Part shown: positions 1 to 41,812 of the stretch, piece by piece
Position numbering within the stretch: the first letter of the stretch is position 1
Layout: the number at the start of each line of letters is the position of its first letter
Source of the DNA: a virus
IMG/VR virus record: IMGVR_UViG_3300046500_000147
Coordinates: 1 to 41,812 of that record
Strand: one strand, 5' to 3'
DNA length: 41,812 nt
Position numbers and translations under genes: made by a program
The notes under the pieces: model-generated
Database searches by the model: none
Told to the model about the DNA's origin: nothing
What the model saw: only the letters and a program-made list of their open reading frames with translations

Positions 1-127
1 AGGGGATCAAAAGCTACGCCGAGGTTACGCCGAGAGGAGACTATGTCATTTGATGCCCGCGAGGCCAAGCAACTACAGCCAGGCCAACACTTTACCATTT
101 CCGACTGCCCGGGGCTCCGATTGGAGG
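1..127. repeat. Terminal direct repeat, left copy (circular contig overlap)
   Basis: Bases 1-127 are identical to 41686-41812, including the start of the integrase gene. An exact 127-base end overlap equals a common assembler k-mer length, so I read it as the overlap of a circular contig rather than a biological terminal repeat. The genome is then a 41,685-bp circle and the integrase is intact across the junction. Confidence 0.9.
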
Positions 128-1335
128 CCTCGGCCTCGGCCAAGTCGTGGACGTACCGCTACAAGAGCCCGGTCGATGCCCGCATGCGCCAGGTAAAGAT
201 TGGCGAGTGGCCGAAGATGTCGCAGCATGCGGCCATCACCGAATGGGAAAAGCTGCGCGACATCCGTGTGGCTGGGCGCGACCCGGCCGCGGAGCGGCGC
301 GCTGAGCGACAACGGGAGAAGGAAGAGTTGGCTAAGGCCCGCGAGCAAGAGTCGCGTCGGCTGACTGTGCGCTCGTTGTGCACGCTGTACCTGGAAGGCC
401 ATGTCGACCGCAGCAGGAAGGAGAAGAGCGCTGCCGAGGCGCGGCGTACGCTCACCCGCGTGCTGGACGAACATCCGGACTTCGCAGACCGGGACCCTTC
501 TACGGTCACCCGCTCGGTGGCGTTCAGCCTGCTCGAGCATTACCTCGATACGCCGGTCCAGGCCGGCAGAATCCGCGCTGAGCTGGGCTCGACGTGGGAC
601 TATGGTCACGACGCCGGCAAGCTGGATGAAGAGGTGCCGAACTGGTGGCGCCAGATCATGCGCGGCAAACTGCGCAGCAAGGGGCGCGTGCGCGAGGGCG
701 AGGCAATCGGCACGGCAAAGCGCGTGCTGAATCCGGAAGAAATCGGCAATCTGATCCGCTGGCTGCCGAATTTTTCCCGGCTGGTCGAGGACGTGGTCAC
801 GCTCTACATGTGGACCTGCACCCGGGGCAGCGAGATCCTCGAGATGGAAGTCGCGGACGTCACGCGCGAAGGTGATGGGCTATGGTGGACGGTGCCGAAG
901 GCAAAGACAAAGAATGCTTGGCGCGACAACGCAACAGACCTGCGCGTGCCCTTGGTGGGCCGGGCCGAGGCGATCGTGCAGCGGCGGATCGAGCTGGTGA
1001 AGTCGGGCTACCTATTCCCGTCCGAAGGGCGCAGTGGCCACGTGGAGCAGAAGACGATCAGCGCAATGGTGTGGATGCACCAGCCGTACGCGAAGACTCG
1101 GCCGGAATACCAGCGCGCCAGGTTGCCGGTGTCGCACTGGTCAGTGCACGACCTGCGGCGCACTGGGCGCACACAGCTGGCGGCGCTGGGGTGTCCTGAT
1201 GAGGTGGCGGAAGCGGTGCTGGGGCACATGCCGAGCGGGATTGCAGGGGTGTATAACCGGCACCGCTATGACCAGGAGCGGCGGGAATGGTTGGCCCGCC
1301 TGAGCGAGCATTACGAGAAGCTTGCGAAATTATGA
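43..1335 (+). CDS. int: P4-type tyrosine recombinase integrase (DUF4102 arm-binding)
   Basis: This 430-aa integrase should carry out site-specific integration and excision of the phage circle. The N-terminal ~80 residues match the DUF4102 arm-binding domain of P4-like integrases. A core-binding region (~110-200) follows, then the catalytic domain with the expected residues: R261 (CTRGSEIL), H369-x-x-R372 (VHDLRR), H395 (LGHMP) and nucleophile Y404 (VYNRH). Length fits the family. The ATG has a clear GAGGAGA ribosome site, and two TACGCC motifs lie just upstream at 15 and 26. The 3' end overlaps the convergent alpA-like gene by 6 bp. The probable attP lies directly upstream. Confidence 0.95.
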   Translation: MSFDAREAKQLQPGQHFTISDCPGLRLEASASAKSWTYRYKSPVDARMRQVKIGEWPKMSQHAAITEWEKLRDIRVAGRDPAAERRAERQREKEELAKAREQESRRLTVRSLCTLYLEGHVDRSRKEKSAAEARRTLTRVLDEHPDFADRDPSTVTRSVAFSLLEHYLDTPVQAGRIRAELGSTWDYGHDAGKLDEEVPNWWRQIMRGKLRSKGRVREGEAIGTAKRVLNPEEIGNLIRWLPNFSRLVEDVVTLYMWTCTRGSEILEMEVADVTREGDGLWWTVPKAKTKNAWRDNATDLRVPLVGRAEAIVQRRIELVKSGYLFPSEGRSGHVEQKTISAMVWMHQPYAKTRPEYQRARLPVSHWSVHDLRRTGRTQLAALGCPDEVAEAVLGHMPSGIAGVYNRHRYDQERREWLARLSEHYEKLAKL

Positions 1336-1590
1336 ATGCAAGGCGGCGGTGTGCGTCTGGGATGTGGTTTTCTTGCTGCGGTTGCCCGTGTTCTCTGGCG
1401 GCAGCTGAGCCGACAGCGGGCGTGCTTCGCACCACTCCTCGATTTCACGGATGAGCCAGCCGACGCGCCGGCCGGAGATCTGGCGGGGCGCAGGGAACTC
1501 GCCTGCGCGGACCATGCGCTGCAGCGTCGAAGTGCTCGTGCCGATCGAGTCGGCTGCGTCTTCAAGTTCAAGGAAAAAAATCGGCTTCAC
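1330..1590 (-). CDS. AlpA-family excisionase / transcriptional regulator
   Basis: An 86-aa protein with an AlpA/MerR-like winged-helix core: FLELEDAADSIGTSTSTLQR, then VRAGEFPAPRQISGRRVGWL and IREIEEW, the classic order of AlpA-type regulators and phage excisionases. A GTG start at 1590 is chosen because GAGG sits 7 bases upstream and the translated start (MKPIFFLEL) fits the family. An upstream ATG would place coding sequence inside the operator. The tail after residue ~60 is polar. It converges on int, overlapping it by 6 bp. Two repressor-type operators lie over its promoter (1628-1668), so it should be silent in the lysogen and switched on at induction, as expected for an excisionase. Confidence 0.8.
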   Translation of the reverse strand: MKPIFFLELEDAADSIGTSTSTLQRMVRAGEFPAPRQISGRRVGWLIREIEEWCEARPLSAQLPPENTGNRSKKTTSQTHTAALHS

Positions 1591-1627
1591 GTGCGACCTC
1601 GGGAGTACGGAAGAATTCAATGACCCA

Positions 1628-1668
1628 AGTTTAGTAGTTACTAAATACATCGTCAAGTGAATACTTAA
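1628..1668 (-). promoter_or_regulatory. alpA promoter with two repressor operators (operator cluster A)
   Basis: Reading leftward, -35 TTGACG (1656-1651), a 17-bp spacer and -10 TAAACT (1633-1628). Operator A1 TTTAGTAGTTACTAAA (1630-1645) covers the -10 and A2 TCAAGTGAATACTTAA (1653-1668) covers the -35; their centres are 23 bp apart. The same layout recurs at 10604-10644 and 12263-12303. A2 overlaps the stop codon of the last early gene. Confidence 0.75.
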
Positions 1669-1979
1669 CGCGCGCCCGGGGCATGTGTCGCGGCCGCCCG
1701 ACACAGCACCCGCCGCGCCGCGGCCTCCCTGCTGGTGATCACTGGCTCGACCAGAGGCTCGGTGCTTTCCAGACTTGGGAAGCACTCGGCATAGGTGTCG
1801 TGCACCACCAGGCGCAATGGAAGGGCGGTCTGCAGGCGAAATGCGTCGGCGTTGGTCAGCAAGGGATGCCACGGCACAGGGTCGCCGCGATCGGTGTATG
1901 CGACGGGGCCCTGGCGCCCCCAGCCGATCGTGATACCGACCGCTTGCGCGACCAGGCTGAGCATCTCCATGTCGTTCAT
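1665..1979 (-). CDS. Small phage early protein, NinX/DUF2591-like
   Basis: 104 aa, last gene of the leftward early operon, two bases after the stop of the preceding gene. The central stretch (YTDRGDPVPWHPLLTNADAF followed by RLQTALPLRL) resembles a short conserved phage domain found in NinX/DUF2591-type proteins, which has a W-P-L core and a D-A/G-x-x-L segment. I cannot name a biochemical activity. The C-terminal third is alanine-rich and probably disordered. Its stop codon lies within operator A2, so the operon ends where the alpA promoter begins. Confidence 0.65.
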   Translation of the reverse strand: MNDMEMLSLVAQAVGITIGWGRQGPVAYTDRGDPVPWHPLLTNADAFRLQTALPLRLVVHDTYAECFPSLESTEPLVEPVITSREAAARRVLCRAAATHAPGAR

Positions 1980-1981
1980 TG

Positions 1982-3250
1982 TCAGAGCTTGTTGGCTTGC
2001 GCGCGGCCCGTTTCCAGTGCGCGGGCGATGTCGCCCAAGATCGTCCCCGCCACTGCGGCAACGTCTTCGTGCGTCATGTGGTCGGGCATCGTCACGCCGG
2101 CCAGCTTCGCCACGCGCGCCAGGCGCTTCGACAGGAACTCAGCGTCGGACAGCGGTGCAGCAGTCTCACGGCTGGGTGCTGGACCGAGGTCGGAATGTTC
2201 GCAGGACGTGGCAAGGCAGACGTTCAGCTCATGGCCGCACTTGCATTCGTAGCTCGCGCTTGCCGTGGTGGCCTCGACCTCGCCGGACCCTTCGCAGGCA
2301 TCGCATTTGAGCTTGCACTCAATCGGGCCGCACGGGCCTTGCTGCCAATCCGTGTTGCTGCCATCCTTGCATTCTTCGCAGCGAACCTTTGGAGTGCTTG
2401 CCGTGGTGGCCGCAGGCTGGATGACGCCGAGCGCGCGGGCTTCAAATTGCCAATCGTTGTTGATTGGAACCCGGCGGTAATCGTCATAGGTACCGCGCGA
2501 GCACTTCGTCCAGTCGGTCCAGCCTTCGCCCTCGGGCCTCCACATCGGGCGCATACGGCCTTGATACTCGACAACCGCCCCGATCTGATAGGTAGGTGCA
2601 GGCTCATAGTGCACCGGGTCCGTGCCTTCGCTCGGCACGACTTCGAACGGCAGCGCGGCACGCGGCAGTAGGCCAATGATGCGCGGCACGTACTCGTCAA
2701 TGCCATCGGTGCCGATGTTGGTGTGCTCGGTCAGCGCGCACGCGAGAGCTTCCTCGAACTGCTCTTGAGGCGTTCCGACAGCCGCTCCGGCCTGCTGGGT
2801 GGCCTGATGGGTAGCAGTGGCGGTACGCTGACCGCAGACGCCTGCGAGATCACAAGCGGCTTTTGTGTGGGTGCCGCAAGCGCAGCTTTCCGATTTCGCG
2901 GCCGCTTCTTCGTCCGACTCGCGCCCGGAGCCATTGCAGAGGTCGCAGGTTTCGCCGATGTTCGCAATCACGCCTTTGCCGAAGCACTGGCCACACGCTG
3001 TCTTGGAATCCGCAGGAGTTGCAAGGACGTATTCAAGCATCGCTTTAGCTTCGTCGGCATTCATCAGGTGCGTGCCGATAGGCTTTGTGACGTTGGGCGC
3101 AATCCGTGCGCTAAGGCTATCGGGCATCGGCCACGCGAGAAAACGATTCACCAGTTCCGGCAGGGTAGGTGCTTCGGGCGCGGCTTGCCGGGATAGGGCT
3201 TGCTCGGCTTTCAGTGCGCGTTCTGCGCTTTTGGTGGTGGGCTGGTTCAT
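1982..3250 (-). CDS. Early protein with two DnaJ-type zinc modules and an EHTN module
   Basis: 422 aa, unrecognised as a whole. The ATG at 3250 overlaps the previous stop (ATGA); the longer reading frame upstream is rejected. Two CxxCxGxG-style pairs, like the zinc region of DnaJ but without a J domain, are visible: CGQCFGKG (86-93) with CDLCNGSG (102-109), and CEECKDG (291-297) with CDACEGSG (316-323). Further Cys pairs occur around 123-139 and 336-350. Residues ~168-200 (EHTN...DGID) match a segment of the 305-aa early protein at 3753-4670. Residues ~219-275 resemble a common phage early domain ending in W...Y..Y.....W.FEARAL. A zinc-binding scaffold is likely; its target is unknown. Confidence 0.7.
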   Translation of the reverse strand: MNQPTTKSAERALKAEQALSRQAAPEAPTLPELVNRFLAWPMPDSLSARIAPNVTKPIGTHLMNADEAKAMLEYVLATPADSKTACGQCFGKGVIANIGETCDLCNGSGRESDEEAAAKSESCACGTHTKAACDLAGVCGQRTATATHQATQQAGAAVGTPQEQFEEALACALTEHTNIGTDGIDEYVPRIIGLLPRAALPFEVVPSEGTDPVHYEPAPTYQIGAVVEYQGRMRPMWRPEGEGWTDWTKCSRGTYDDYRRVPINNDWQFEARALGVIQPAATTASTPKVRCEECKDGSNTDWQQGPCGPIECKLKCDACEGSGEVEATTASASYECKCGHELNVCLATSCEHSDLGPAPSRETAAPLSDAEFLSKRLARVAKLAGVTMPDHMTHEDVAAVAGTILGDIARALETGRAQANKL

Positions 3251-3471
3251 TTCGATCCTTTCTCGGCCGCCGCTACGGCAGCATCCATCAGCTTGAGTTG
3301 GCGGTGCTGTTCTTTTTTGCACATAGCAATGATGCGCTGCGCGGTTCCGCCGACATTCCCAGTGAGGAGGCCGCCTTCCAAAATCTCTGCCACGGCGGCG
3401 TACACCATCAGGTTGGTATGGGCTTCCATTGCGGCTTTGAGAGCCTTGCTTGGAACTGGATATGCGCTCAC
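3247..3471 (-). CDS. Small hypothetical early protein (74 aa)
   Basis: 74 aa, not recognised. It starts with GTG at 3471 overlapping the upstream stop (GTGA) and ends in an ATGA overlap with the next gene, so it is translationally coupled on both sides. Predominantly helical and alanine-rich, with a basic KKEQHRQLK stretch near the C-terminus. No signal peptide or membrane segment. The coupling is the main support that it is real. Confidence 0.6.
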   Translation of the reverse strand: MSAYPVPSKALKAAMEAHTNLMVYAAVAEILEGGLLTGNVGGTAQRIIAMCKKEQHRQLKLMDAAVAAAEKGSK

Positions 3472-3749
3472 TTCGCACTCCCATCATTTCCGCCCTGGTC
3501 GGCGCTGGCCCGCTTGGTGCTCTTGCCGCACCAGGGGCAAAACGACGCAATCATGCTGACCGGCTTGCCCTTCGCGCTGTTATAGGGGCGGTTGTCGCCG
3601 CGCACCGTGTAGGTGAGGCTGATGACGCCTTCGCCGGTAGCAAAGTTGATGCCGAGGAAGTCGGCGGACACCTTCGGGTTGATTACGCCCTGCTTGGCGT
3701 AATGCTTGGCCAGCTTCTTTTCGTTGAAATCCAGGCAATCGCAATTCAT
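3468..3749 (-). CDS. Small zinc-finger-like early protein (93 aa)
   Basis: 93 aa. It begins MNCDCLDFNEKKLAKHY and has a later CPWCGKS pair, so four cysteines (CxC at the N-terminus, CPWC at ~71-74) could bind one zinc ion. The middle (INFATGEGVISLTYTV) looks like a beta sheet. Proteins of this kind, an N-terminal CDC and a distal CPxCG, are common in phage early regions, with no assigned function. The start has a good AAGGAG site that overlaps the preceding gene's stop. Confidence 0.65.
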   Translation of the reverse strand: MNCDCLDFNEKKLAKHYAKQGVINPKVSADFLGINFATGEGVISLTYTVRGDNRPYNSAKGKPVSMIASFCPWCGKSTKRASADQGGNDGSAK

Positions 3750-3752
3750 GGC

Positions 3753-4670
3753 TTACTCCTTCGGGGCGGCGCTGGCCGGGGTAGCGGGAATGGTGCGCAG
3801 AGAACGGATCGGCTCGAAGCATTGCTTCGCCTGATTGAGGAAGCCGACAGTGCTTTCTGCGCTGTAGTTGCCATGCTTCTCGATGCTGGCGATCAGGTTG
3901 TCGAGGATTTCCAACCCTTCGCGCGCTTCCTCCTCTGCCTCGCGCACCTCGGATGCCGCTGCCTGGCTGGCCTGTGCGCCGTCCATAGGGCCTGGAGAAG
4001 TGAGATAGCCTTGTTCGCACCACTCTGCAATTTCCGACGCTTCCACTGGCTTGAGTGCGGCGTGATTGATAGCCCATGCCATCGTCATCGCATGAGTGTC
4101 GATGCCGTCTTGGCTCAGGTTCGTGTGCTCGGCCAAAAAGGTAGCCAGCGCGTTGTCGATGCGATCTTCGCCAAGGTCGTAGGTCGGCGCGCTGGCATCG
4201 GTGGTAGTTGTAGCGGCGCGGTCGATGCGCTCGATCTCGGCCAGGATGAGTGCGGCGGCTTTCACCAGGTCGGCGCGCCGGCTCTTTGGTTTGAACCAGC
4301 CGATTGCCCAAGAGTTCGGCCAGACGCACCGCACCTCGGCGGTCATCCCGCCCGGGCCAAATTCTTCCATGACGTCGCGTTCAGCCTGATCGATTGTTGC
4401 GGCGAACGCGTAGGCGGCCGCGGCTTTCGCGAGCGAATAGTCGGTATGCTCGCTGTCGTGGTCCGGCGTCCAGTGCTCTATTTCGATCTGCCGCCGGCGC
4501 TCGGCCAGCACATCGTATGTGGCGGCGCTCACAACGTCGTTACTCGGACCGAGAACCAGCACCGGCTGGTCGCCGGATGGGTAGCTGCTGCGCGTCGACC
4601 CATTGGCGGCGCGGTGCGCCGAAACGCCGAGAGGAATGGCTGGGTGTTCATTTTTCGGATGGTTCTCCAT
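3753..4670 (-). CDS. Conserved phage early protein (ERRRQ...KAAALILAEIERIDR domain)
   Basis: 305 aa. Residues ~54-152 form a domain widespread in phage early regions: AERRRQIEIEHWTPDHD, an Ala-rich helix, WPNSWAIGWFKPKSRRADL, then KAAALILAEIERIDR. I know this pattern from many prophages but no proven function. Residues 171-204 carry an EHTNLSQDGID module shared with the 422-aa zinc protein at 1982-3250. The C-terminal part is a probable coiled coil rich in Glu (AEEEAREGLEIL). The ATG at 4670 has GGAG upstream and overlaps the previous gene by 23 bp. Confidence 0.75.
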   Translation of the reverse strand: MENHPKNEHPAIPLGVSAHRAANGSTRSSYPSGDQPVLVLGPSNDVVSAATYDVLAERRRQIEIEHWTPDHDSEHTDYSLAKAAAAYAFAATIDQAERDVMEEFGPGGMTAEVRCVWPNSWAIGWFKPKSRRADLVKAAALILAEIERIDRAATTTTDASAPTYDLGEDRIDNALATFLAEHTNLSQDGIDTHAMTMAWAINHAALKPVEASEIAEWCEQGYLTSPGPMDGAQASQAAASEVREAEEEAREGLEILDNLIASIEKHGNYSAESTVGFLNQAKQCFEPIRSLRTIPATPASAAPKE

Positions 4671-4923
4671 CGCTGGCTCCTTTATGGTCCGAGGGTTTGA
4701 TCTGAATTTCGGCGCTGTCGACGCCTTCCGTTTTCCCGGCCAGATACACTGTCATCTGGAAGTCGCAGCCGGACAGGTTCACCGAAAGGCATTGAATGAA
4801 TTGGCTCAGTCCCTGGTGCAGCACTGGGCGCGAGCAGTGTAGGGACTTCAGCAGCGCTGCCTGGTGCCTGTAGACGTATGGATCGAGAGGCTCGTCCTGG
4901 TTATTGCTAATAGGTCCAGTCAT
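4648..4923 (-). CDS. Small hypothetical early protein (91 aa)
   Basis: 91 aa, unrecognised. The ATG at 4923 overlaps the upstream stop (ATGA), and the end overlaps the next gene. A helical N-terminal half (YRHQAALLKSLHCSRPVLHQ) is followed by a possible strand (FQMTVYLAGKTEG) and a polar tail. Translational coupling on both sides supports it. Confidence 0.6.
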   Translation of the reverse strand: MTGPISNNQDEPLDPYVYRHQAALLKSLHCSRPVLHQGLSQFIQCLSVNLSGCDFQMTVYLAGKTEGVDSAEIQIKPSDHKGASDGEPSEK

Positions 4924-5603
4924 GGCGCAATCTTCTTGAACTCGACCACCCACACCCAAGGGTTGGCGTCCCAGCTGCCGGCGCCGTTGATGCTCACCCA
5001 CAGCGTCCGATAGCTTTCCTTCGCTGTTGAGCAGGTCAGGCTAACCACGTCCTTACCCATCGGTTCGCTGTAGTCGCGCCAGAACGTGCCTTCGCTGTGC
5101 AGACTCTCGATGCCCTCGGCGCGCGCTGCAGCCTCGCTGATATCCTGCAGCCGCTCGACGCGCACCGACACGATCTCCAGTAGGATGCGGCTGGCGGCGC
5201 GTGGCATGTGGATGCTGGGCTTCCACTTCAGCCCGTAGTCCTTACGGGCCTCATCGCCGTACGAACCGGGCCGGCAGTCGGCCGCGAACGCGTAGCGCTG
5301 CAGCTTCCCGTCCTGGTCGCGATGCTCGACGCCGGTGCCGAAGGTGTCGAGGAACGTCTCGCGCACCCAAAGGCGGTCGCCGGGCACGCCGAACTTGCAG
5401 CGGAAGACCGCGCCCTTCGGCTCTGGCTCGCGCGTCATCAGGCCGACCCACTCGCGGCCGGCCAGGTCGCCGTTCATCGGTAGGACGTCGAGCGGCTGCA
5501 AGCGCAGCGCGCGCCGCGTCTGCGTCTTGCTGCCGTCGAGAAGCGCGCGCACCATGGCGCCGCTGAAGAGGATGCCGCGTTCGGCTGGAGTATTGGTCTT
5601 CAC
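4920..5603 (-). CDS. ASCH/YqfB-like phage protein
   Basis: 227 aa from the GTG at 5603, which has GAGGTG six bases upstream; an in-frame GTG at 5612 lacks such a site. The start ERGILFSGAMVRALLDGSKTQTRR, then GDRLWVRETF and KWKPSIHMPRAASRI...VRVERLQDIS, is the hallmark of phage proteins related to the ASCH RNA-binding fold: a K-T-x-T-R-R strand and an M-P-R/ASR motif. Members are often annotated as morphogenetic or hypothetical protein without evidence. Near full family length. It sits in the early operon, so a role in nucleic-acid metabolism is more likely than one in assembly. Confidence 0.75.
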   Translation of the reverse strand: MKTNTPAERGILFSGAMVRALLDGSKTQTRRALRLQPLDVLPMNGDLAGREWVGLMTREPEPKGAVFRCKFGVPGDRLWVRETFLDTFGTGVEHRDQDGKLQRYAFAADCRPGSYGDEARKDYGLKWKPSIHMPRAASRILLEIVSVRVERLQDISEAAARAEGIESLHSEGTFWRDYSEPMGKDVVSLTCSTAKESYRTLWVSINGAGSWDANPWVWVVEFKKIAP

Positions 5604-5613
5604 GGTGCACACC

Positions 5614-6327
5614 TCACGCCACGAGCTGCGCCGCCGCGGGAAGGTTGATTGGCGGCGGCGTCAGCTCGTCGAAGTCGCCCATGTCGAGGTCGCGCATCAG
5701 GAAGTCGCGGAAGGCGTCGACACCATCGTTTTCGATCTCGTACTCGACGGAACGATGGAATGTGGTCGATATCGGGCCCGGTGTGCCGACCACATATAGC
5801 CGGCGCCGTTCGCCATCCGGCGGCAACGCCCGCGACGAATCTGCGAGCAGGATGAAGTTGGTTCGGTTGGGGCGGCGCACTGCGGCTCGCCCAGCGGTGC
5901 TCTGCATCATGTCTCTCACCGTGATCAGTCCTTTGAGGCGGTCCAGGTAGCCCGGCGATAGATCTCCGTCGATGATCATCAGGCGCGTTCCAACGGGCCA
6001 GCTGGCGATCGTATCGAGCGGCCGCATGTACGTGCGGGCACCGCCATCTTCGTAGAGCTCCATGACGATGCGTTCGAAGAATAGCCGTTTCCCGGCCCCT
6101 TCCGGTCCTGCAATGACCAGCGCGCGCGACATCTTCGCGCCAGGGTTGCGCAGCGGGTAGGCCAGCCAGCGCATGATCCACAGGCATCTGTCTTCGTCGA
6201 AATCGCACAGGTACAGGAGCAGGGCTTTGATGTTGGCGTAGTTGACGGGCTGGTGGTGGGTTCGGTCGGTGAGCGCCGCGAGCGCTGCCCTGACGACTCC
6301 GCGAATTTTCAGGACATAATTTTTCAT
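5614..6327 (-). CDS. Degenerate DUF5906/D5-like helicase paralogue (pseudo-ATPase)
   Basis: 237 aa, clearly homologous to the C-terminal ATPase of the phage's own primase-helicase (13401-16130). IMRWLAYPLRNPGAKM (51-66) matches ILRWLAYPLQHPGAKM there, and the alignment runs on to LFFERIV/LFFQDVL. Key residues are lost: Walker A reads GPEGAGKR (74-81) with Arg where Ser/Thr is needed; Walker B reads LMIIDGD rather than LFMLFEEV, losing the acidic pair; the sensor Asn region reads LLADSS. The GERRRL arginine region persists. There is no primase half. The frame is fully open, so it looks maintained, not decaying. It may bind helicase subunits or DNA as a regulator; ATP hydrolysis is unlikely. 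Confidence 0.8.
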   Translation of the reverse strand: MKNYVLKIRGVVRAALAALTDRTHHQPVNYANIKALLLYLCDFDEDRCLWIMRWLAYPLRNPGAKMSRALVIAGPEGAGKRLFFERIVMELYEDGGARTYMRPLDTIASWPVGTRLMIIDGDLSPGYLDRLKGLITVRDMMQSTAGRAAVRRPNRTNFILLADSSRALPPDGERRRLYVVGTPGPISTTFHRSVEYEIENDGVDAFRDFLMRDLDMGDFDELTPPPINLPAAAQLVA

Positions 6328-6349
6328 TGTTGTGGTCTCGATGAGGGTT

Positions 6350-6535
6350 TCAGGCGGCCTTCTTGCCGGCCGATTCGTGCACGCACTTGGTGCAGGCGCC
6401 GTACTGGTTCAGCTGCTTCGCGGTCGTGACCGCACCGCACGCGCAGCGTTTCCGGCGGAGCGTGATCGGTGTGCTGGCGGCCGTGTTCGCGCGGTACAGC
6501 TCCGTACTGCTCGGGTTGGCGGTGCCGAATTTCAT
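6350..6535 (-). CDS. Small zinc-ribbon-like protein (61 aa)
   Basis: 61 aa, starting in an ATGA overlap with the methyltransferase stop. Residues ~31-53 contain CACG and, after 15 residues, CTKC, a plausible four-cysteine zinc knuckle preceded by a basic stretch (LRRKR). Such mini zinc ribbons in phage early operons are usually nucleic-acid or protein adaptors. No specific function is assigned. Confidence 0.65.
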   Translation of the reverse strand: MKFGTANPSSTELYRANTAASTPITLRRKRCACGAVTTAKQLNQYGACTKCVHESAGKKAA

Positions 6536-8292
6536 GCCGCCCTCGCCAGTAACTGTTCGTGCTCGATGTTCGCCCGGATCAGGGCGACGGCCGGCGGCGG
6601 CGATACGCTGTTGCCGATCATGCGCACCTGGTCACTGGCCGACAGGCGCTTCGTCACCGCCTTACCGCGCTTGTTCACGTAGGTGTAGAACGGGTCGAGG
6701 ATGTAGTCGCGGCGGAAGCCTTGGGCATTCGCGAGCTCGCGCGGCGCCAGCATGCGCAGGCCGATGTCGACGACTTCCATCAGCTCGCCGTTGATCGTCA
6801 CCAGTTCCGGACACTCGGCGTCCTTCAGGCTCGGGCAATACTCGCGCAGGAACGCGCGCACCTGCTCGCGGCGCGCGGCGGTTTGGCCCGGGTTGGCCAG
6901 CGTGGTGCGCATCTCGGCGTGATGCTGCCCGCCGGCGCTGACGGTGGCCAGCGGGTCGTTCACTGCCGCGGCGGTACTGGTGCCGCGCAGCTTGACCAGG
7001 TTGCTGGTCACGACCGCATGGCGGTTCTCGGTGACGATTGTCGCAAGCGGCGCCGCCGCGTCGTAGGCGCCGTTGTTGTTGCTCTTGTTGTCGATCGTAA
7101 CCAGGTGCGCCGTGACGAGCGAGTTGTGGTCGGTCGTCGTGACGGTCGGCATAGGCTGCTCGACGCTGGCGCCGACCACGCCCTTGTAGTGCTTCGCCAG
7201 GTAGGCGCAGGTGACGCCCATGCGGTCCTTCGTGACGACGGTCGGCAGCGGCCGGTCGATGGCAACGTTTTGGCTGCCGCTCTTGTAGTACTGGACCAGC
7301 GACGCGGAAACAAGCGCGAGCTCGCCGCGGTTTGCGCAGGTGACGGTCGGAAGTGGCTGGTCGATCGAATTGATCCGGTCCGAGCCCTGGTGCGTCAGCG
7401 GGACGATGAAGGGTCGCGCAGCATCCTTGACGTAGCGTTCGAAGCCGCGGCCCACGCGGCGCAGTGTCGCTGTCGCCAGGGGCTTCTTGCGATCGAAGAT
7501 CGAGCGGCATGGGATCGCCCAGTCGATGCAGTCGGCCGCCGTCACGAACGGCAGCAGCTTGCCCGACTTCACCTCCAGCGAATCGGGATGTCCGTGCGTC
7601 GGAGCTGGCCAGCGGATTGCGATGCCGTCGCGGCGCATCACCATGAACAGGCGCTTGCGGATCGTTCCGGCGCCGTAGTCGCACGCGCGCAGCACGCGCC
7701 ACTCGACCTTGTAGCCCAGGCCCGCGTAGATCCGCTCGAGCGGGAATTCCTCGCCGAGCGTGTCGCGGATCTCCTGGACGTCCGGGTGGTCCGGTGACAG
7801 GCCCGTGGTCAGCGCAGCGATGAACGCTTTGAAGGTGCGGCCCTTGTGGGCCTTGATCGGGCGTCCGGTCTCGTCCAGCGGACCCCAGCCCTCGAACTCC
7901 TCGACGTTCTCGAGGAACATCAGGCGCGGCGCCAGCTGCACACCCCACTTGAGCACGACCCAGGCCAGGCCGCGTACCTTCTGGTTCAGGATGTTGAAGC
8001 CCTTGGCCTTCGAGAAGTGCGTGCACGTCGGCGAGAACCAGGCCGCGCCCAGAGGGCCGTCGCCGATCGCGCGCAGCAGATCGACCAGGAATACGTCTTC
8101 ACGATAGTGGCGCGTGGTCGGGTGGTTTGCCGTGTGCATTGCCAGCGCGGGGCCGTCGTGATTGACGGCGATGTCCGGATCACGTCCGAAGGCTTCTCGG
8201 ATTGCTTCGCTGGCGCCACCGCCGCCGGCGAAGTTGTCGGCGATGCGCTCATGCCCGAACCCGAGCGGTAGGGTAAAGTCGTCACGCTTCAT
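6532..8292 (-). CDS. C5 cytosine-specific DNA methyltransferase with repeat-rich target region
   Basis: 586 aa, expected to transfer a methyl group from S-adenosylmethionine to C5 of cytosine, probably protecting phage DNA. Motif I FAGGGGASEAI (21-31); motif IV SPTCTHFSKAKG with catalytic C90; motif VI ENV (128-130); motif VIII IRKRLF (211-216); motif X RMIGNSVSPP near the C-terminus. Between VIII and X is an expanded region (265-470) with six copies of a P-(L/M)-(A/P)-T-(V/I/A) motif, at about 270, 313, 348, 380, 415 and 447, spaced 32-43 residues. No partner restriction enzyme is seen, so it is an orphan methylase. Length exceeds a minimal Dcm because of the repeats. Confidence 0.92.
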   Translation of the reverse strand: MKRDDFTLPLGFGHERIADNFAGGGGASEAIREAFGRDPDIAVNHDGPALAMHTANHPTTRHYREDVFLVDLLRAIGDGPLGAAWFSPTCTHFSKAKGFNILNQKVRGLAWVVLKWGVQLAPRLMFLENVEEFEGWGPLDETGRPIKAHKGRTFKAFIAALTTGLSPDHPDVQEIRDTLGEEFPLERIYAGLGYKVEWRVLRACDYGAGTIRKRLFMVMRRDGIAIRWPAPTHGHPDSLEVKSGKLLPFVTAADCIDWAIPCRSIFDRKKPLATATLRRVGRGFERYVKDAARPFIVPLTHQGSDRINSIDQPLPTVTCANRGELALVSASLVQYYKSGSQNVAIDRPLPTVVTKDRMGVTCAYLAKHYKGVVGASVEQPMPTVTTTDHNSLVTAHLVTIDNKSNNNGAYDAAAPLATIVTENRHAVVTSNLVKLRGTSTAAAVNDPLATVSAGGQHHAEMRTTLANPGQTAARREQVRAFLREYCPSLKDAECPELVTINGELMEVVDIGLRMLAPRELANAQGFRRDYILDPFYTYVNKRGKAVTKRLSASDQVRMIGNSVSPPPAVALIRANIEHEQLLARAA

Positions 8293-8304
8293 GTTCTATT
8301 TTCG

Positions 8305-8709
8305 TTATTGGAGGATGGGTCGACCACGGTGGCAAACGCCTCGACCTCGCGCCACGGCGCGGCTGAAGCGCTGCAGTGGCACGCGGTGCAGACCGGCGTC
8401 GATATCGGCGAGCACCTGGCGCAGGCGCAGCGCCTCCTCGGGCTCCACGGTGATGGTGCGGCTCTGCTCATAGCGGTCGCAGATCCGGTTCATCAAGGCC
8501 GATCCAGGCTCAACCAGGTGGCCGTTCATGCCGGCGCGCACGAGCGAGGCGAGCATCTTCGACAGGGTGTTGTACGAGTCAATGGATGGGTGCCCGATAA
8601 GGGATTCGCCCGCCATGCGGATCTGCAGCGCGAGTCGGTCGCGGGTCTCCACGGTCATTGGCACGTTGGCTTTGGCCTGGAATTGCGGACGGCGTTGGTA
8701 ACGGTGCAT
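8305..8709 (-). CDS. Conserved phage early protein (134 aa)
   Basis: 134 aa. The segment NVPMTVETRDRLALQIRMA followed by LSKMLASLVRAGM resembles a conserved small phage protein often mislabelled as a Fis-family regulator in Burkholderiales phages. Mainly helical. The C-terminal helix EEALRLRQVLADIDAGLHRVP is also typical. No DNA-binding motif is convincing. It lies between DUF2303 and the methyltransferase. Confidence 0.6.
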   Translation of the reverse strand: MHRYQRRPQFQAKANVPMTVETRDRLALQIRMAGESLIGHPSIDSYNTLSKMLASLVRAGMNGHLVEPGSALMNRICDRYEQSRTITVEPEEALRLRQVLADIDAGLHRVPLQRFSRAVARGRGVCHRGRPILQ

Positions 8710-8726
8710 GGCGGGCGCTCCAGGGC

Positions 8727-9623
8727 TTACGGCTTGCCGATCAGGACCGTGAAGCCGCTCTCGCGCGCTTTGTCCACGTAGGCCTTGAACGCATCCTCGA
8801 TCGCGTTCTCCGCGCGGTCCAGTTCGTACCAGAACTTGACCTTGCCGGCGCCCAGGCGGTACTTCAGGCGGGCGCGTACCTTGTAGCCTTCGCCATTCTT
8901 GAAGAGGCGCAGGCCGAGAGCGAACTCGCGCGGGATCGTGACGTCGCCGGCGCCGGCCCGGGCGTCGATGGTCTCGGTGTAGGTCAGCTGGACCTGGCCG
9001 TTGTCGAGGCGGCGGTGGGAGTTGAAGTTGACTTCGGTCTTGGCAGACAGCGTCAGCGCGATCTGCAGCATGGTTTCGCCGCTCGGTTCGGCGATGTCGG
9101 CGATGTTGTCCTCGAGGAAGGTGGCGAACTCTTCCTGCTCCATCGGGCGCTTGTCGTTCTTGTGCCATCCGGCGAATTCGCGGCTGAGCTCGGCGTCGTA
9201 GGTCACACGGAAGTCGCGCCAGCCCGGCATGCCTTCGTGGTCGGCGCCGTGGTCGTTCAGCACCGCGACCAACGAGCGCGTGTTCGGGTCGGCGTAGATG
9301 TAGCAGTCGTCCGGCGTGGCCTGGTCGGAGACGTACTTCAGGAAGCTGGGCAGATCCGACAGGGCGACGGTGCCACGCTTGCGGTACGGCTCCGGCAATG
9401 CTTCCTCGATCTTCTTAGTGACATCGACGTGGTTGTAATCCTGCGGCAGCACCAGGAAGTGAGCGTCGCCGATCGAACGCACACCGGTGGCGGCTACGGT
9501 TAGGGCTCCCAGCTGCTTGATCGTGGATTCATTGAGCTCCAGGTGCTCTTGGGGTTGGGCTGCGAAGCGGGCCGGCTGGCCGACGCCGGCGTCGGATGCG
9601 GGCGTGTTGTTGGTGTCGTTCAT
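8727..9623 (-). CDS. DUF2303 family protein (YfdQ-like)
   Basis: 298 aa, matching the DUF2303/YfdQ family throughout: an early GDAHFLVLPQDYNHVDVTKK block, SLVAVLNDHGADHEGMPGWR, FATFLEDNIADI, SAKTEVNFNSHRRLDNGQVQ and the C-terminal FKNGEGYKVRARLKYR. The family is common in temperate phages and prophages, next to the small partner encoded upstream here. Its function is not established. It starts in an ATGA overlap with that partner, so the two are made together. Soluble. Confidence 0.9.
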   Translation of the reverse strand: MNDTNNTPASDAGVGQPARFAAQPQEHLELNESTIKQLGALTVAATGVRSIGDAHFLVLPQDYNHVDVTKKIEEALPEPYRKRGTVALSDLPSFLKYVSDQATPDDCYIYADPNTRSLVAVLNDHGADHEGMPGWRDFRVTYDAELSREFAGWHKNDKRPMEQEEFATFLEDNIADIAEPSGETMLQIALTLSAKTEVNFNSHRRLDNGQVQLTYTETIDARAGAGDVTIPREFALGLRLFKNGEGYKVRARLKYRLGAGKVKFWYELDRAENAIEDAFKAYVDKARESGFTVLIGKP

Positions 9624-9970
9624 GCTTGTGCTTCCTTCAGTTGGGTGGGTTGTTCCGTCTGCACTTCGCGGAGGGGCAGCGACTGCTGGCGGGGATGGTT
9701 GCGGGAGAGCTGGTTGTCATCGTTGACCCAGAAGAAGTCCTCGCCGCGTTCAGGCTTGGGCAGGTCGACCTTGACAGCGTCGGTGATGACCACCTTGTCG
9801 ACGTCACGGCCGCGCGCGCCCGGCTTGATCTTCAGTTGCAGCGTCAAGGTGCCGCCCTTGCCGGTGTCCTTGACTGCTGCGAGCAGATCGGCCAGGCCGG
9901 CCGACAGCTCGGAGTGGGCGCGGCCGTCGCGCAGGTCCTGCAAAAACACGGCGAATGCTTGGGTGCTCAT
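9620..9970 (-). CDS. DUF2303-partner phage protein (116 aa)
   Basis: 116 aa, directly upstream of and coupled (ATGA) to the DUF2303 gene. The sequence TLTLQLKIKPGARGRDVDKV...ITDAVKVDLPKPERGEDFFWV followed by LSRNHPRQ is recurrent in genes immediately before DUF2303 genes in other phages. It appears to be a small alpha/beta protein with a disordered C-terminus. Function unknown; gene order suggests a joint role. Confidence 0.75.
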   Translation of the reverse strand: MSTQAFAVFLQDLRDGRAHSELSAGLADLLAAVKDTGKGGTLTLQLKIKPGARGRDVDKVVITDAVKVDLPKPERGEDFFWVNDDNQLSRNHPRQQSLPLREVQTEQPTQLKEAQA

Positions 9971-9993
9971 GGGGTGTTTGCTCCTGGTGGTGG

Positions 9994-10191
9994 TTAATCG
10001 TGGTCGTTGGCCTGCAGCTTCTTCACGTCGACCCAGCCGGCGCGGCGGCGCATCGGCACCCGTGCCACGATCTCGAGCACGAGCTTCAGGCTGGGGATCT
10101 GCAGCATCTCGTCGAGTGGCACGGTGGCGCGCAGCTTGCGGTGGGCTGCTTCGAGCGCCAGGCGGTCAGGGATCGGGCGCGGCGTCGGCAT
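9994..10191 (-). CDS. Small hypothetical early protein (65 aa)
   Basis: 65 aa, unrecognised. The ATG at 10191 shares its A with the preceding stop (TGATG), a typical coupling overlap; longer upstream extensions are rejected. Basic and helical, with VPMRRRAGWVDVKKLQ near the end. Confidence 0.6.
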   Translation of the reverse strand: MPTPRPIPDRLALEAAHRKLRATVPLDEMLQIPSLKLVLEIVARVPMRRRAGWVDVKKLQANDHD

Positions 10192-10421
10192 CACGCTGAC
10201 TCCGGGCAGGCGGCAAGGGAAAGGCTGGCAGCCGAGGGTGGGGTCGTCAGCATCATCGACCACAGCGCGTCCTCGGTGTCCAGTTCGCCCATGGAGAACA
10301 TCCGGCCATAGAGCTTGCACACGAAGGCCGCCATTCGCGCATCGGGATCGTCTGGGTGAGCCGCAGTCGCCGCTGCAGCGCAGCTGATGATGGCTGTGCG
10401 TAAGGTCTGTGCATCAGCCAT
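10191..10421 (-). CDS. Small hypothetical early protein (76 aa)
   Basis: 76 aa, unrecognised. The ATG at 10421 overlaps the previous gene by 8 bp and the stop forms TGATG with the next start. Helical; the segment AFVCKLYGRMFSMGELDTEDAL looks like a folded core. No membrane segment. Confidence 0.6.
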   Translation of the reverse strand: MADAQTLRTAIISCAAAATAAHPDDPDARMAAFVCKLYGRMFSMGELDTEDALWSMMLTTPPSAASLSLAACPESA

Positions 10422-10575
10422 GGCGCGCCTCGTCCAGCTGGACCACGGTGACGCCGCAAGGCTCGTCGCCGAACAGCGCGCGGGCGCTTTCGTCGGCATC
10501 GACGCTGGTGCGCGCGATAGCGAAAAAGGTGACGTGGTCGGTGAGGGTGCGCGCAGTGATCAGGAAAGTGCTCAT
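10414..10575 (-). CDS. First gene of the leftward early operon (53 aa)
   Basis: 53 aa, unrecognised. The frame remains open upstream, but that part runs through the operator/promoter cluster B, so the ATG at 10575 (MSTFLITART) is the logical start. It is the promoter-proximal gene of the early operon and would be the first product at induction. A compact alpha/beta pattern is likely. Confidence 0.55.
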   Translation of the reverse strand: MSTFLITARTLTDHVTFFAIARTSVDADESARALFGDEPCGVTVVQLDEARHG

Positions 10576-10603
10576 TGGATGCCCCGGTGGGTGAGATACA
10601 GCT

Positions 10604-10644
10604 AGGTTAGTGAATACTAAACTTCTCGTCAAGTAATTACTAAA
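10604..10644 (-). promoter_or_regulatory. Early-left operon promoter with two operators (cluster B)
   Basis: Reading leftward: -35 TTGACG (10632-10627), 17-bp spacer, -10 TAACCT (10609-10604). Operator B1 GTTAGTGAATACTAAA (10606-10621) covers the -10; B2 TCAAGTAATTACTAAA (10629-10644) covers the -35. Centres are 23 bp apart, as in cluster A. This is the functional counterpart of a lambda PL/OL region for the 10575-1665 operon. Confidence 0.78.
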
Positions 10645-10654
10645 CATCGAGGCG

Positions 10655-10679
10655 AAAAAAAAGCCCGCGTGTGGCGAGC
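10655..10679 (-). terminator. Rho-independent terminator after the Arc-like/membrane gene pair
   Basis: On the - strand GCTCGC, loop CACAC, GCGGGC (one G-U pair) and then eight T. It lies between the stop at 10701 and operator cluster B, so lysogeny transcripts from the right should end before the early-left promoter. Confidence 0.8.
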
Positions 10680-10700
10680 TTTGATTCAACGAGGAGGCGG

Positions 10701-11189
10701 TCAGCGGATCGTATGGCCGTTGATGGTGAGCTGGGTAATCGTGCCAGTATCGACGTCGCCGATGCAGCTGGCGGACATCTTCTCCGCGGCGCCGAACTGG
10801 TTGGAAAAGGTGAAGCTACCGGTCGGCCAGGCGAAGTAGAACTCGTTGCCGGATCCGTGGTTGCGTGTGTAGGGCGGCATCTCGGCGCCGCCGAAACGGG
10901 CCTGGGCCTGGATAGCCTGCTGGCAGGCCAGCAGCGCACGCTGGACCTGGCGCGCGTGTGCCTGGTCGGCTGACGGCACTGCCAGTCGGTAGGCGATGAA
11001 TCCCACGATGGGAATGCAGCAGAACATCGCCACCAGGCCGACCTTATGGCCGAAGCTCGCCGCGCTGGCGTGACGCTTTGTGGTCAAGTTCTTTACTGCG
11101 GGAGGTGGCAGGGGCGTACTGCAGCGCGGGCACGCGGTCGCCGCCTGGATCGCGAGGTGGGCTTTACAGCCAGGGCACTGGATCGTCAT
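10701..11189 (-). CDS. Zinc-ribbon membrane-anchored protein
   Basis: 162 aa. The N-terminus is a four-cysteine zinc ribbon (CPGC at 5-8, CPRC at 19-22). One membrane span (VGLVAMFCCIPIVGFIAYRL, ~50-69) follows, then an outside domain with ACQQAI...FGGAEMPPYT...YFAWPTGSFTF and CIGDVDTGTITQLTINGHTI. That domain resembles small exported proteins common in betaproteobacteria. It starts in an ATGA overlap with the Arc-like gene and is followed by a terminator. Being in the repressor block it may be expressed in lysogens; an envelope role such as superinfection exclusion is a guess. Confidence 0.7.
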   Translation of the reverse strand: MTIQCPGCKAHLAIQAATACPRCSTPLPPPAVKNLTTKRHASAASFGHKVGLVAMFCCIPIVGFIAYRLAVPSADQAHARQVQRALLACQQAIQAQARFGGAEMPPYTRNHGSGNEFYFAWPTGSFTFSNQFGAAEKMSASCIGDVDTGTITQLTINGHTIR

Positions 11190-11476
11190 CGGCGTTGAGG
11201 GCTGATAGCGTCAATGATTTGCTGAACCATGGCCTGCGTCCTCTCGTTCTGCCGCATCACGTCGCGCAACGATGCGCCACCCGAGGTCAGGCTCGAGAGG
11301 GTGCGCAAGCGTTGGATGATCTCGTCGTTCATAGAATGTCCGGCTCGTGCTGCGGCATCCTTGACCTCTGTGTGTAAGTCGGGCGGCAAGCGAACGGTCG
11401 TGGTAGGGCGCGTCGTCGTCTTCTTTTCTGGCGGCATCGCGCGATTCTTGCGCGAACCATAGTTTTCGTGTTGCAT
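11186..11476 (-). CDS. Arc-like ribbon-helix-helix repressor
   Basis: 96 aa. Residues ~22-60 (TTRPTTTVRLPPDLHTEVKD then AAARAGHSMNDEIIQRLRTL) form a typical Arc/MetJ ribbon-helix-helix: a short DNA-contacting strand and two helices with the S-M-N-x-E-I motif. A C-terminal helical tail follows. The start at 11476 gives MQHENYG; an internal ATG at 11437 (MPPEKK) is possible. A perfect 8-bp-arm palindrome abuts the start (11478-11496) and may be its own operator. It is coupled to the membrane protein gene. Confidence 0.82.
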   Translation of the reverse strand: MQHENYGSRKNRAMPPEKKTTTRPTTTVRLPPDLHTEVKDAAARAGHSMNDEIIQRLRTLSSLTSGGASLRDVMRQNERTQAMVQQIIDAISPQRR

Positions 11477-11477
11477 G

Positions 11478-11496
11478 TGGCTTCATTTTGAAGCCA
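11478..11496. promoter_or_regulatory. Palindrome at the Arc-like gene start (candidate operator)
   Basis: TGGCTTCA-TTT-TGAAGCCA, perfect 8-bp arms, one base upstream of the ATG at 11476. RHH repressors often bind such short palindromes over their own promoters. As RNA it would also form a hairpin just upstream of the start codon, which could hinder initiation. Either reading is inference. Confidence 0.55.
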
Positions 11497-11564
11497 TAGT
11501 GTAACTGTGTGTATCTTTTCGGCAGGGCCATCTTCGAACCCTTCATAGGGGAACGTGAGAATCG

Positions 11565-11588
11565 GTTATTTTTCAGTCTGGAAATAAC
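11565..11588. promoter_or_regulatory. Dyad in the divergent gap 11497-11672
   Basis: Arms GTTATTT (11565-11571) and AAATAAC (11582-11588) with a 10-bp centre, lying between the leftward Arc-like gene and the rightward 55-aa gene. A regulator-binding site is possible. I see no other gene in this 176-bp gap. Confidence 0.35.
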
Positions 11589-11672
11589 GTGGGTTTCCAC
11601 CTCTGCTCATCATTTGTAGGAAGCCTCCTGCGTCATACAGTTTGCATAAATATTTACCGGAAGCGCAGTGTT

Positions 11673-11840
11673 ATGGATACGTTGAAAATGAAAGTACTGG
11701 CCGCCTTCGACAGGATGGATGAACAGGCCCGCGAGAGATTTGCGAAGATTGGTGAGCAATATGCGGTGCGGTGGCCGGAAAAGGTACCAACCCAGCCCCG
11801 TCTACTTCGCCTGGTTGTTTCCGACACTGCGAAGCGGTGA
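11673..11840 (+). CDS. Small helical protein convergent with the repressor gene (55 aa)
   Basis: 55 aa from the ATG at 11673, which has GGAAG upstream. The sequence LKMKVLAAFDRMDEQARERF followed by AKIGEQYAVRWPEK is strongly helical, then PRLLRLVVS. Unrecognised. Its last 39 bp overlap the 3' end of the CI-like gene on the other strand, so the transcripts are antisense to each other. It may be a small lysogeny regulator; a chance frame cannot be excluded. Confidence 0.5.
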   Translation: MDTLKMKVLAAFDRMDEQARERFAKIGEQYAVRWPEKVPTQPRLLRLVVSDTAKR

Positions 11841-12200
11841 TCGTTCTTTCTCACTCACGTCGGCAGCCACTTCCATTTCTTCCTTTCCGCGCTCGCTCGA
11901 TGCGCGAAACTGGGTCAGCAGGTTCATTTCCCGTTGCGTGACCCACACCAGGTCCATACGTTCAGGCTTGGCTTCAGCCTCCGGGCGAGGCTCGGGCGCT
12001 TTCTCCGCCTCTCGTGGCGTGTCCAGGTAGAGTGTGCCCATGTTGTAGTCGGTCTCGAGCCGGCGTGCCGCGCGCTCGCCAAACGGTGCCGTCCCGACGA
12101 CCAGCTGCGAAAAGTAACTACGCTCGGCCGCGGGGGTCGGGTGCGTCTCTAGCCAAGCCTTCAGGTTCGCTCGCCTGAGCTCTGTAAGTTCCATCTTCAT
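11802..12200 (-). CDS. CI-like phage repressor, short form without peptidase domain
   Basis: 132 aa from the ATG at 12200. The N-terminal half reads as a small helix-turn-helix of phage repressor type (ELRRANLKAWLETH, AAERSYFSQLVVG, FGERAARRLETDYNMGTLYL). A charged linker and a C-terminal helix pair (VTQREMNLLTQFRASSERGK) follow, as in short repressors of Burkholderiales phages. There is no S24/LexA-type peptidase, so self-cleavage with RecA is not expected. It is divergent from the Cro-like gene, with five operators between. A possible -10 TAAACT 8 bases from the ATG suggests a leaderless message. It is the best candidate for the master repressor. Confidence 0.78.
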   Translation of the reverse strand: MKMELTELRRANLKAWLETHPTPAAERSYFSQLVVGTAPFGERAARRLETDYNMGTLYLDTPREAEKAPEPRPEAEAKPERMDLVWVTQREMNLLTQFRASSERGKEEMEVAADVSEKERSPLRSVGNNQAK

Positions 12201-12208
12201 GGGGCGCG

Positions 12209-12303
12209 AGTTTAGCATTTTCTAAATTAATACTCACTTGACAACAATTTAGTAATTACTTGATTAGTAGTTACTTGACGGCAGGTTTAGCAAACACTAA
12301 ACT
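12209..12303. promoter_or_regulatory. Lysis-lysogeny switch: five operators and divergent promoters (cluster C)
   Basis: Operators C1 TTTAGCATTTTCTAAA (12211-12226), C2 ATTAATACTCACTTGA (12226-12241), C3 TTTAGTAATTACTTGA (12248-12263), C4 ATTAGTAGTTACTTGA (12263-12278) and C5 TTTAGCAAACACTAAA (12286-12301). Centre spacings are 15, 22, 15 and 23 bp. Rightward cro promoter: -35 TTGACG (12275-12280), 17 bp, -10 TAAACT (12298-12303), predicting a start near the ATG at 12310. Leftward repressor promoter: weak -35 GTGAGT (12237-12232), 17 bp, -10 TAAACT (12214-12209). A weak repressor promoter beside a strong cro promoter resembles lambda PRM/PR. Confidence 0.8.
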
Positions 12304-12309
12304 AGCCTC

Positions 12310-12612
12310 ATGGACCTCAAAACATACATCCAGGCCGACCGCGGCCGCGCATCCCGATTGGCAGAGCAACTCGGGATTTCCCGTTCCTACCTTTCCCAGA
12401 TGGCCAGTGGCACAGCGCCGATTTCGCCAGAGCGGTGCGTCGATATCGAACGTGAGACGAACCGCGAAGTAACCCGGCAGGACCTGCGGCCGGACGACTG
12501 GCGCCGCATATGGCCCGAACTTCCCGAGCCTGGTGCGGCGCCGCGTCGCCGAAAGGATGACCAAGGCGACGAGGCCGGGTTTCAGCCCGATCAAACAAGC
12601 GGTGATTCGTAA
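12310..12612 (+). CDS. Cro-like regulator of the YdaS family
   Basis: 100 aa. MDLKTYIQADRGRASRLAEQ, LGISRSYLSQMASGTAPISP and ERCVDIERETNREVTRQDLR follow the YdaS/Cro pattern of a four-helix HTH that starts at the very N-terminus and ends with a D-W-x-x-I-W-P-E segment. It is divergent from the CI-like gene and first in the rightward early transcript, the usual place for Cro. No ribosome site is visible, and the promoter places the transcript start at the ATG, suggesting a leaderless mRNA. The tail is polar. Confidence 0.85.
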   Translation: MDLKTYIQADRGRASRLAEQLGISRSYLSQMASGTAPISPERCVDIERETNREVTRQDLRPDDWRRIWPELPEPGAAPRRRKDDQGDEAGFQPDQTSGDS

Positions 12613-12728
12613 CGACGATATACCGCGACGGAGGGAGTTAGCACGCATTCGTTTGCTCTCGAAGAAATATTGCTTGAAGTTTATTTCCCGCCGTCATTTT
12701 GTGATTCATTTTTTAAAGGCCCTTCCAC

Positions 12729-13175
12729 ATGAACATTCTCGACGCGCTCTACGCCACGGTGCATGAAGCTCCAGGAGGCTGCGAAGCAGTCGCGGTCCGC
12801 ATGGGTATGAACCCGGGCGTGCTGCGCAATAAGGCGAACCCGTTCTGCGCGACCAACAAGCCGACGCTTGAGGAAGCGAACCGCCTGATGGGCCTGACCG
12901 GCGACTACCGGATCCTCCAGGCGCTGGCCGGCAATCATGGCTACGTGTGCATCAAGATGGATGAGGGCGTCGGCGCTTCGGACGTGGGCGTGCTCGAGTT
13001 GATGACCCGGGTGTGGTCGACGAACGGCGAGGTGGGAAAGGAAGTGCACGCGGCGCTCACGGATGGCCGCGTTACGCAGGACGAGGTCGAGCGGATCAGG
13101 AATGTGATCAAGGAAGCGGAGCGCGCCCTGGAGCAGGTGGTCGCCGGCATGGCCGGTATGGCTGAGCCACGCTAA
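12729..13175 (+). CDS. CII-like phage regulatory protein (CP76 family)
   Basis: 148 aa. The opening MNILDALYATVHEAPGGCEA and AVRMGMNPGVLRNKANPFCA, then KPTLEEANRLMGLTGDYRIL, is the hallmark of phage CII proteins of the CP76/PF06892 type, with an HTH near residues 20-50. The C-terminal helices (VGKEVHAALTDG...VERIRNVIKEAE) probably mediate oligomerisation. A 116-bp spacer separates it from the Cro-like gene. In lambda-like logic CII would favour repressor and integrase expression; that role here is inferred from family and position. Confidence 0.85.
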   Translation: MNILDALYATVHEAPGGCEAVAVRMGMNPGVLRNKANPFCATNKPTLEEANRLMGLTGDYRILQALAGNHGYVCIKMDEGVGASDVGVLELMTRVWSTNGEVGKEVHAALTDGRVTQDEVERIRNVIKEAERALEQVVAGMAGMAEPR

Positions 13176-13414
13176 TGGCCGGCCAATTCTCTCCGGCGAC
13201 TTTATCCATGCAAATGTCGGGCATGTACACCCCCAACCTTGAAACAATTTTAGCCGCTCGTCCACACGATACGATTGGGCAACCGCAGCCAGTGCACGCG
13301 GGCGGCATCGAACGCGTCAATAGTCCGCGCGAAAAGGCTGCAATGCTGGCGCGCCTAACGATCCAGCTGGCGATGCTGGGCGATGAACAGGAGGCCTGCG
13401 ATGGCCACGCTTGA
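13175..13414 (+). CDS. Small hypothetical protein between CII-like and primase-helicase (79 aa)
   Basis: 79 aa, unrecognised. The ATG shares its A with the previous stop (TAATG) and the end overlaps the primase-helicase start by 14 bp, so it is coupled on both sides. The C-terminal helix (PREKAAMLARLTIQLAMLGD) is the only clear element; the rest looks flexible. A replication accessory is a guess from position. Confidence 0.6.
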   Translation: MAGQFSPATLSMQMSGMYTPNLETILAARPHDTIGQPQPVHAGGIERVNSPREKAAMLARLTIQLAMLGDEQEACDGHA

Positions 13415-16130
13415 CCACATCATCGCCCAGATGCGGGCCGAAGGCTTGCCCGCGCTGCCGGACGGGCATCCGGTCCTCGATGGCAAACACCATAAGTTCG
13501 GGCCGAAGAAAAAGGCCTGGTATGCGCTGCGCGAGATGAAAGTGGAGGGCAGGGTGCTCGGCATCTGCGGCGCGTTCGGCGTCTGGCAGGGCGATGACAA
13601 CGGCGCGATCCCGGTCACGATCGACTGGGAGGGTGTGACGCCGCAAGAGCGCGCCGCGGCCGAGCAGAAGCAGGCGGAACAGCAGCGCGCCGTCGAGGAA
13701 CAGCGGCGACGCGAAGCGGAGCTGGCCGCCAATCGGGCACGCGAAGAGTGGCGGGTCGCGGTCGAGTCGGCGCAGCACGGCTACCTGGAGCGCAAGCGCA
13801 TCGGCCACGAGGCCACGCGCGTCTCGAGCAAGGGCGCGCTGCTGGTCCCGGCGCGCAAGTACAGCCGGGACGGCGCCGTCATGGCGGCGCTGCAGAAGAT
13901 CTGGCCGGACGGCAGCAAGCGGTTCAGCAGCGGCTGCGACATGGTCGGCGCGTGTTGCCTGCTCGGCACCATCGACGATGACACGCCCGTCATCGGGGTC
14001 GCCGAGGGCTACGCCACCGGCGAGACCGTGCGCATGGCCCTGGACTTCGGCATCCCGGTCATGGTCGCATTCAACGCCAACAACCTGCTGCCCGTGGCGC
14101 GCCAGCTGCGCCAAGACTTCCCGCACGCCCACTTGCTGTTCCTGGCCGACGACGATGCGCGCATGGCGGCGCGGCTGCGCGAGGCGCTGCTCAAGGACTA
14201 CGAGGTCGAGTGGGAGCCGGTGATCGACGACGCCGACCACCGGCTGGAGGCGAGCACCGGCGACCTGGTCACCGTGCGCGCCCGCTGGCGCCGAGACGCC
14301 ACCGGTACCGACTACATCGAGGCCGACATCCGAGCCGGCCGCAGCATCAAGACCCGTATCTTCCGAAATGCAGGCGTCTCGTGCTCACGCGCCGCCGTGG
14401 CGGAAGTTGGTAATGCATCGGTGGTGTGGCCGCGGTTCGCCGACCGGTCCGACGATAAGTGGTCCGACTTCAACGATCTGTTCTTGGCCGAGTCGCTCGA
14501 CGCGGTGCGCGACCAGGTGCAGGACGCGCTCTCCCGCGCCCTCTCGCAGGAGAGCGCGCCGAGCGACGAGGCCAGCATCCCGGCGCATTTCGACGAGGCG
14601 CCGGCGCCGGTCGCACCCTCAGCAGACCCGGCAGCGGAGGAGGCGGCCGCGATGCGTGTGCCGACGCTGGAGGTGCTGCTGTCGCACTTCTGCCTGATCT
14701 ACCCGACCACCGACGTGTGGGACAGCCTGCGCAAGCAGCGCCTGAAGCGCTCGGCCTTCACCGCCTGGGTAGGGAAAGAGCTGGCTGTGCAGTGGGAGAA
14801 GGATCCGAAGCGCCGCACCATCCTGCGCGAGTCGCTGCCAACCCTCGTCGGCGGCCGCGCCGTCGAAGGGGGAGCGGGGGGCGGCAAGCTGGGCGAGATG
14901 CTCGACAACCTGACGCTGCTGCGCGGGACCGAGACGGTGTGGGACGCGATCGGGCAGCAGGTGATGTCGCTTGGCGCCGTGCGTGCCGACTATACCGCCG
15001 AGCTGACTTCGAAGTGGCAGGAGCATGCCCAGCGCAAGACCATCGAGGCCAGGAACCTGGTGTTCGACCCAACCCAGCAGGCCGATCCGGTCACCCACGT
15101 GAACATCTTCGGCGGCTGGCCGCTGACGCCGAAGGACCGCCCTGACCTGGTAGGCCCGATCCTCGCGCTCCTAGCCTCGCTCTGCGAAGCGGAGGACAAG
15201 GCAGCCGAATGTGTGGAGTGGATCCTGCGCTGGCTGGCTTATCCGCTGCAGCACCCTGGCGCCAAGATGCAAACCGCGCTGCTGGTCTTCGGCGAGAAGC
15301 AGGGCACCGGCAAGTCGCTGTTCTTCCAGGATGTGCTGTTGCCGATCTACGGCGAGTACGGCGGCGTGGCCAGCCAACACCAGCTGGACTCCACCTTCAC
15401 GGCCTGGCGCAGCCGCAAGCTGTTCATGCTCTTCGAGGAGGTGCTCTCCCGGGATGACCGCTACAGCCACAACGGCACGCTCAAGTACATGATCACCGGC
15501 AAGAGCATGAGCATCAACCAGAAGAATCTGCCGGAGCGCGACGAGAAGAACCACATGAACAGTGCGTTCCTCTCGAACGAGCCGCAGCCGATCCCGATCG
15601 AGCTCGAGGACAGGCGCTTCATGGTGATCGAGGCACGGCGCAAGCAGGCGAAGGAGTTCTACGACAGCGTCCAGGCCGCGATCGCCGCCGGCGGTTGCGA
15701 GGCCTTCTACCACTTCCTGCTGAACCTGCCGCTGGAAGACTTCAACGAACACACCAAGCCGCCGATGACGCTGGCCAAGGAGCGCGTGATCGAGTTCGGC
15801 CTGAACAGCTGGATGAGCTTCCACCGGGCCTGGAAGGATGGCTACCTGGACGCGCCGTACTGTTCTTGCCTCTCGGAAGACCTCTACATCATGTACAAGC
15901 GCTGGTGCGACAAGAGTGGAGAAAAGCCACTCACTCTGTGCAAGTTCGCCGGCCTGATTGCCAGCCGCGAGCACAAGGCGAAGAAGAGCGTCGCGGTCGA
16001 CAGTAAGCATAAGAAGACGAGGATGGTGTTCGTCGTTGAAAACCCTGACCACCCGGACGACCTGGAGGCGCAGATAGCCAAGTTCAGGAAGCTGGGTGAC
16101 GTCCGTGCGGACCGGGCATTGCAGGGTTGA
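13401..16130 (+). CDS. Replicative primase-helicase (TOPRIM primase + DUF5906 helicase)
   Basis: 909 aa from the ATG at 13401, which has AGGAGG upstream; an in-frame ATG at 13383 is less good. The N-terminal part carries a TOPRIM-type primase region: VIGVAEGYATGETVRMAL (Glu ~202) and HLLFLADDD (acidic triad ~250-252). After a linker comes a D5-like/DUF5906 SF3 helicase: RWLAYPLQHPGAKM, Walker A GEKQGTGKS (~631-639), Walker B LFMLFEEV, sensor NSAFLSNEPQ and arginine region EDRRFMVIEA. It should prime and unwind phage DNA at its origin. The iteron cluster begins in its last codons. A degenerate copy of the helicase half is at 5614-6327. Confidence 0.93.
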   Translation: MATLDHIIAQMRAEGLPALPDGHPVLDGKHHKFGPKKKAWYALREMKVEGRVLGICGAFGVWQGDDNGAIPVTIDWEGVTPQERAAAEQKQAEQQRAVEEQRRREAELAANRAREEWRVAVESAQHGYLERKRIGHEATRVSSKGALLVPARKYSRDGAVMAALQKIWPDGSKRFSSGCDMVGACCLLGTIDDDTPVIGVAEGYATGETVRMALDFGIPVMVAFNANNLLPVARQLRQDFPHAHLLFLADDDARMAARLREALLKDYEVEWEPVIDDADHRLEASTGDLVTVRARWRRDATGTDYIEADIRAGRSIKTRIFRNAGVSCSRAAVAEVGNASVVWPRFADRSDDKWSDFNDLFLAESLDAVRDQVQDALSRALSQESAPSDEASIPAHFDEAPAPVAPSADPAAEEAAAMRVPTLEVLLSHFCLIYPTTDVWDSLRKQRLKRSAFTAWVGKELAVQWEKDPKRRTILRESLPTLVGGRAVEGGAGGGKLGEMLDNLTLLRGTETVWDAIGQQVMSLGAVRADYTAELTSKWQEHAQRKTIEARNLVFDPTQQADPVTHVNIFGGWPLTPKDRPDLVGPILALLASLCEAEDKAAECVEWILRWLAYPLQHPGAKMQTALLVFGEKQGTGKSLFFQDVLLPIYGEYGGVASQHQLDSTFTAWRSRKLFMLFEEVLSRDDRYSHNGTLKYMITGKSMSINQKNLPERDEKNHMNSAFLSNEPQPIPIELEDRRFMVIEARRKQAKEFYDSVQAAIAAGGCEAFYHFLLNLPLEDFNEHTKPPMTLAKERVIEFGLNSWMSFHRAWKDGYLDAPYCSCLSEDLYIMYKRWCDKSGEKPLTLCKFAGLIASREHKAKKSVAVDSKHKKTRMVFVVENPDHPDDLEAQIAKFRKLGDVRADRALQG

Positions 16131-16343
16131 GCAGGGTTGAATCCAAACCCTGCAATGCTGAAATCCGCATGGATGCTGGGTTGTAGCAGGGTAGGCAGGG
16201 TTTGCGGGGTTATGCGCACGTAGGCGCGAATTGCTGAGTTAGTTGCGCGGTTTATTTTTTTGCCGGGACATTAATAAACACCCTGCAACCGTGCATACCC
16301 TGCCAAGAGGCAGTGTTCATGCGGGTTCCAGAGTTGCAGGGTT
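16117..16343. other. Iteron cluster, candidate replication origin
   Basis: Eight copies of GCAGGGT(T/A/G) in 227 bp. Direct: 16121, 16131, 16186, 16195 and 16336. Inverted: 16146-16153, 16279-16286 and 16296-16303. The first and third sit in a perfect 12-bp inverted repeat, CATTGCAGGGTT (16117-16128) and AACCCTGCAATG (16146-16157). The middle, about 16245-16280, is T/A-rich (TTTATTTTTTT and ATTAATAAA), suitable for strand opening. The cluster starts in the stop region of the primase-helicase gene, the usual place for a phage origin. No gene is seen in 16131-16386. Confidence 0.68.
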
Positions 16344-16386
16344 TGAACAAAAGCCGGAATGCCCGGCAATCGAGACAGGAGCAGTG

Positions 16387-17142
16387 ATGAGGGTAGGCGT
16401 ACAGAGCAATTTCCCGGAAGTGGCGAGCCGCCTCAAGGCACTCGGCCGCCAAGCCCCGTTCGTCGCCGCCGTCAGCCTGACGCGCTCGATCAAGGACGTC
16501 GAGCCTGCCGAGCAGGCCGAGATGAGGGCGAAGTTCGATCGTCCGACCTCCTATGCGCTCAACGGGATGTTCATCAAGCCGGCTACGAAAGAGAGACTCG
16601 AGGCTCGCATCTGGGTAAAGGACAACCCATCCGGCAAGGGCACGCCGGCCGACCGCTTCCTGCTGCCTCAGATCAACGGTGGCGTCCGTGGCCAGAAAGG
16701 TATGGAGCGCATGCTGCAGCGCGCTGGCTTGATGCCCGCAGGCTGGTTCGCGGTGCCTGCCGTCGGCGCACAGTTGGACGGCAACGGCAATGTAAAGCGC
16801 AGCCAGATCGTTCAGATCCTGTCGCAGTTGAAGCTGCAGCGCGGCAGCGGATACGAGTCGCGTGCCAGCGGCAGCACCAGGTCGAATCGCACGATCACGC
16901 GCCAAGGCGTGACCTACTTCGCGCTGGCGGGTAAGCGGCGCGGGCTGATGCCAGGAATCTACCTCAAGCGCAAGTTTGCGCATGGCACCGCAGTGCGTCC
17001 CGTCTTCATCTTCGTGTCGTCGGTGAGCTACAGGCCGCGCATGCGATTCCACGAGGTCGGCCAAGCCACGGTCAATGCCCGCTTCCCGGTCCATTTCAAT
17101 GCGGAATGGGGACGGGCGGTGGCCGGCGCCCGGCTGCGGTAG
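16387..17142 (+). CDS. Phage structural/assembly protein of unknown role (GpZ-like?)
   Basis: 251 aa from the ATG at 16387, preceded by GGAG. An open frame upstream crosses the iteron region and is rejected. The opening FPEVASRLKALGRQAPFVAA, SLTRSIKDVE and FDRPTSYALNGMFIKPATK, then GVRGQKGMERMLQRAGLMPA, resembles proteins found beside terminase genes in many siphoviruses and sometimes compared with lambda minor tail protein Z. The identification is weak. The C-terminal part is basic. It lies between origin and terminase, so it may be the first late gene. Confidence 0.6.
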   Translation: MRVGVQSNFPEVASRLKALGRQAPFVAAVSLTRSIKDVEPAEQAEMRAKFDRPTSYALNGMFIKPATKERLEARIWVKDNPSGKGTPADRFLLPQINGGVRGQKGMERMLQRAGLMPAGWFAVPAVGAQLDGNGNVKRSQIVQILSQLKLQRGSGYESRASGSTRSNRTITRQGVTYFALAGKRRGLMPGIYLKRKFAHGTAVRPVFIFVSSVSYRPRMRFHEVGQATVNARFPVHFNAEWGRAVAGARLR

Positions 17143-17255
17143 GTGGGCAGGCTGGGTGCCACCCCCGGCTTAGGTTCTCCCGGAAGGTAAGGCTGGCAAG
17201 GGTAATTCGGACCCCGTCTTTTCTCTAGTTATCGACCACTGCTAAGGGGGTTGTT
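17143..17255. other. Gap upstream of terminase; possible cos region
   Basis: 113 bp without a gene, directly before the small terminase gene. In phages with lambda-type terminase the cos site lies here. A small GGGTG-CCA-CACCC-like hairpin (GGGTGCCACCC, about 17154-17164) and a GC-rich block around CCCCCGG are present, but I cannot define a cleavage site. A possible ribosome site, TAAGGGGG, ends at 17250. Confidence 0.35.
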
Positions 17256-17777
17256 TTGTTGGATTTTGATTTGACCAAGCCTATGACGCAGGCTGCCTTC
17301 GGCGCCCTGGTCGGTGTGAGCCAGCAGGCCATCGGCAACCTGGTCGCGCGCGGAATTTTGGACACCAGCGTGCCGGGCCTGCAACTGCTCCAGGCCTACT
17401 GCTCGCACCTCCGTGAGCAGGCCGCCGGTCGTGCGGCCACCGGGGACCTCGACCTGGCCGGCGAGCGCGCCGGGCTGGCCAAGGCCCAGCGTGAGCGGAT
17501 CGAGATGCAGAACGCAGTGACGCGCGGCGAGCTGGCCCCGGTCGCGCTGATCGAGGAGGTGCTGTCGAAGGCGGGCGCTAAGATCGCCGGCACCCTGGAC
17601 GCGATCCCGGGCGCCGTGAAGCGCCGTGTTCCCGTACTCCCGGCTGAGGAGATCAAGAACATCGCCACCGAGATCGCGCGCGTGCGCAACATCGTGGCCG
17701 CCATGTCGCTGGCCGATCTGCGCGAGGGGGATGGGGAAGGCGATGACGAACCCGAGGCCGAGGTAATCGACGTATGA
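17256..17777 (+). CDS. Terminase small subunit (Nu1-like)
   Basis: 173 aa, DNA-recognition subunit of the packaging motor. Residues ~10-35 (MTQAAFGALVGVSQQAIGNLVARG) are the winged-helix motif typical of Nu1/gpNu1. A helical linker (RAGLAKAQRERIEMQNAVTR) and a C-terminal acidic region for contact with the large subunit follow. The start is TTG at 17256 (or TTG 17259), with AAGGGGG upstream; the first ATG (17283) would cut the fold short. It overlaps the large subunit start by 4 bp (ATGA). Confidence 0.85.
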   Translation: MLDFDLTKPMTQAAFGALVGVSQQAIGNLVARGILDTSVPGLQLLQAYCSHLREQAAGRAATGDLDLAGERAGLAKAQRERIEMQNAVTRGELAPVALIEEVLSKAGAKIAGTLDAIPGAVKRRVPVLPAEEIKNIATEIARVRNIVAAMSLADLREGDGEGDDEPEAEVIDV

Positions 17778-19807
17778 GCGACATGTACGAGGTCATCAAC
17801 TGGCAATCACCAGAGCTGGAGAAGACCGTCAGCCGCGGCCTGGCGGCGTTCGGCGTGCCGGCGCCGATGTCCCTGGAGGAGTGGTCGCGCAAGCACTTCT
17901 ACCTGTCGAAGGAATCCTCGTACATCGAGCAGGGCTGGATCCCATGGCCGTTTCAGCGCGCCATCCTGGCCTGCATCAGCAATGACGACATCCGCGCCAT
18001 CGACTGGAAGAAGTCGGCACGGGTGGGCAACACGAAAATCACGCTCGCCTCGATCGGCTACTTTGCCGAGCACAAACGCCGCAACCAGGCGCTGTGGCAG
18101 CCGACGGACGGTGACAGCGACGAGTTCGTGAAGACCGAGCTCGACACTATGCTGCGCGACGTGAAGGTGATGGCCAAGGCGATGCCGGCGCACATCTCGC
18201 GCCACAAGGACAACACCCTTTCCCAGAAGAAGTTCCTCGGGTGCCTGCTGCACACCCGCGGCGGTACCGCGGCGCGCGCTTACCGCAGGATCTCGGTCGA
18301 TGTGGCCTACCTCGACGAGCTGGACGCCTTCGACCGCGACATCGAGAAAGAAGGCTCGCCCGACAAGCTGGCCGGCAAGCGCGTCGAGGGCGCTACGTTC
18401 CCGAAGGTCATCACCGGCTCAACGCCGAAGCTGCAGGGCTTTTCGCTGATCGACGACCGTTACAATGCGGCCGACGAGCGGTTCAAGTACATGATCCCTT
18501 GCCCCGAGTGCGGCGGCTTCCACCCGCTGGTATGGGGCAAGAAGGACGACAGCACCGGGATGAAGTGGGTCGACGGGGACCCGGCCAGCGTGCGGCACCT
18601 GTGCCCGCACTGCCAATGTCTGATCGACCAGGGCCAGTACCTGGCGGTCGCCGAGCAGGGGCGGTGGCAGAACGCCGACGGCAGCATTACGATCGACGCG
18701 GCCGGCGTGTTCCGCAACGGCGCCGGCGAGGAGATCCCGCCGCTCCCGCACATCGCCTTCCACGTGTGGACGGCATACAGCCCACTGGTATCGTGGCAGA
18801 CCCTGATCGAAGAGTTCCTCGACGCCTACGAGAAGGCCCAGGGCGGCGACATCACCCTGATGAAGACCTTCACCAACACCACGCTGGGCGAGGTGTGGGC
18901 GGTCGATCAGGAGAAGACCGACGTCGACCAGCTGAAGGACCGCGCCGAGCCGTACAAGCTGGGCACCGTGCCGACGGGATGCGTGCTGCTGCTGGCCGGC
19001 TGCGACACTCAGGACAACCGAATCGAGGTGACCGTGCGCGGCTATGGCCGCGGCTGCGAGACCTGGCACATCGACCACCGGATCTTCTACGGCAACCCGG
19101 GTGAGGATCAGGTGTGGCTGGACGTCGCCGAATACCTCTTCGAGAATGACTTCCTGCATGCGGGCGGCCAGAAGCTGCGCATCCACGCCTCCGCGATCGA
19201 TACCGGCGGCCACTACACCCAGGCGGTCTACAACTTCGTCCATACCTACGCCGGCATGGGCCATCGCATCTTCGCCGTGCGGGGCAAGCCGGGCCGGGAG
19301 AAACACATCAAGGACGGCGCGGCCAAGGTCGACATCGACTGGCGCGGCAAGAAGCGGCGCCGCGGGCTGATCCTCTGGCATGTCGGTACCAACCTGGCAA
19401 AGGACCTCCTGTACGGGCGCCTGCAGATTGCACGACCCGGGCCCGGTTACATGCACTTCTCCAAGGACGCGCCGGACGAGTACTACGCCCAGATGGCAGG
19501 GGAGGCGCGTGTCGAGCGCGCTGTCGCCGGCGGCAAGGAATCCCGCTGGGCCGCACTGCGCAAGCGCGTCGAGGCCTGGGACTGCACGGTCTACGCCGTC
19601 TGGCTGGAGACGCACCTCGACCTGGTGAAAAAGACCGGGCGTTACTGGGACCAGCTGGAGGAGCAGGTACAGCCCGCCATCGGCGACCTGTTCGGCGGCG
19701 CCACATCGGCCGAGCCAGCACGGCTGGAGCCGGCACCAGAAGAGCGGGCGCCAGCCGTGGTGCGCGGGAAGATCTCGATCGCCGGAACGAGGAGGGGCGC
19801 AGCGTGA
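17774..19807 (+). CDS. terL: Terminase large subunit (lambda GpA family)
   Basis: 677 aa, the ATPase-nuclease that packages DNA into proheads. Walker A-like KSARVGNTK (80-88, as in lambda gpA); Walker B VDVAYLDELD (175-184). Two Cys pairs (CPEC 243-246, CPHC 277-280) form a zinc site known in this family. The C-terminal nuclease region starts around LLAGCDTQDNRIEV, followed by ASAIDTGGH and later Asp residues. Length is normal. GpA-type terminases cut at cos, so cohesive-end packaging is expected. Confidence 0.95.
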   Translation: MSDMYEVINWQSPELEKTVSRGLAAFGVPAPMSLEEWSRKHFYLSKESSYIEQGWIPWPFQRAILACISNDDIRAIDWKKSARVGNTKITLASIGYFAEHKRRNQALWQPTDGDSDEFVKTELDTMLRDVKVMAKAMPAHISRHKDNTLSQKKFLGCLLHTRGGTAARAYRRISVDVAYLDELDAFDRDIEKEGSPDKLAGKRVEGATFPKVITGSTPKLQGFSLIDDRYNAADERFKYMIPCPECGGFHPLVWGKKDDSTGMKWVDGDPASVRHLCPHCQCLIDQGQYLAVAEQGRWQNADGSITIDAAGVFRNGAGEEIPPLPHIAFHVWTAYSPLVSWQTLIEEFLDAYEKAQGGDITLMKTFTNTTLGEVWAVDQEKTDVDQLKDRAEPYKLGTVPTGCVLLLAGCDTQDNRIEVTVRGYGRGCETWHIDHRIFYGNPGEDQVWLDVAEYLFENDFLHAGGQKLRIHASAIDTGGHYTQAVYNFVHTYAGMGHRIFAVRGKPGREKHIKDGAAKVDIDWRGKKRRRGLILWHVGTNLAKDLLYGRLQIARPGPGYMHFSKDAPDEYYAQMAGEARVERAVAGGKESRWAALRKRVEAWDCTVYAVWLETHLDLVKKTGRYWDQLEEQVQPAIGDLFGGATSAEPARLEPAPEERAPAVVRGKISIAGTRRGAA

Positions 19808-20097
19808 GCATGGAAGAGGATCCGGACATCGTCCAGGTGATCATCCTGGCGTGCCGCCAGAGTGGACTCGACGCCGCCGCAGCGCACGAGATCGAGCTGC
19901 GCATCCGCGCCCAGTACGGCGGCCTGCGCGTGCGCATTCCGAAGCGGAAGAAGCACCCGACGAGCCAGGAGCGCGAGCTCGTCCTCGCCGACGGCATCAC
20001 GAACATGAGCAATGAGGAGATCATGGGCAAGCACGGCATCAGCAGGGCCACGTTGTACCGGATGATGAAGCGCGGCACCTCGGGGAACAACGGTTAG
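19804..20097 (+). CDS. Mor/C-family transcription activator embedded in the late operon
   Basis: 97 aa from a GTG overlapping the terL stop (GTGA); an ATG lies 6 bases on. EIELRIRAQYGGLRVRIPKR, then a loop, and MSNEEIMGKHGISRATLYRM match the Mor family of Mu: an acidic dimerisation start, a G-G-x-x-V-x-I-P-K strand and a C-terminal HTH. Mor activates Mu middle transcription and C its late transcription. Here the gene sits inside the packaging/head operon. A 22-bp element beginning 3 bp after its stop recurs upstream of the protease gene and may be its target. Confidence 0.78.
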   Translation: MSMEEDPDIVQVIILACRQSGLDAAAAHEIELRIRAQYGGLRVRIPKRKKHPTSQERELVLADGITNMSNEEIMGKHGISRATLYRMMKRGTSGNNG

Positions 20098-20099
20098 CA

Positions 20100-20144
20100 T
20101 CGTCTCAATTTGCCCTGTTTTGCAACTGTTGAGTTCCCTAAACT
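20100..20144 (+). promoter_or_regulatory. Late-operon intergenic repeat, copy 1
   Basis: A 22-bp element (20100-20121, starting TCGTCTCAA and ending CCCTGTTTT) is followed by 17 bp and TAAACT (20139-20144). The same element, spacing and TAAAGT recur at 22002-22046. A -10-like hexamer at a fixed distance from a conserved block suggests an activator-dependent promoter. The connector gene starts at 20168. Confidence 0.6.
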
Positions 20145-20167
20145 GCGCTTTTCTCCAGGGGGAAAGC

Positions 20168-20395
20168 ATGTCCGGAATCACTTTAGAAAAAGCACAGTCG
20201 CAGCTCGACGCCTACCTGGCGGCCGAGGCCGCCGTCCTGGCCAGCCAGTCGTACGAGATCGCCGGCCGCAAGCTCACCCGCGCCAACCTGTCCGAGATCC
20301 AGCAGGGGATCAGCACCTGGGATGCTCGTGTGAAGAAGCTCGACCGCAGCGCCCGCGGCAGCACCCGCGCCCGTACCATCATTGTGGGAGGCTGA
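20168..20395 (+). CDS. Head-tail connector-type small protein (DUF6148-like, gpW position)
   Basis: 75 aa from the ATG at 20168; the open frame extends upstream but into the repeated promoter-like element. ITLEKAQSQLDAYLAAEAAV, SQSYEIAGRKLTRANLSEIQ and ISTWDARVKKL match the DUF6148/gpW-like pattern, a small head-joining protein between terminase and portal genes. In lambda, gpW seals the portal after packaging. One base separates its stop from the portal start. Confidence 0.8.
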   Translation: MSGITLEKAQSQLDAYLAAEAAVLASQSYEIAGRKLTRANLSEIQQGISTWDARVKKLDRSARGSTRARTIIVGG

Positions 20396-20396
20396 C

Positions 20397-21992
20397 ATGG
20401 CAGACAAGCCAAATATCTTCAACCAGCAGAACCTGCTGGACAAGGCGATCGCCTACGTCGCGCCGCGCGTCGCTGCCCGGCGCCAGGCAGCGCGCGCCCA
20501 GCTCGCCCTCAGCGGAGGCTATACCGGTGCCCGAGTCGACACGGCCACCATGAACCGCTGGATGCCGACAGCCGGATCGGCAACCGCCGACACGATCCGG
20601 GACCTGCCGATGCTGCGCGCGCGCAGCCGCGACCAGATGCGCAATGCGCCGGTCGCGCTCGGCGCATTGAACACGACTGTCAGCCATGTGGTCGGTACCG
20701 GTCTCGCGTACACCCCTGCCATCGACGCGGCCTTCCTCGGCATGACGGCGGAGGAAGCGGAAGCATGGTCTGAAGACACCAAGCGCCGCTTCGACGCATG
20801 GGCAGGCTCGCTGGACTGTGACCTCGCTCGGAAATTGAACTTTTACGGGATCCAGGACCTATCCGTGCGCTCGCAGCTGGAGAGCGGCGACATCTTCGTC
20901 ATCACACCGCGCGTCGCGCGCGCTGGCGCCGCCGCTCGTCTGGCCCTGCAGCTGATCGAGGCCGACCGGGTATGCAACCCGGAGCGGCGTGCTGACACCG
21001 AAACCATGGTCGACGGCATCGAGATCAACCCTGACACCGGGGAGGCCGTCGCCTGTCATATCGCCCGAAAGCATCCGGGCGACTTGACCGGCACCTCCGG
21101 CAACACCTGGACGCGCGTGGCCATGCGCGGCGACAGCACCGGGCGCCGCAACGTACTGCACATGTTCAAGCCTCTGCGTCCCGGCCAGGTGCGTGGCGTT
21201 CCGATGATCGCCCCGATCCTCGAGCCGCTCAAGCAGTTGAGCCGCTGGACTGACGCCGAGTTGAACGCCGCGGTGGTCAGCAGCATGTTCAGCGTGTTCG
21301 TCAAGATGGACCCCGACGCCTTCGAGGATATGTTCGACGACAAGTCGAAGGAATCGATCATCAACAAAGGCCTCGCCTGGACGGGTGAAATGGAGTCGGG
21401 CCAGGCGATCAACCTGCTGCCCGGCGAAAGCGTCGAGACCAGTTCGCCGGGCCGCCCGAACCCGGCGTTCGACCCTTTCTGGGCCGCGATCGTGCGCCAG
21501 ATCGGCATGGCCCTTGAGATGCCGGTCGAGGTGCTGACAATGCACTTCCAGAGCAGCTACAGCGCCGCTCGCGCTGCGCTGCTCATGGCATGGAAGGCGT
21601 TCCGCAGCCGGCGCGACATGCTGGCAACCTACCTGTGCCAGCCGGTGTTCGAGCTGTGGCTCGCCGACGAGGTGGCGGAAGGGCGGATCCACGCACCCGG
21701 CTTCTTCACCGACGACCTGGTGCGCGCGGCCTGGTGCTCAGCTGTGTGGACCGGCGATGGCCCCGGCAGCATCGACCCGGAGAAGGAAGTCAACGCTGCG
21801 CAGAAGCGGATCGACCTCGGCATCAGCACGAAGGAGGCGGAGAGCATCCAGTACGACGGCGTGTCGTGGCGCGCGAAGCACACCCAGCGCGTCAAGGAAA
21901 TCAATGCCGAGAAGGCCGACGGCATCTACATCCCTCCGCCCGGCACGCCGGCCGTGGCAGTGCCATCGGCCGCACCGGTCGAAGAAAAATAG
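20397..21992 (+). CDS. Portal protein (lambda gpB family)
   Basis: 531 aa, forms the dodecameric DNA channel at the capsid vertex. The ATG at 20397 has GGGAGG upstream. Recognisable family blocks: TIRDLPMLRARSRDQMRNAP, NTTVSHVVGTGL, SGDIFVITPRV, LIEADRVCNP, NVLHMFKPLRPGQVRGVPMI and PVEVLTMHFQSSYSAARAAL. The C-terminal YDGVSWRAKHTQRVKEINAE tail is disordered after the last helix. Length fits PF05136 portals. Confidence 0.93.
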   Translation: MADKPNIFNQQNLLDKAIAYVAPRVAARRQAARAQLALSGGYTGARVDTATMNRWMPTAGSATADTIRDLPMLRARSRDQMRNAPVALGALNTTVSHVVGTGLAYTPAIDAAFLGMTAEEAEAWSEDTKRRFDAWAGSLDCDLARKLNFYGIQDLSVRSQLESGDIFVITPRVARAGAAARLALQLIEADRVCNPERRADTETMVDGIEINPDTGEAVACHIARKHPGDLTGTSGNTWTRVAMRGDSTGRRNVLHMFKPLRPGQVRGVPMIAPILEPLKQLSRWTDAELNAAVVSSMFSVFVKMDPDAFEDMFDDKSKESIINKGLAWTGEMESGQAINLLPGESVETSSPGRPNPAFDPFWAAIVRQIGMALEMPVEVLTMHFQSSYSAARAALLMAWKAFRSRRDMLATYLCQPVFELWLADEVAEGRIHAPGFFTDDLVRAAWCSAVWTGDGPGSIDPEKEVNAAQKRIDLGISTKEAESIQYDGVSWRAKHTQRVKEINAEKADGIYIPPPGTPAVAVPSAAPVEEK

Positions 21993-22001
21993 GGCGTCAA
22001 G

Positions 22002-22046
22002 TCGTCTCAATTTGCCCTGTTTTTGAGACAAGCTCATCAGTAAAGT
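22002..22046 (+). promoter_or_regulatory. Late-operon intergenic repeat, copy 2
   Basis: Same 22-bp element as at 20100-20121, here at 22002-22023, then 17 bp and TAAAGT (22041-22046). In this copy GTCTCAA (22004-22010) pairs with TTGAGAC (22023-22029) as a perfect 7-bp inverted repeat; copy 1 keeps only CTCAA...TTGAG. The protease gene starts just downstream. Confidence 0.6.
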
Positions 22047-22064
22047 TTCGGCATCAAAACCTTG

Positions 22065-23384
22065 ATGCCGAGCATGAAAATCTCCGACATTCTGACCGCG
22101 CCCTGGGCCATCGAACCGAGCAAGCTCATCGAGCTGCACGCGATCTACCAGGCCCACGTGCGCGGTGAAGCCATCGACATCGAAGCCGTCGAAAAGCGCC
22201 TCGGGCGCCCACTGGCGAACGAGCAGCGTAGCTACGAGATCATTGACGGCGTGGCGGTCCTGTCGATCGAAGGCGTGGTCGCTAAGAAGATGAACATGTT
22301 CAGCCAGATTTCCGGCGGCGCGAGCAGCCAGCTGGCACGCCGCAGCCTGCTCGAAGCGAAGCGCGATCCGGCGGTCCACAGCATCATCCAGTACATCGAT
22401 AGCCCAGGCGGCACTGTGGACGGCACCCAGGCCTATGCCGACACCGTCTTCGACGCCCGCAGCGACAAGCCGATCGTCACCCTGGCGAGCGGCACCATCG
22501 CCAGCGCCGCGTACTGGTTCGGCAGCGCCGCCTCCAAGGTCTACATCGCGGACACGACCACCAGCGTCGGCTCCATCGGCGTGGTCACCGCGCACGTTGA
22601 CGTCAGCGCCCAGGAAGCGGCGCGCGGCATCAAGACGACCGAGATCACTGCTGGCAAGTACAAGCGCATCGCAAGCCAGTACGGCCCGCTGTCCGAGGAA
22701 GGCCGCCAGTCGATCCAGGACCAGCTCGACTACATGTATTCGCTGTTTGTCGGCGCCGTGGCCAAGAACCGCGGCGTCAGCGCCGACGTCGTGCTGAGTG
22801 ACATGGCCGATGGCCGCGTGTTCATCGGCCAGCAGGCGATCGACGCCGGCCTGGTCGACGGGATCATCACCCTCGACGCCCTGATCGAGCAGCTGAACCG
22901 GGAGCGTGGCATTTCCGGCCGCGCCCCGACACCACCCCGCGCTGGCCATGCGCGGACCACTTCTACCACCACACAAGGAAGTCTCATGAACAAAGAAGAA
23001 CTCGAGGCGCAACACCCGGCGCTGGCCGCCGAGCTGCGCGCGGACGGTGCAAAGGCCGAGCGCGAGCGCATCAAGGCAATCGAAGACCAGAGCATCCCGG
23101 GCCATGACGCCCTGATCGCTACGCTGAAGTTCGACGGCCAGTCGACTGCTGGCGACGCCGCCCTGGCCGTCCTGGCTGCCGAAAAGTCGGCGCGCACGGC
23201 ACACGCAAAAGCCTCGGCCGCTGATGCGCCGAAGCCGGTCGTTGTGGCCCCGCCGGCAGCGGCGCCCGAGGCGACGACCGCCGAAAAGTCCCGCGAGCAG
23301 CTGGACAAGGACGCCAAGGAATACATGGCATCCCACCCTGGCACCTCGTACGTCGCCGCCTACAAGGCCGTCGGCGGCCAGTAA
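22065..23384 (+). CDS. S49/SppA-like capsid maturation protease fused to scaffold
   Basis: 439 aa. The N-terminal ~300 residues are a ClpP-fold S49 peptidase of the lambda gpC type: AVLSIEGVV, IQYIDSPGGTVDG, the catalytic SGTIASAAYWFGSAAS block (nucleophile Ser ~147), SVGSIGVV and a candidate general-base Lys in TAGKYKRI (~198-200). The C-terminal ~132 residues are the scaffold, also made alone from an internal start at 22986. The start is uncertain among TTG 22062, ATG 22065 and ATG 22074. The enzyme would cleave head proteins during prohead maturation. Confidence 0.92.
   Translation: MPSMKISDILTAPWAIEPSKLIELHAIYQAHVRGEAIDIEAVEKRLGRPLANEQRSYEIIDGVAVLSIEGVVAKKMNMFSQISGGASSQLARRSLLEAKRDPAVHSIIQYIDSPGGTVDGTQAYADTVFDARSDKPIVTLASGTIASAAYWFGSAASKVYIADTTTSVGSIGVVTAHVDVSAQEAARGIKTTEITAGKYKRIASQYGPLSEEGRQSIQDQLDYMYSLFVGAVAKNRGVSADVVLSDMADGRVFIGQQAIDAGLVDGIITLDALIEQLNRERGISGRAPTPPRAGHARTTSTTTQGSLMNKEELEAQHPALAAELRADGAKAERERIKAIEDQSIPGHDALIATLKFDGQSTAGDAALAVLAAEKSARTAHAKASAADAPKPVVVAPPAAAPEATTAEKSREQLDKDAKEYMASHPGTSYVAAYKAVGGQ
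22986..23384 (+). CDS. Nested in-frame scaffold protein (Nu3-like)
   Basis: 132 aa, same frame as the protease gene, beginning at an ATG (MNKEELEAQHPALAAELRAD) with a strong AAGGAAG site, exactly where the protease domain ends. A helical, charged body (AKAERERIKAIEDQ), an Ala/Pro-rich linker and a C-terminal helix (TAEKSREQLDKDAKEYMASH) suit a capsid-binding scaffold. Lambda makes Nu3 from within gene C in the same way. The internal start is seen; the separate product is inferred. Confidence 0.8.
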   Translation: MNKEELEAQHPALAAELRADGAKAERERIKAIEDQSIPGHDALIATLKFDGQSTAGDAALAVLAAEKSARTAHAKASAADAPKPVVVAPPAAAPEATTAEKSREQLDKDAKEYMASHPGTSYVAAYKAVGGQ

Positions 23385-23420
23385 GCGCCAGCCCTTTAAA
23401 CCAACCCATAAGGAACTGTC

Positions 23421-23759
23421 ATGGCAGCAGCCGCATACAAACTTCTCACCCTGTCCGTGGTAGCGACCGCTGCCCTGACCCAGAACCGCGCCGTCACCGG
23501 CACTGGCGCCATCCCGGCCGCCGGCGCCCGTTGCCTGGGCTTCGCGGACGTCAATGGCGCGATCGGCGAGCGCGTGTCCGTCAACGCGATGGGCACCGCG
23601 GTGGCCGAAGCCGGCGCCGCTGTCACCGTCGACGCCCAGGTCGAGCTCGACGCCCAGGGCCGCGTCATCACCAAGAACACCGGTGTCGCCGTCGGTCGCG
23701 CCCTGAGCGCCGCCACCGCCGCTGGCCAGCAGATCGAGATCCTGTTGATCCCGAACTGA
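23421..23759 (+). CDS. DUF2190-type capsid decoration protein
   Basis: 112 aa, between scaffold and major capsid. NRAVTGTGAIPAAGARCLGF, ANGAI-like and VEAG-like blocks with VSVNAMGTAVAEAGAAVTVD and GRVITKNTGVAVGRALSAAT match DUF2190, a beta-rich trimeric decoration/cement protein like lambda gpD. It should stabilise the expanded head. The start has AAGGAAC upstream; length is normal. Confidence 0.85.
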   Translation: MAAAAYKLLTLSVVATAALTQNRAVTGTGAIPAAGARCLGFADVNGAIGERVSVNAMGTAVAEAGAAVTVDAQVELDAQGRVITKNTGVAVGRALSAATAAGQQIEILLIPN

Positions 23760-23793
23760 CCCATTCATCAACACACATCGTTAAGGAATCGTT

Positions 23794-24729
23794 ATGCCCC
23801 AGATGAACAATGCCCAGGCGCGCGTGGTGGACCCGGTCCTGACCTCGGCCGCGCAGGGTTACAAAAACGCCGAATTCGTCGGCGGTGCGCTGTTTCCGAA
23901 AGTGCCGGTCTCCCAGCGTGGCGGCAAGATCCTTTCGTTCGGCAAGGAAGACTTCATGCTGTACGCGACCGGTCGCTCGCCGGGCCAGAACACCAAGCGC
24001 GTCACCTTCGGCTACCAGGGTGCAGCGTACGCGCTGGAAAGCCACAGCCTCGAAGGCCTGCTGCCGGTCGAGACCCTGCAAGAAGGCCTGGCTGTGCCCG
24101 GCATCGACATGAGCATGGTCACCGTCAACAAGACCCAGAACATCATCGCCCTGCGCCTCGAAAAAGCCCAGGCCGACGCAGCGCGCAATGCTGCCGCCTA
24201 TGGCGCGAACAACAAGGTGACCCTGTCGGGCACCTCGCAGTGGAGCGACACCTCCAGTGACCCGGTCGCAGCTATCGAAGCCGGTAAGGAAGCCGTGCGC
24301 AAGCAGATCGGCAAGCGTCCGAACGTCGCCGTCATCGGTGCTGCCGTGTTCGCGGCGCTGAAGACCCACCCGAAGGTCCTGGACCGCCTCAAGTACACCG
24401 GTCGCGACGTCGCTACGCCGGAGCTGCTGGCCTCCCTGTTCGGCCTGGCCGAGGTGAAGGTCGGCGACGCCGTCTACGCATCCGACGACGGCACCTTCAA
24501 CGACGTCTGGGGCAAGGACGTGGTCCTGGCCTACACCGAAGTCGGCACCGTCGCCGAGCAGGGCGCGCCCTCGTACGGCTACACCTACCAGCTGGGCGGC
24601 TACCCGATCGTCGAGGAGCCGTACTTCGAACGCAACAACAAGAGCTGGGTGTATCCGGTCACCGACGAGGTAGCCCCGGTGGTCGCGGGCGCCACGGCCG
24701 GCTACCTGATCCAGAACGCGGTCGCGTAA
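23794..24729 (+). CDS. Major capsid protein
   Basis: 311 aa, position and length right for the main head protein (HK97 fold expected). NNAQARVVDPVLTSAAQGYK, FVGGALFPKVPVSQRGGKIL, YALESHSLEGLLP and the C-terminal GYTYQLGGYPIVEEPYFERN followed by WVYPVTDEV resemble major capsid proteins of lambda-like phages of Proteobacteria. It follows the decoration gene after 34 bp, with its own AAGGAATC ribosome site. Abundant codons and strong spacing fit a highly made product. Confidence 0.88.
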   Translation: MPQMNNAQARVVDPVLTSAAQGYKNAEFVGGALFPKVPVSQRGGKILSFGKEDFMLYATGRSPGQNTKRVTFGYQGAAYALESHSLEGLLPVETLQEGLAVPGIDMSMVTVNKTQNIIALRLEKAQADAARNAAAYGANNKVTLSGTSQWSDTSSDPVAAIEAGKEAVRKQIGKRPNVAVIGAAVFAALKTHPKVLDRLKYTGRDVATPELLASLFGLAEVKVGDAVYASDDGTFNDVWGKDVVLAYTEVGTVAEQGAPSYGYTYQLGGYPIVEEPYFERNNKSWVYPVTDEVAPVVAGATAGYLIQNAVA

Positions 24730-24763
24730 CGACGGCTGGTCCAACCACTTAACGGAGTCCAAC

Positions 24764-24943
24764 ATGAAAGTAAAAACCCTCGGGCCGGTCCAGCACGACG
24801 GCAAACCCGTGAAGGTGGGCGCCACGCTCGACCTCCCGGAAGACGCGGCGACGCAGCTGATCGACGCCGGTGCTGCGGAAGCAGTCGGTGGCGACAAAGC
24901 CGCAAGCACCGCCAAGACCGACAACGGCGGCGACGGCCAGTAA
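24764..24943 (+). CDS. Small conserved head-region protein (DUF7210-like, 59 aa)
   Basis: 59 aa. The ATG at 24764 has GGAG upstream. MKVKTLGPVQHDGKPVKVGA followed by LDLPEDAATQLIDAGAAEAV is a short, recurring phage sequence found just after the capsid gene. A single small beta/alpha domain is followed by a polar tail. Function unknown; possibly a neck or head-completion accessory. Confidence 0.7.
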   Translation: MKVKTLGPVQHDGKPVKVGATLDLPEDAATQLIDAGAAEAVGGDKAASTAKTDNGGDGQ

Positions 24944-24946
24944 GCC

Positions 24947-25237
24947 ATGATCGGCGACGACCTGACCCCGTTCTTCGTCCCCGGCGAGTTTGCCGGGGTC
25001 GGCGACACCCTCGGCGGCGAGCCCGTCGAGGGCATCTTCGACGCCTCGTACGTGAGTACGAGCGACGGGATCGGGATGGCGTCGAGCCGTCCTGCCTACC
25101 TGCTGCCCGTAGCCGCGGCGCCGTCGGAGCCGGAGGGCATGGTCCTGAAAGTCGCCAAGTCGGGTGAGCAGTTCACGGTGGCGGCCCAGGAGCCTGACGG
25201 CACCGGCCTTACCGTGCTGATCCTGGAGAAGGCCTGA
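24947..25237 (+). CDS. Head-tail joining protein (FII-like)
   Basis: 96 aa. FFVPGEFAGVGDTLGGEPVE, GIFDASYV and a C-terminal KSGEQFTVAAQEPDGTGLTV fit the beta-barrel head-tail joining proteins of the lambda FII type (PF05354). Located after the capsid and before the tail terminator, as in lambda. It shares its final base region with the next start (TGATG). Confidence 0.75.
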   Translation: MIGDDLTPFFVPGEFAGVGDTLGGEPVEGIFDASYVSTSDGIGMASSRPAYLLPVAAAPSEPEGMVLKVAKSGEQFTVAAQEPDGTGLTVLILEKA

Positions 25238-25674
25238 TGCCTCCGAGCGCCTTTTCCAAGATCACCACCGCCTTGGTCGGCCTGCTGAGCGCTGAGCCTC
25301 CTGTTGCCGCCAGCGTCTATCGCTCGCGCAGCCGCGTGGTTCCGGAGCGCATAGCCACGGCGATCAACGTGCAGTTCAACGGCGCCATGCCGGCACCTGG
25401 CGCGATCGCTGGCGCACCGGTTGACTGGACGTCGAGGTTCAGCATCGAGTGCTTCGCCCGTGCTGCCGCCGCGGAGAACAACGACGAGGCAGTGGATCCG
25501 CTGCTGATGGCTGTCTACAGCCGCATCGCTTCGGACACCACCCTCGGCGGCTTGGTGGACTACGTCGGCGAGCCGCTGATCGAGGCCGAGTACTCGGCCG
25601 AAGGCGAACGGACCGGCTGGGTCTGCATGACATACCCGATTGAGCACCGAACCCAACAATCAACCCTGGAGTGA
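25237..25674 (+). CDS. Tail terminator protein (lambda gpU-like)
   Basis: 145 aa. Helical start (FSKITTALVGLLSAEPPVAA), then VYRSRSRVVPERIATAINVQ, DWTSRFSIECFARA and a C-terminal beta strand (LIEAEYSAEGERTGWVCMTY), the layout of gpU-like tail terminators that cap the tail tube. The start overlaps the previous stop (TGATG). The assignment rests on pattern and gene order. Confidence 0.75.
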   Translation: MPPSAFSKITTALVGLLSAEPPVAASVYRSRSRVVPERIATAINVQFNGAMPAPGAIAGAPVDWTSRFSIECFARAAAAENNDEAVDPLLMAVYSRIASDTTLGGLVDYVGEPLIEAEYSAEGERTGWVCMTYPIEHRTQQSTLE

Positions 25675-25676
25675 GC

Positions 25677-25871
25677 ATGAAAACCATTAATACGGCTGCC
25701 GCTGGCGCCGAGACTCGCGATACCCCGCCGCTGCCCGGCGGTGGATCCTGGACCTTCGATCCGGTGAAGTGGATCTGGGTGTCAAACGACCCCGTTCCGG
25801 CCGCAGAACAGTCGCCGGCGCCCGCAGTTGGCACCGTCACCACCAATACTGAACAGGAGCAACTGTCGTGA
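25677..25871 (+). CDS. Small hypothetical tail-region protein (64 aa)
   Basis: 64 aa from the ATG at 25677. Pro-rich, with one aromatic core (GGGSWTFDPVKWIWVSNDPV). Unrecognised. The end overlaps the tail tube start (GTGA), so it is coupled to it. Possibly a small tail accessory; the W-x-x-D-P-V-K-W motif recurs in phage proteins at this site. Confidence 0.6.
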   Translation: MKTINTAAAGAETRDTPPLPGGGSWTFDPVKWIWVSNDPVPAAEQSPAPAVGTVTTNTEQEQLS

Positions 25872-26827
25872 GCCGCTATATCAAGAACACCCTGATCGCC
25901 GCCGCGATCGAAGCGACCCTGGGCACCGACGCCACACCGACCGGCGCAGCCAACGCGGTCCTGGTCACCGACATGAGCATCACCCCGCTGGATGCCCAGA
26001 ACATCAACCGCGACCTGGTGCGCGGCTTCTTCGGCGGCAGCGAGCAGCTGGTTGGCCCGGGCAGCGTCAAGCTGAGCTACAGCGTCGAGCTGGCTGGATC
26101 CGGCACCGCTGGCACCGCCCCGTGCTGGGGCAAGCTGCTGCAGGCCTGCGCCGTGGGCGAAGGCACGCTGGCGACGCCGGCCCGTATCGAGTACACGCCT
26201 GTTTCGACCGGTCTGAAGGGCTTGACCCAGTACTACTACGACGACGGCGTGCTACACAAACTGCTCTCGTCCATGGGCGACTTCAACCTGACCGCGAAGA
26301 TCGGTGAACGCCCGATGCTGAAATTTGATTGGGTCGGCCTGGACGGCGGCATCAGCGCAGCGACCGATACCGGTACCTTCACCGCCTGGAAGAAGCCGGT
26401 CGCGATGACCAAGGCTAACGTGATCGACATCACGCTGGGTGCCACCTACGCCACTGGCGCGCTGACTGGTGGCACGGTCTACTCGAGCACCGGGCTCGAC
26501 ATGAAGGCGGGCAACCAGGTCAACTACACCGCGCTGCTGAGCAGCGAGACCGTCGACATCACCGACCGCGAATCCACCGGCTCGATCGAGCTGGACCTCA
26601 CGGCTGCGCAGGAAGTCGCGCTGATGGCCACCGTCAAGAGCAACACGACCCAGAGCCTGGCAATCACGATCGGCACCACCGCGGGCAACAAGATCATCTT
26701 CTTCGCGCCGGCCGTCCAGCTGCTGAACCCGAAGAAGGTCGACAAGAACGGCAAGCGCCTGATCGGCTATGACGTCCGCTTCGTCCCGGCGAACGGCAAC
26801 GATGAATGGCGCATCGTGGTCCTGTAA
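25868..26827 (+). CDS. Major tail tube protein
   Basis: 319 aa from a GTG overlapping the previous stop. It starts with a typical tube N-terminus (IAAAIEATLGTDATPTGAAN followed by AVLVTDMSITPL), followed by repeated beta strands. The C-terminal LTAAQEVALMATVKSNTTQS, FFAPAVQLLNPKKV and GYDVRFVPANGNDEWRIVVL is characteristic of phage tail tube proteins (PF18906-like). It should polymerise around the tape measure protein. Length is normal, perhaps with an added Ig-like segment in the middle. Confidence 0.88.
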   Translation: MSRYIKNTLIAAAIEATLGTDATPTGAANAVLVTDMSITPLDAQNINRDLVRGFFGGSEQLVGPGSVKLSYSVELAGSGTAGTAPCWGKLLQACAVGEGTLATPARIEYTPVSTGLKGLTQYYYDDGVLHKLLSSMGDFNLTAKIGERPMLKFDWVGLDGGISAATDTGTFTAWKKPVAMTKANVIDITLGATYATGALTGGTVYSSTGLDMKAGNQVNYTALLSSETVDITDRESTGSIELDLTAAQEVALMATVKSNTTQSLAITIGTTAGNKIIFFAPAVQLLNPKKVDKNGKRLIGYDVRFVPANGNDEWRIVVL

Positions 26828-26861
26828 AGCGCGCTCAATAACCCAACCCTGAAAGAACAAT

Positions 26862-27218
26862 ATGTCGCAATACAAACTTGCCGTCGCAGCCTTCCTGGCT
26901 ATCCCGATGATCTTCGACCTCGCCGATGCCGATAAGACGAAGTCGTTCAACTTCACGCTGCAGGCCAAGCGCCTGGGCGAGGACGAGTTCCAGACCCGCA
27001 TCAAGGGTGAGAACGGCCTGCCGACCAACGAGAAGATCAAGGAGCTGCTGCTCGACATCACCACCGGGTGGAAGGACCAGACCCTGGTGCTGGACGAGCA
27101 GGAACAGCCGGCCGCCTTCTGCCGCGAGGCGCTCGAGGTGATGTTCCAGACGCCGGGCGTCCTCGATATCGCCACCCGCAGCTACCTGAAGGAAGTGGCG
27201 GCCCGCGCAAAAAACTGA
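26862..27218 (+). CDS. Tail assembly chaperone, short form (gpG-like)
   Basis: 118 aa. KTKSFNFTLQAKRLGEDEFQ and NEKIKELLLDITTGWKDQTL followed by FCREALEVMFQTPGVL are typical of gpG-like tail chaperones, which coat the tape measure protein during tail assembly. The last codons GCA AAA AAC precede the TGA stop and form a canonical slippery site, so a fraction of ribosomes should make the longer G-T form. Confidence 0.9.
   Translation: MSQYKLAVAAFLAIPMIFDLADADKTKSFNFTLQAKRLGEDEFQTRIKGENGLPTNEKIKELLLDITTGWKDQTLVLDEQEQPAAFCREALEVMFQTPGVLDIATRSYLKEVAARAKN
27209..27215 (+). other. -1 ribosomal frameshift site A AAA AAC
   Basis: AAAAAAC in the zero-frame phase gcA AAA AAC, immediately before the TGA stop of the chaperone gene. 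A -1 slip joins the downstream frame, which encodes a chaperone extension without its own credible start. Same arrangement as lambda G/GT. Confidence 0.9.
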
Positions 27219-27574
27219 GGGAAGCCGCGCGCCTCTGGGCGCGTGGTGACCTCCGCATCCCCGGCCCCGAGGTAAGCGACCCGAAGGACCACCTGGCCGA
27301 AGCCTTCAAGGCCTTCGGCCTGGTGCCCGAAGTCGAGATCGAGATCGAGGATGACTACTTTTTGTGGCCCGAGAATGCCCCGGCGTTCAACCTCTGGTTG
27401 TCGGTGCAGACACAGTGGGAAACGGATAACGGAGTCCGCACCGGCCTCCGGTATCAGGGCGTCGAAGTCTGTATCAAGTACGCAGGAATCAAGAAGAAGG
27501 ACCGGCCGTGGCACTTCGCGGTCATCCAGGAAATGGAGCGCGCCGCGTTGGGCGAGTGGAACAAGGAACGATAG
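27215..27574 (+). CDS. Tail assembly chaperone extension (T part, DUF1799-like), made by -1 frameshift
   Basis: 119 residues read after the slip at 27209-27215 (LREAARLWARGDLRIP onward), giving a 237-aa G-T fusion with the upstream 118 residues. The segment AFGLVPEVEIEIEDDYFLWP, then NLWLSVQTQWETDNGVRTGL and QGVEVCIKYAG, matches DUF1799-type proteins, always found between the G-like gene and the tape measure gene. An ATG at 27068 in this frame lies inside the G gene and is not a likely start. In lambda the T domain recruits the tail tube protein. Confidence 0.87.
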   Translation: MREAARLWARGDLRIPGPEVSDPKDHLAEAFKAFGLVPEVEIEIEDDYFLWPENAPAFNLWLSVQTQWETDNGVRTGLRYQGVEVCIKYAGIKKKDRPWHFAVIQEMERAALGEWNKER

Positions 27575-27577
27575 AGA

Positions 27578-30500
27578 ATGGCGTACACGGCGAGTCAAGG
27601 TGCGGTAATCAGCGTGAGCGTGGACGGCGCCGCAGCGTCGCAACGACAGATCGAAGGCATCGCCCAGTCGATGACGAACCTGTCGGCGACGGTGCAGAAC
27701 GCCATGCGCAACGTGGCAGCCACTGCCGGCATCGGCGGCGGCCTGGTGCAGATCGTCCAGCTGTCGGATGAATACACCAAGCTCACATCGCAGCTACGCC
27801 TTGCCACCGATTCCACCGCCAGCTATGCGTCCGCCTATGCCGACGTCAAGCGGATCTCGTCCGAGGCACAGTCCGAACTGGCCGGCACCGGCGTCCTGTA
27901 CGCGAAAATCGCCAAGGGAACCAAAGAGCTCGGCATCGGCCAGAAAGCCGTCGCCGACATCACCGAGGTGGTCAGCCTCTCGCTGAAGGTGAGCGCGGCC
28001 TCCGGCGAAGAAGCCGCGTCGGCCCAGCTGCAGCTCGCTCAGGCGTTCGCCAGCGGTGCGCTCCGCGGCGAGGAATTCAACGCCGTCAACGAGGCGGCAC
28101 CGCGCCTGATGCAGGCACTGGCGGAAGGCATGGGCGTGCCGATTGGAGCCCTCAAACAGATGGCCTCCGAAGGCCTGATCACCTCCGAGGTGATGGCGCA
28201 AGTGCTGCCCAAGTCGCTCGAGCAGCTGCGCCAGGAGGCGACGCAGGTCCAGACCATCAGCGGCGCCTTCCAGGTGCTGAAGAATAACGTGCTGGAGTTC
28301 ACGGCTACCAATGCCCAGGCGAACGGCTCGGTGGCCGCCGTCACCGGCGCCATCAACCTGCTGGCGAATAACCTGACGCTCCTGACGGGTGCGCTGACCA
28401 CCGTCACCGCCGTCAAAACCGTCAACTGGCTCGCCGCCTGGACCACGGAAACCTACAAGAAAATCGCCGCCGACCAGGCGAGCAGGACGGCGGCTGTAGC
28501 CGCGGCCCAAGCCGACCTGGCGCGCGTACAGGCATCCGGCGCCCAGGCGGCTGCAACGCAGGCCGGCGTGGTGGTAGCCCGGGAAGAGATGGTTGCCCGC
28601 TTGTCGCAGGCGAACGCCAACATCCTCGCAGCGAAGGCGGCCATCCAAGCAGCGACGGCGGCGGGCGCGCAGAGCTTCGCCTTGCAGACCTTGCGCGGCG
28701 CGACTGCGGAGCTGGCCGCCGCCGAGCAAGCACGCAGCGTGGCTCTCGCAGAACTGGCCGTCCTGGGCCAGCAGGCCGCGCGCGTGAGCGCCGAGATCGC
28801 TGCTGCGCAGACGGCGGAGGCGGTCGCAGCCCGCAGCGTCGCCGCCGCCCAGACCGCCGCCGGGGTTGGCGCCGGCCTCGCCTCGCGCGCGATCGGCATG
28901 CTGGGTGGACCGATCGGCGCCATCGTCACCGTGCTCGGCATCGCCGCCACCGCCTGGTCGTGGTACGCCAGCTCGAGCGAGGATGCCAACCGTCGGGTCA
29001 CTGAAAGCACCGAGGAAACCGACGCCCAAGTCATTGACAACCTGGAAAAACAGACCCAGAAGCTGCGCGAGCGCGCGGCCATGGCAAAGCAGGGCGGATT
29101 CCAGCTCGAGGTGGCCAAAGACGGTGGCCCGGCTGCCGAGCGACTGGCCAATTACCTCAAGCAGATCAATGAACTCAAGGCGCAGGGGAACCAGCTCTCG
29201 GCGGTCGACCAGGTCCAGCTGATCAACCTGCAGGGGCTGTACGCCGAGCTGCTGCGCTCCGTTGCCGGCTATAAGGCCGCCAAGGCCGAGCTCGACGCGA
29301 CCGGGAGCGCCGCCAAGGATGTGATTGAGATCCGCGAGCGCCTGACCGGGGTCAACAAGCAGTACCTCGAAGATCTCGGCAAGCTGCAGACGGCCCGCGA
29401 GAAGGGCGCCGTTACCGAGAAGGAATACAAAGAGCTGCTCACGATGCTGGCCACCGAGACCTACAAGAACTCGGACGCCGGCAAGGAAGCAACCGCCGCC
29501 GCCAACAAGGCGAAGGAGGCATACTCCGGCCTGATCAGTTCAATCCGCGAGAAAATCGACAGCAACCGCCTCGAGGTGGCTGTCGGCGAGAACGCCACCG
29601 AAAGCCAGAAGGCGCTTATCAAGCTCGACCAGGAGACCGCTGCCGGCAAGCTGAAGCTCTCCGCTGCGCAGATGGCCAGCGCCCGCGCCGCGATCGCGGA
29701 AATGGGTGTGACCGAGCAGGCGCTGAAAAAGCGTGATGCCGAGCGCGACGTGGCCAAGTACATCATGTCCAGCAGTCAGGCCAGGAATGCGTCCCTGGCA
29801 TCGCTGCAGGCGGAATACGCCACCTACGGGCAGAGCGCCGACGCGCGCGACCTGGCGATGGTCAAGGTGCGCGCCGAGGCTGACATGGAGCGCAAACTCG
29901 CTGAACTGCGTGAGGCGAAGAAGCCCGTCACCGACGAGATGATTGCCCAGCTGCAGGCCGAGACCGCCGAGCGCGTCCGGGTCGAGCAGGCCACGCTTGC
30001 CCAGAGCAAGGCGCTGGGCTATGCCACCCAGCTCGCCCAGGAAAACAAGCGCACCGCGGCCGAAGCGATCTCGGATCCGCGCAAGCGCGAGCAGGCGCTT
30101 GTCGAGATCGACGCCGATGTCTGGCGCGAGCGCATCCGCCTGGCCGGCGACGGCACGCAGGCGCAAAAGGATCTGCAGCAGGAATTCGACACCTGGTACG
30201 CCAACCGCAAGAAGGTCTCGAGCTCGAATATCGACCTCACGCAGGCGTCCGCGCTGCTGGACATCATGTCCGCTGTCGACGATGCCGCCAAGTCGGCTGC
30301 GCAGGGCATGGAGGCCTCCTTCGGCCGGGTCGGTGCGTCGATCGGCAAGCTGACGACCACGCTCTCCGGCTTCCAGCGCACCGAGGCCGCGATCGCCGCA
30401 CAGCGCGCCGCGTCCATCAAGGACGCCGGCGGGGACCAGGAAAAGATCCAGCGCGCGAACCAGACCGCCGCGGAGGCATCCGCGCAGGCCCAGATCAAGT

Positions 30501-33394
30501 CGTATGGCGACATGGCCAGCGCGGCGAAGGGCTTCTTCGACGAGAATTCCACCGGCTACAAAGTGCTGGGCGGCATCGAGAAAGCATACCGGGCGGCCGA
30601 GATGGCGATGGCCCTGCAGTCGATGGCGAAGAAGATCTTCTTCAAGGAAACCGAGGTGGCGGCGAACACCACGCTGAACGCCACCAAGCTGGCCGGCGAG
30701 GCGACTGCGTCAGCGGCCTCCACCGGCCTGGCCGCGACCGAGGCCAGCGCCTGGGGCGTCACCGCGGTCGTGAAAGCCATCGCGTCCTTGCCGTTCCCTC
30801 TGAACCTGGCTGCCGGCGCCGCAACGCTGGCTGCCGTGGTCGCGATTGGCGCCAAGATCGCCGGCGGGCTCGGCGGCAGCAGCGTCAGCCTGTCCCAGCA
30901 GCGGCAGCAGTCGCAGGGTACGGGGTCCGTGCTGGGCGACAGCGACGCGAAATCGGAGTCGATCAAGAAGTCGATCGATGCGATCGAGCATAACACCTAC
31001 CAAGACCTGGCAATCAGCAGCAGCATGCTCGCCACCCTGCGTAGCATCGACAGCAACATCAGCAGCTTTGCCAGCCAGCTGGTGCGCACCACCGACATTA
31101 CCAACCCGAATGTCGGTACGCTGAACACCAACAATGGTTTCGCCACCACCGCCCTTGCCGCTGTCACGGGTGGCGCGATCGGCTTGACGCTGACCAAACT
31201 GATCCCAGGGCTGGGTAACGTCGTCGGCAAGATCGCCACTTCGATCTTCGGGGGGAAGCAGAGCGTCGAGGACTCCGGCTTCAGCATGGATCCCACCCGC
31301 CTGGCAAGCATCCTGAGCGGGGGCGCGCACGCCTACCAGTACGCGGACATCAAGACCAGCGGCGGCTGGTTTAGTAGCGACAAGCACAGCACAAAGACCA
31401 CCCAGTTCGACGATGCTGCAAACCGGCAGTTCACCGCGATCATCGGATCGCTTGCGGACAGTGTCACCGCGGCGGGCGACATGCTCGGCCTGTCGTGCAC
31501 CGACTTCACCGACCGGCTGAATGGCTTCGTGGTGGACATCGGCAAGGTATCGCTGAAGGACCTCAAGGGTGACGAGCTGCAGAAGGAGATCGAGTCGATC
31601 TTCTCGAAACTCGGCGATGACCTGGCGCAGTATGCCGTCGGCGGTCTGGAGCAGCTCCAGCAGGTGGGAGAAGGGTACCTCCAGACCCTGGTGCGCATCG
31701 CCACCGAGTACCAAACCGTCGACGTGGTGTTCCAGTCGTTCGGGAAAACGTTCGGTCAGGTGGGCATGGAATCGGTCGCCGCCCGCGATCGACTGGTGCA
31801 GCTGGCGGGCGGCCTGGATGAGTTCACGAGCCAGGCTGAGTATTTCTTGACGAACTTCTTCAGTGATAAGGAGCAGGCGGCGGCGCTGCGCGCCCGTATC
31901 GACCCGACACTGGCGCAGTATGGCCTGTCCAGCACCGGCGAGAACGCGGACAAGATGTTCCGCGACTTCATCGTTGGCCTGGATACGACCACCAAGGAGG
32001 GTGCGCAGGCTTACACAGTCCTGATGGGGATCGCCCCGGCGCTTAAGCAGGTGATCGACGCCGAGAAAGATGCGCTGGAAGAGAGGAGGGGGCTGCAGGA
32101 TCAGCTGGACGAACTGACCATGACGTCGACCCAGCTGCTGGCCAAACAGCGTGCTGCGCTCGACGAGAGCAACCGCTCCCTGTTCGACCAGGTGCAGGCC
32201 ATTAAGGCCGCGAAGGACTCGGTCAGCACGCTGCTGGGGGGTGTCGACGACGCGTTCTCTGTTCTGCAAAAGGTGGCTGACCGCGAGAAGGCAGCGGTGC
32301 AGGTCACCATCGACGCTCACGCCGCGGCGGTGACCCGACTCCAGGGACTGTCCCAGGCGCTGCATGGCGCATTGGACGGCATGAAATCGGCCGAGCAGAA
32401 GCTCTTCGAGCGGGCTACTGCACAGGCCGAGATTCGCGCCGACCTGGCGATCACGAAGGCCGGCGGCACGCTGTCGGATCCTCAGATCGAGTCCCTGAAA
32501 AAGGCGCTCAGTGCAGTTGCCCAGGATTCGAGCGAGCAATTCAGTTCGTCCCAGGACTACCTACGCGATCTTTACCAGACCCAGAACGATATCGGCCAGC
32601 TCGCCGGCCTGACCGACGCTTCCTTGTCGGTTGAGCAGCAGGCGCTCGAGGCGGCCCAGAAGCAGCTCAAGGCGCTCGAGGACATGCTGGCCAGCCAGCA
32701 GGCCTCCGTCGACGAACTGAAAGGGGTCAATACGAACGGGCTGACACTGGTCCAGGCCATGCAGGGGCTGACCTCGGCAATCCTCACGGCCAAGGCCAGC
32801 CCGGTCGTGGCCGCCACCTCGGCAATCAATGGCGCCTACCAGCAGTATCTCGGCCGCGCGCCGGATTCTACCGGTTTTCAGTTCTGGCAGAACGCCGCTG
32901 CTACCGGCACGCCGGTTTCGCAGATTGTCAGCGGAATCAGCGGCTCGACCGAGGCCGAGCTTAACCGGCTTTACCAAAGTGTGTACAACCGCGCTCCAGA
33001 CGCTCAAGGCTTGCAGTTCTGGATGAGTGCCTACGGCGCTCAGATGGATGCAGCCGAGAAGGCTGACTTCCTGAACGTGGCGAAGAACACCGACGAGTAC
33101 AAGAAGCTGCATCCATTCGCGATCGGGACGAATTACGTGCCCGAAGACATGCCAGCGCTAATTCATCGCGGCGAGAGGATTATCCCAGCCGCAGACAACC
33201 GCGAGCTGATGAGCCGCCTGTCGAGCCCTTCTGACAGCAACGCAGAGCTGGTGGCGGAGATGCGCCTCCTGAAGGCCGAACTGGAAAAGATTCGAGAAAG
33301 TAGCCAGACGACAGCCAGCAGCACCACCCGACACGCCGACCAGTTCGACCAGGTCACTGCCGGCGGAAACGCCATGTTAACGGAGGCAGCTTGA
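27578..33394 (+). CDS. Tape measure protein
   Basis: 1938 aa, the largest gene; sets tail length and enters the cell wall at DNA ejection. The N-terminal region (YTKLTSQLRLATDSTASYAS, AFASGALRGEEFNAVNEAAP, LMQALAEGMGVPIG) is the TMP domain of siphophage tape measures. Long Ala/Glu-rich coiled coils follow, with hydrophobic segments around 430-470 and 1075-1110. The end carries two DUF4214-like units (QQYLGRAPDSTGFQFW and YQSVYNRAPDAQGLQFW) and the FAIGTNYVPEDMPALIHRGE region common at tape-measure C-termini. A long tail is expected, though not all of the protein spans it. Confidence 0.95.
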   Translation: MAYTASQGAVISVSVDGAAASQRQIEGIAQSMTNLSATVQNAMRNVAATAGIGGGLVQIVQLSDEYTKLTSQLRLATDSTASYASAYADVKRISSEAQSELAGTGVLYAKIAKGTKELGIGQKAVADITEVVSLSLKVSAASGEEAASAQLQLAQAFASGALRGEEFNAVNEAAPRLMQALAEGMGVPIGALKQMASEGLITSEVMAQVLPKSLEQLRQEATQVQTISGAFQVLKNNVLEFTATNAQANGSVAAVTGAINLLANNLTLLTGALTTVTAVKTVNWLAAWTTETYKKIAADQASRTAAVAAAQADLARVQASGAQAAATQAGVVVAREEMVARLSQANANILAAKAAIQAATAAGAQSFALQTLRGATAELAAAEQARSVALAELAVLGQQAARVSAEIAAAQTAEAVAARSVAAAQTAAGVGAGLASRAIGMLGGPIGAIVTVLGIAATAWSWYASSSEDANRRVTESTEETDAQVIDNLEKQTQKLRERAAMAKQGGFQLEVAKDGGPAAERLANYLKQINELKAQGNQLSAVDQVQLINLQGLYAELLRSVAGYKAAKAELDATGSAAKDVIEIRERLTGVNKQYLEDLGKLQTAREKGAVTEKEYKELLTMLATETYKNSDAGKEATAAANKAKEAYSGLISSIREKIDSNRLEVAVGENATESQKALIKLDQETAAGKLKLSAAQMASARAAIAEMGVTEQALKKRDAERDVAKYIMSSSQARNASLASLQAEYATYGQSADARDLAMVKVRAEADMERKLAELREAKKPVTDEMIAQLQAETAERVRVEQATLAQSKALGYATQLAQENKRTAAEAISDPRKREQALVEIDADVWRERIRLAGDGTQAQKDLQQEFDTWYANRKKVSSSNIDLTQASALLDIMSAVDDAAKSAAQGMEASFGRVGASIGKLTTTLSGFQRTEAAIAAQRAASIKDAGGDQEKIQRANQTAAEASAQAQIKSYGDMASAAKGFFDENSTGYKVLGGIEKAYRAAEMAMALQSMAKKIFFKETEVAANTTLNATKLAGEATASAASTGLAATEASAWGVTAVVKAIASLPFPLNLAAGAATLAAVVAIGAKIAGGLGGSSVSLSQQRQQSQGTGSVLGDSDAKSESIKKSIDAIEHNTYQDLAISSSMLATLRSIDSNISSFASQLVRTTDITNPNVGTLNTNNGFATTALAAVTGGAIGLTLTKLIPGLGNVVGKIATSIFGGKQSVEDSGFSMDPTRLASILSGGAHAYQYADIKTSGGWFSSDKHSTKTTQFDDAANRQFTAIIGSLADSVTAAGDMLGLSCTDFTDRLNGFVVDIGKVSLKDLKGDELQKEIESIFSKLGDDLAQYAVGGLEQLQQVGEGYLQTLVRIATEYQTVDVVFQSFGKTFGQVGMESVAARDRLVQLAGGLDEFTSQAEYFLTNFFSDKEQAAALRARIDPTLAQYGLSSTGENADKMFRDFIVGLDTTTKEGAQAYTVLMGIAPALKQVIDAEKDALEERRGLQDQLDELTMTSTQLLAKQRAALDESNRSLFDQVQAIKAAKDSVSTLLGGVDDAFSVLQKVADREKAAVQVTIDAHAAAVTRLQGLSQALHGALDGMKSAEQKLFERATAQAEIRADLAITKAGGTLSDPQIESLKKALSAVAQDSSEQFSSSQDYLRDLYQTQNDIGQLAGLTDASLSVEQQALEAAQKQLKALEDMLASQQASVDELKGVNTNGLTLVQAMQGLTSAILTAKASPVVAATSAINGAYQQYLGRAPDSTGFQFWQNAAATGTPVSQIVSGISGSTEAELNRLYQSVYNRAPDAQGLQFWMSAYGAQMDAAEKADFLNVAKNTDEYKKLHPFAIGTNYVPEDMPALIHRGERIIPAADNRELMSRLSSPSDSNAELVAEMRLLKAELEKIRESSQTTASSTTRHADQFDQVTAGGNAMLTEAA

Positions 33395-34296
33395 TTAACA
33401 GTTTAGGAGCGCTGGTTCCGATCGAGCTCACGACGGCGATGCTCACCAGCAGTTCGGTCGCCGAGAACGACTACGGCGTCTGGTCCAGCAGTACGACGTA
33501 CGCACTCAACGCGTTTTGCATCAGCCCGATAACCCATCGGATCTACCAGAGTCTGGTGGCGGGCAATGTCGGTCATGACCCCACGGACCTGAAAAACCAG
33601 AGTGGGTCAGCGCCGTACTGGCTGGACTACGGCCCGACGAATCGCTGGGCCATGTTCGATGGCGAAGTGAGCACGCCGACCGTCGCTGTGTCGCCACTGA
33701 CGGTTGTGCTTAGGGCCGGCATCGTCACAGACGTCTACTTTGCTGGAGTAGAGGCGACGACAGCAAGGGTGATCGTGAGGGACGCGCCAGGCGGTAACGT
33801 CATTTTCGATCAGACGACCACGATGGAAGCTAGCGCGCCGGCAGACTATTACGAGTACTTCTTCGATCCGTTCAAGCCGCTGACGGATCTGCTGGTGAGT
33901 GGCATTGATCCTTACGGCAATGCCGAGGTCACCGTGGAGCTTGCCGACCCATCTGGAACTGTGAAGTGCGGAATGATGGCCGTCGGCAGCGTGAAGATGC
34001 TCGCTGCTACGCAATATGGCCTGAAGGCCAAACCCAAGGCGTACAGCTATATCAAGACCGATGACTTCGGAAACACGAAGATCGTGCGCCGGAAAAAATC
34101 AACCGACATGACAGCCTCGGCCTGGCTGAAGCGCTCCGAAGCTCCCCAGGTTCTAAGCACGCTTCAGGGTCTGCTCGATGTTCCGGCTGTGTGGATCACG
34201 CCGGATGTGCGTTGCTTTGGCCTGGGTAGCGGCGAGATCTCGTATGACCACCCGCAGGACTGCCAACTATCTGTGACTGTACAAGGACTTATCTGA
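33391..34296 (+). CDS. Tail-tip protein, unassigned
   Basis: 301 aa from TTG at 33391, which overlaps the tape measure stop and has CGGAGG upstream. Beta-rich: YALNAFCISPITHRIYQSLV resembles carbohydrate-binding or fibre modules that display a short W/Y-rich motif, and the C-terminal half reads SYIKTDDFGNTKIVRRKKST then QVLSTLQGLLDVPAVWI. By position it takes the place of the lambda M/L genes. I do not recognise a named family. Confidence 0.65.
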   Translation: MINSLGALVPIELTTAMLTSSSVAENDYGVWSSSTTYALNAFCISPITHRIYQSLVAGNVGHDPTDLKNQSGSAPYWLDYGPTNRWAMFDGEVSTPTVAVSPLTVVLRAGIVTDVYFAGVEATTARVIVRDAPGGNVIFDQTTTMEASAPADYYEYFFDPFKPLTDLLVSGIDPYGNAEVTVELADPSGTVKCGMMAVGSVKMLAATQYGLKAKPKAYSYIKTDDFGNTKIVRRKKSTDMTASAWLKRSEAPQVLSTLQGLLDVPAVWITPDVRCFGLGSGEISYDHPQDCQLSVTVQGLI

Positions 34297-35159
34297 TGCC
34301 ATTGCTTACTCCACCGCCGACTCCAATTATTCAGCGGGGCGACCGCGCAACGTTCTCAAACCGCCTCGACGCCTTCATTACATGGCTAATCAATTTCATC
34401 ACCGAGATGTTCGCGCTCGTGGCGGGATTAAACACGCTGGCCGCCGGCAGCGCATATGCAATTCCGTACACGGTCGACCTCTCATCCACCGTGGACGCTG
34501 ACCCGACGTCTGGCAAACTGCGTTTCAATGCGGTGAACCAAAATGCGGCAACGATGCTTTTCGCCGACCTGGTTGGCGCGGATACGGTCGATTACACGAC
34601 GATTCTCGACCAGTTCGACGCGTCGACAAGCATCGTGAAGGGGCAGATTCGTATCGTCAAGCAGGGCGACCCGACGAAGTTCCTGGCCTTCGACGTGACC
34701 GCGCGCACGACTGCAGCCGGCTACCGGAAGCTGACCGTAGCAAACACGGGCAGCAGCTCTTCGAACCCGTTCGCGGCAAACGATTCGGTCGTGGTCAAGT
34801 TCACGCGCACCGGCGATGTTGGCTCCGCGGGGACGCTGGTACGCAGGACGGCCTCGGTGGCGACGGATGCCGCTCCAGCGCCCAGCGTCATCAGCACGGA
34901 CGTTTATGAGATCACGGCTCTCGCCGCCAATACGATACTCCAGGCGCCTACCGGCATCCCGTCGAACGGCCAGACGCTGATGTTCCGTATTAGGGACAAC
35001 GGGACGGCAAGGACGATCGCGTACACGTCTGTCTACCGCGCACCGGTGGAGATCCCATTTCCTTCCACGACGGTTGTCGGCAAATGGACGTATCTCGGCT
35101 TCATTTACAACGCAGCCGACGCCAAGTGGGATCTGCTGGCTGCCGTCAGCAACATGTAA
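34296..35159 (+). CDS. Tail fibre-type protein
   Basis: 287 aa, start coupled to the previous stop (TGATG). A helical N-terminus (FSNRLDAFITWLINFITEMF) often anchors fibres to the tail tip. Most of the rest is Thr/Ser/Ala-rich with strands; the C-terminal GQTLMFRIRDNGTARTIAYT and GKWTYLGFIYNAADAKWDLL is a beta-sandwich end seen in phage tail fibres. A role in host binding is inferred. Confidence 0.7.
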   Translation: MPLLTPPPTPIIQRGDRATFSNRLDAFITWLINFITEMFALVAGLNTLAAGSAYAIPYTVDLSSTVDADPTSGKLRFNAVNQNAATMLFADLVGADTVDYTTILDQFDASTSIVKGQIRIVKQGDPTKFLAFDVTARTTAAGYRKLTVANTGSSSSNPFAANDSVVVKFTRTGDVGSAGTLVRRTASVATDAAPAPSVISTDVYEITALAANTILQAPTGIPSNGQTLMFRIRDNGTARTIAYTSVYRAPVEIPFPSTTVVGKWTYLGFIYNAADAKWDLLAAVSNM

Positions 35160-35168
35160 GGGGACGCT

Positions 35169-36215
35169 ATGGCCAATATCTACGCTCTCCCTTCGCTGAC
35201 TACCTGGAATACCACTGCTGGAGGCTGGTCGAACACATCCGGCGGCACCAGCAATGGCCGCGTACCGAATGCCACTACCGACACTGTTATTTTTGACGCC
35301 AACTCTGGGCCGGCGCGGCAGATCGCGGTCACGGCTTCACCGCAGATTGCAACCATGGTTTGCACCGGCGCCAGCATGACCCTCACCGGCAGCCCGATTA
35401 CGCTCTTTGGCGCCGGTCCGCATGATCTCAGCGGATTCACATCGATCCCCGGCTTGACGGTGTCGGCAGGCGGCAATCTGAAGCTCGGGGCGTGCCCTAT
35501 TACAGGTTCGCTTCTCGTTAACAACGCCAGTGCAGCGACAACGCTACAGTCGAACCTCACGGTGAATGGCACGATTACGGTGCAGGGCGGCGGCGGGCTT
35601 TTTGGCAATGGCTACGACGTCTCGTGCGGAACCTTGTCCAGTTTCCTTGGTAATGACGGAAGTGGTGGCTATTTTGGTTCGCCCGCCGTGCTGGGATCCG
35701 GCACTTGGACGTTTACTGGTACAGGCACCCTAGTGCAGATCGGGTCCACTCTCCAGTCGGCCTCCTCGACGGTCAAAATAAGCTGTCCAGACGCTGGCAA
35801 CAAGTCGTTTGAGGTTTCCTACCTGAGCTCTACCGCAACATTCTGGGTAGCCGATACGGGGACTGGAACGCTCACTATCCCGTCGCAGTTCACCATCGGT
35901 ACCTTCAAAGCCACCAAGGGAAGCATCCTATTCAGCACTCCAGGAGGCTCCTACACGTTCACGGCGACCAACTGGCAGGTCGCGGGGACGAGCACTTCCT
36001 ATGTTTCGCTGGCCAGCACAGGCGCAGCCAGCAACTTCTATGCGTTCCTTGCCTCGCCTAACACGACGACGCCCATCTATCTCGACTACTGCAAGTTCAA
36101 TCACGTGGGTGGGAACGTGAACTTGAATTTCTATGCTCGATCGTGGATCGACGCGGGCGGGATGGTGAATATCAAGCAGTTCGTGGCCAAGCCTAACTTC
36201 ACCGCATTCTTTTAA
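35169..36215 (+). CDS. Beta-helix-like tail spike/fibre protein
   Basis: 348 aa with AGGGGAC upstream of the ATG. The W-N-T-T-A-G-G-W-S start, D-T-V-I-F-D-A-N-S-G and repeats rich in G/S/T/N (LTVNGTITVQGGGGLFGNGY) suggest a right-handed beta-helix or a fibre. The C-terminal third (TIPSQFTIGTFKATKGSILF, VNLNFYARSWIDAGG) fits a fibre tip. Its base composition is less GC-rich than that of the head genes, as often seen for host-range proteins. The likely receptor-binding protein. Confidence 0.65.
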   Translation: MANIYALPSLTTWNTTAGGWSNTSGGTSNGRVPNATTDTVIFDANSGPARQIAVTASPQIATMVCTGASMTLTGSPITLFGAGPHDLSGFTSIPGLTVSAGGNLKLGACPITGSLLVNNASAATTLQSNLTVNGTITVQGGGGLFGNGYDVSCGTLSSFLGNDGSGGYFGSPAVLGSGTWTFTGTGTLVQIGSTLQSASSTVKISCPDAGNKSFEVSYLSSTATFWVADTGTGTLTIPSQFTIGTFKATKGSILFSTPGGSYTFTATNWQVAGTSTSYVSLASTGAASNFYAFLASPNTTTPIYLDYCKFNHVGGNVNLNFYARSWIDAGGMVNIKQFVAKPNFTAFF

Positions 36216-36224
36216 GAGGTACAG

Positions 36225-36647
36225 ATGAGATATAAATTTAAGGGCGAGCCATTCGACATTGGCGTCTTCCATGTCATCAACGATGTCCAGTACCCGATCG
36301 GCTGGTTCTTCGATGCTGGCAACCGAGAGGCCATGGGAATTGTTGAGGCGGATGACGATGAGCCCATGCCACCCGATCCGGCTCCGAGTGTGCCTGCCAA
36401 GGTCACGCGTCGCCAAGCGCGGCAGGCACTGCTGCTCGCCGGGCGCCTTGACGACGTGTCGGTCGCAATCGCAGCTCTGGATGACGGCACACCAGAGGGC
36501 CAGCAGCGCATGCGCATGGCCCAGATCGAGTGGGAAGATTCGCTCGAGTTCGAACGTGCGCGCCCGCTGGTGATCGAGATCGCTGCATCCATCGGCCTTG
36601 ATGCAGCGGCCCTGGACCAGATGTTCATCACCGCGGCGGGCCTATGA
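36225..36647 (+). CDS. Fibre-associated phage protein (140 aa)
   Basis: 140 aa. MRYKFKGEPFDIGVFHVIND and GWFFDAGNREAMGIVEADDD are followed by a helical tail (VTRRQARQALLLAGRLDDVS). This two-part layout, a short fibre-interacting strand region and a helix bundle, recurs in phage genes immediately after fibre genes. It may be a fibre chaperone or attachment protein. Its stop overlaps the next start (ATGA). Confidence 0.65.
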   Translation: MRYKFKGEPFDIGVFHVINDVQYPIGWFFDAGNREAMGIVEADDDEPMPPDPAPSVPAKVTRRQARQALLLAGRLDDVSVAIAALDDGTPEGQQRMRMAQIEWEDSLEFERARPLVIEIAASIGLDAAALDQMFITAAGL

Positions 36648-37150
36648 AGCGCAGCGGCTACATCACCGTGCGGCTCACCAGCCGCTGGCCCTACAACCCG
36701 ATCAGCCTAGCGGTCGGCGTGCTGTCTGGCTCGCGCCAGTTCAGCCACGCGCTCGCCATCATCGAGGGGCGCGCCTACGAGGCCTCGATGACCCATGGCT
36801 GTCGCGCCGGTACTGTCGGCGAGCTGATGGAAGGGATCGCCGTCTACCGCGACATGGACGTATGGGTCGACGATCTGGATGCCGCGATCGCGTTCGCCGA
36901 GGCGCAGTGCGCACCGCCGCCGCCAGCGCGCGCGAAAAAATACGACTGGCCTGGCGCGCTGGGAATCCCATTCACCTATTCCGAGAACTGGAGCGACGAC
37001 AGCTGCTGGTGGTGCTCCGACTTGGTGTTCGCCATCGTCCTGGCCGGCGGCAAGCGGCTGTTCGACCCTGCCGTGATGAAGCGTGTCCGTCCGATCGACC
37101 TGCAGATGTGCGACTACCCCAAAACCGCGCTCACGTACGTGGGCGCCTAA
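36644..37150 (+). CDS. Permuted papain-like (YiiX/NlpC-type) tail hydrolase
   Basis: 168 aa. H35 in SHALAIIEGRAYEAS and C124 in CWWCSDLVFAIVL have the order (His first, Cys later) of permuted papain-like amidases of the YiiX/C92 group. The W-W-C-S-D-L-V block is typical. In siphophages a cysteine peptidoglycan hydrolase at the tail tip (lambda gpK) helps DNA entry; this gene holds the corresponding place, just before the lysis genes. Activity on peptidoglycan is inferred. Confidence 0.75.
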   Translation: MKRSGYITVRLTSRWPYNPISLAVGVLSGSRQFSHALAIIEGRAYEASMTHGCRAGTVGELMEGIAVYRDMDVWVDDLDAAIAFAEAQCAPPPPARAKKYDWPGALGIPFTYSENWSDDSCWWCSDLVFAIVLAGGKRLFDPAVMKRVRPIDLQMCDYPKTALTYVGA

Positions 37151-37193
37151 GAATCCATAACAACCCGTCCTGAACCCTTAAATGAAAGAGACC

Positions 37194-37619
37194 ATGTCCA
37201 TCGAAACTGCAGCCGGCGGCACCCTCATAAAAATCTTTGGTATCCCGGTGCTGGCTGGCGCAGCGGCCACAGGCCTGGCTTTCCTGTTCATGTGGCCCAA
37301 GACGATCAAGGAGGCGGCCGTGCGGTTCGCGTGCACGCTGGCGGTGTCGGCCTTGGCGGGCCCGTTCCTGGTGATTGCCTTGCATTCGTGGTGGCCTAGC
37401 CTGTTCTCGTCGGCGCGCGAGTTGGCCCACATTTATGGCCTCCCGGCCGAGCTCGGCGTGCTGTACGTGGCGGCGCCGTTCCTGGTACTCGCCGGGCTGC
37501 CGGCGTGGTGGATCCTTGGCGGACTGGTTTTGTGGTTCGACCGCCGCCGCGGGAAGGACCTGGCCGAGATTGCGCATGATGCGGCTGAGGCCGTGCATGA
37601 CGTGCGAGGGGCGCTGTGA
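37194..37619 (+). CDS. Holin-like membrane protein
   Basis: 141 aa from the ATG at 37194, which has AAAGAGA upstream (an in-frame ATG at 37182 lacks a site). Membrane segments: ~12-33 (LIKIFGIPVLAGAAATGLAF...), ~42-62 (FACTLAVSALAGPFLVIALH) and ~85-115 (LYVAAPFLVLAGLPAWWILG). A charged C-terminus (RRRGKDLAEIAHDAAEAVHD) follows. Position before endolysin and size support a holin that times lysis by opening the inner membrane. Confidence 0.85.
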   Translation: MSIETAAGGTLIKIFGIPVLAGAAATGLAFLFMWPKTIKEAAVRFACTLAVSALAGPFLVIALHSWWPSLFSSARELAHIYGLPAELGVLYVAAPFLVLAGLPAWWILGGLVLWFDRRRGKDLAEIAHDAAEAVHDVRGAL

Positions 37620-38086
37620 TGACGCCAGCCGAATTCCTCGACCAGCTTCTGCTCGGCGCGCGCACCTGCCAGCGGACGTGCGGGATCCCGGTGTCGTTCA
37701 CGTTGGCGCAGGCCGCGCTGGAGTCCAGCTGGGGCGCTCGCGCACCGGGTAACAACCTGTTCGGCGTGAAGGCCGACGCTTCCTGGAAGGGACCGACCGT
37801 CGATGTTCCAACGCACGAGGTCGTCGATGGCAAGAGGATCGCGATCACAGCTAAGTTCCGTGCCTATAGCACTTGGGCCGACTGCCTGGCCGACCACGCG
37901 CGGTTCTTCCTGCAGAACCAGCGCTACCGAAAGTGCTTCCTCGAGAAGACCGGGGAAGGCTGGGCGCGTGCCGTGGCCGCCGCTGGCTATGCCACCGACC
38001 CGGCCTACGCCGACAAGCTGATCGCCATCATGCACGGCCGGAACCTCGGGCGGTTCGACAAGCTGCCGGATGAGGTGACTGCGTGA
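37619..38086 (+). CDS. FlgJ-type glucosaminidase endolysin
   Basis: 155 aa, start coupled to the holin stop (TGATG). SFTLAQAALESSWGARAPGN with catalytic E35, then NLFGVKADASWKG, TAKFRAYSTWADCLADHARF and YATDPAYADKLIAIM define the FlgJ/glucosaminidase domain (PF01832), which cuts the glycan strand of peptidoglycan. No signal peptide, so release needs the holin. Confidence 0.93.
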   Translation: MTPAEFLDQLLLGARTCQRTCGIPVSFTLAQAALESSWGARAPGNNLFGVKADASWKGPTVDVPTHEVVDGKRIAITAKFRAYSTWADCLADHARFFLQNQRYRKCFLEKTGEGWARAVAAAGYATDPAYADKLIAIMHGRNLGRFDKLPDEVTA

Positions 38087-38613
38087 GCCGCCTGGAGCAG
38101 GTTCTGTCCGTCATCCTGGTGGTGATCGGCCTCCTGGTACTGGCTGCTGCTGGCGGCCACCACTTCGGCGTCGCCGGCGTCCGGGCCGACTGGGACCGTG
38201 ACAAGCTGGCGCGCGCCGAGCACGAGAAAGCCGCCGTGCTGGCCGCCGTCGCCAAGAACGAAGCCGACCGCCAGAAGGACCTGGCGGCCACTCGCGCCAC
38301 CATTACCGACTACGAAAGGAAACTTCATGAAGCCGACGACCGTATTGCTGCTGAGCGCGCTGCTGCTGATCGTGAGCGGCTGCGCATCACCGTCCCCCAG
38401 CGTGTTTGCGCTGCCCCAGCCGGAGAAGCCGCAGGCGCCGGCCGAGCTGATGCAGCCGGAGCCGTCGAAACCATCGAGCTACCAGAAGCAGTTGAGCGGG
38501 GTCTTCGAGACGTCGCCGAAGGTGCCGACCGCGAAGTAGAGCGGCTGCGGGCGAAGGTGGCCGCGCTGCAGGACTGGATCATCACGCACGGCTTCTACGG
38601 CCCGGTCCATTGA
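38083..38613 (+). CDS. Rz: Inner-membrane spanin (Rz)
   Basis: 176 aa from a GTG overlapping the endolysin stop. One N-terminal membrane span (VLSVILVVIGLLVLAAAGGH) is followed by a long periplasmic coiled coil (DKLARAEHEKAAVLAAVAKN onward), as in lambda Rz. It should bridge the envelope with Rz1 and fuse the membranes at the end of lysis. An Ala/Gly-rich segment around 110-130 is unusual and corresponds to the nested Rz1 frame. Confidence 0.9.
   Translation: MSRLEQVLSVILVVIGLLVLAAAGGHHFGVAGVRADWDRDKLARAEHEKAAVLAAVAKNEADRQKDLAATRATITDYERKLHEADDRIAAERAAADRERLRITVPQRVCAAPAGEAAGAGRADAAGAVETIELPEAVERGLRDVAEGADREVERLRAKVAALQDWIITHGFYGPVH
38327..38539 (+). CDS. Rz1: Outer-membrane lipoprotein spanin (Rz1), nested in Rz
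   Basis: 70 aa in the +1 frame inside Rz. The ATG at 38327 has AAAGGA upstream. Signal LLLSALLLIVSGC ends in a lipobox with Cys ~20. The mature part is Pro-rich (FALPQPEKPQAPAELMQPEP), as in other Rz1 proteins. Fully embedded, as in lambda. Confidence 0.92.
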   Translation: MKPTTVLLLSALLLIVSGCASPSPSVFALPQPEKPQAPAELMQPEPSKPSSYQKQLSGVFETSPKVPTAK

Positions 38614-38756
38614 TGGACTTCCATGCCATCACTACGCGCGGCACCGAGTTGTTGCTGCGCGTGGTCGACGACCAGGTGATCATCGTCCCGCCGGCGCCCG
38701 CCGTCCCTCGGGCAGGGCCAGAGCCCGCGCCGCCACTTCCGCCGGCGCGCCGCTGA
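38613..38756 (+). CDS. Small hypothetical protein at the end of the late operon (47 aa)
   Basis: 47 aa from the ATG at 38613, which shares bases with the Rz stop (TGATG). FHAITTRGTELLLRVVDDQV followed by IIVPP looks like a short folded sheet; the rest is Pro/Ala-rich. Unrecognised. The coupling supports translation, but the composition is also compatible with a chance frame. Confidence 0.5.
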   Translation: MDFHAITTRGTELLLRVVDDQVIIVPPAPAVPRAGPEPAPPLPPARR

Positions 38757-38786
38757 GTGCGAGAATGCAGCGCGACTAGGGTCAGG

Positions 38787-39110
38787 TCACCTTGCGGCTG
38801 TCATGACCAGGACGTGCGCGACCACCAGGGTGGCGAGCAACGCCATCCAAGCCGCCAGGGGACGTGGCCTGCCGGCGAACACGAAAGCGCTGGCCCCGAA
38901 GACGACAGCGGGGCCAACCCAGACAGCCAGGCGCAGCGCGTTCAGGCGCGCATCGCCCTCGCAGACGTCGATCGGGCAGGCGCTCGCGCGACGGCAGGCG
39001 AACAAGTGCGCGCATAGCAGCTCGCCCACCTTGTCGGCCACGACCAGGCTGACGAAGCCGAACAGGGCGAATACTAGGCCGGCGCCAAGTCGCTTGACTC
39101 TCTGGATCAT
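38787..39110 (-). CDS. Small membrane protein downstream of Tae4 (candidate immunity protein)
   Basis: 107 aa, start in an ATGA overlap with the Tae4 stop. Three hydrophobic segments: ~8-26 (LGAGLVFALFGFVSLVVAD), ~59-78 (LAVWVGPAVVFGASAFVFAG) and ~85-104. A Cys-rich stretch between the first two (LCAHLFACRRASACPIDVC) could lie in the periplasm. T6SS amidase effectors are normally followed by an immunity gene; known Tai4 proteins are soluble periplasmic proteins with a signal peptide, which this is not. Immunity is inferred from gene order alone; a membrane accessory is the alternative. Confidence 0.65.
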   Translation of the reverse strand: MIQRVKRLGAGLVFALFGFVSLVVADKVGELLCAHLFACRRASACPIDVCEGDARLNALRLAVWVGPAVVFGASAFVFAGRPRPLAAWMALLATLVVAHVLVMTAAR

Positions 39111-39724
39111 TTGACCTCCCAGAACAAGATCTCGGTCGACCGACCGAGATCCGAATATCCCCAGGCCGTGCCGGCGCCGAGCGAGTTCAGGCCCAGGCGC
39201 CGCCCGACCGTCGAGAAGAAGCTCATGCCGGTCGCCGTCAGCCTGGACCCATTCCACAGGTCGATATGGTCGCCGGAGGGCCGGTCGCTCGCCTTCTCCC
39301 CTGCATTCCTGGCCCAGTAGTTCGCAAAGTACACGATCCCGGTCTTGCTGCGGATCTTGTCCTGCCAGTCCGCGCCCGTCACCTTCTCTGGCCACCTGGG
39401 CAGGCCACAGAAAGGCTGTAACTTGAGCCATTCCGCCAACTGGGAAGCCAGGGAGGCGGCGGGCAGGCCATTCACCGCCACCGCGGCACCGCGGAACGAC
39501 TTCATTTGGACGCCGGCGCCGTGGAGGGAGACCGACACCTTGATCGCGCACTGGTTGTCGTAGCCTTGCGGCGGTCTGCCGGTCTTGGGGTCGACGTAGG
39601 GGTGGCCACCAGGATAGGAAGCCCAGAGCTTGGCAAAGGTCACCGGCTCAACCTGGACGCTGCAGACCGAATCCCGAACAGTGTTGGTGCGGATCCGGGC
39701 CTGCTGTATCAGCGCCTTACCCAT
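39107..39724 (-). CDS. tae4: Type VI secretion amidase effector, Tae4 family
   Basis: 205 aa. Tae4 enzymes cut the peptide stems of peptidoglycan (gamma-D-Glu to mDAP bond) in the periplasm of a rival cell. Core: FAKLWASYPG, then YDNQCAIKVSVSLHGAGVQM with catalytic C59, a helix ASLASQLAEWL, GIVYFANYW, and GDHIDLWNGSRLT with H153 and D155. The C-terminal ILFWEVK is typical. No signal peptide, as expected for a T6SS cargo effector. It overlaps the PAAR gene by 8 bp and the membrane gene by 4 bp. Not part of the phage lysis set, which is complete elsewhere. Confidence 0.88.
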   Translation of the reverse strand: MGKALIQQARIRTNTVRDSVCSVQVEPVTFAKLWASYPGGHPYVDPKTGRPPQGYDNQCAIKVSVSLHGAGVQMKSFRGAAVAVNGLPAASLASQLAEWLKLQPFCGLPRWPEKVTGADWQDKIRSKTGIVYFANYWARNAGEKASDRPSGDHIDLWNGSRLTATGMSFFSTVGRRLGLNSLGAGTAWGYSDLGRSTEILFWEVK

Positions 39725-40277
39725 TCATTCTCCCGTCGATCATCCGTGCCAGCGCCTCGTCGCCCCACAGGACCGTGTATTCGTCCTCGCCGTGCGTGTC
39801 AATGCGCGGCAGCAGCCCGCCCGCCCCGACGCGGCCGGAGAACGTGCGCCCGTCCATTGTCTCGATGTAATACGGCACGCCCTCGATCGGCGGCGCCATC
39901 AGCCGCGGCTGCTCGTCATAGATGAGGATCTGTGCCGAAGCGGCTCCCAGTGAGCTCGACCGGCGCGCAACCTCGTCCGGAACTAGGGCGAACAGCTGAA
40001 ACTTCACTGTCTGCTCCGCGATCAGCTTGGGTATGGGACTGCAGTTGCAGATGCACAGGTCATCGCTCAGCGCGACCTCCCTGCCGTTGAGTTGCTGGGG
40101 CATCCGCGGCGGGACGCATTGAATGGCGCCCGTAATGCCGCAGACAGGACAGTCGACAGGATCGCCGTCGCGCGCCAGAGGAGCGCCGTCGAGCGTGTAC
40201 CAGGTGGCTGACGCCCTCACGGTGCCGCCCGCCGTGGTCTTTGCTCCTGCCCTGATGTGATATCGCCGCTGGATCAT
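39717..40277 (-). CDS. PAAR-domain T6SS spike-tip protein with effector-adaptor extension
   Basis: 186 aa from the ATG at 40277 (GAGG upstream). The N-terminal ~90 residues are a PAAR domain: RRYHIRAGAKTTAGGTVRAS, LARDGDPVDCPVCG, GREVALSDDLCICNC; it caps the VgrG spike of a type VI secretion system. The C-terminal part (ILIYDEQPRLM, VPYYIETMDGRTFSGRVGAG, DEYTVLWGDEA) has the transthyretin-like extension often attached to PAAR proteins that carry cargo. It overlaps the Tae4 gene, so tip and cargo are made together. It is not a phage tail tip by sequence. Confidence 0.88.
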   Translation of the reverse strand: MIQRRYHIRAGAKTTAGGTVRASATWYTLDGAPLARDGDPVDCPVCGITGAIQCVPPRMPQQLNGREVALSDDLCICNCSPIPKLIAEQTVKFQLFALVPDEVARRSSSLGAASAQILIYDEQPRLMAPPIEGVPYYIETMDGRTFSGRVGAGGLLPRIDTHGEDEYTVLWGDEALARMIDGRMNG

Positions 40278-40338
40278 CGCTGCCTCGACGTTGATGAGGC
40301 ATGGTCGCAGTGTTGGGTTTACGGCAAGTTGTTTACGG

Positions 40339-40554
40339 TCAACCGGATGCCGGTGGCAGATCAACGGCGCGGCGCCGGCCAGGCTCGGCCAGCACACGGC
40401 AGGTAACCGCGAAGCCAGCTCCACGTTGCTCGAGGAAGGTGGCCGCAGCTTCGCGGCCCTGGTGCTCGAGCAAGACTAGCGCCTGGTCGACGGTAGCGGC
40501 GAGGCTGGTGTTCGGGCGGTCCGCGCCACCTCGGCGTGCGATTGGAATGTCCAT
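40339..40554 (-). CDS. Small protein divergent from imuA, leader gene of the PAAR-Tae4 block (71 aa)
   Basis: 71 aa, MDIPIARRGGADRPNTSLAA and VDQALVLLEHQGREAAATFL, then AVTCRVLAEPGRRRA. Reads as a small folded alpha/beta protein; unrecognised. Its start is 71 bp left of the LexA box that also faces imuA. It is 61 bp from the PAAR gene, so one transcript is likely. Possibly an SOS-region small protein; no function assigned. Confidence 0.6.
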   Translation of the reverse strand: MDIPIARRGGADRPNTSLAATVDQALVLLEHQGREAAATFLEQRGAGFAVTCRVLAEPGRRRAVDLPPASG

Positions 40555-40621
40555 GGCGCCATGGTGCCGTAGCGCGTTGGTAGCCCGGTGAGATTGCTCA
40601 AGTGTTAAAACAATTCTTGCT

Positions 40622-40643
40622 ATACTGTATGCGCATACAGTAT
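40622..40643. promoter_or_regulatory. LexA/SOS box between imuA and the PAAR-Tae4 block
   Basis: A perfect 22-bp palindrome with the consensus core CTGTATGCGCATACAG (40625-40640, CTGT-N8-ACAG). TATACT (40621-40626), a good -10 for the rightward imuA promoter, overlaps the box. The site lies in the 103-bp divergent gap and could control both directions; only the imuA side has a clear -10. Confidence 0.9.
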
Positions 40644-40657
40644 TTCAGGACATCCGC

Positions 40658-41410
40658 ATGACTCCTGCCCCTTCGGCTCAGCAGCTCGAAGCGCTGCATC
40701 CTTCGCTATGGCGTGCCTCCCAGCTGGCCCGCAGCCACACGCCTACTGTCGACACCGGGTTTCCAAGTTTGTCGCGTCAGCTGCCGGGTGGCGGGTGGCC
40801 GAAGGGCACGCTGGTCGACCTGCTCGTCCAGCAGTCGGGCATCGGAGAGATGCGACTCGTCGCGCCCGCACTGGCGGCCGTGGCGAAGCGCCGCATTGTG
40901 CTCCTGCAGCCGCCGCACATGCCCCAAGCGCTGGCCTTGGCCGCGATGGGCGTACCGCCTGAGTCTGCGCTTTGGCTCCGGCCAGAGAGAACTGCGGATG
41001 CGTTGTGGGCCGCCGAGCAGGTGCTGCGCAGCGGTGGGTGTGGGGCCCTGCTGTTCTGGCCCGGGCAGAGCTCAAACAGCGCGCGCCAACAGCACGTTCG
41101 CGCCGACAGCCTGCGCCGCCTGCACTTGGCCGCGCAGCAGGGCGAGACGCTGTTCTTCGTCTTCCGGCCACTGGGCGCCGAGGTCGACGCTTCGCCAGCG
41201 CCTCTGCGCTTGAGCGTGCGGCCGGCACCTGGTGGGATCAATGTTGGGTTCGTGAAGCGCCAGGGACCCCAGCGTGACGAGGCGCTGTTCCTACCGATGA
41301 CGATCACTCCGGCTCGTCACATCCAGCCGCAGCGGCATGCGATCCCAGATCGGTCAGAGCCGGCTCAGGCTGCCGCGCGAGGCGTCCGCGCGGACACGAC
41401 CGAGGCGTAG
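40658..41410 (+). CDS. imuA: ImuA, RecA-like SOS mutagenesis protein
   Basis: 250 aa, full length. LSRQLPGGGWPKGTLVDLLV, QQSGIGEMRLVAPAL, VLLQPPHMPQALALAAMGVP, DALWAAEQVLRSGGCGALLF and RLHLAAQQGETLFFVFRP follow the ImuA family from end to end. As usual the ATP site is degenerate. In bacteria ImuA acts with ImuB and DnaE2 in SOS translesion synthesis and binds RecA-related partners. Neither partner is encoded here, so it would work with host ImuB/DnaE2 or act alone. It sits behind a perfect LexA box and next to attP, a typical site for added cargo. Confidence 0.92.
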   Translation: MTPAPSAQQLEALHPSLWRASQLARSHTPTVDTGFPSLSRQLPGGGWPKGTLVDLLVQQSGIGEMRLVAPALAAVAKRRIVLLQPPHMPQALALAAMGVPPESALWLRPERTADALWAAEQVLRSGGCGALLFWPGQSSNSARQQHVRADSLRRLHLAAQQGETLFFVFRPLGAEVDASPAPLRLSVRPAPGGINVGFVKRQGPQRDEALFLPMTITPARHIQPQRHAIPDRSEPAQAAARGVRADTTEA

Positions 41411-41685
41411 GTTTTGGCGTAACTTCTAGAAATACTGCCAAAGCCTCATAGGGGAATACGCCGATGCATCATGGGGGTGTGCTTGCTTTTCTCGGCGGTG
41501 GTAAGTGATTGATCTAGCGGCATTTCTTTATCTAACTGCATGATTCTATTGGTGGTTTGCTGTTCGGCCTGCTTTCGCCGTTCTAGTCACTACACATCAC
41601 AACAAGTCACTACACTTCATCAAATGGCGTAGGTTTTTCAAAGTTCTGCTGAACAACTTACGCTACAATTCCGCGGCGGCGTAGG
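41404..41685. other. Putative attP region with TACGCC motif array and 11-bp direct repeats
   Basis: The 275-bp stretch between imuA and the integrase has no gene. It holds repeated GGCGTA/TACGCC hexamers: + orientation at 41404, 41416, 41626 and 41678; - orientation at 41457, then at 15 and 26 across the circle junction. The 11-mer AGTCACTACAC occurs at 41585-41595 and 41605-41615, 20 bp apart. Short repeats of this kind beside an integrase fit arm-type integrase or AlpA binding sites flanking an attachment core. No tRNA 3' end is recognisable, so the core is not identified. A possible -10 box TACAAT (41664-41669) could serve the integrase. Seen: the repeats. Inferred: the att function. Confidence 0.55.
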
Positions 41686-41812
41686 AGGGGATCAAAAGCT
41701 ACGCCGAGGTTACGCCGAGAGGAGACTATGTCATTTGATGCCCGCGAGGCCAAGCAACTACAGCCAGGCCAACACTTTACCATTTCCGACTGCCCGGGGC
41801 TCCGATTGGAGG
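41686..41812. repeat. Terminal direct repeat, right copy
   Basis: Exact duplicate of bases 1-127. The truncated integrase start seen here (ATG at 41728) is the same gene as at position 43, not a second integrase. Confidence 0.9.

Follow-up and report, generated by a model that had tools for sequence, protein, structure and literature searches.

The question raised by this locus is why a phage that encodes a complete replicative primase-helicase should carry, as a separate gene, a small helicase domain lacking catalytic residues. The window, i.e., the whole 41,812 nt stretch that was analyzed, is an IMG/VR provirus record. It has a phage integrase gene on the left (positions 43–1335, plus strand) at the end of a leftward operon, followed by a repressor region and by rightward replication and late genes. 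A repressor-like regulator (phrog_5736, positions 11802–12218, minus strand) is at the start of the divergent early region. No named phage was found to be close in DNA sequence to the structural region of the window. The right end has a host-type imuA gene (NF033429, positions 40658–41410, plus strand), and the record thus includes bacterial flank.

Location and identity of the small gene

The small gene is at positions 5614–6327 on the minus strand. It is an intact open reading frame with an ATG start and no internal stops, and it encodes a protein of 237 aa (P0001). An earlier sequence-only reading had described an intact frame in the early operon, oriented opposite to the helicase gene, and both statements hold: the gene is part of the leftward operon and the 915 aa replicative primase-helicase gene is on the plus strand (positions 13383–16130, with the DUF5906 domain placed by sequence searches at approximately 15153–15776). 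The upstream neighbor in the operon is a C5-cytosine DNA methyltransferase gene (positions 6532–8292, minus strand). Directly downstream is an ORF of PHROG 874, function unknown (positions 4920–5612, minus strand), followed by a 77 aa ORF with no family match (positions 4648–4881, minus strand). The operon also contains a DUF2303 gene and genes without assigned function.

A BLASTP comparison of P0001 with the primase-helicase shows 33% identity to its DUF5906 domain over 206 residues (E 2e-29), which is far beyond chance, and a search of the window finds only these two DUF5906-type places. With the Pfam DUF5906 profile (PF19263), P0001 has an E value of 1.2e-5 and the primase-helicase 5.3e-18. 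The P0001 score of 26.3 bits (28.2 bits in the genome search) compares with a curated gathering cut-off of 27.6, which the scores of most of its relatives exceed. The peptides IMRWLAYPLRNPGAKM and ILRWLAYPLQHPGAKM, on which the earlier comparison of the small protein with the true helicase was based, are present, as are the Walker A sequence GPEGAGKR, the Walker B sequence IIDGD and the loss of the sensor Asn. Such genes match primase profiles yet are not primases, which calls for caution in annotation.

Family and ancestry

Scans of IMG/VR and of 84,980 genomes with P0001 or a two-row alignment gave a single close relative, because the automatic peptide patterns performed poorly. Relatives were collected by degenerate DNA scans of IMG/VR with the WLAYPLxxPGAKM block and with a GxxAFR signature of the small proteins, followed by searches of whole records. 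The resulting set has 25 stand-alone members: the window, G001–G022, L037 (the same as G045) and G033. All the relatives are from IMG/VR virus records, which vary in completeness. A tblastn search of INPHARED gives 32 records, mostly annotated as full primase or hypothetical protein, a count by match in which stand-alone and full proteins are not separated. A plasmid search gave no match. Literature searches on stand-alone DUF5906 proteins found nothing, and no earlier description of the family as a whole was found.

The architecture is uniform. The domain is followed by a C-terminus of approximately 10 residues in every member except G003, where the frame is 122 aa longer. The N-termini are short, mostly with MK or MN starts and a basic helix. 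Its place in the relatives is also the leftward early operon, and wherever the replication gene is visible too, the two genes are on opposite strands. The small gene often adjoins the integrase or precedes a small conserved ORF, the counterpart of the 77 aa ORF of the window, which in roughly half of the relatives follows it immediately or after a short distance.

An IQ-TREE phylogeny of 77 domains places the stand-alone proteins in one clade (support 100/97) on a stem of 0.85 changes per site. The clade includes two rows that had been labeled as full proteins, L020 and G003; both show the stand-alone gene with its frame running on. The first branch is G004, which is also the least degenerate member (GKS, Walker B AEDD). 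The window pairs with G001 (support 100/99), and the window's own helicase is placed elsewhere. The sequence-only reading had called the gene a second copy of the helicase domain. The two DUF5906 domains are homologous, but the tree rejects a duplication of the phage's own helicase. Because that helicase lies outside the stand-alone clade, the small gene is by its phylogeny an old paralogue, from elsewhere in the family, which these phages carry along. The family is clean, with one origin, one signature substitution and a constant gene position.

Compared with the phage DUF5906 primase-helicases (PF19263; phrog_2249 and phrog_4762, including that of the window), P0001 has a homologous domain and shares the WLAYPLxxPGAKM block, but it is stand-alone, catalytically degenerate and in a separate clade.

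State of the catalytic motifs

Motif columns were counted in 53 full-length helicases and the 25 stand-alone proteins, L037 and G033 having been added to a first count. Walker B (LMIIDGD in the window, positions 5962–5982, minus strand) is changed across the family. The catalytic position is Glu in 52 of the 53 full-length proteins and Asp in one; in the stand-alone proteins it is Gly in 24 and Asp in one. The sensor-1 Asn, present in all 53 full-length proteins, is found in 3/25 stand-alone proteins and is replaced by Asp in the window (LLADSS). The segment at positions 5779–5880 (minus strand) contains this strand together with a retained Arg-finger pair (RRR(L) in the window), each Arg of which is kept in 24/25 members. 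The P-loop Lys is also retained (53/53 full-length, 24/25 stand-alone). The hairpin Lys (KN-hairpin) is less constant, with 53/53 in full-length and 13/23 in stand-alone proteins, and is Ala in the window.

In the window the P-loop (GPEGAGKR, positions 6085–6108, minus strand) has Arg in place of the Ser/Thr that follows the Lys, and the sequence-only reading took the missing Ser/Thr as a sign of inactivity. This argument fails. The residue after the Lys in full-length proteins is Ser in 28/53 and Asn in 25/53, and the NrS-1 helicase has a Walker A sequence of GKG yet binds phosphate and hydrolyses nucleotides (PMC7102993). Loss of the Walker A Ser/Thr is therefore rejected as proof of inactivity. 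The GKN form, which replaces GK[ST] in approximately half of the full-length DUF5906 helicases (L004, L007, G002 and others), makes motif-based calls of inactivity unsafe in this family.

The degeneration of Walker B and sensor-1 is family-wide. The relatives have intact Walker motifs only in part: a Walker A Ser/Thr is present in 18/25, but Walker B is degenerate in 24/25, so the degenerate state is old and has been maintained, and recent decay does not account for it. The earlier proposal of a pseudo-ATPase thus gains support from the motif counts, in that the Glu and Asn are lost across a monophyletic family under purifying selection and the Lys and Arg pair are kept. Such a protein may bind nucleotide, should not hydrolyse it and could offer an Arg finger to a neighbor, which would be the expected signature of a regulatory subunit.

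A stand-alone SF3 motor domain made beside a full viral protein is known from adeno-associated virus (AAV Rep40/Rep52), where Rep40 comes from the gene of the full protein and is active as an ATPase. A catalytically active mini-helicase of this kind would agree with the similar fold and extent of P0001, with the presence of Rep40 in the fold-search list (Z ~10) and with the kept P-loop Lys. It is nevertheless highly improbable here, as the catalytic Glu is Gly in 24/25 members and the sensor-1 Asn is lost in 22/25. Of the features of an active SF3 helicase, P0001 has the catalytic Lys and the Arg finger and lacks the Walker B Glu and sensor-1 Asn. Unlike Rep40, with which it shares the fold match, it is the product of a separate gene and looks inactive.

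Selection on the small gene

Maximum likelihood estimates of omega with F3x4 codon frequencies give 0.079 for the window and G001 (2dlnL 106 against omega = 1) and 0.05–0.18 for 11 other pairs of small proteins. This represents strong purifying selection in related phages and argues against recent decay. The full helicase domains have values of 0.006–0.03 in phage pairs where both genes were measured, so by these estimates the small gene is functional but evolves faster than the helicase. NG86 estimates in one subclade reach 1.1 and hint at relaxed selection, but maximum likelihood with codon frequencies gives 0.07–0.18. The NG86 values near 1 are attributed to saturated, GC-rich third positions; the maximum likelihood estimate allows for the high GC content. 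A pseudogene is rejected by the maximum likelihood omega.

Motif losses do go on in some lineages, e.g., Lys to Met in L037 and the GKR, GKH and GKK forms, and there are P-loop-less relatives in G060 and G110. These could be read as steps in the decay of a functionless gene fragment. That such a process explains the family is very hard to reconcile with omega values of 0.05–0.18 and with 25 open frames, none with an internal stop, that share the same architecture and C-terminal end.

Structural model and comparison with NrS-1

The AF2 model of P0001 (63-row alignment) has a pLDDT of 87.7 and a pTM of 0.83. The best matches among solved structures are those of the NrS-1 helicase (6lrb, 6k9e and 6k9c, Z ~19.8–19.9), followed by the SaPI5 primase-helicase, ASFV PrimPol and poxvirus D5. 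Model residues 28–235 align with NrS-1 residues 402–616, with Z 19.9 over 199 residues for 6lrb. In NrS-1 the Head comprises residues 304–391, the Body 404–593 and the Tail 619–718 (PMC7102993), and the match thus represents the Body and linker without Head or Tail.

P0001 and NrS-1 share the Body fold, the P-loop Lys and the Arg-finger pair (profile E 9e-15). P0001 differs in having no Prim/Pol, Head or Tail region; it ends approximately 10 aa past the Body domain and has neither a primase domain nor the Head/Tail oligomerization regions. Three residues differ as well: Gly occupies the position of the Walker B Glu (aligned NE in NrS-1), Ala that of the KN-hairpin Lys, and no Asn remains at sensor-1. 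In NrS-1 the Arg finger is R555/R556, and Arg mutants show a 7- to 15-fold decrease in hydrolysis rate and no obvious unwinding (PMC7102993). NrS-1 without the Tail is monomeric and does not unwind DNA, and the Tail is needed for hexamers (PMC7102993). Because P0001 is, in the model, a helicase Body without Head and Tail, unaided entry into a ring appears doubtful.

An addition to the Body in this family is an N-terminal basic, partly amphipathic helix (residues 2–20, positions 6268–6324, minus strand; AF2 pLDDT ~85). In the 19 relatives examined this helix is always basic (net charge +1 to +6) and ranges from hydrophobic to amphipathic. It is possible that the helix provides a membrane or partner contact.

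Replication systems of the carriers

The replication system can be classified in 23 carriers. Thirteen encode a DUF5906 helicase (of three subtypes), nine a VapE-type helicase and one, G003, a lambda-O-type system with an O-like initiator and no SF3 helicase. An SF3-class ring helicase is therefore encoded in 22/23. The VapE/PriRep1 helicases (PF05272; 7pds, 7ola) share the SF3 fold and Arg-finger position with P0001 but are distant from it; they represent the working helicase of the nine carriers and not the small gene. In G003, a single case, the small gene is strongly degraded, with GKR, a Walker B of RG, one finger Arg lost and a very long branch.

The helicase type changes at least nine times on the small-protein tree (minimum possible 4, shuffled mean 12.3). 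Near neighbors on the tree have different helicases: G010 VapE and G011 DUF5906, G002 DUF5906 and G015 VapE, G016 VapE and G033 DUF5906. These changes reject a strict cognate-helicase partner, and on the tree the small gene is one that outlives swaps of the replication module and is not dedicated to one helicase. In G027 and G028, two other near-complete records from this lineage, neither DUF5906 nor VapE is present and the small gene is missing as well, although the numbers are small. SF3 rings in general would fit as the target, as this agrees both with the lack of a single partner and with the presence of an SF3 ring in 22/23 carriers, the exception having a degraded copy.

The same distribution bears on two narrower explanations. 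The small protein could act solely against rivals, as a superinfection or satellite factor that is a dominant-negative fragment of the helicase type of competitors. The gene belongs to the int-cI operon and not to the replication module, and it is kept while the phage's own helicase is swapped, so that closely related small genes sit with different helicases. DUF5906 is also mentioned in two papers on phage satellites (PMC10803314, PMC10111431). We consider this restriction to rivals doubtful, since 13/23 classifiable carriers depend on a DUF5906 helicase of their own, which the small protein could poison, and since P0001 has no match to the PADLOC defence models at E 0.1. The second explanation is that the protein sets the timing or copy number of the carrier's replication, as an accessory subunit or a brake that tolerates different helicase types. 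It would account for the SF3 ring in 22/23 carriers and for degradation of the copy in the sole carrier without one. The location of the gene outside the replication operon, the decoupling of its tree from helicase type and its absence from most phages with the same helicase (two strong and one divergent copies in 48 mostly DUF5906 phage records) make this, too, less than probable.

The G003 carrier without an SF3 helicase would also be compatible with an adaptor that uses the fold as a scaffold for an unrelated task, whether in recombination, in taking over the host or in counter-defence directed at another AAA+ protein, and that is perhaps membrane-bound through the N-terminal helix. The neighboring methyltransferase, DUF2303 and early genes of unassigned function, and the basic, partly amphipathic helix in 19/19 relatives, agree with such a role. 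It is unlikely in that a mere scaffold has no need of the Arg pair and P-loop Lys, which are kept, and G003 is precisely the degraded copy.

Proposed function

The small gene probably represents a regulator or blocker of helicase rings and not a broken spare copy. The best-fitting, though tentative, form of this proposal, based on the motif and carrier comparisons, is a pseudo-ATPase that would modulate or poison SF3 rings through its Arg-finger face, acting by binding and not by catalysis. From its motifs the protein probably still binds nucleotide, and its Arg-finger face could meet the ATP site of a different subunit. The likeliest partners would be SF3-class replicative helicase rings of the DUF5906 or VapE type, which might be capped, stalled or left unassembled. 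This would restrain replication, either that of the carrier itself at some point, or that of co-infecting phages and satellites whose helicases are of this class, or both. A precedent for the mode of action is ORF104 of phage 77, which blocks self-assembly of the AAA+ loader DnaI (PMC4887207). The analogy is one of action only, i.e., a block of assembly by binding to an AAA+ protein; the loader that ORF104 targets belongs to the host, and ORF104 itself is not known as an SF3 domain. The recurrence of finger segments alone in early ORFs of sister phages, where P-loop halves do not recur, also counts in favor of poisoning through the finger face.

Several observations weigh against ring poisoning. 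Tail-less NrS-1 is a monomer and the small proteins are Tail-less, so that entry into a ring is not assured. The at least nine helicase-type changes show no co-evolution with one partner, and DUF5906 and VapE rings are only distantly alike, which makes a single inhibitor for both hard to envisage. Retention of the Arg pair may have to do with the fold, and the G003 observation is a single case. The possible joining of helicase hexamers, as suggested in the sequence-only reading, would face two obstacles, the missing Tail and the varied replication proteins of the carriers. Nothing specific was found in support of the loader role that was suggested as an alternative.

Viral pseudo-enzymes derived from a replication helicase would regulate or sabotage ring helicases by a novel route. 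Action on rivals would add interference with replication to the ways in which phages compete, and action on the phage itself would amount to a new replication brake. The protein is small enough to express and belongs to a clean family, which makes ring poisoning in trans by a dead SF3 subunit directly testable.

Isolated Arg-finger segments in sister phages

Profiles of the sensor-1/Arg-finger segment identify extra places outside the primase and small genes; the ORFs concerned run counter to the primase gene. Two segments end small ORFs, at positions 4109–4186 of G023 (minus strand, E 7e-10) and 32770–32844 of G055 (plus strand, E 2e-8). Others are at 24710–24790 in G038 (plus strand, E 5e-8), at 33381–33458 in G010 (plus strand, E 1e-7), where the segment is at the N-terminus of an Rv2179c-like exonuclease, and at 26977–27042 in G005 (minus strand, E 3e-5), where it follows a prokaryotic-ubiquitin domain. 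The segment at 3000–3086 in G079 (minus strand, E 4e-6) includes a Gly-bearing Walker-B-like strand but no P-loop, and a weak match is found at 40047–40118 in G054 (plus strand, E 1e-3). Matches in G040, G043, G050 and G108 (E 4e-4 to 6e-3) are weak and were not counted as modules, and one at position 8669 of G045 was dropped because of a TAG inside it. The P-loop-less relatives mentioned above, at 7397–7918 in G060 (minus strand) and 35227–35316 in G110 (plus strand), are divergent stand-alone proteins of 248 aa, complete except for the P-loop, that keep DRRWFV.

As a mirror control, the more conserved half from WLAYPL to the P-loop was searched for in 80 records; apart from the P-loop-less small proteins, no isolated copy was found below E 8e-4. 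The asymmetry is thus not a detection effect of that kind. A speculative extension, which we regard as improbable, is that selection acts on the Arg-finger face as such. These phages would then spread a finger donor that acts in trans and plugs AAA+/SF3 rings, and they would do so with several graded forms. The forms would include dead whole Body domains, P-loop-less versions and a peptide of approximately 28 residues (the sensor-1 strand and DRRFxVV). The peptide would occur alone or fused to early proteins, such as the exonuclease in G010 and the ubiquitin-domain protein in G005.

A separate set of small ORFs of approximately 83–118 aa, located in the early regions of L230 (minus strand), L236, L175 and L189 (plus strand), has a good P-loop (GPQGCGKS...VVDDWEPG...DTLALT). 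These ORFs are at times near an isolated finger segment.

Follow-up and report, generated by a model that had tools for sequence, protein, structure and literature searches.

A putative LexA-controlled solo imuA gene at the integration end of temperate phages of Massilia-like hosts

Which genes are placed under the SOS response by a LexA-type box that lies between a DNA-damage-tolerance gene and genes for interbacterial attack? The box is found in a 41,812-nucleotide stretch of DNA, analysed here at full length and hereafter called the window, which is a virus record of IMG/VR with ends identical over 127 bp; the box-bearing gap therefore lies inside a phage genome. A preliminary description had reported a perfect 22-bp box with a CTGT-N8-ACAG core overlapped by TATACT, in the divergent gap between imuA and a T6SS-type gene block, and palindrome and motif searches bore this out. 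The identities given there for ImuA, PAAR and Tae4 were confirmed by matches to NF033429, PF05488 and PF14113, respectively (Table 1). It had also been proposed that DNA damage raises ImuA and perhaps a divergently encoded 71-residue protein and the PAAR-Tae4 operon, which would link interbacterial attack to SOS.

Table 1. Features of the window discussed in the text
Feature	Position	Strand	Basis or remark
Small protein after tae4, candidate immunity protein	38787..39110	-	phrog_24899 1.2e-4, no function given
Tae4-family amidase, T6SS-type cargo, neighbour	39107..39724	-	PF14113 1.7e-20
PAAR-motif protein, T6SS-type cargo, neighbour	39717..40277	-	PF05488 5.5e-12
Amidase-effector cassette leader AACTTGCCGTAAACCCA	40314..40330	-	common to cassette-bearing loci only
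71-aa protein, divergent partner gene	40339..40554	-	alignment; conserved small-protein family
Extended -10 TGcTATACT of imuA promoter	40618..40626	+	sequence; consensus of phage loci
LexA operator (predicted)	40622..40643	.	perfect 22-bp palindrome ATACTGTATGCGCATACAGTAT, core CTGT-N8-ACAG at 40625-40640
imuA, 250 aa, phage-borne, no imuB after	40658..41410	+	NF033429 E 3e-64
attP	41466..41541	-	core GCATCAT 41466-41472; phage-carried mutS 5' end (MQLDKEMPLDQSLTTAEKSKHTPMM...)
Terminal direct repeat	41686..41812	.	exact copy of 1-127 (assembly overlap of circular genome)
Tyrosine integrase	43..1335	+	PF00589, PF13356

The box and the imuA promoter

The palindrome ATACTGTATGCGCATACAGTAT is the longest of the window, the runners-up being 16 bp long, and its core CTGTATGCGCATACAG is the sole exact CTGT-N8-ACAG there. 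The bare consensus is too loose to carry much meaning; with one mismatch allowed in its 8 bases, we counted 6 sites versus 11.9 expected in the window, which is not significant. The 12-base pattern TACTGT-N8-ACAGTA is present without mismatch, and shuffled sequences yield 0.2 sites even at two mismatches.

TATACT (40621-40626) overlaps the operator, and TG at 40618-40619 completes an extended -10 element, whose consensus across 33 phage loci is TGnTATACTGTA. This element emerged by comparison of loci, a sigma-70 scan having found no full promoter in either direction, and it points toward imuA alone. As imuA starts 15 bp past TACTGT-N8-ACAGTA and TATACT overlaps the box, the operator sits on or next to a damage-response promoter.

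We then turned to the host group. In 12 Massilia genomes, TACTGT-N8-ACAGTA occurs at 95 sites, versus 10 for the reversed control pattern. It precedes dnaE2, dinB, imuA and a few others in three Massilia/Janthinobacterium genomes, the genes being named by sequence inspection, and of the 34 host imuA copies listed, 26 have an exact CTGT-N8-ACAG ahead of the gene. By both its palindromic form and its recurrence at host SOS genes, the box is of the beta/gamma-proteobacterial LexA operator type. Since it matches the operator found at host SOS genes, we assign it to the host LexA class, and LexA is predicted to bind it. The position of the box, the conservation of the operator and the composition of the host regulon strongly support the proposed LexA control of imuA, which we consider very likely on the strength of these sequence comparisons.

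The phage-borne imuA and its recurrence

The exact terminal repeat of 127 bp, where the genome was probably cut at an assembly k-mer overlap, indicates a circular phage genome of 41,685 bp and therefore a phage-borne imuA. On this circle, imuA is followed by attP and then by the integrase gene. Neither imuB nor dnaE2 was found downstream of imuA in the window, attP with its mutS 5' end and then the integrase gene being there instead, and the locus is thus not an imuA-imuB-dnaE2 cassette with the three genes in one operon. The first mutS codons are carried in reverse in attP (MQLDKEMPLDQSLTTAEKSKHTPMM), with the start codon at 41541, and relatives of the window integrase are encoded directly beside the mutS start in Massilia, Janthinobacterium and one Comamonadaceae genome. 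The 5' end of mutS is thus the very probable integration site, where the phage would supply a replacement in-frame start and upstream region; such integration would therefore place imuA at the other prophage end. These relatives also point to a Massilia-like soil bacterium as host. Integration into the host imuA gene, suspected from the location of imuA beside attP, was rejected: what attP carries is the 5' end of mutS, and tRNA sites serve for attachment in the other phages. The integrase of one cassette-bearing locus (L144) turned out to be a different enzyme, with 23% identity to that of the window. In a Massilia alkalitolerans sequence (L020, 9556-9770), an N separates two copies of the mutS 5' segment, each with its att core, a pattern that tandem insertions or the joining of scaffolds could leave. 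Elsewhere in the window, two frames on opposite strands (5614-6327, minus; 13383-16130, plus) share matches to DUF5906/primase-type profiles, that of the first falling under the Pfam threshold.

The window protein scored 216 bits against NF033429, whose curated cut-off is 150, and thus belongs to the ImuA family. Sixteen phage ImuA sequences form one clade (99/92) separate from Massilia host ImuA; the placement of a seventeenth (L107) is unsure owing to its pairing with a long branch. In the hosts, imuB comes directly after imuA, but it was found behind none of the phage copies examined. Pairwise dN/dS values among phage imuA copies range from 0.10 to 0.24 by a simple counting method, those of the more distant pairs being rough values with dS > 1, which points to purifying selection on the phage gene. 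As expected of a moron, imuA has its own operator-promoter, lies inside the phage circle and is carried by only some relatives, being absent from seven viral records with related integrases.

Among viral contigs fetched by ImuA sequence alone, the box lies upstream of imuA in 7 out of 7, and in 16 of 17 imuA loci once prophage copies from host genomes and the window are added. The box-to-start spacing is mostly 13-18 bp in phage loci, and most host imuA genes likewise show 16 bp. Two loci deviate: in L107 the box is 366 bp upstream, behind another ORF, and L108 has no exact box. We found imuA in 60 of 62 Massilia genomes, about a quarter of which have more than one match, including some fragments. 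The extra full-length copies that we examined are prophage-end copies, most with an upstream box and none with imuB behind. A tRNA 3' end or an att sequence of the mutS type is found no more than a few hundred bases from most extra copies; on the downstream sides of L103 and L107, we could recognise none. The integrases of imuA phages vary in position and kind, and therefore the module is not bound to one phage type. Altogether, sequence comparisons identify solo imuA behind a putative LexA operator as a recurrent phage module at prophage ends, with several att sites.

A scan of viral contigs for TATACTGT-N8-ACAGTATTTC retrieved 77 contigs, of which only the cargo is informative, given that they were chosen by operator; as named by sequence inspection, imuA is the largest class of cargo (25 contigs), and UmuD-like proteins account for 5. 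No phage ImuA match was obtained in the 50,697 phage records of INPHARED, and the open-access literature searched likewise yielded no phage-borne ImuA, be it solo with a divergent partner or otherwise.

Other small genes were seen behind this predicted operator in seven loci on viral contigs (L114, L117, L131, L132, L164, L171 and L181), including an unnamed 79-aa family, and by sequence inspection the next gene in L181 is integrase-like. The sequence TTGAGCTAGATCAA, which resembles an FNR/Anr-type site (TTGAT-N4-ATCAA), is found just before the operator in five loci (L106, L070, L112, L126 and L161) and is absent in the window. Truncated imuA remnants occur in one genome (G001; L044 and L046); one of them, L044, retains a good LexA box and a stop, which suggests a decayed prophage copy.

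The divergent side of the operator

The 71-aa protein belongs to a family of proteins of about 60-80 residues, whose aligned conserved core ends in RV[LIM]..P..RR, and we regard the ORF as a real gene of this family on the basis of that alignment and of its conservation next to the box. Searched with the family profile, 36 of 38 phage loci have a member no farther than 1.6 kb from imuA, and the five host imuA loci have none alongside. The gene is usually the divergent neighbour, with its start about 55-112 bp from the box (68 bp in the window), and family members also lie opposite the box where the cargo is not imuA (L135, L164 and L171). The protein has no match in Pfam, NCBIfam or PHROGs, and the same holds for the relatives examined. 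Its AlphaFold2 model is helical and modest (mean pLDDT 73.7), without a fold match in the PDB; the second half gives the impression of being HTH-like. LexA control of this gene is possible, but the conserved promoter element points the other way, toward imuA.

PAAR and Tae4 are encoded beyond the 71-aa gene as seen from the box, and the gene after tae4 might, judging by position alone, code for an immunity protein. Between the 71-aa gene and the PAAR gene sits a 17-bp leader, AACTTGCnGTAAACCCA. With up to two mismatches, the same leader directly precedes the cassette in the window and four other loci (L105, L137, L144 and L176), and it was seen in none of the remaining loci scanned. Amidase/immunity-type pairs occur near the box in 6 of 38 loci, and in five of the 38 the pair separates the box from the 71-aa family gene (L105, L137, L144, L162 and L176). 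Four of these have BPSL0067-family amidase-type genes (L105, L137, L162 and L176, the latter named via similarity to the amidase of L137). These genes are followed by an STY0301-family protein in L105 and L176, and by a similar small secreted-type protein in L137 and L162; BPSL0067/STY0301 would form a T6SS effector-immunity pair. The fifth locus, L144, has Tae4 with Rap1a.

Because the leader occurs only with amidase cassettes, the cassette seems to travel as a unit with its own start region. In view of this separate leader between the 71-aa gene and the PAAR gene, PAAR-Tae4 is unlikely to be controlled directly by LexA; transcription could conceivably read through from the 71-aa gene. In seven other imuA phages, found by sequence, the box is kept and no PAAR-Tae4 is present in the stretches examined, which extend up to about 5 kb upstream. 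The earlier reading of the locus thus holds for the imuA arm and appears weak for the PAAR-Tae4 arm, where the separate leader speaks against a link between SOS and attack, although the recurrence of amidase/immunity pairs by the box speaks for some link.

Role of the module and related systems

We consider it rather probable that the window is a temperate phage of a Massilia-like host that carries imuA as a one-gene, LexA-controlled SOS cargo at its integration end, which would aid the host ImuB-DnaE2. In the lysogen, host LexA bound to the 22-bp operator would cover the extended -10 element and keep the phage imuA off. Upon damage, activation of RecA would lead to LexA cleavage, and phage ImuA would be produced together with the products of host imuA, dnaE2 and dinB, around prophage induction. 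ImuA is a RecA homologue devoid of ATPase (Walker) motifs that acts through ImuB (PMC6511836; PMC11791113), and no Walker A motif was found in the window protein. Phage ImuA, RecA-like and non-enzymatic, would most likely join host ImuB-DnaE2 and raise translesion synthesis; as the phage has no imuB or dnaE2 of its own, its ImuA would rely on host partners, induced by the same signal. On damaged DNA, this would benefit the lysogen or the phage during its replication. The divergent 71-aa protein is a conserved partner that may share the operator.

Of the 133 positions nearly invariant in host ImuA, 95 are retained in phage ImuA, including 13 of 14 in the region 120-149, which fits continued use of the original binding surfaces. 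The C-terminal tail, from residue 210 on, is the least retained part, with 4 of 14 host-conserved columns. In yeast two-hybrid assays, mycobacterial ImuA' apparently no longer bound ImuB once its 40 C-terminal residues had been deleted (PMC11791113); as the tail is mostly not kept, some phage ImuA proteins may therefore not bind ImuB. This divergent tail led us to take seriously the alternative that phage ImuA, once induced by SOS, modulates RecA or host ImuA instead of acting within the mutasome. By binding RecA filaments or competing for the ImuB RecA-like binding motif, it would tune the cleavage of LexA or of the phage repressor and the timing of induction. The kinship with RecA without Walker motifs, the carriage of imuA without imuB and the loss in phage copies of precisely the host-conserved tail are in keeping with such modulation, but the positions retained elsewhere in the protein argue against it, and we hold it to be unlikely. 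We are more doubtful still that, in Massilia-type prophages, solo ImuA and its 71-aa partner form a phage-specific SOS module that sets the RecA/ImuB balance at induction instead of serving the usual translesion synthesis, with mutS-integrating members also taking over the mutS upstream region. If true, a mutS-integrating phage would be one element touching both mismatch repair and damage-induced mutagenesis.

Other explanations concern the operator and the origin of the gene. The box might drive both arms, SOS also raising the 71-aa protein and PAAR-Tae4, which is compatible with control of imuA as proposed above and finds some support in the conserved location of the 71-aa gene close to the box and in the amidase/immunity pairs inserted between them in five loci. 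The amidase operon of the window nevertheless has its own leader, no promoter toward PAAR-Tae4 was found, let alone a conserved one, and PAAR-Tae4 was not found in other imuA phages, and SOS induction of PAAR-Tae4 appears quite unlikely to us. It is even less probable that the locus is a LexA-controlled antirepressor module, in which ImuA or the 71-aa protein would lift the phage repressor like Tum or GfoA/GftA. Such antirepressors are known outside the immunity region (PMC3121763), and the 71-aa family consists of small, helical proteins encoded next to the operator; however, ImuA is a conserved DNA-damage-tolerance protein that does not resemble an antirepressor, the conserved promoter element faces away from the 71-aa gene, and no phage repressor was identified in the window. 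Finally, imuA is often located at the ends of viral contigs, as would host DNA caught at a prophage edge by assembly or imprecise trimming. This explanation is hardly credible and was rejected: the circle closes exactly, over 127 bp, through imuA, attP and the integrase gene, phage ImuA proteins form a separate clade, and host imuA of the same species is found at different loci, with imuB behind.

On the reading of imuA as SOS cargo aiding host ImuB-DnaE2, a lone mutasome subunit would have spread among temperate phages, under the damage switch of the host and under purifying selection. Carriage of ImuA without ImuB and DnaE2 turns what ImuA does into a testable question, and the module offers a defined, conserved small-protein family for study. 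Plasmid mutasome genes can speed host evolution: the LexA-controlled imuABC genes of plasmid pRalta of Cupriavidus taiwanensis raise mutation in a new host (PMC4151985). The phage module likewise involves the ImuA family, a CTGT-N8-ACAG directly upstream and a mobile element in Betaproteobacteria, but it differs by its temperate phage vehicle, imuA alone, a separate ImuA lineage, the 71-aa partner and its att-end position. Prophages of Acinetobacter baumannii encode umuD and umuC homologues (PMC3978071) and are similar in carrying damage-induced error-prone-repair genes, induction being a prediction in our case; those genes are Pol V-type and under UmuDAb, whereas here ImuA would be under LexA. 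Coliphage 186 and the Gifsy phages carry LexA-controlled antirepressor genes, tum and gfoA/gftA, respectively (PMC3121763). Those phage genes and imuA alike lie behind a host LexA box and away from the immunity region, but the imuA product is a DNA-damage-tolerance protein. Lastly, SpyCI islands integrate in the 5' end of mutL in Streptococcus pyogenes (PMC4129442) and, like the present phage, are mobile elements that target the 5' end of a mismatch-repair gene; here the gene is mutS, and the in-frame replacement 5' end supplied by the phage should keep it intact, with phage sequence upstream.
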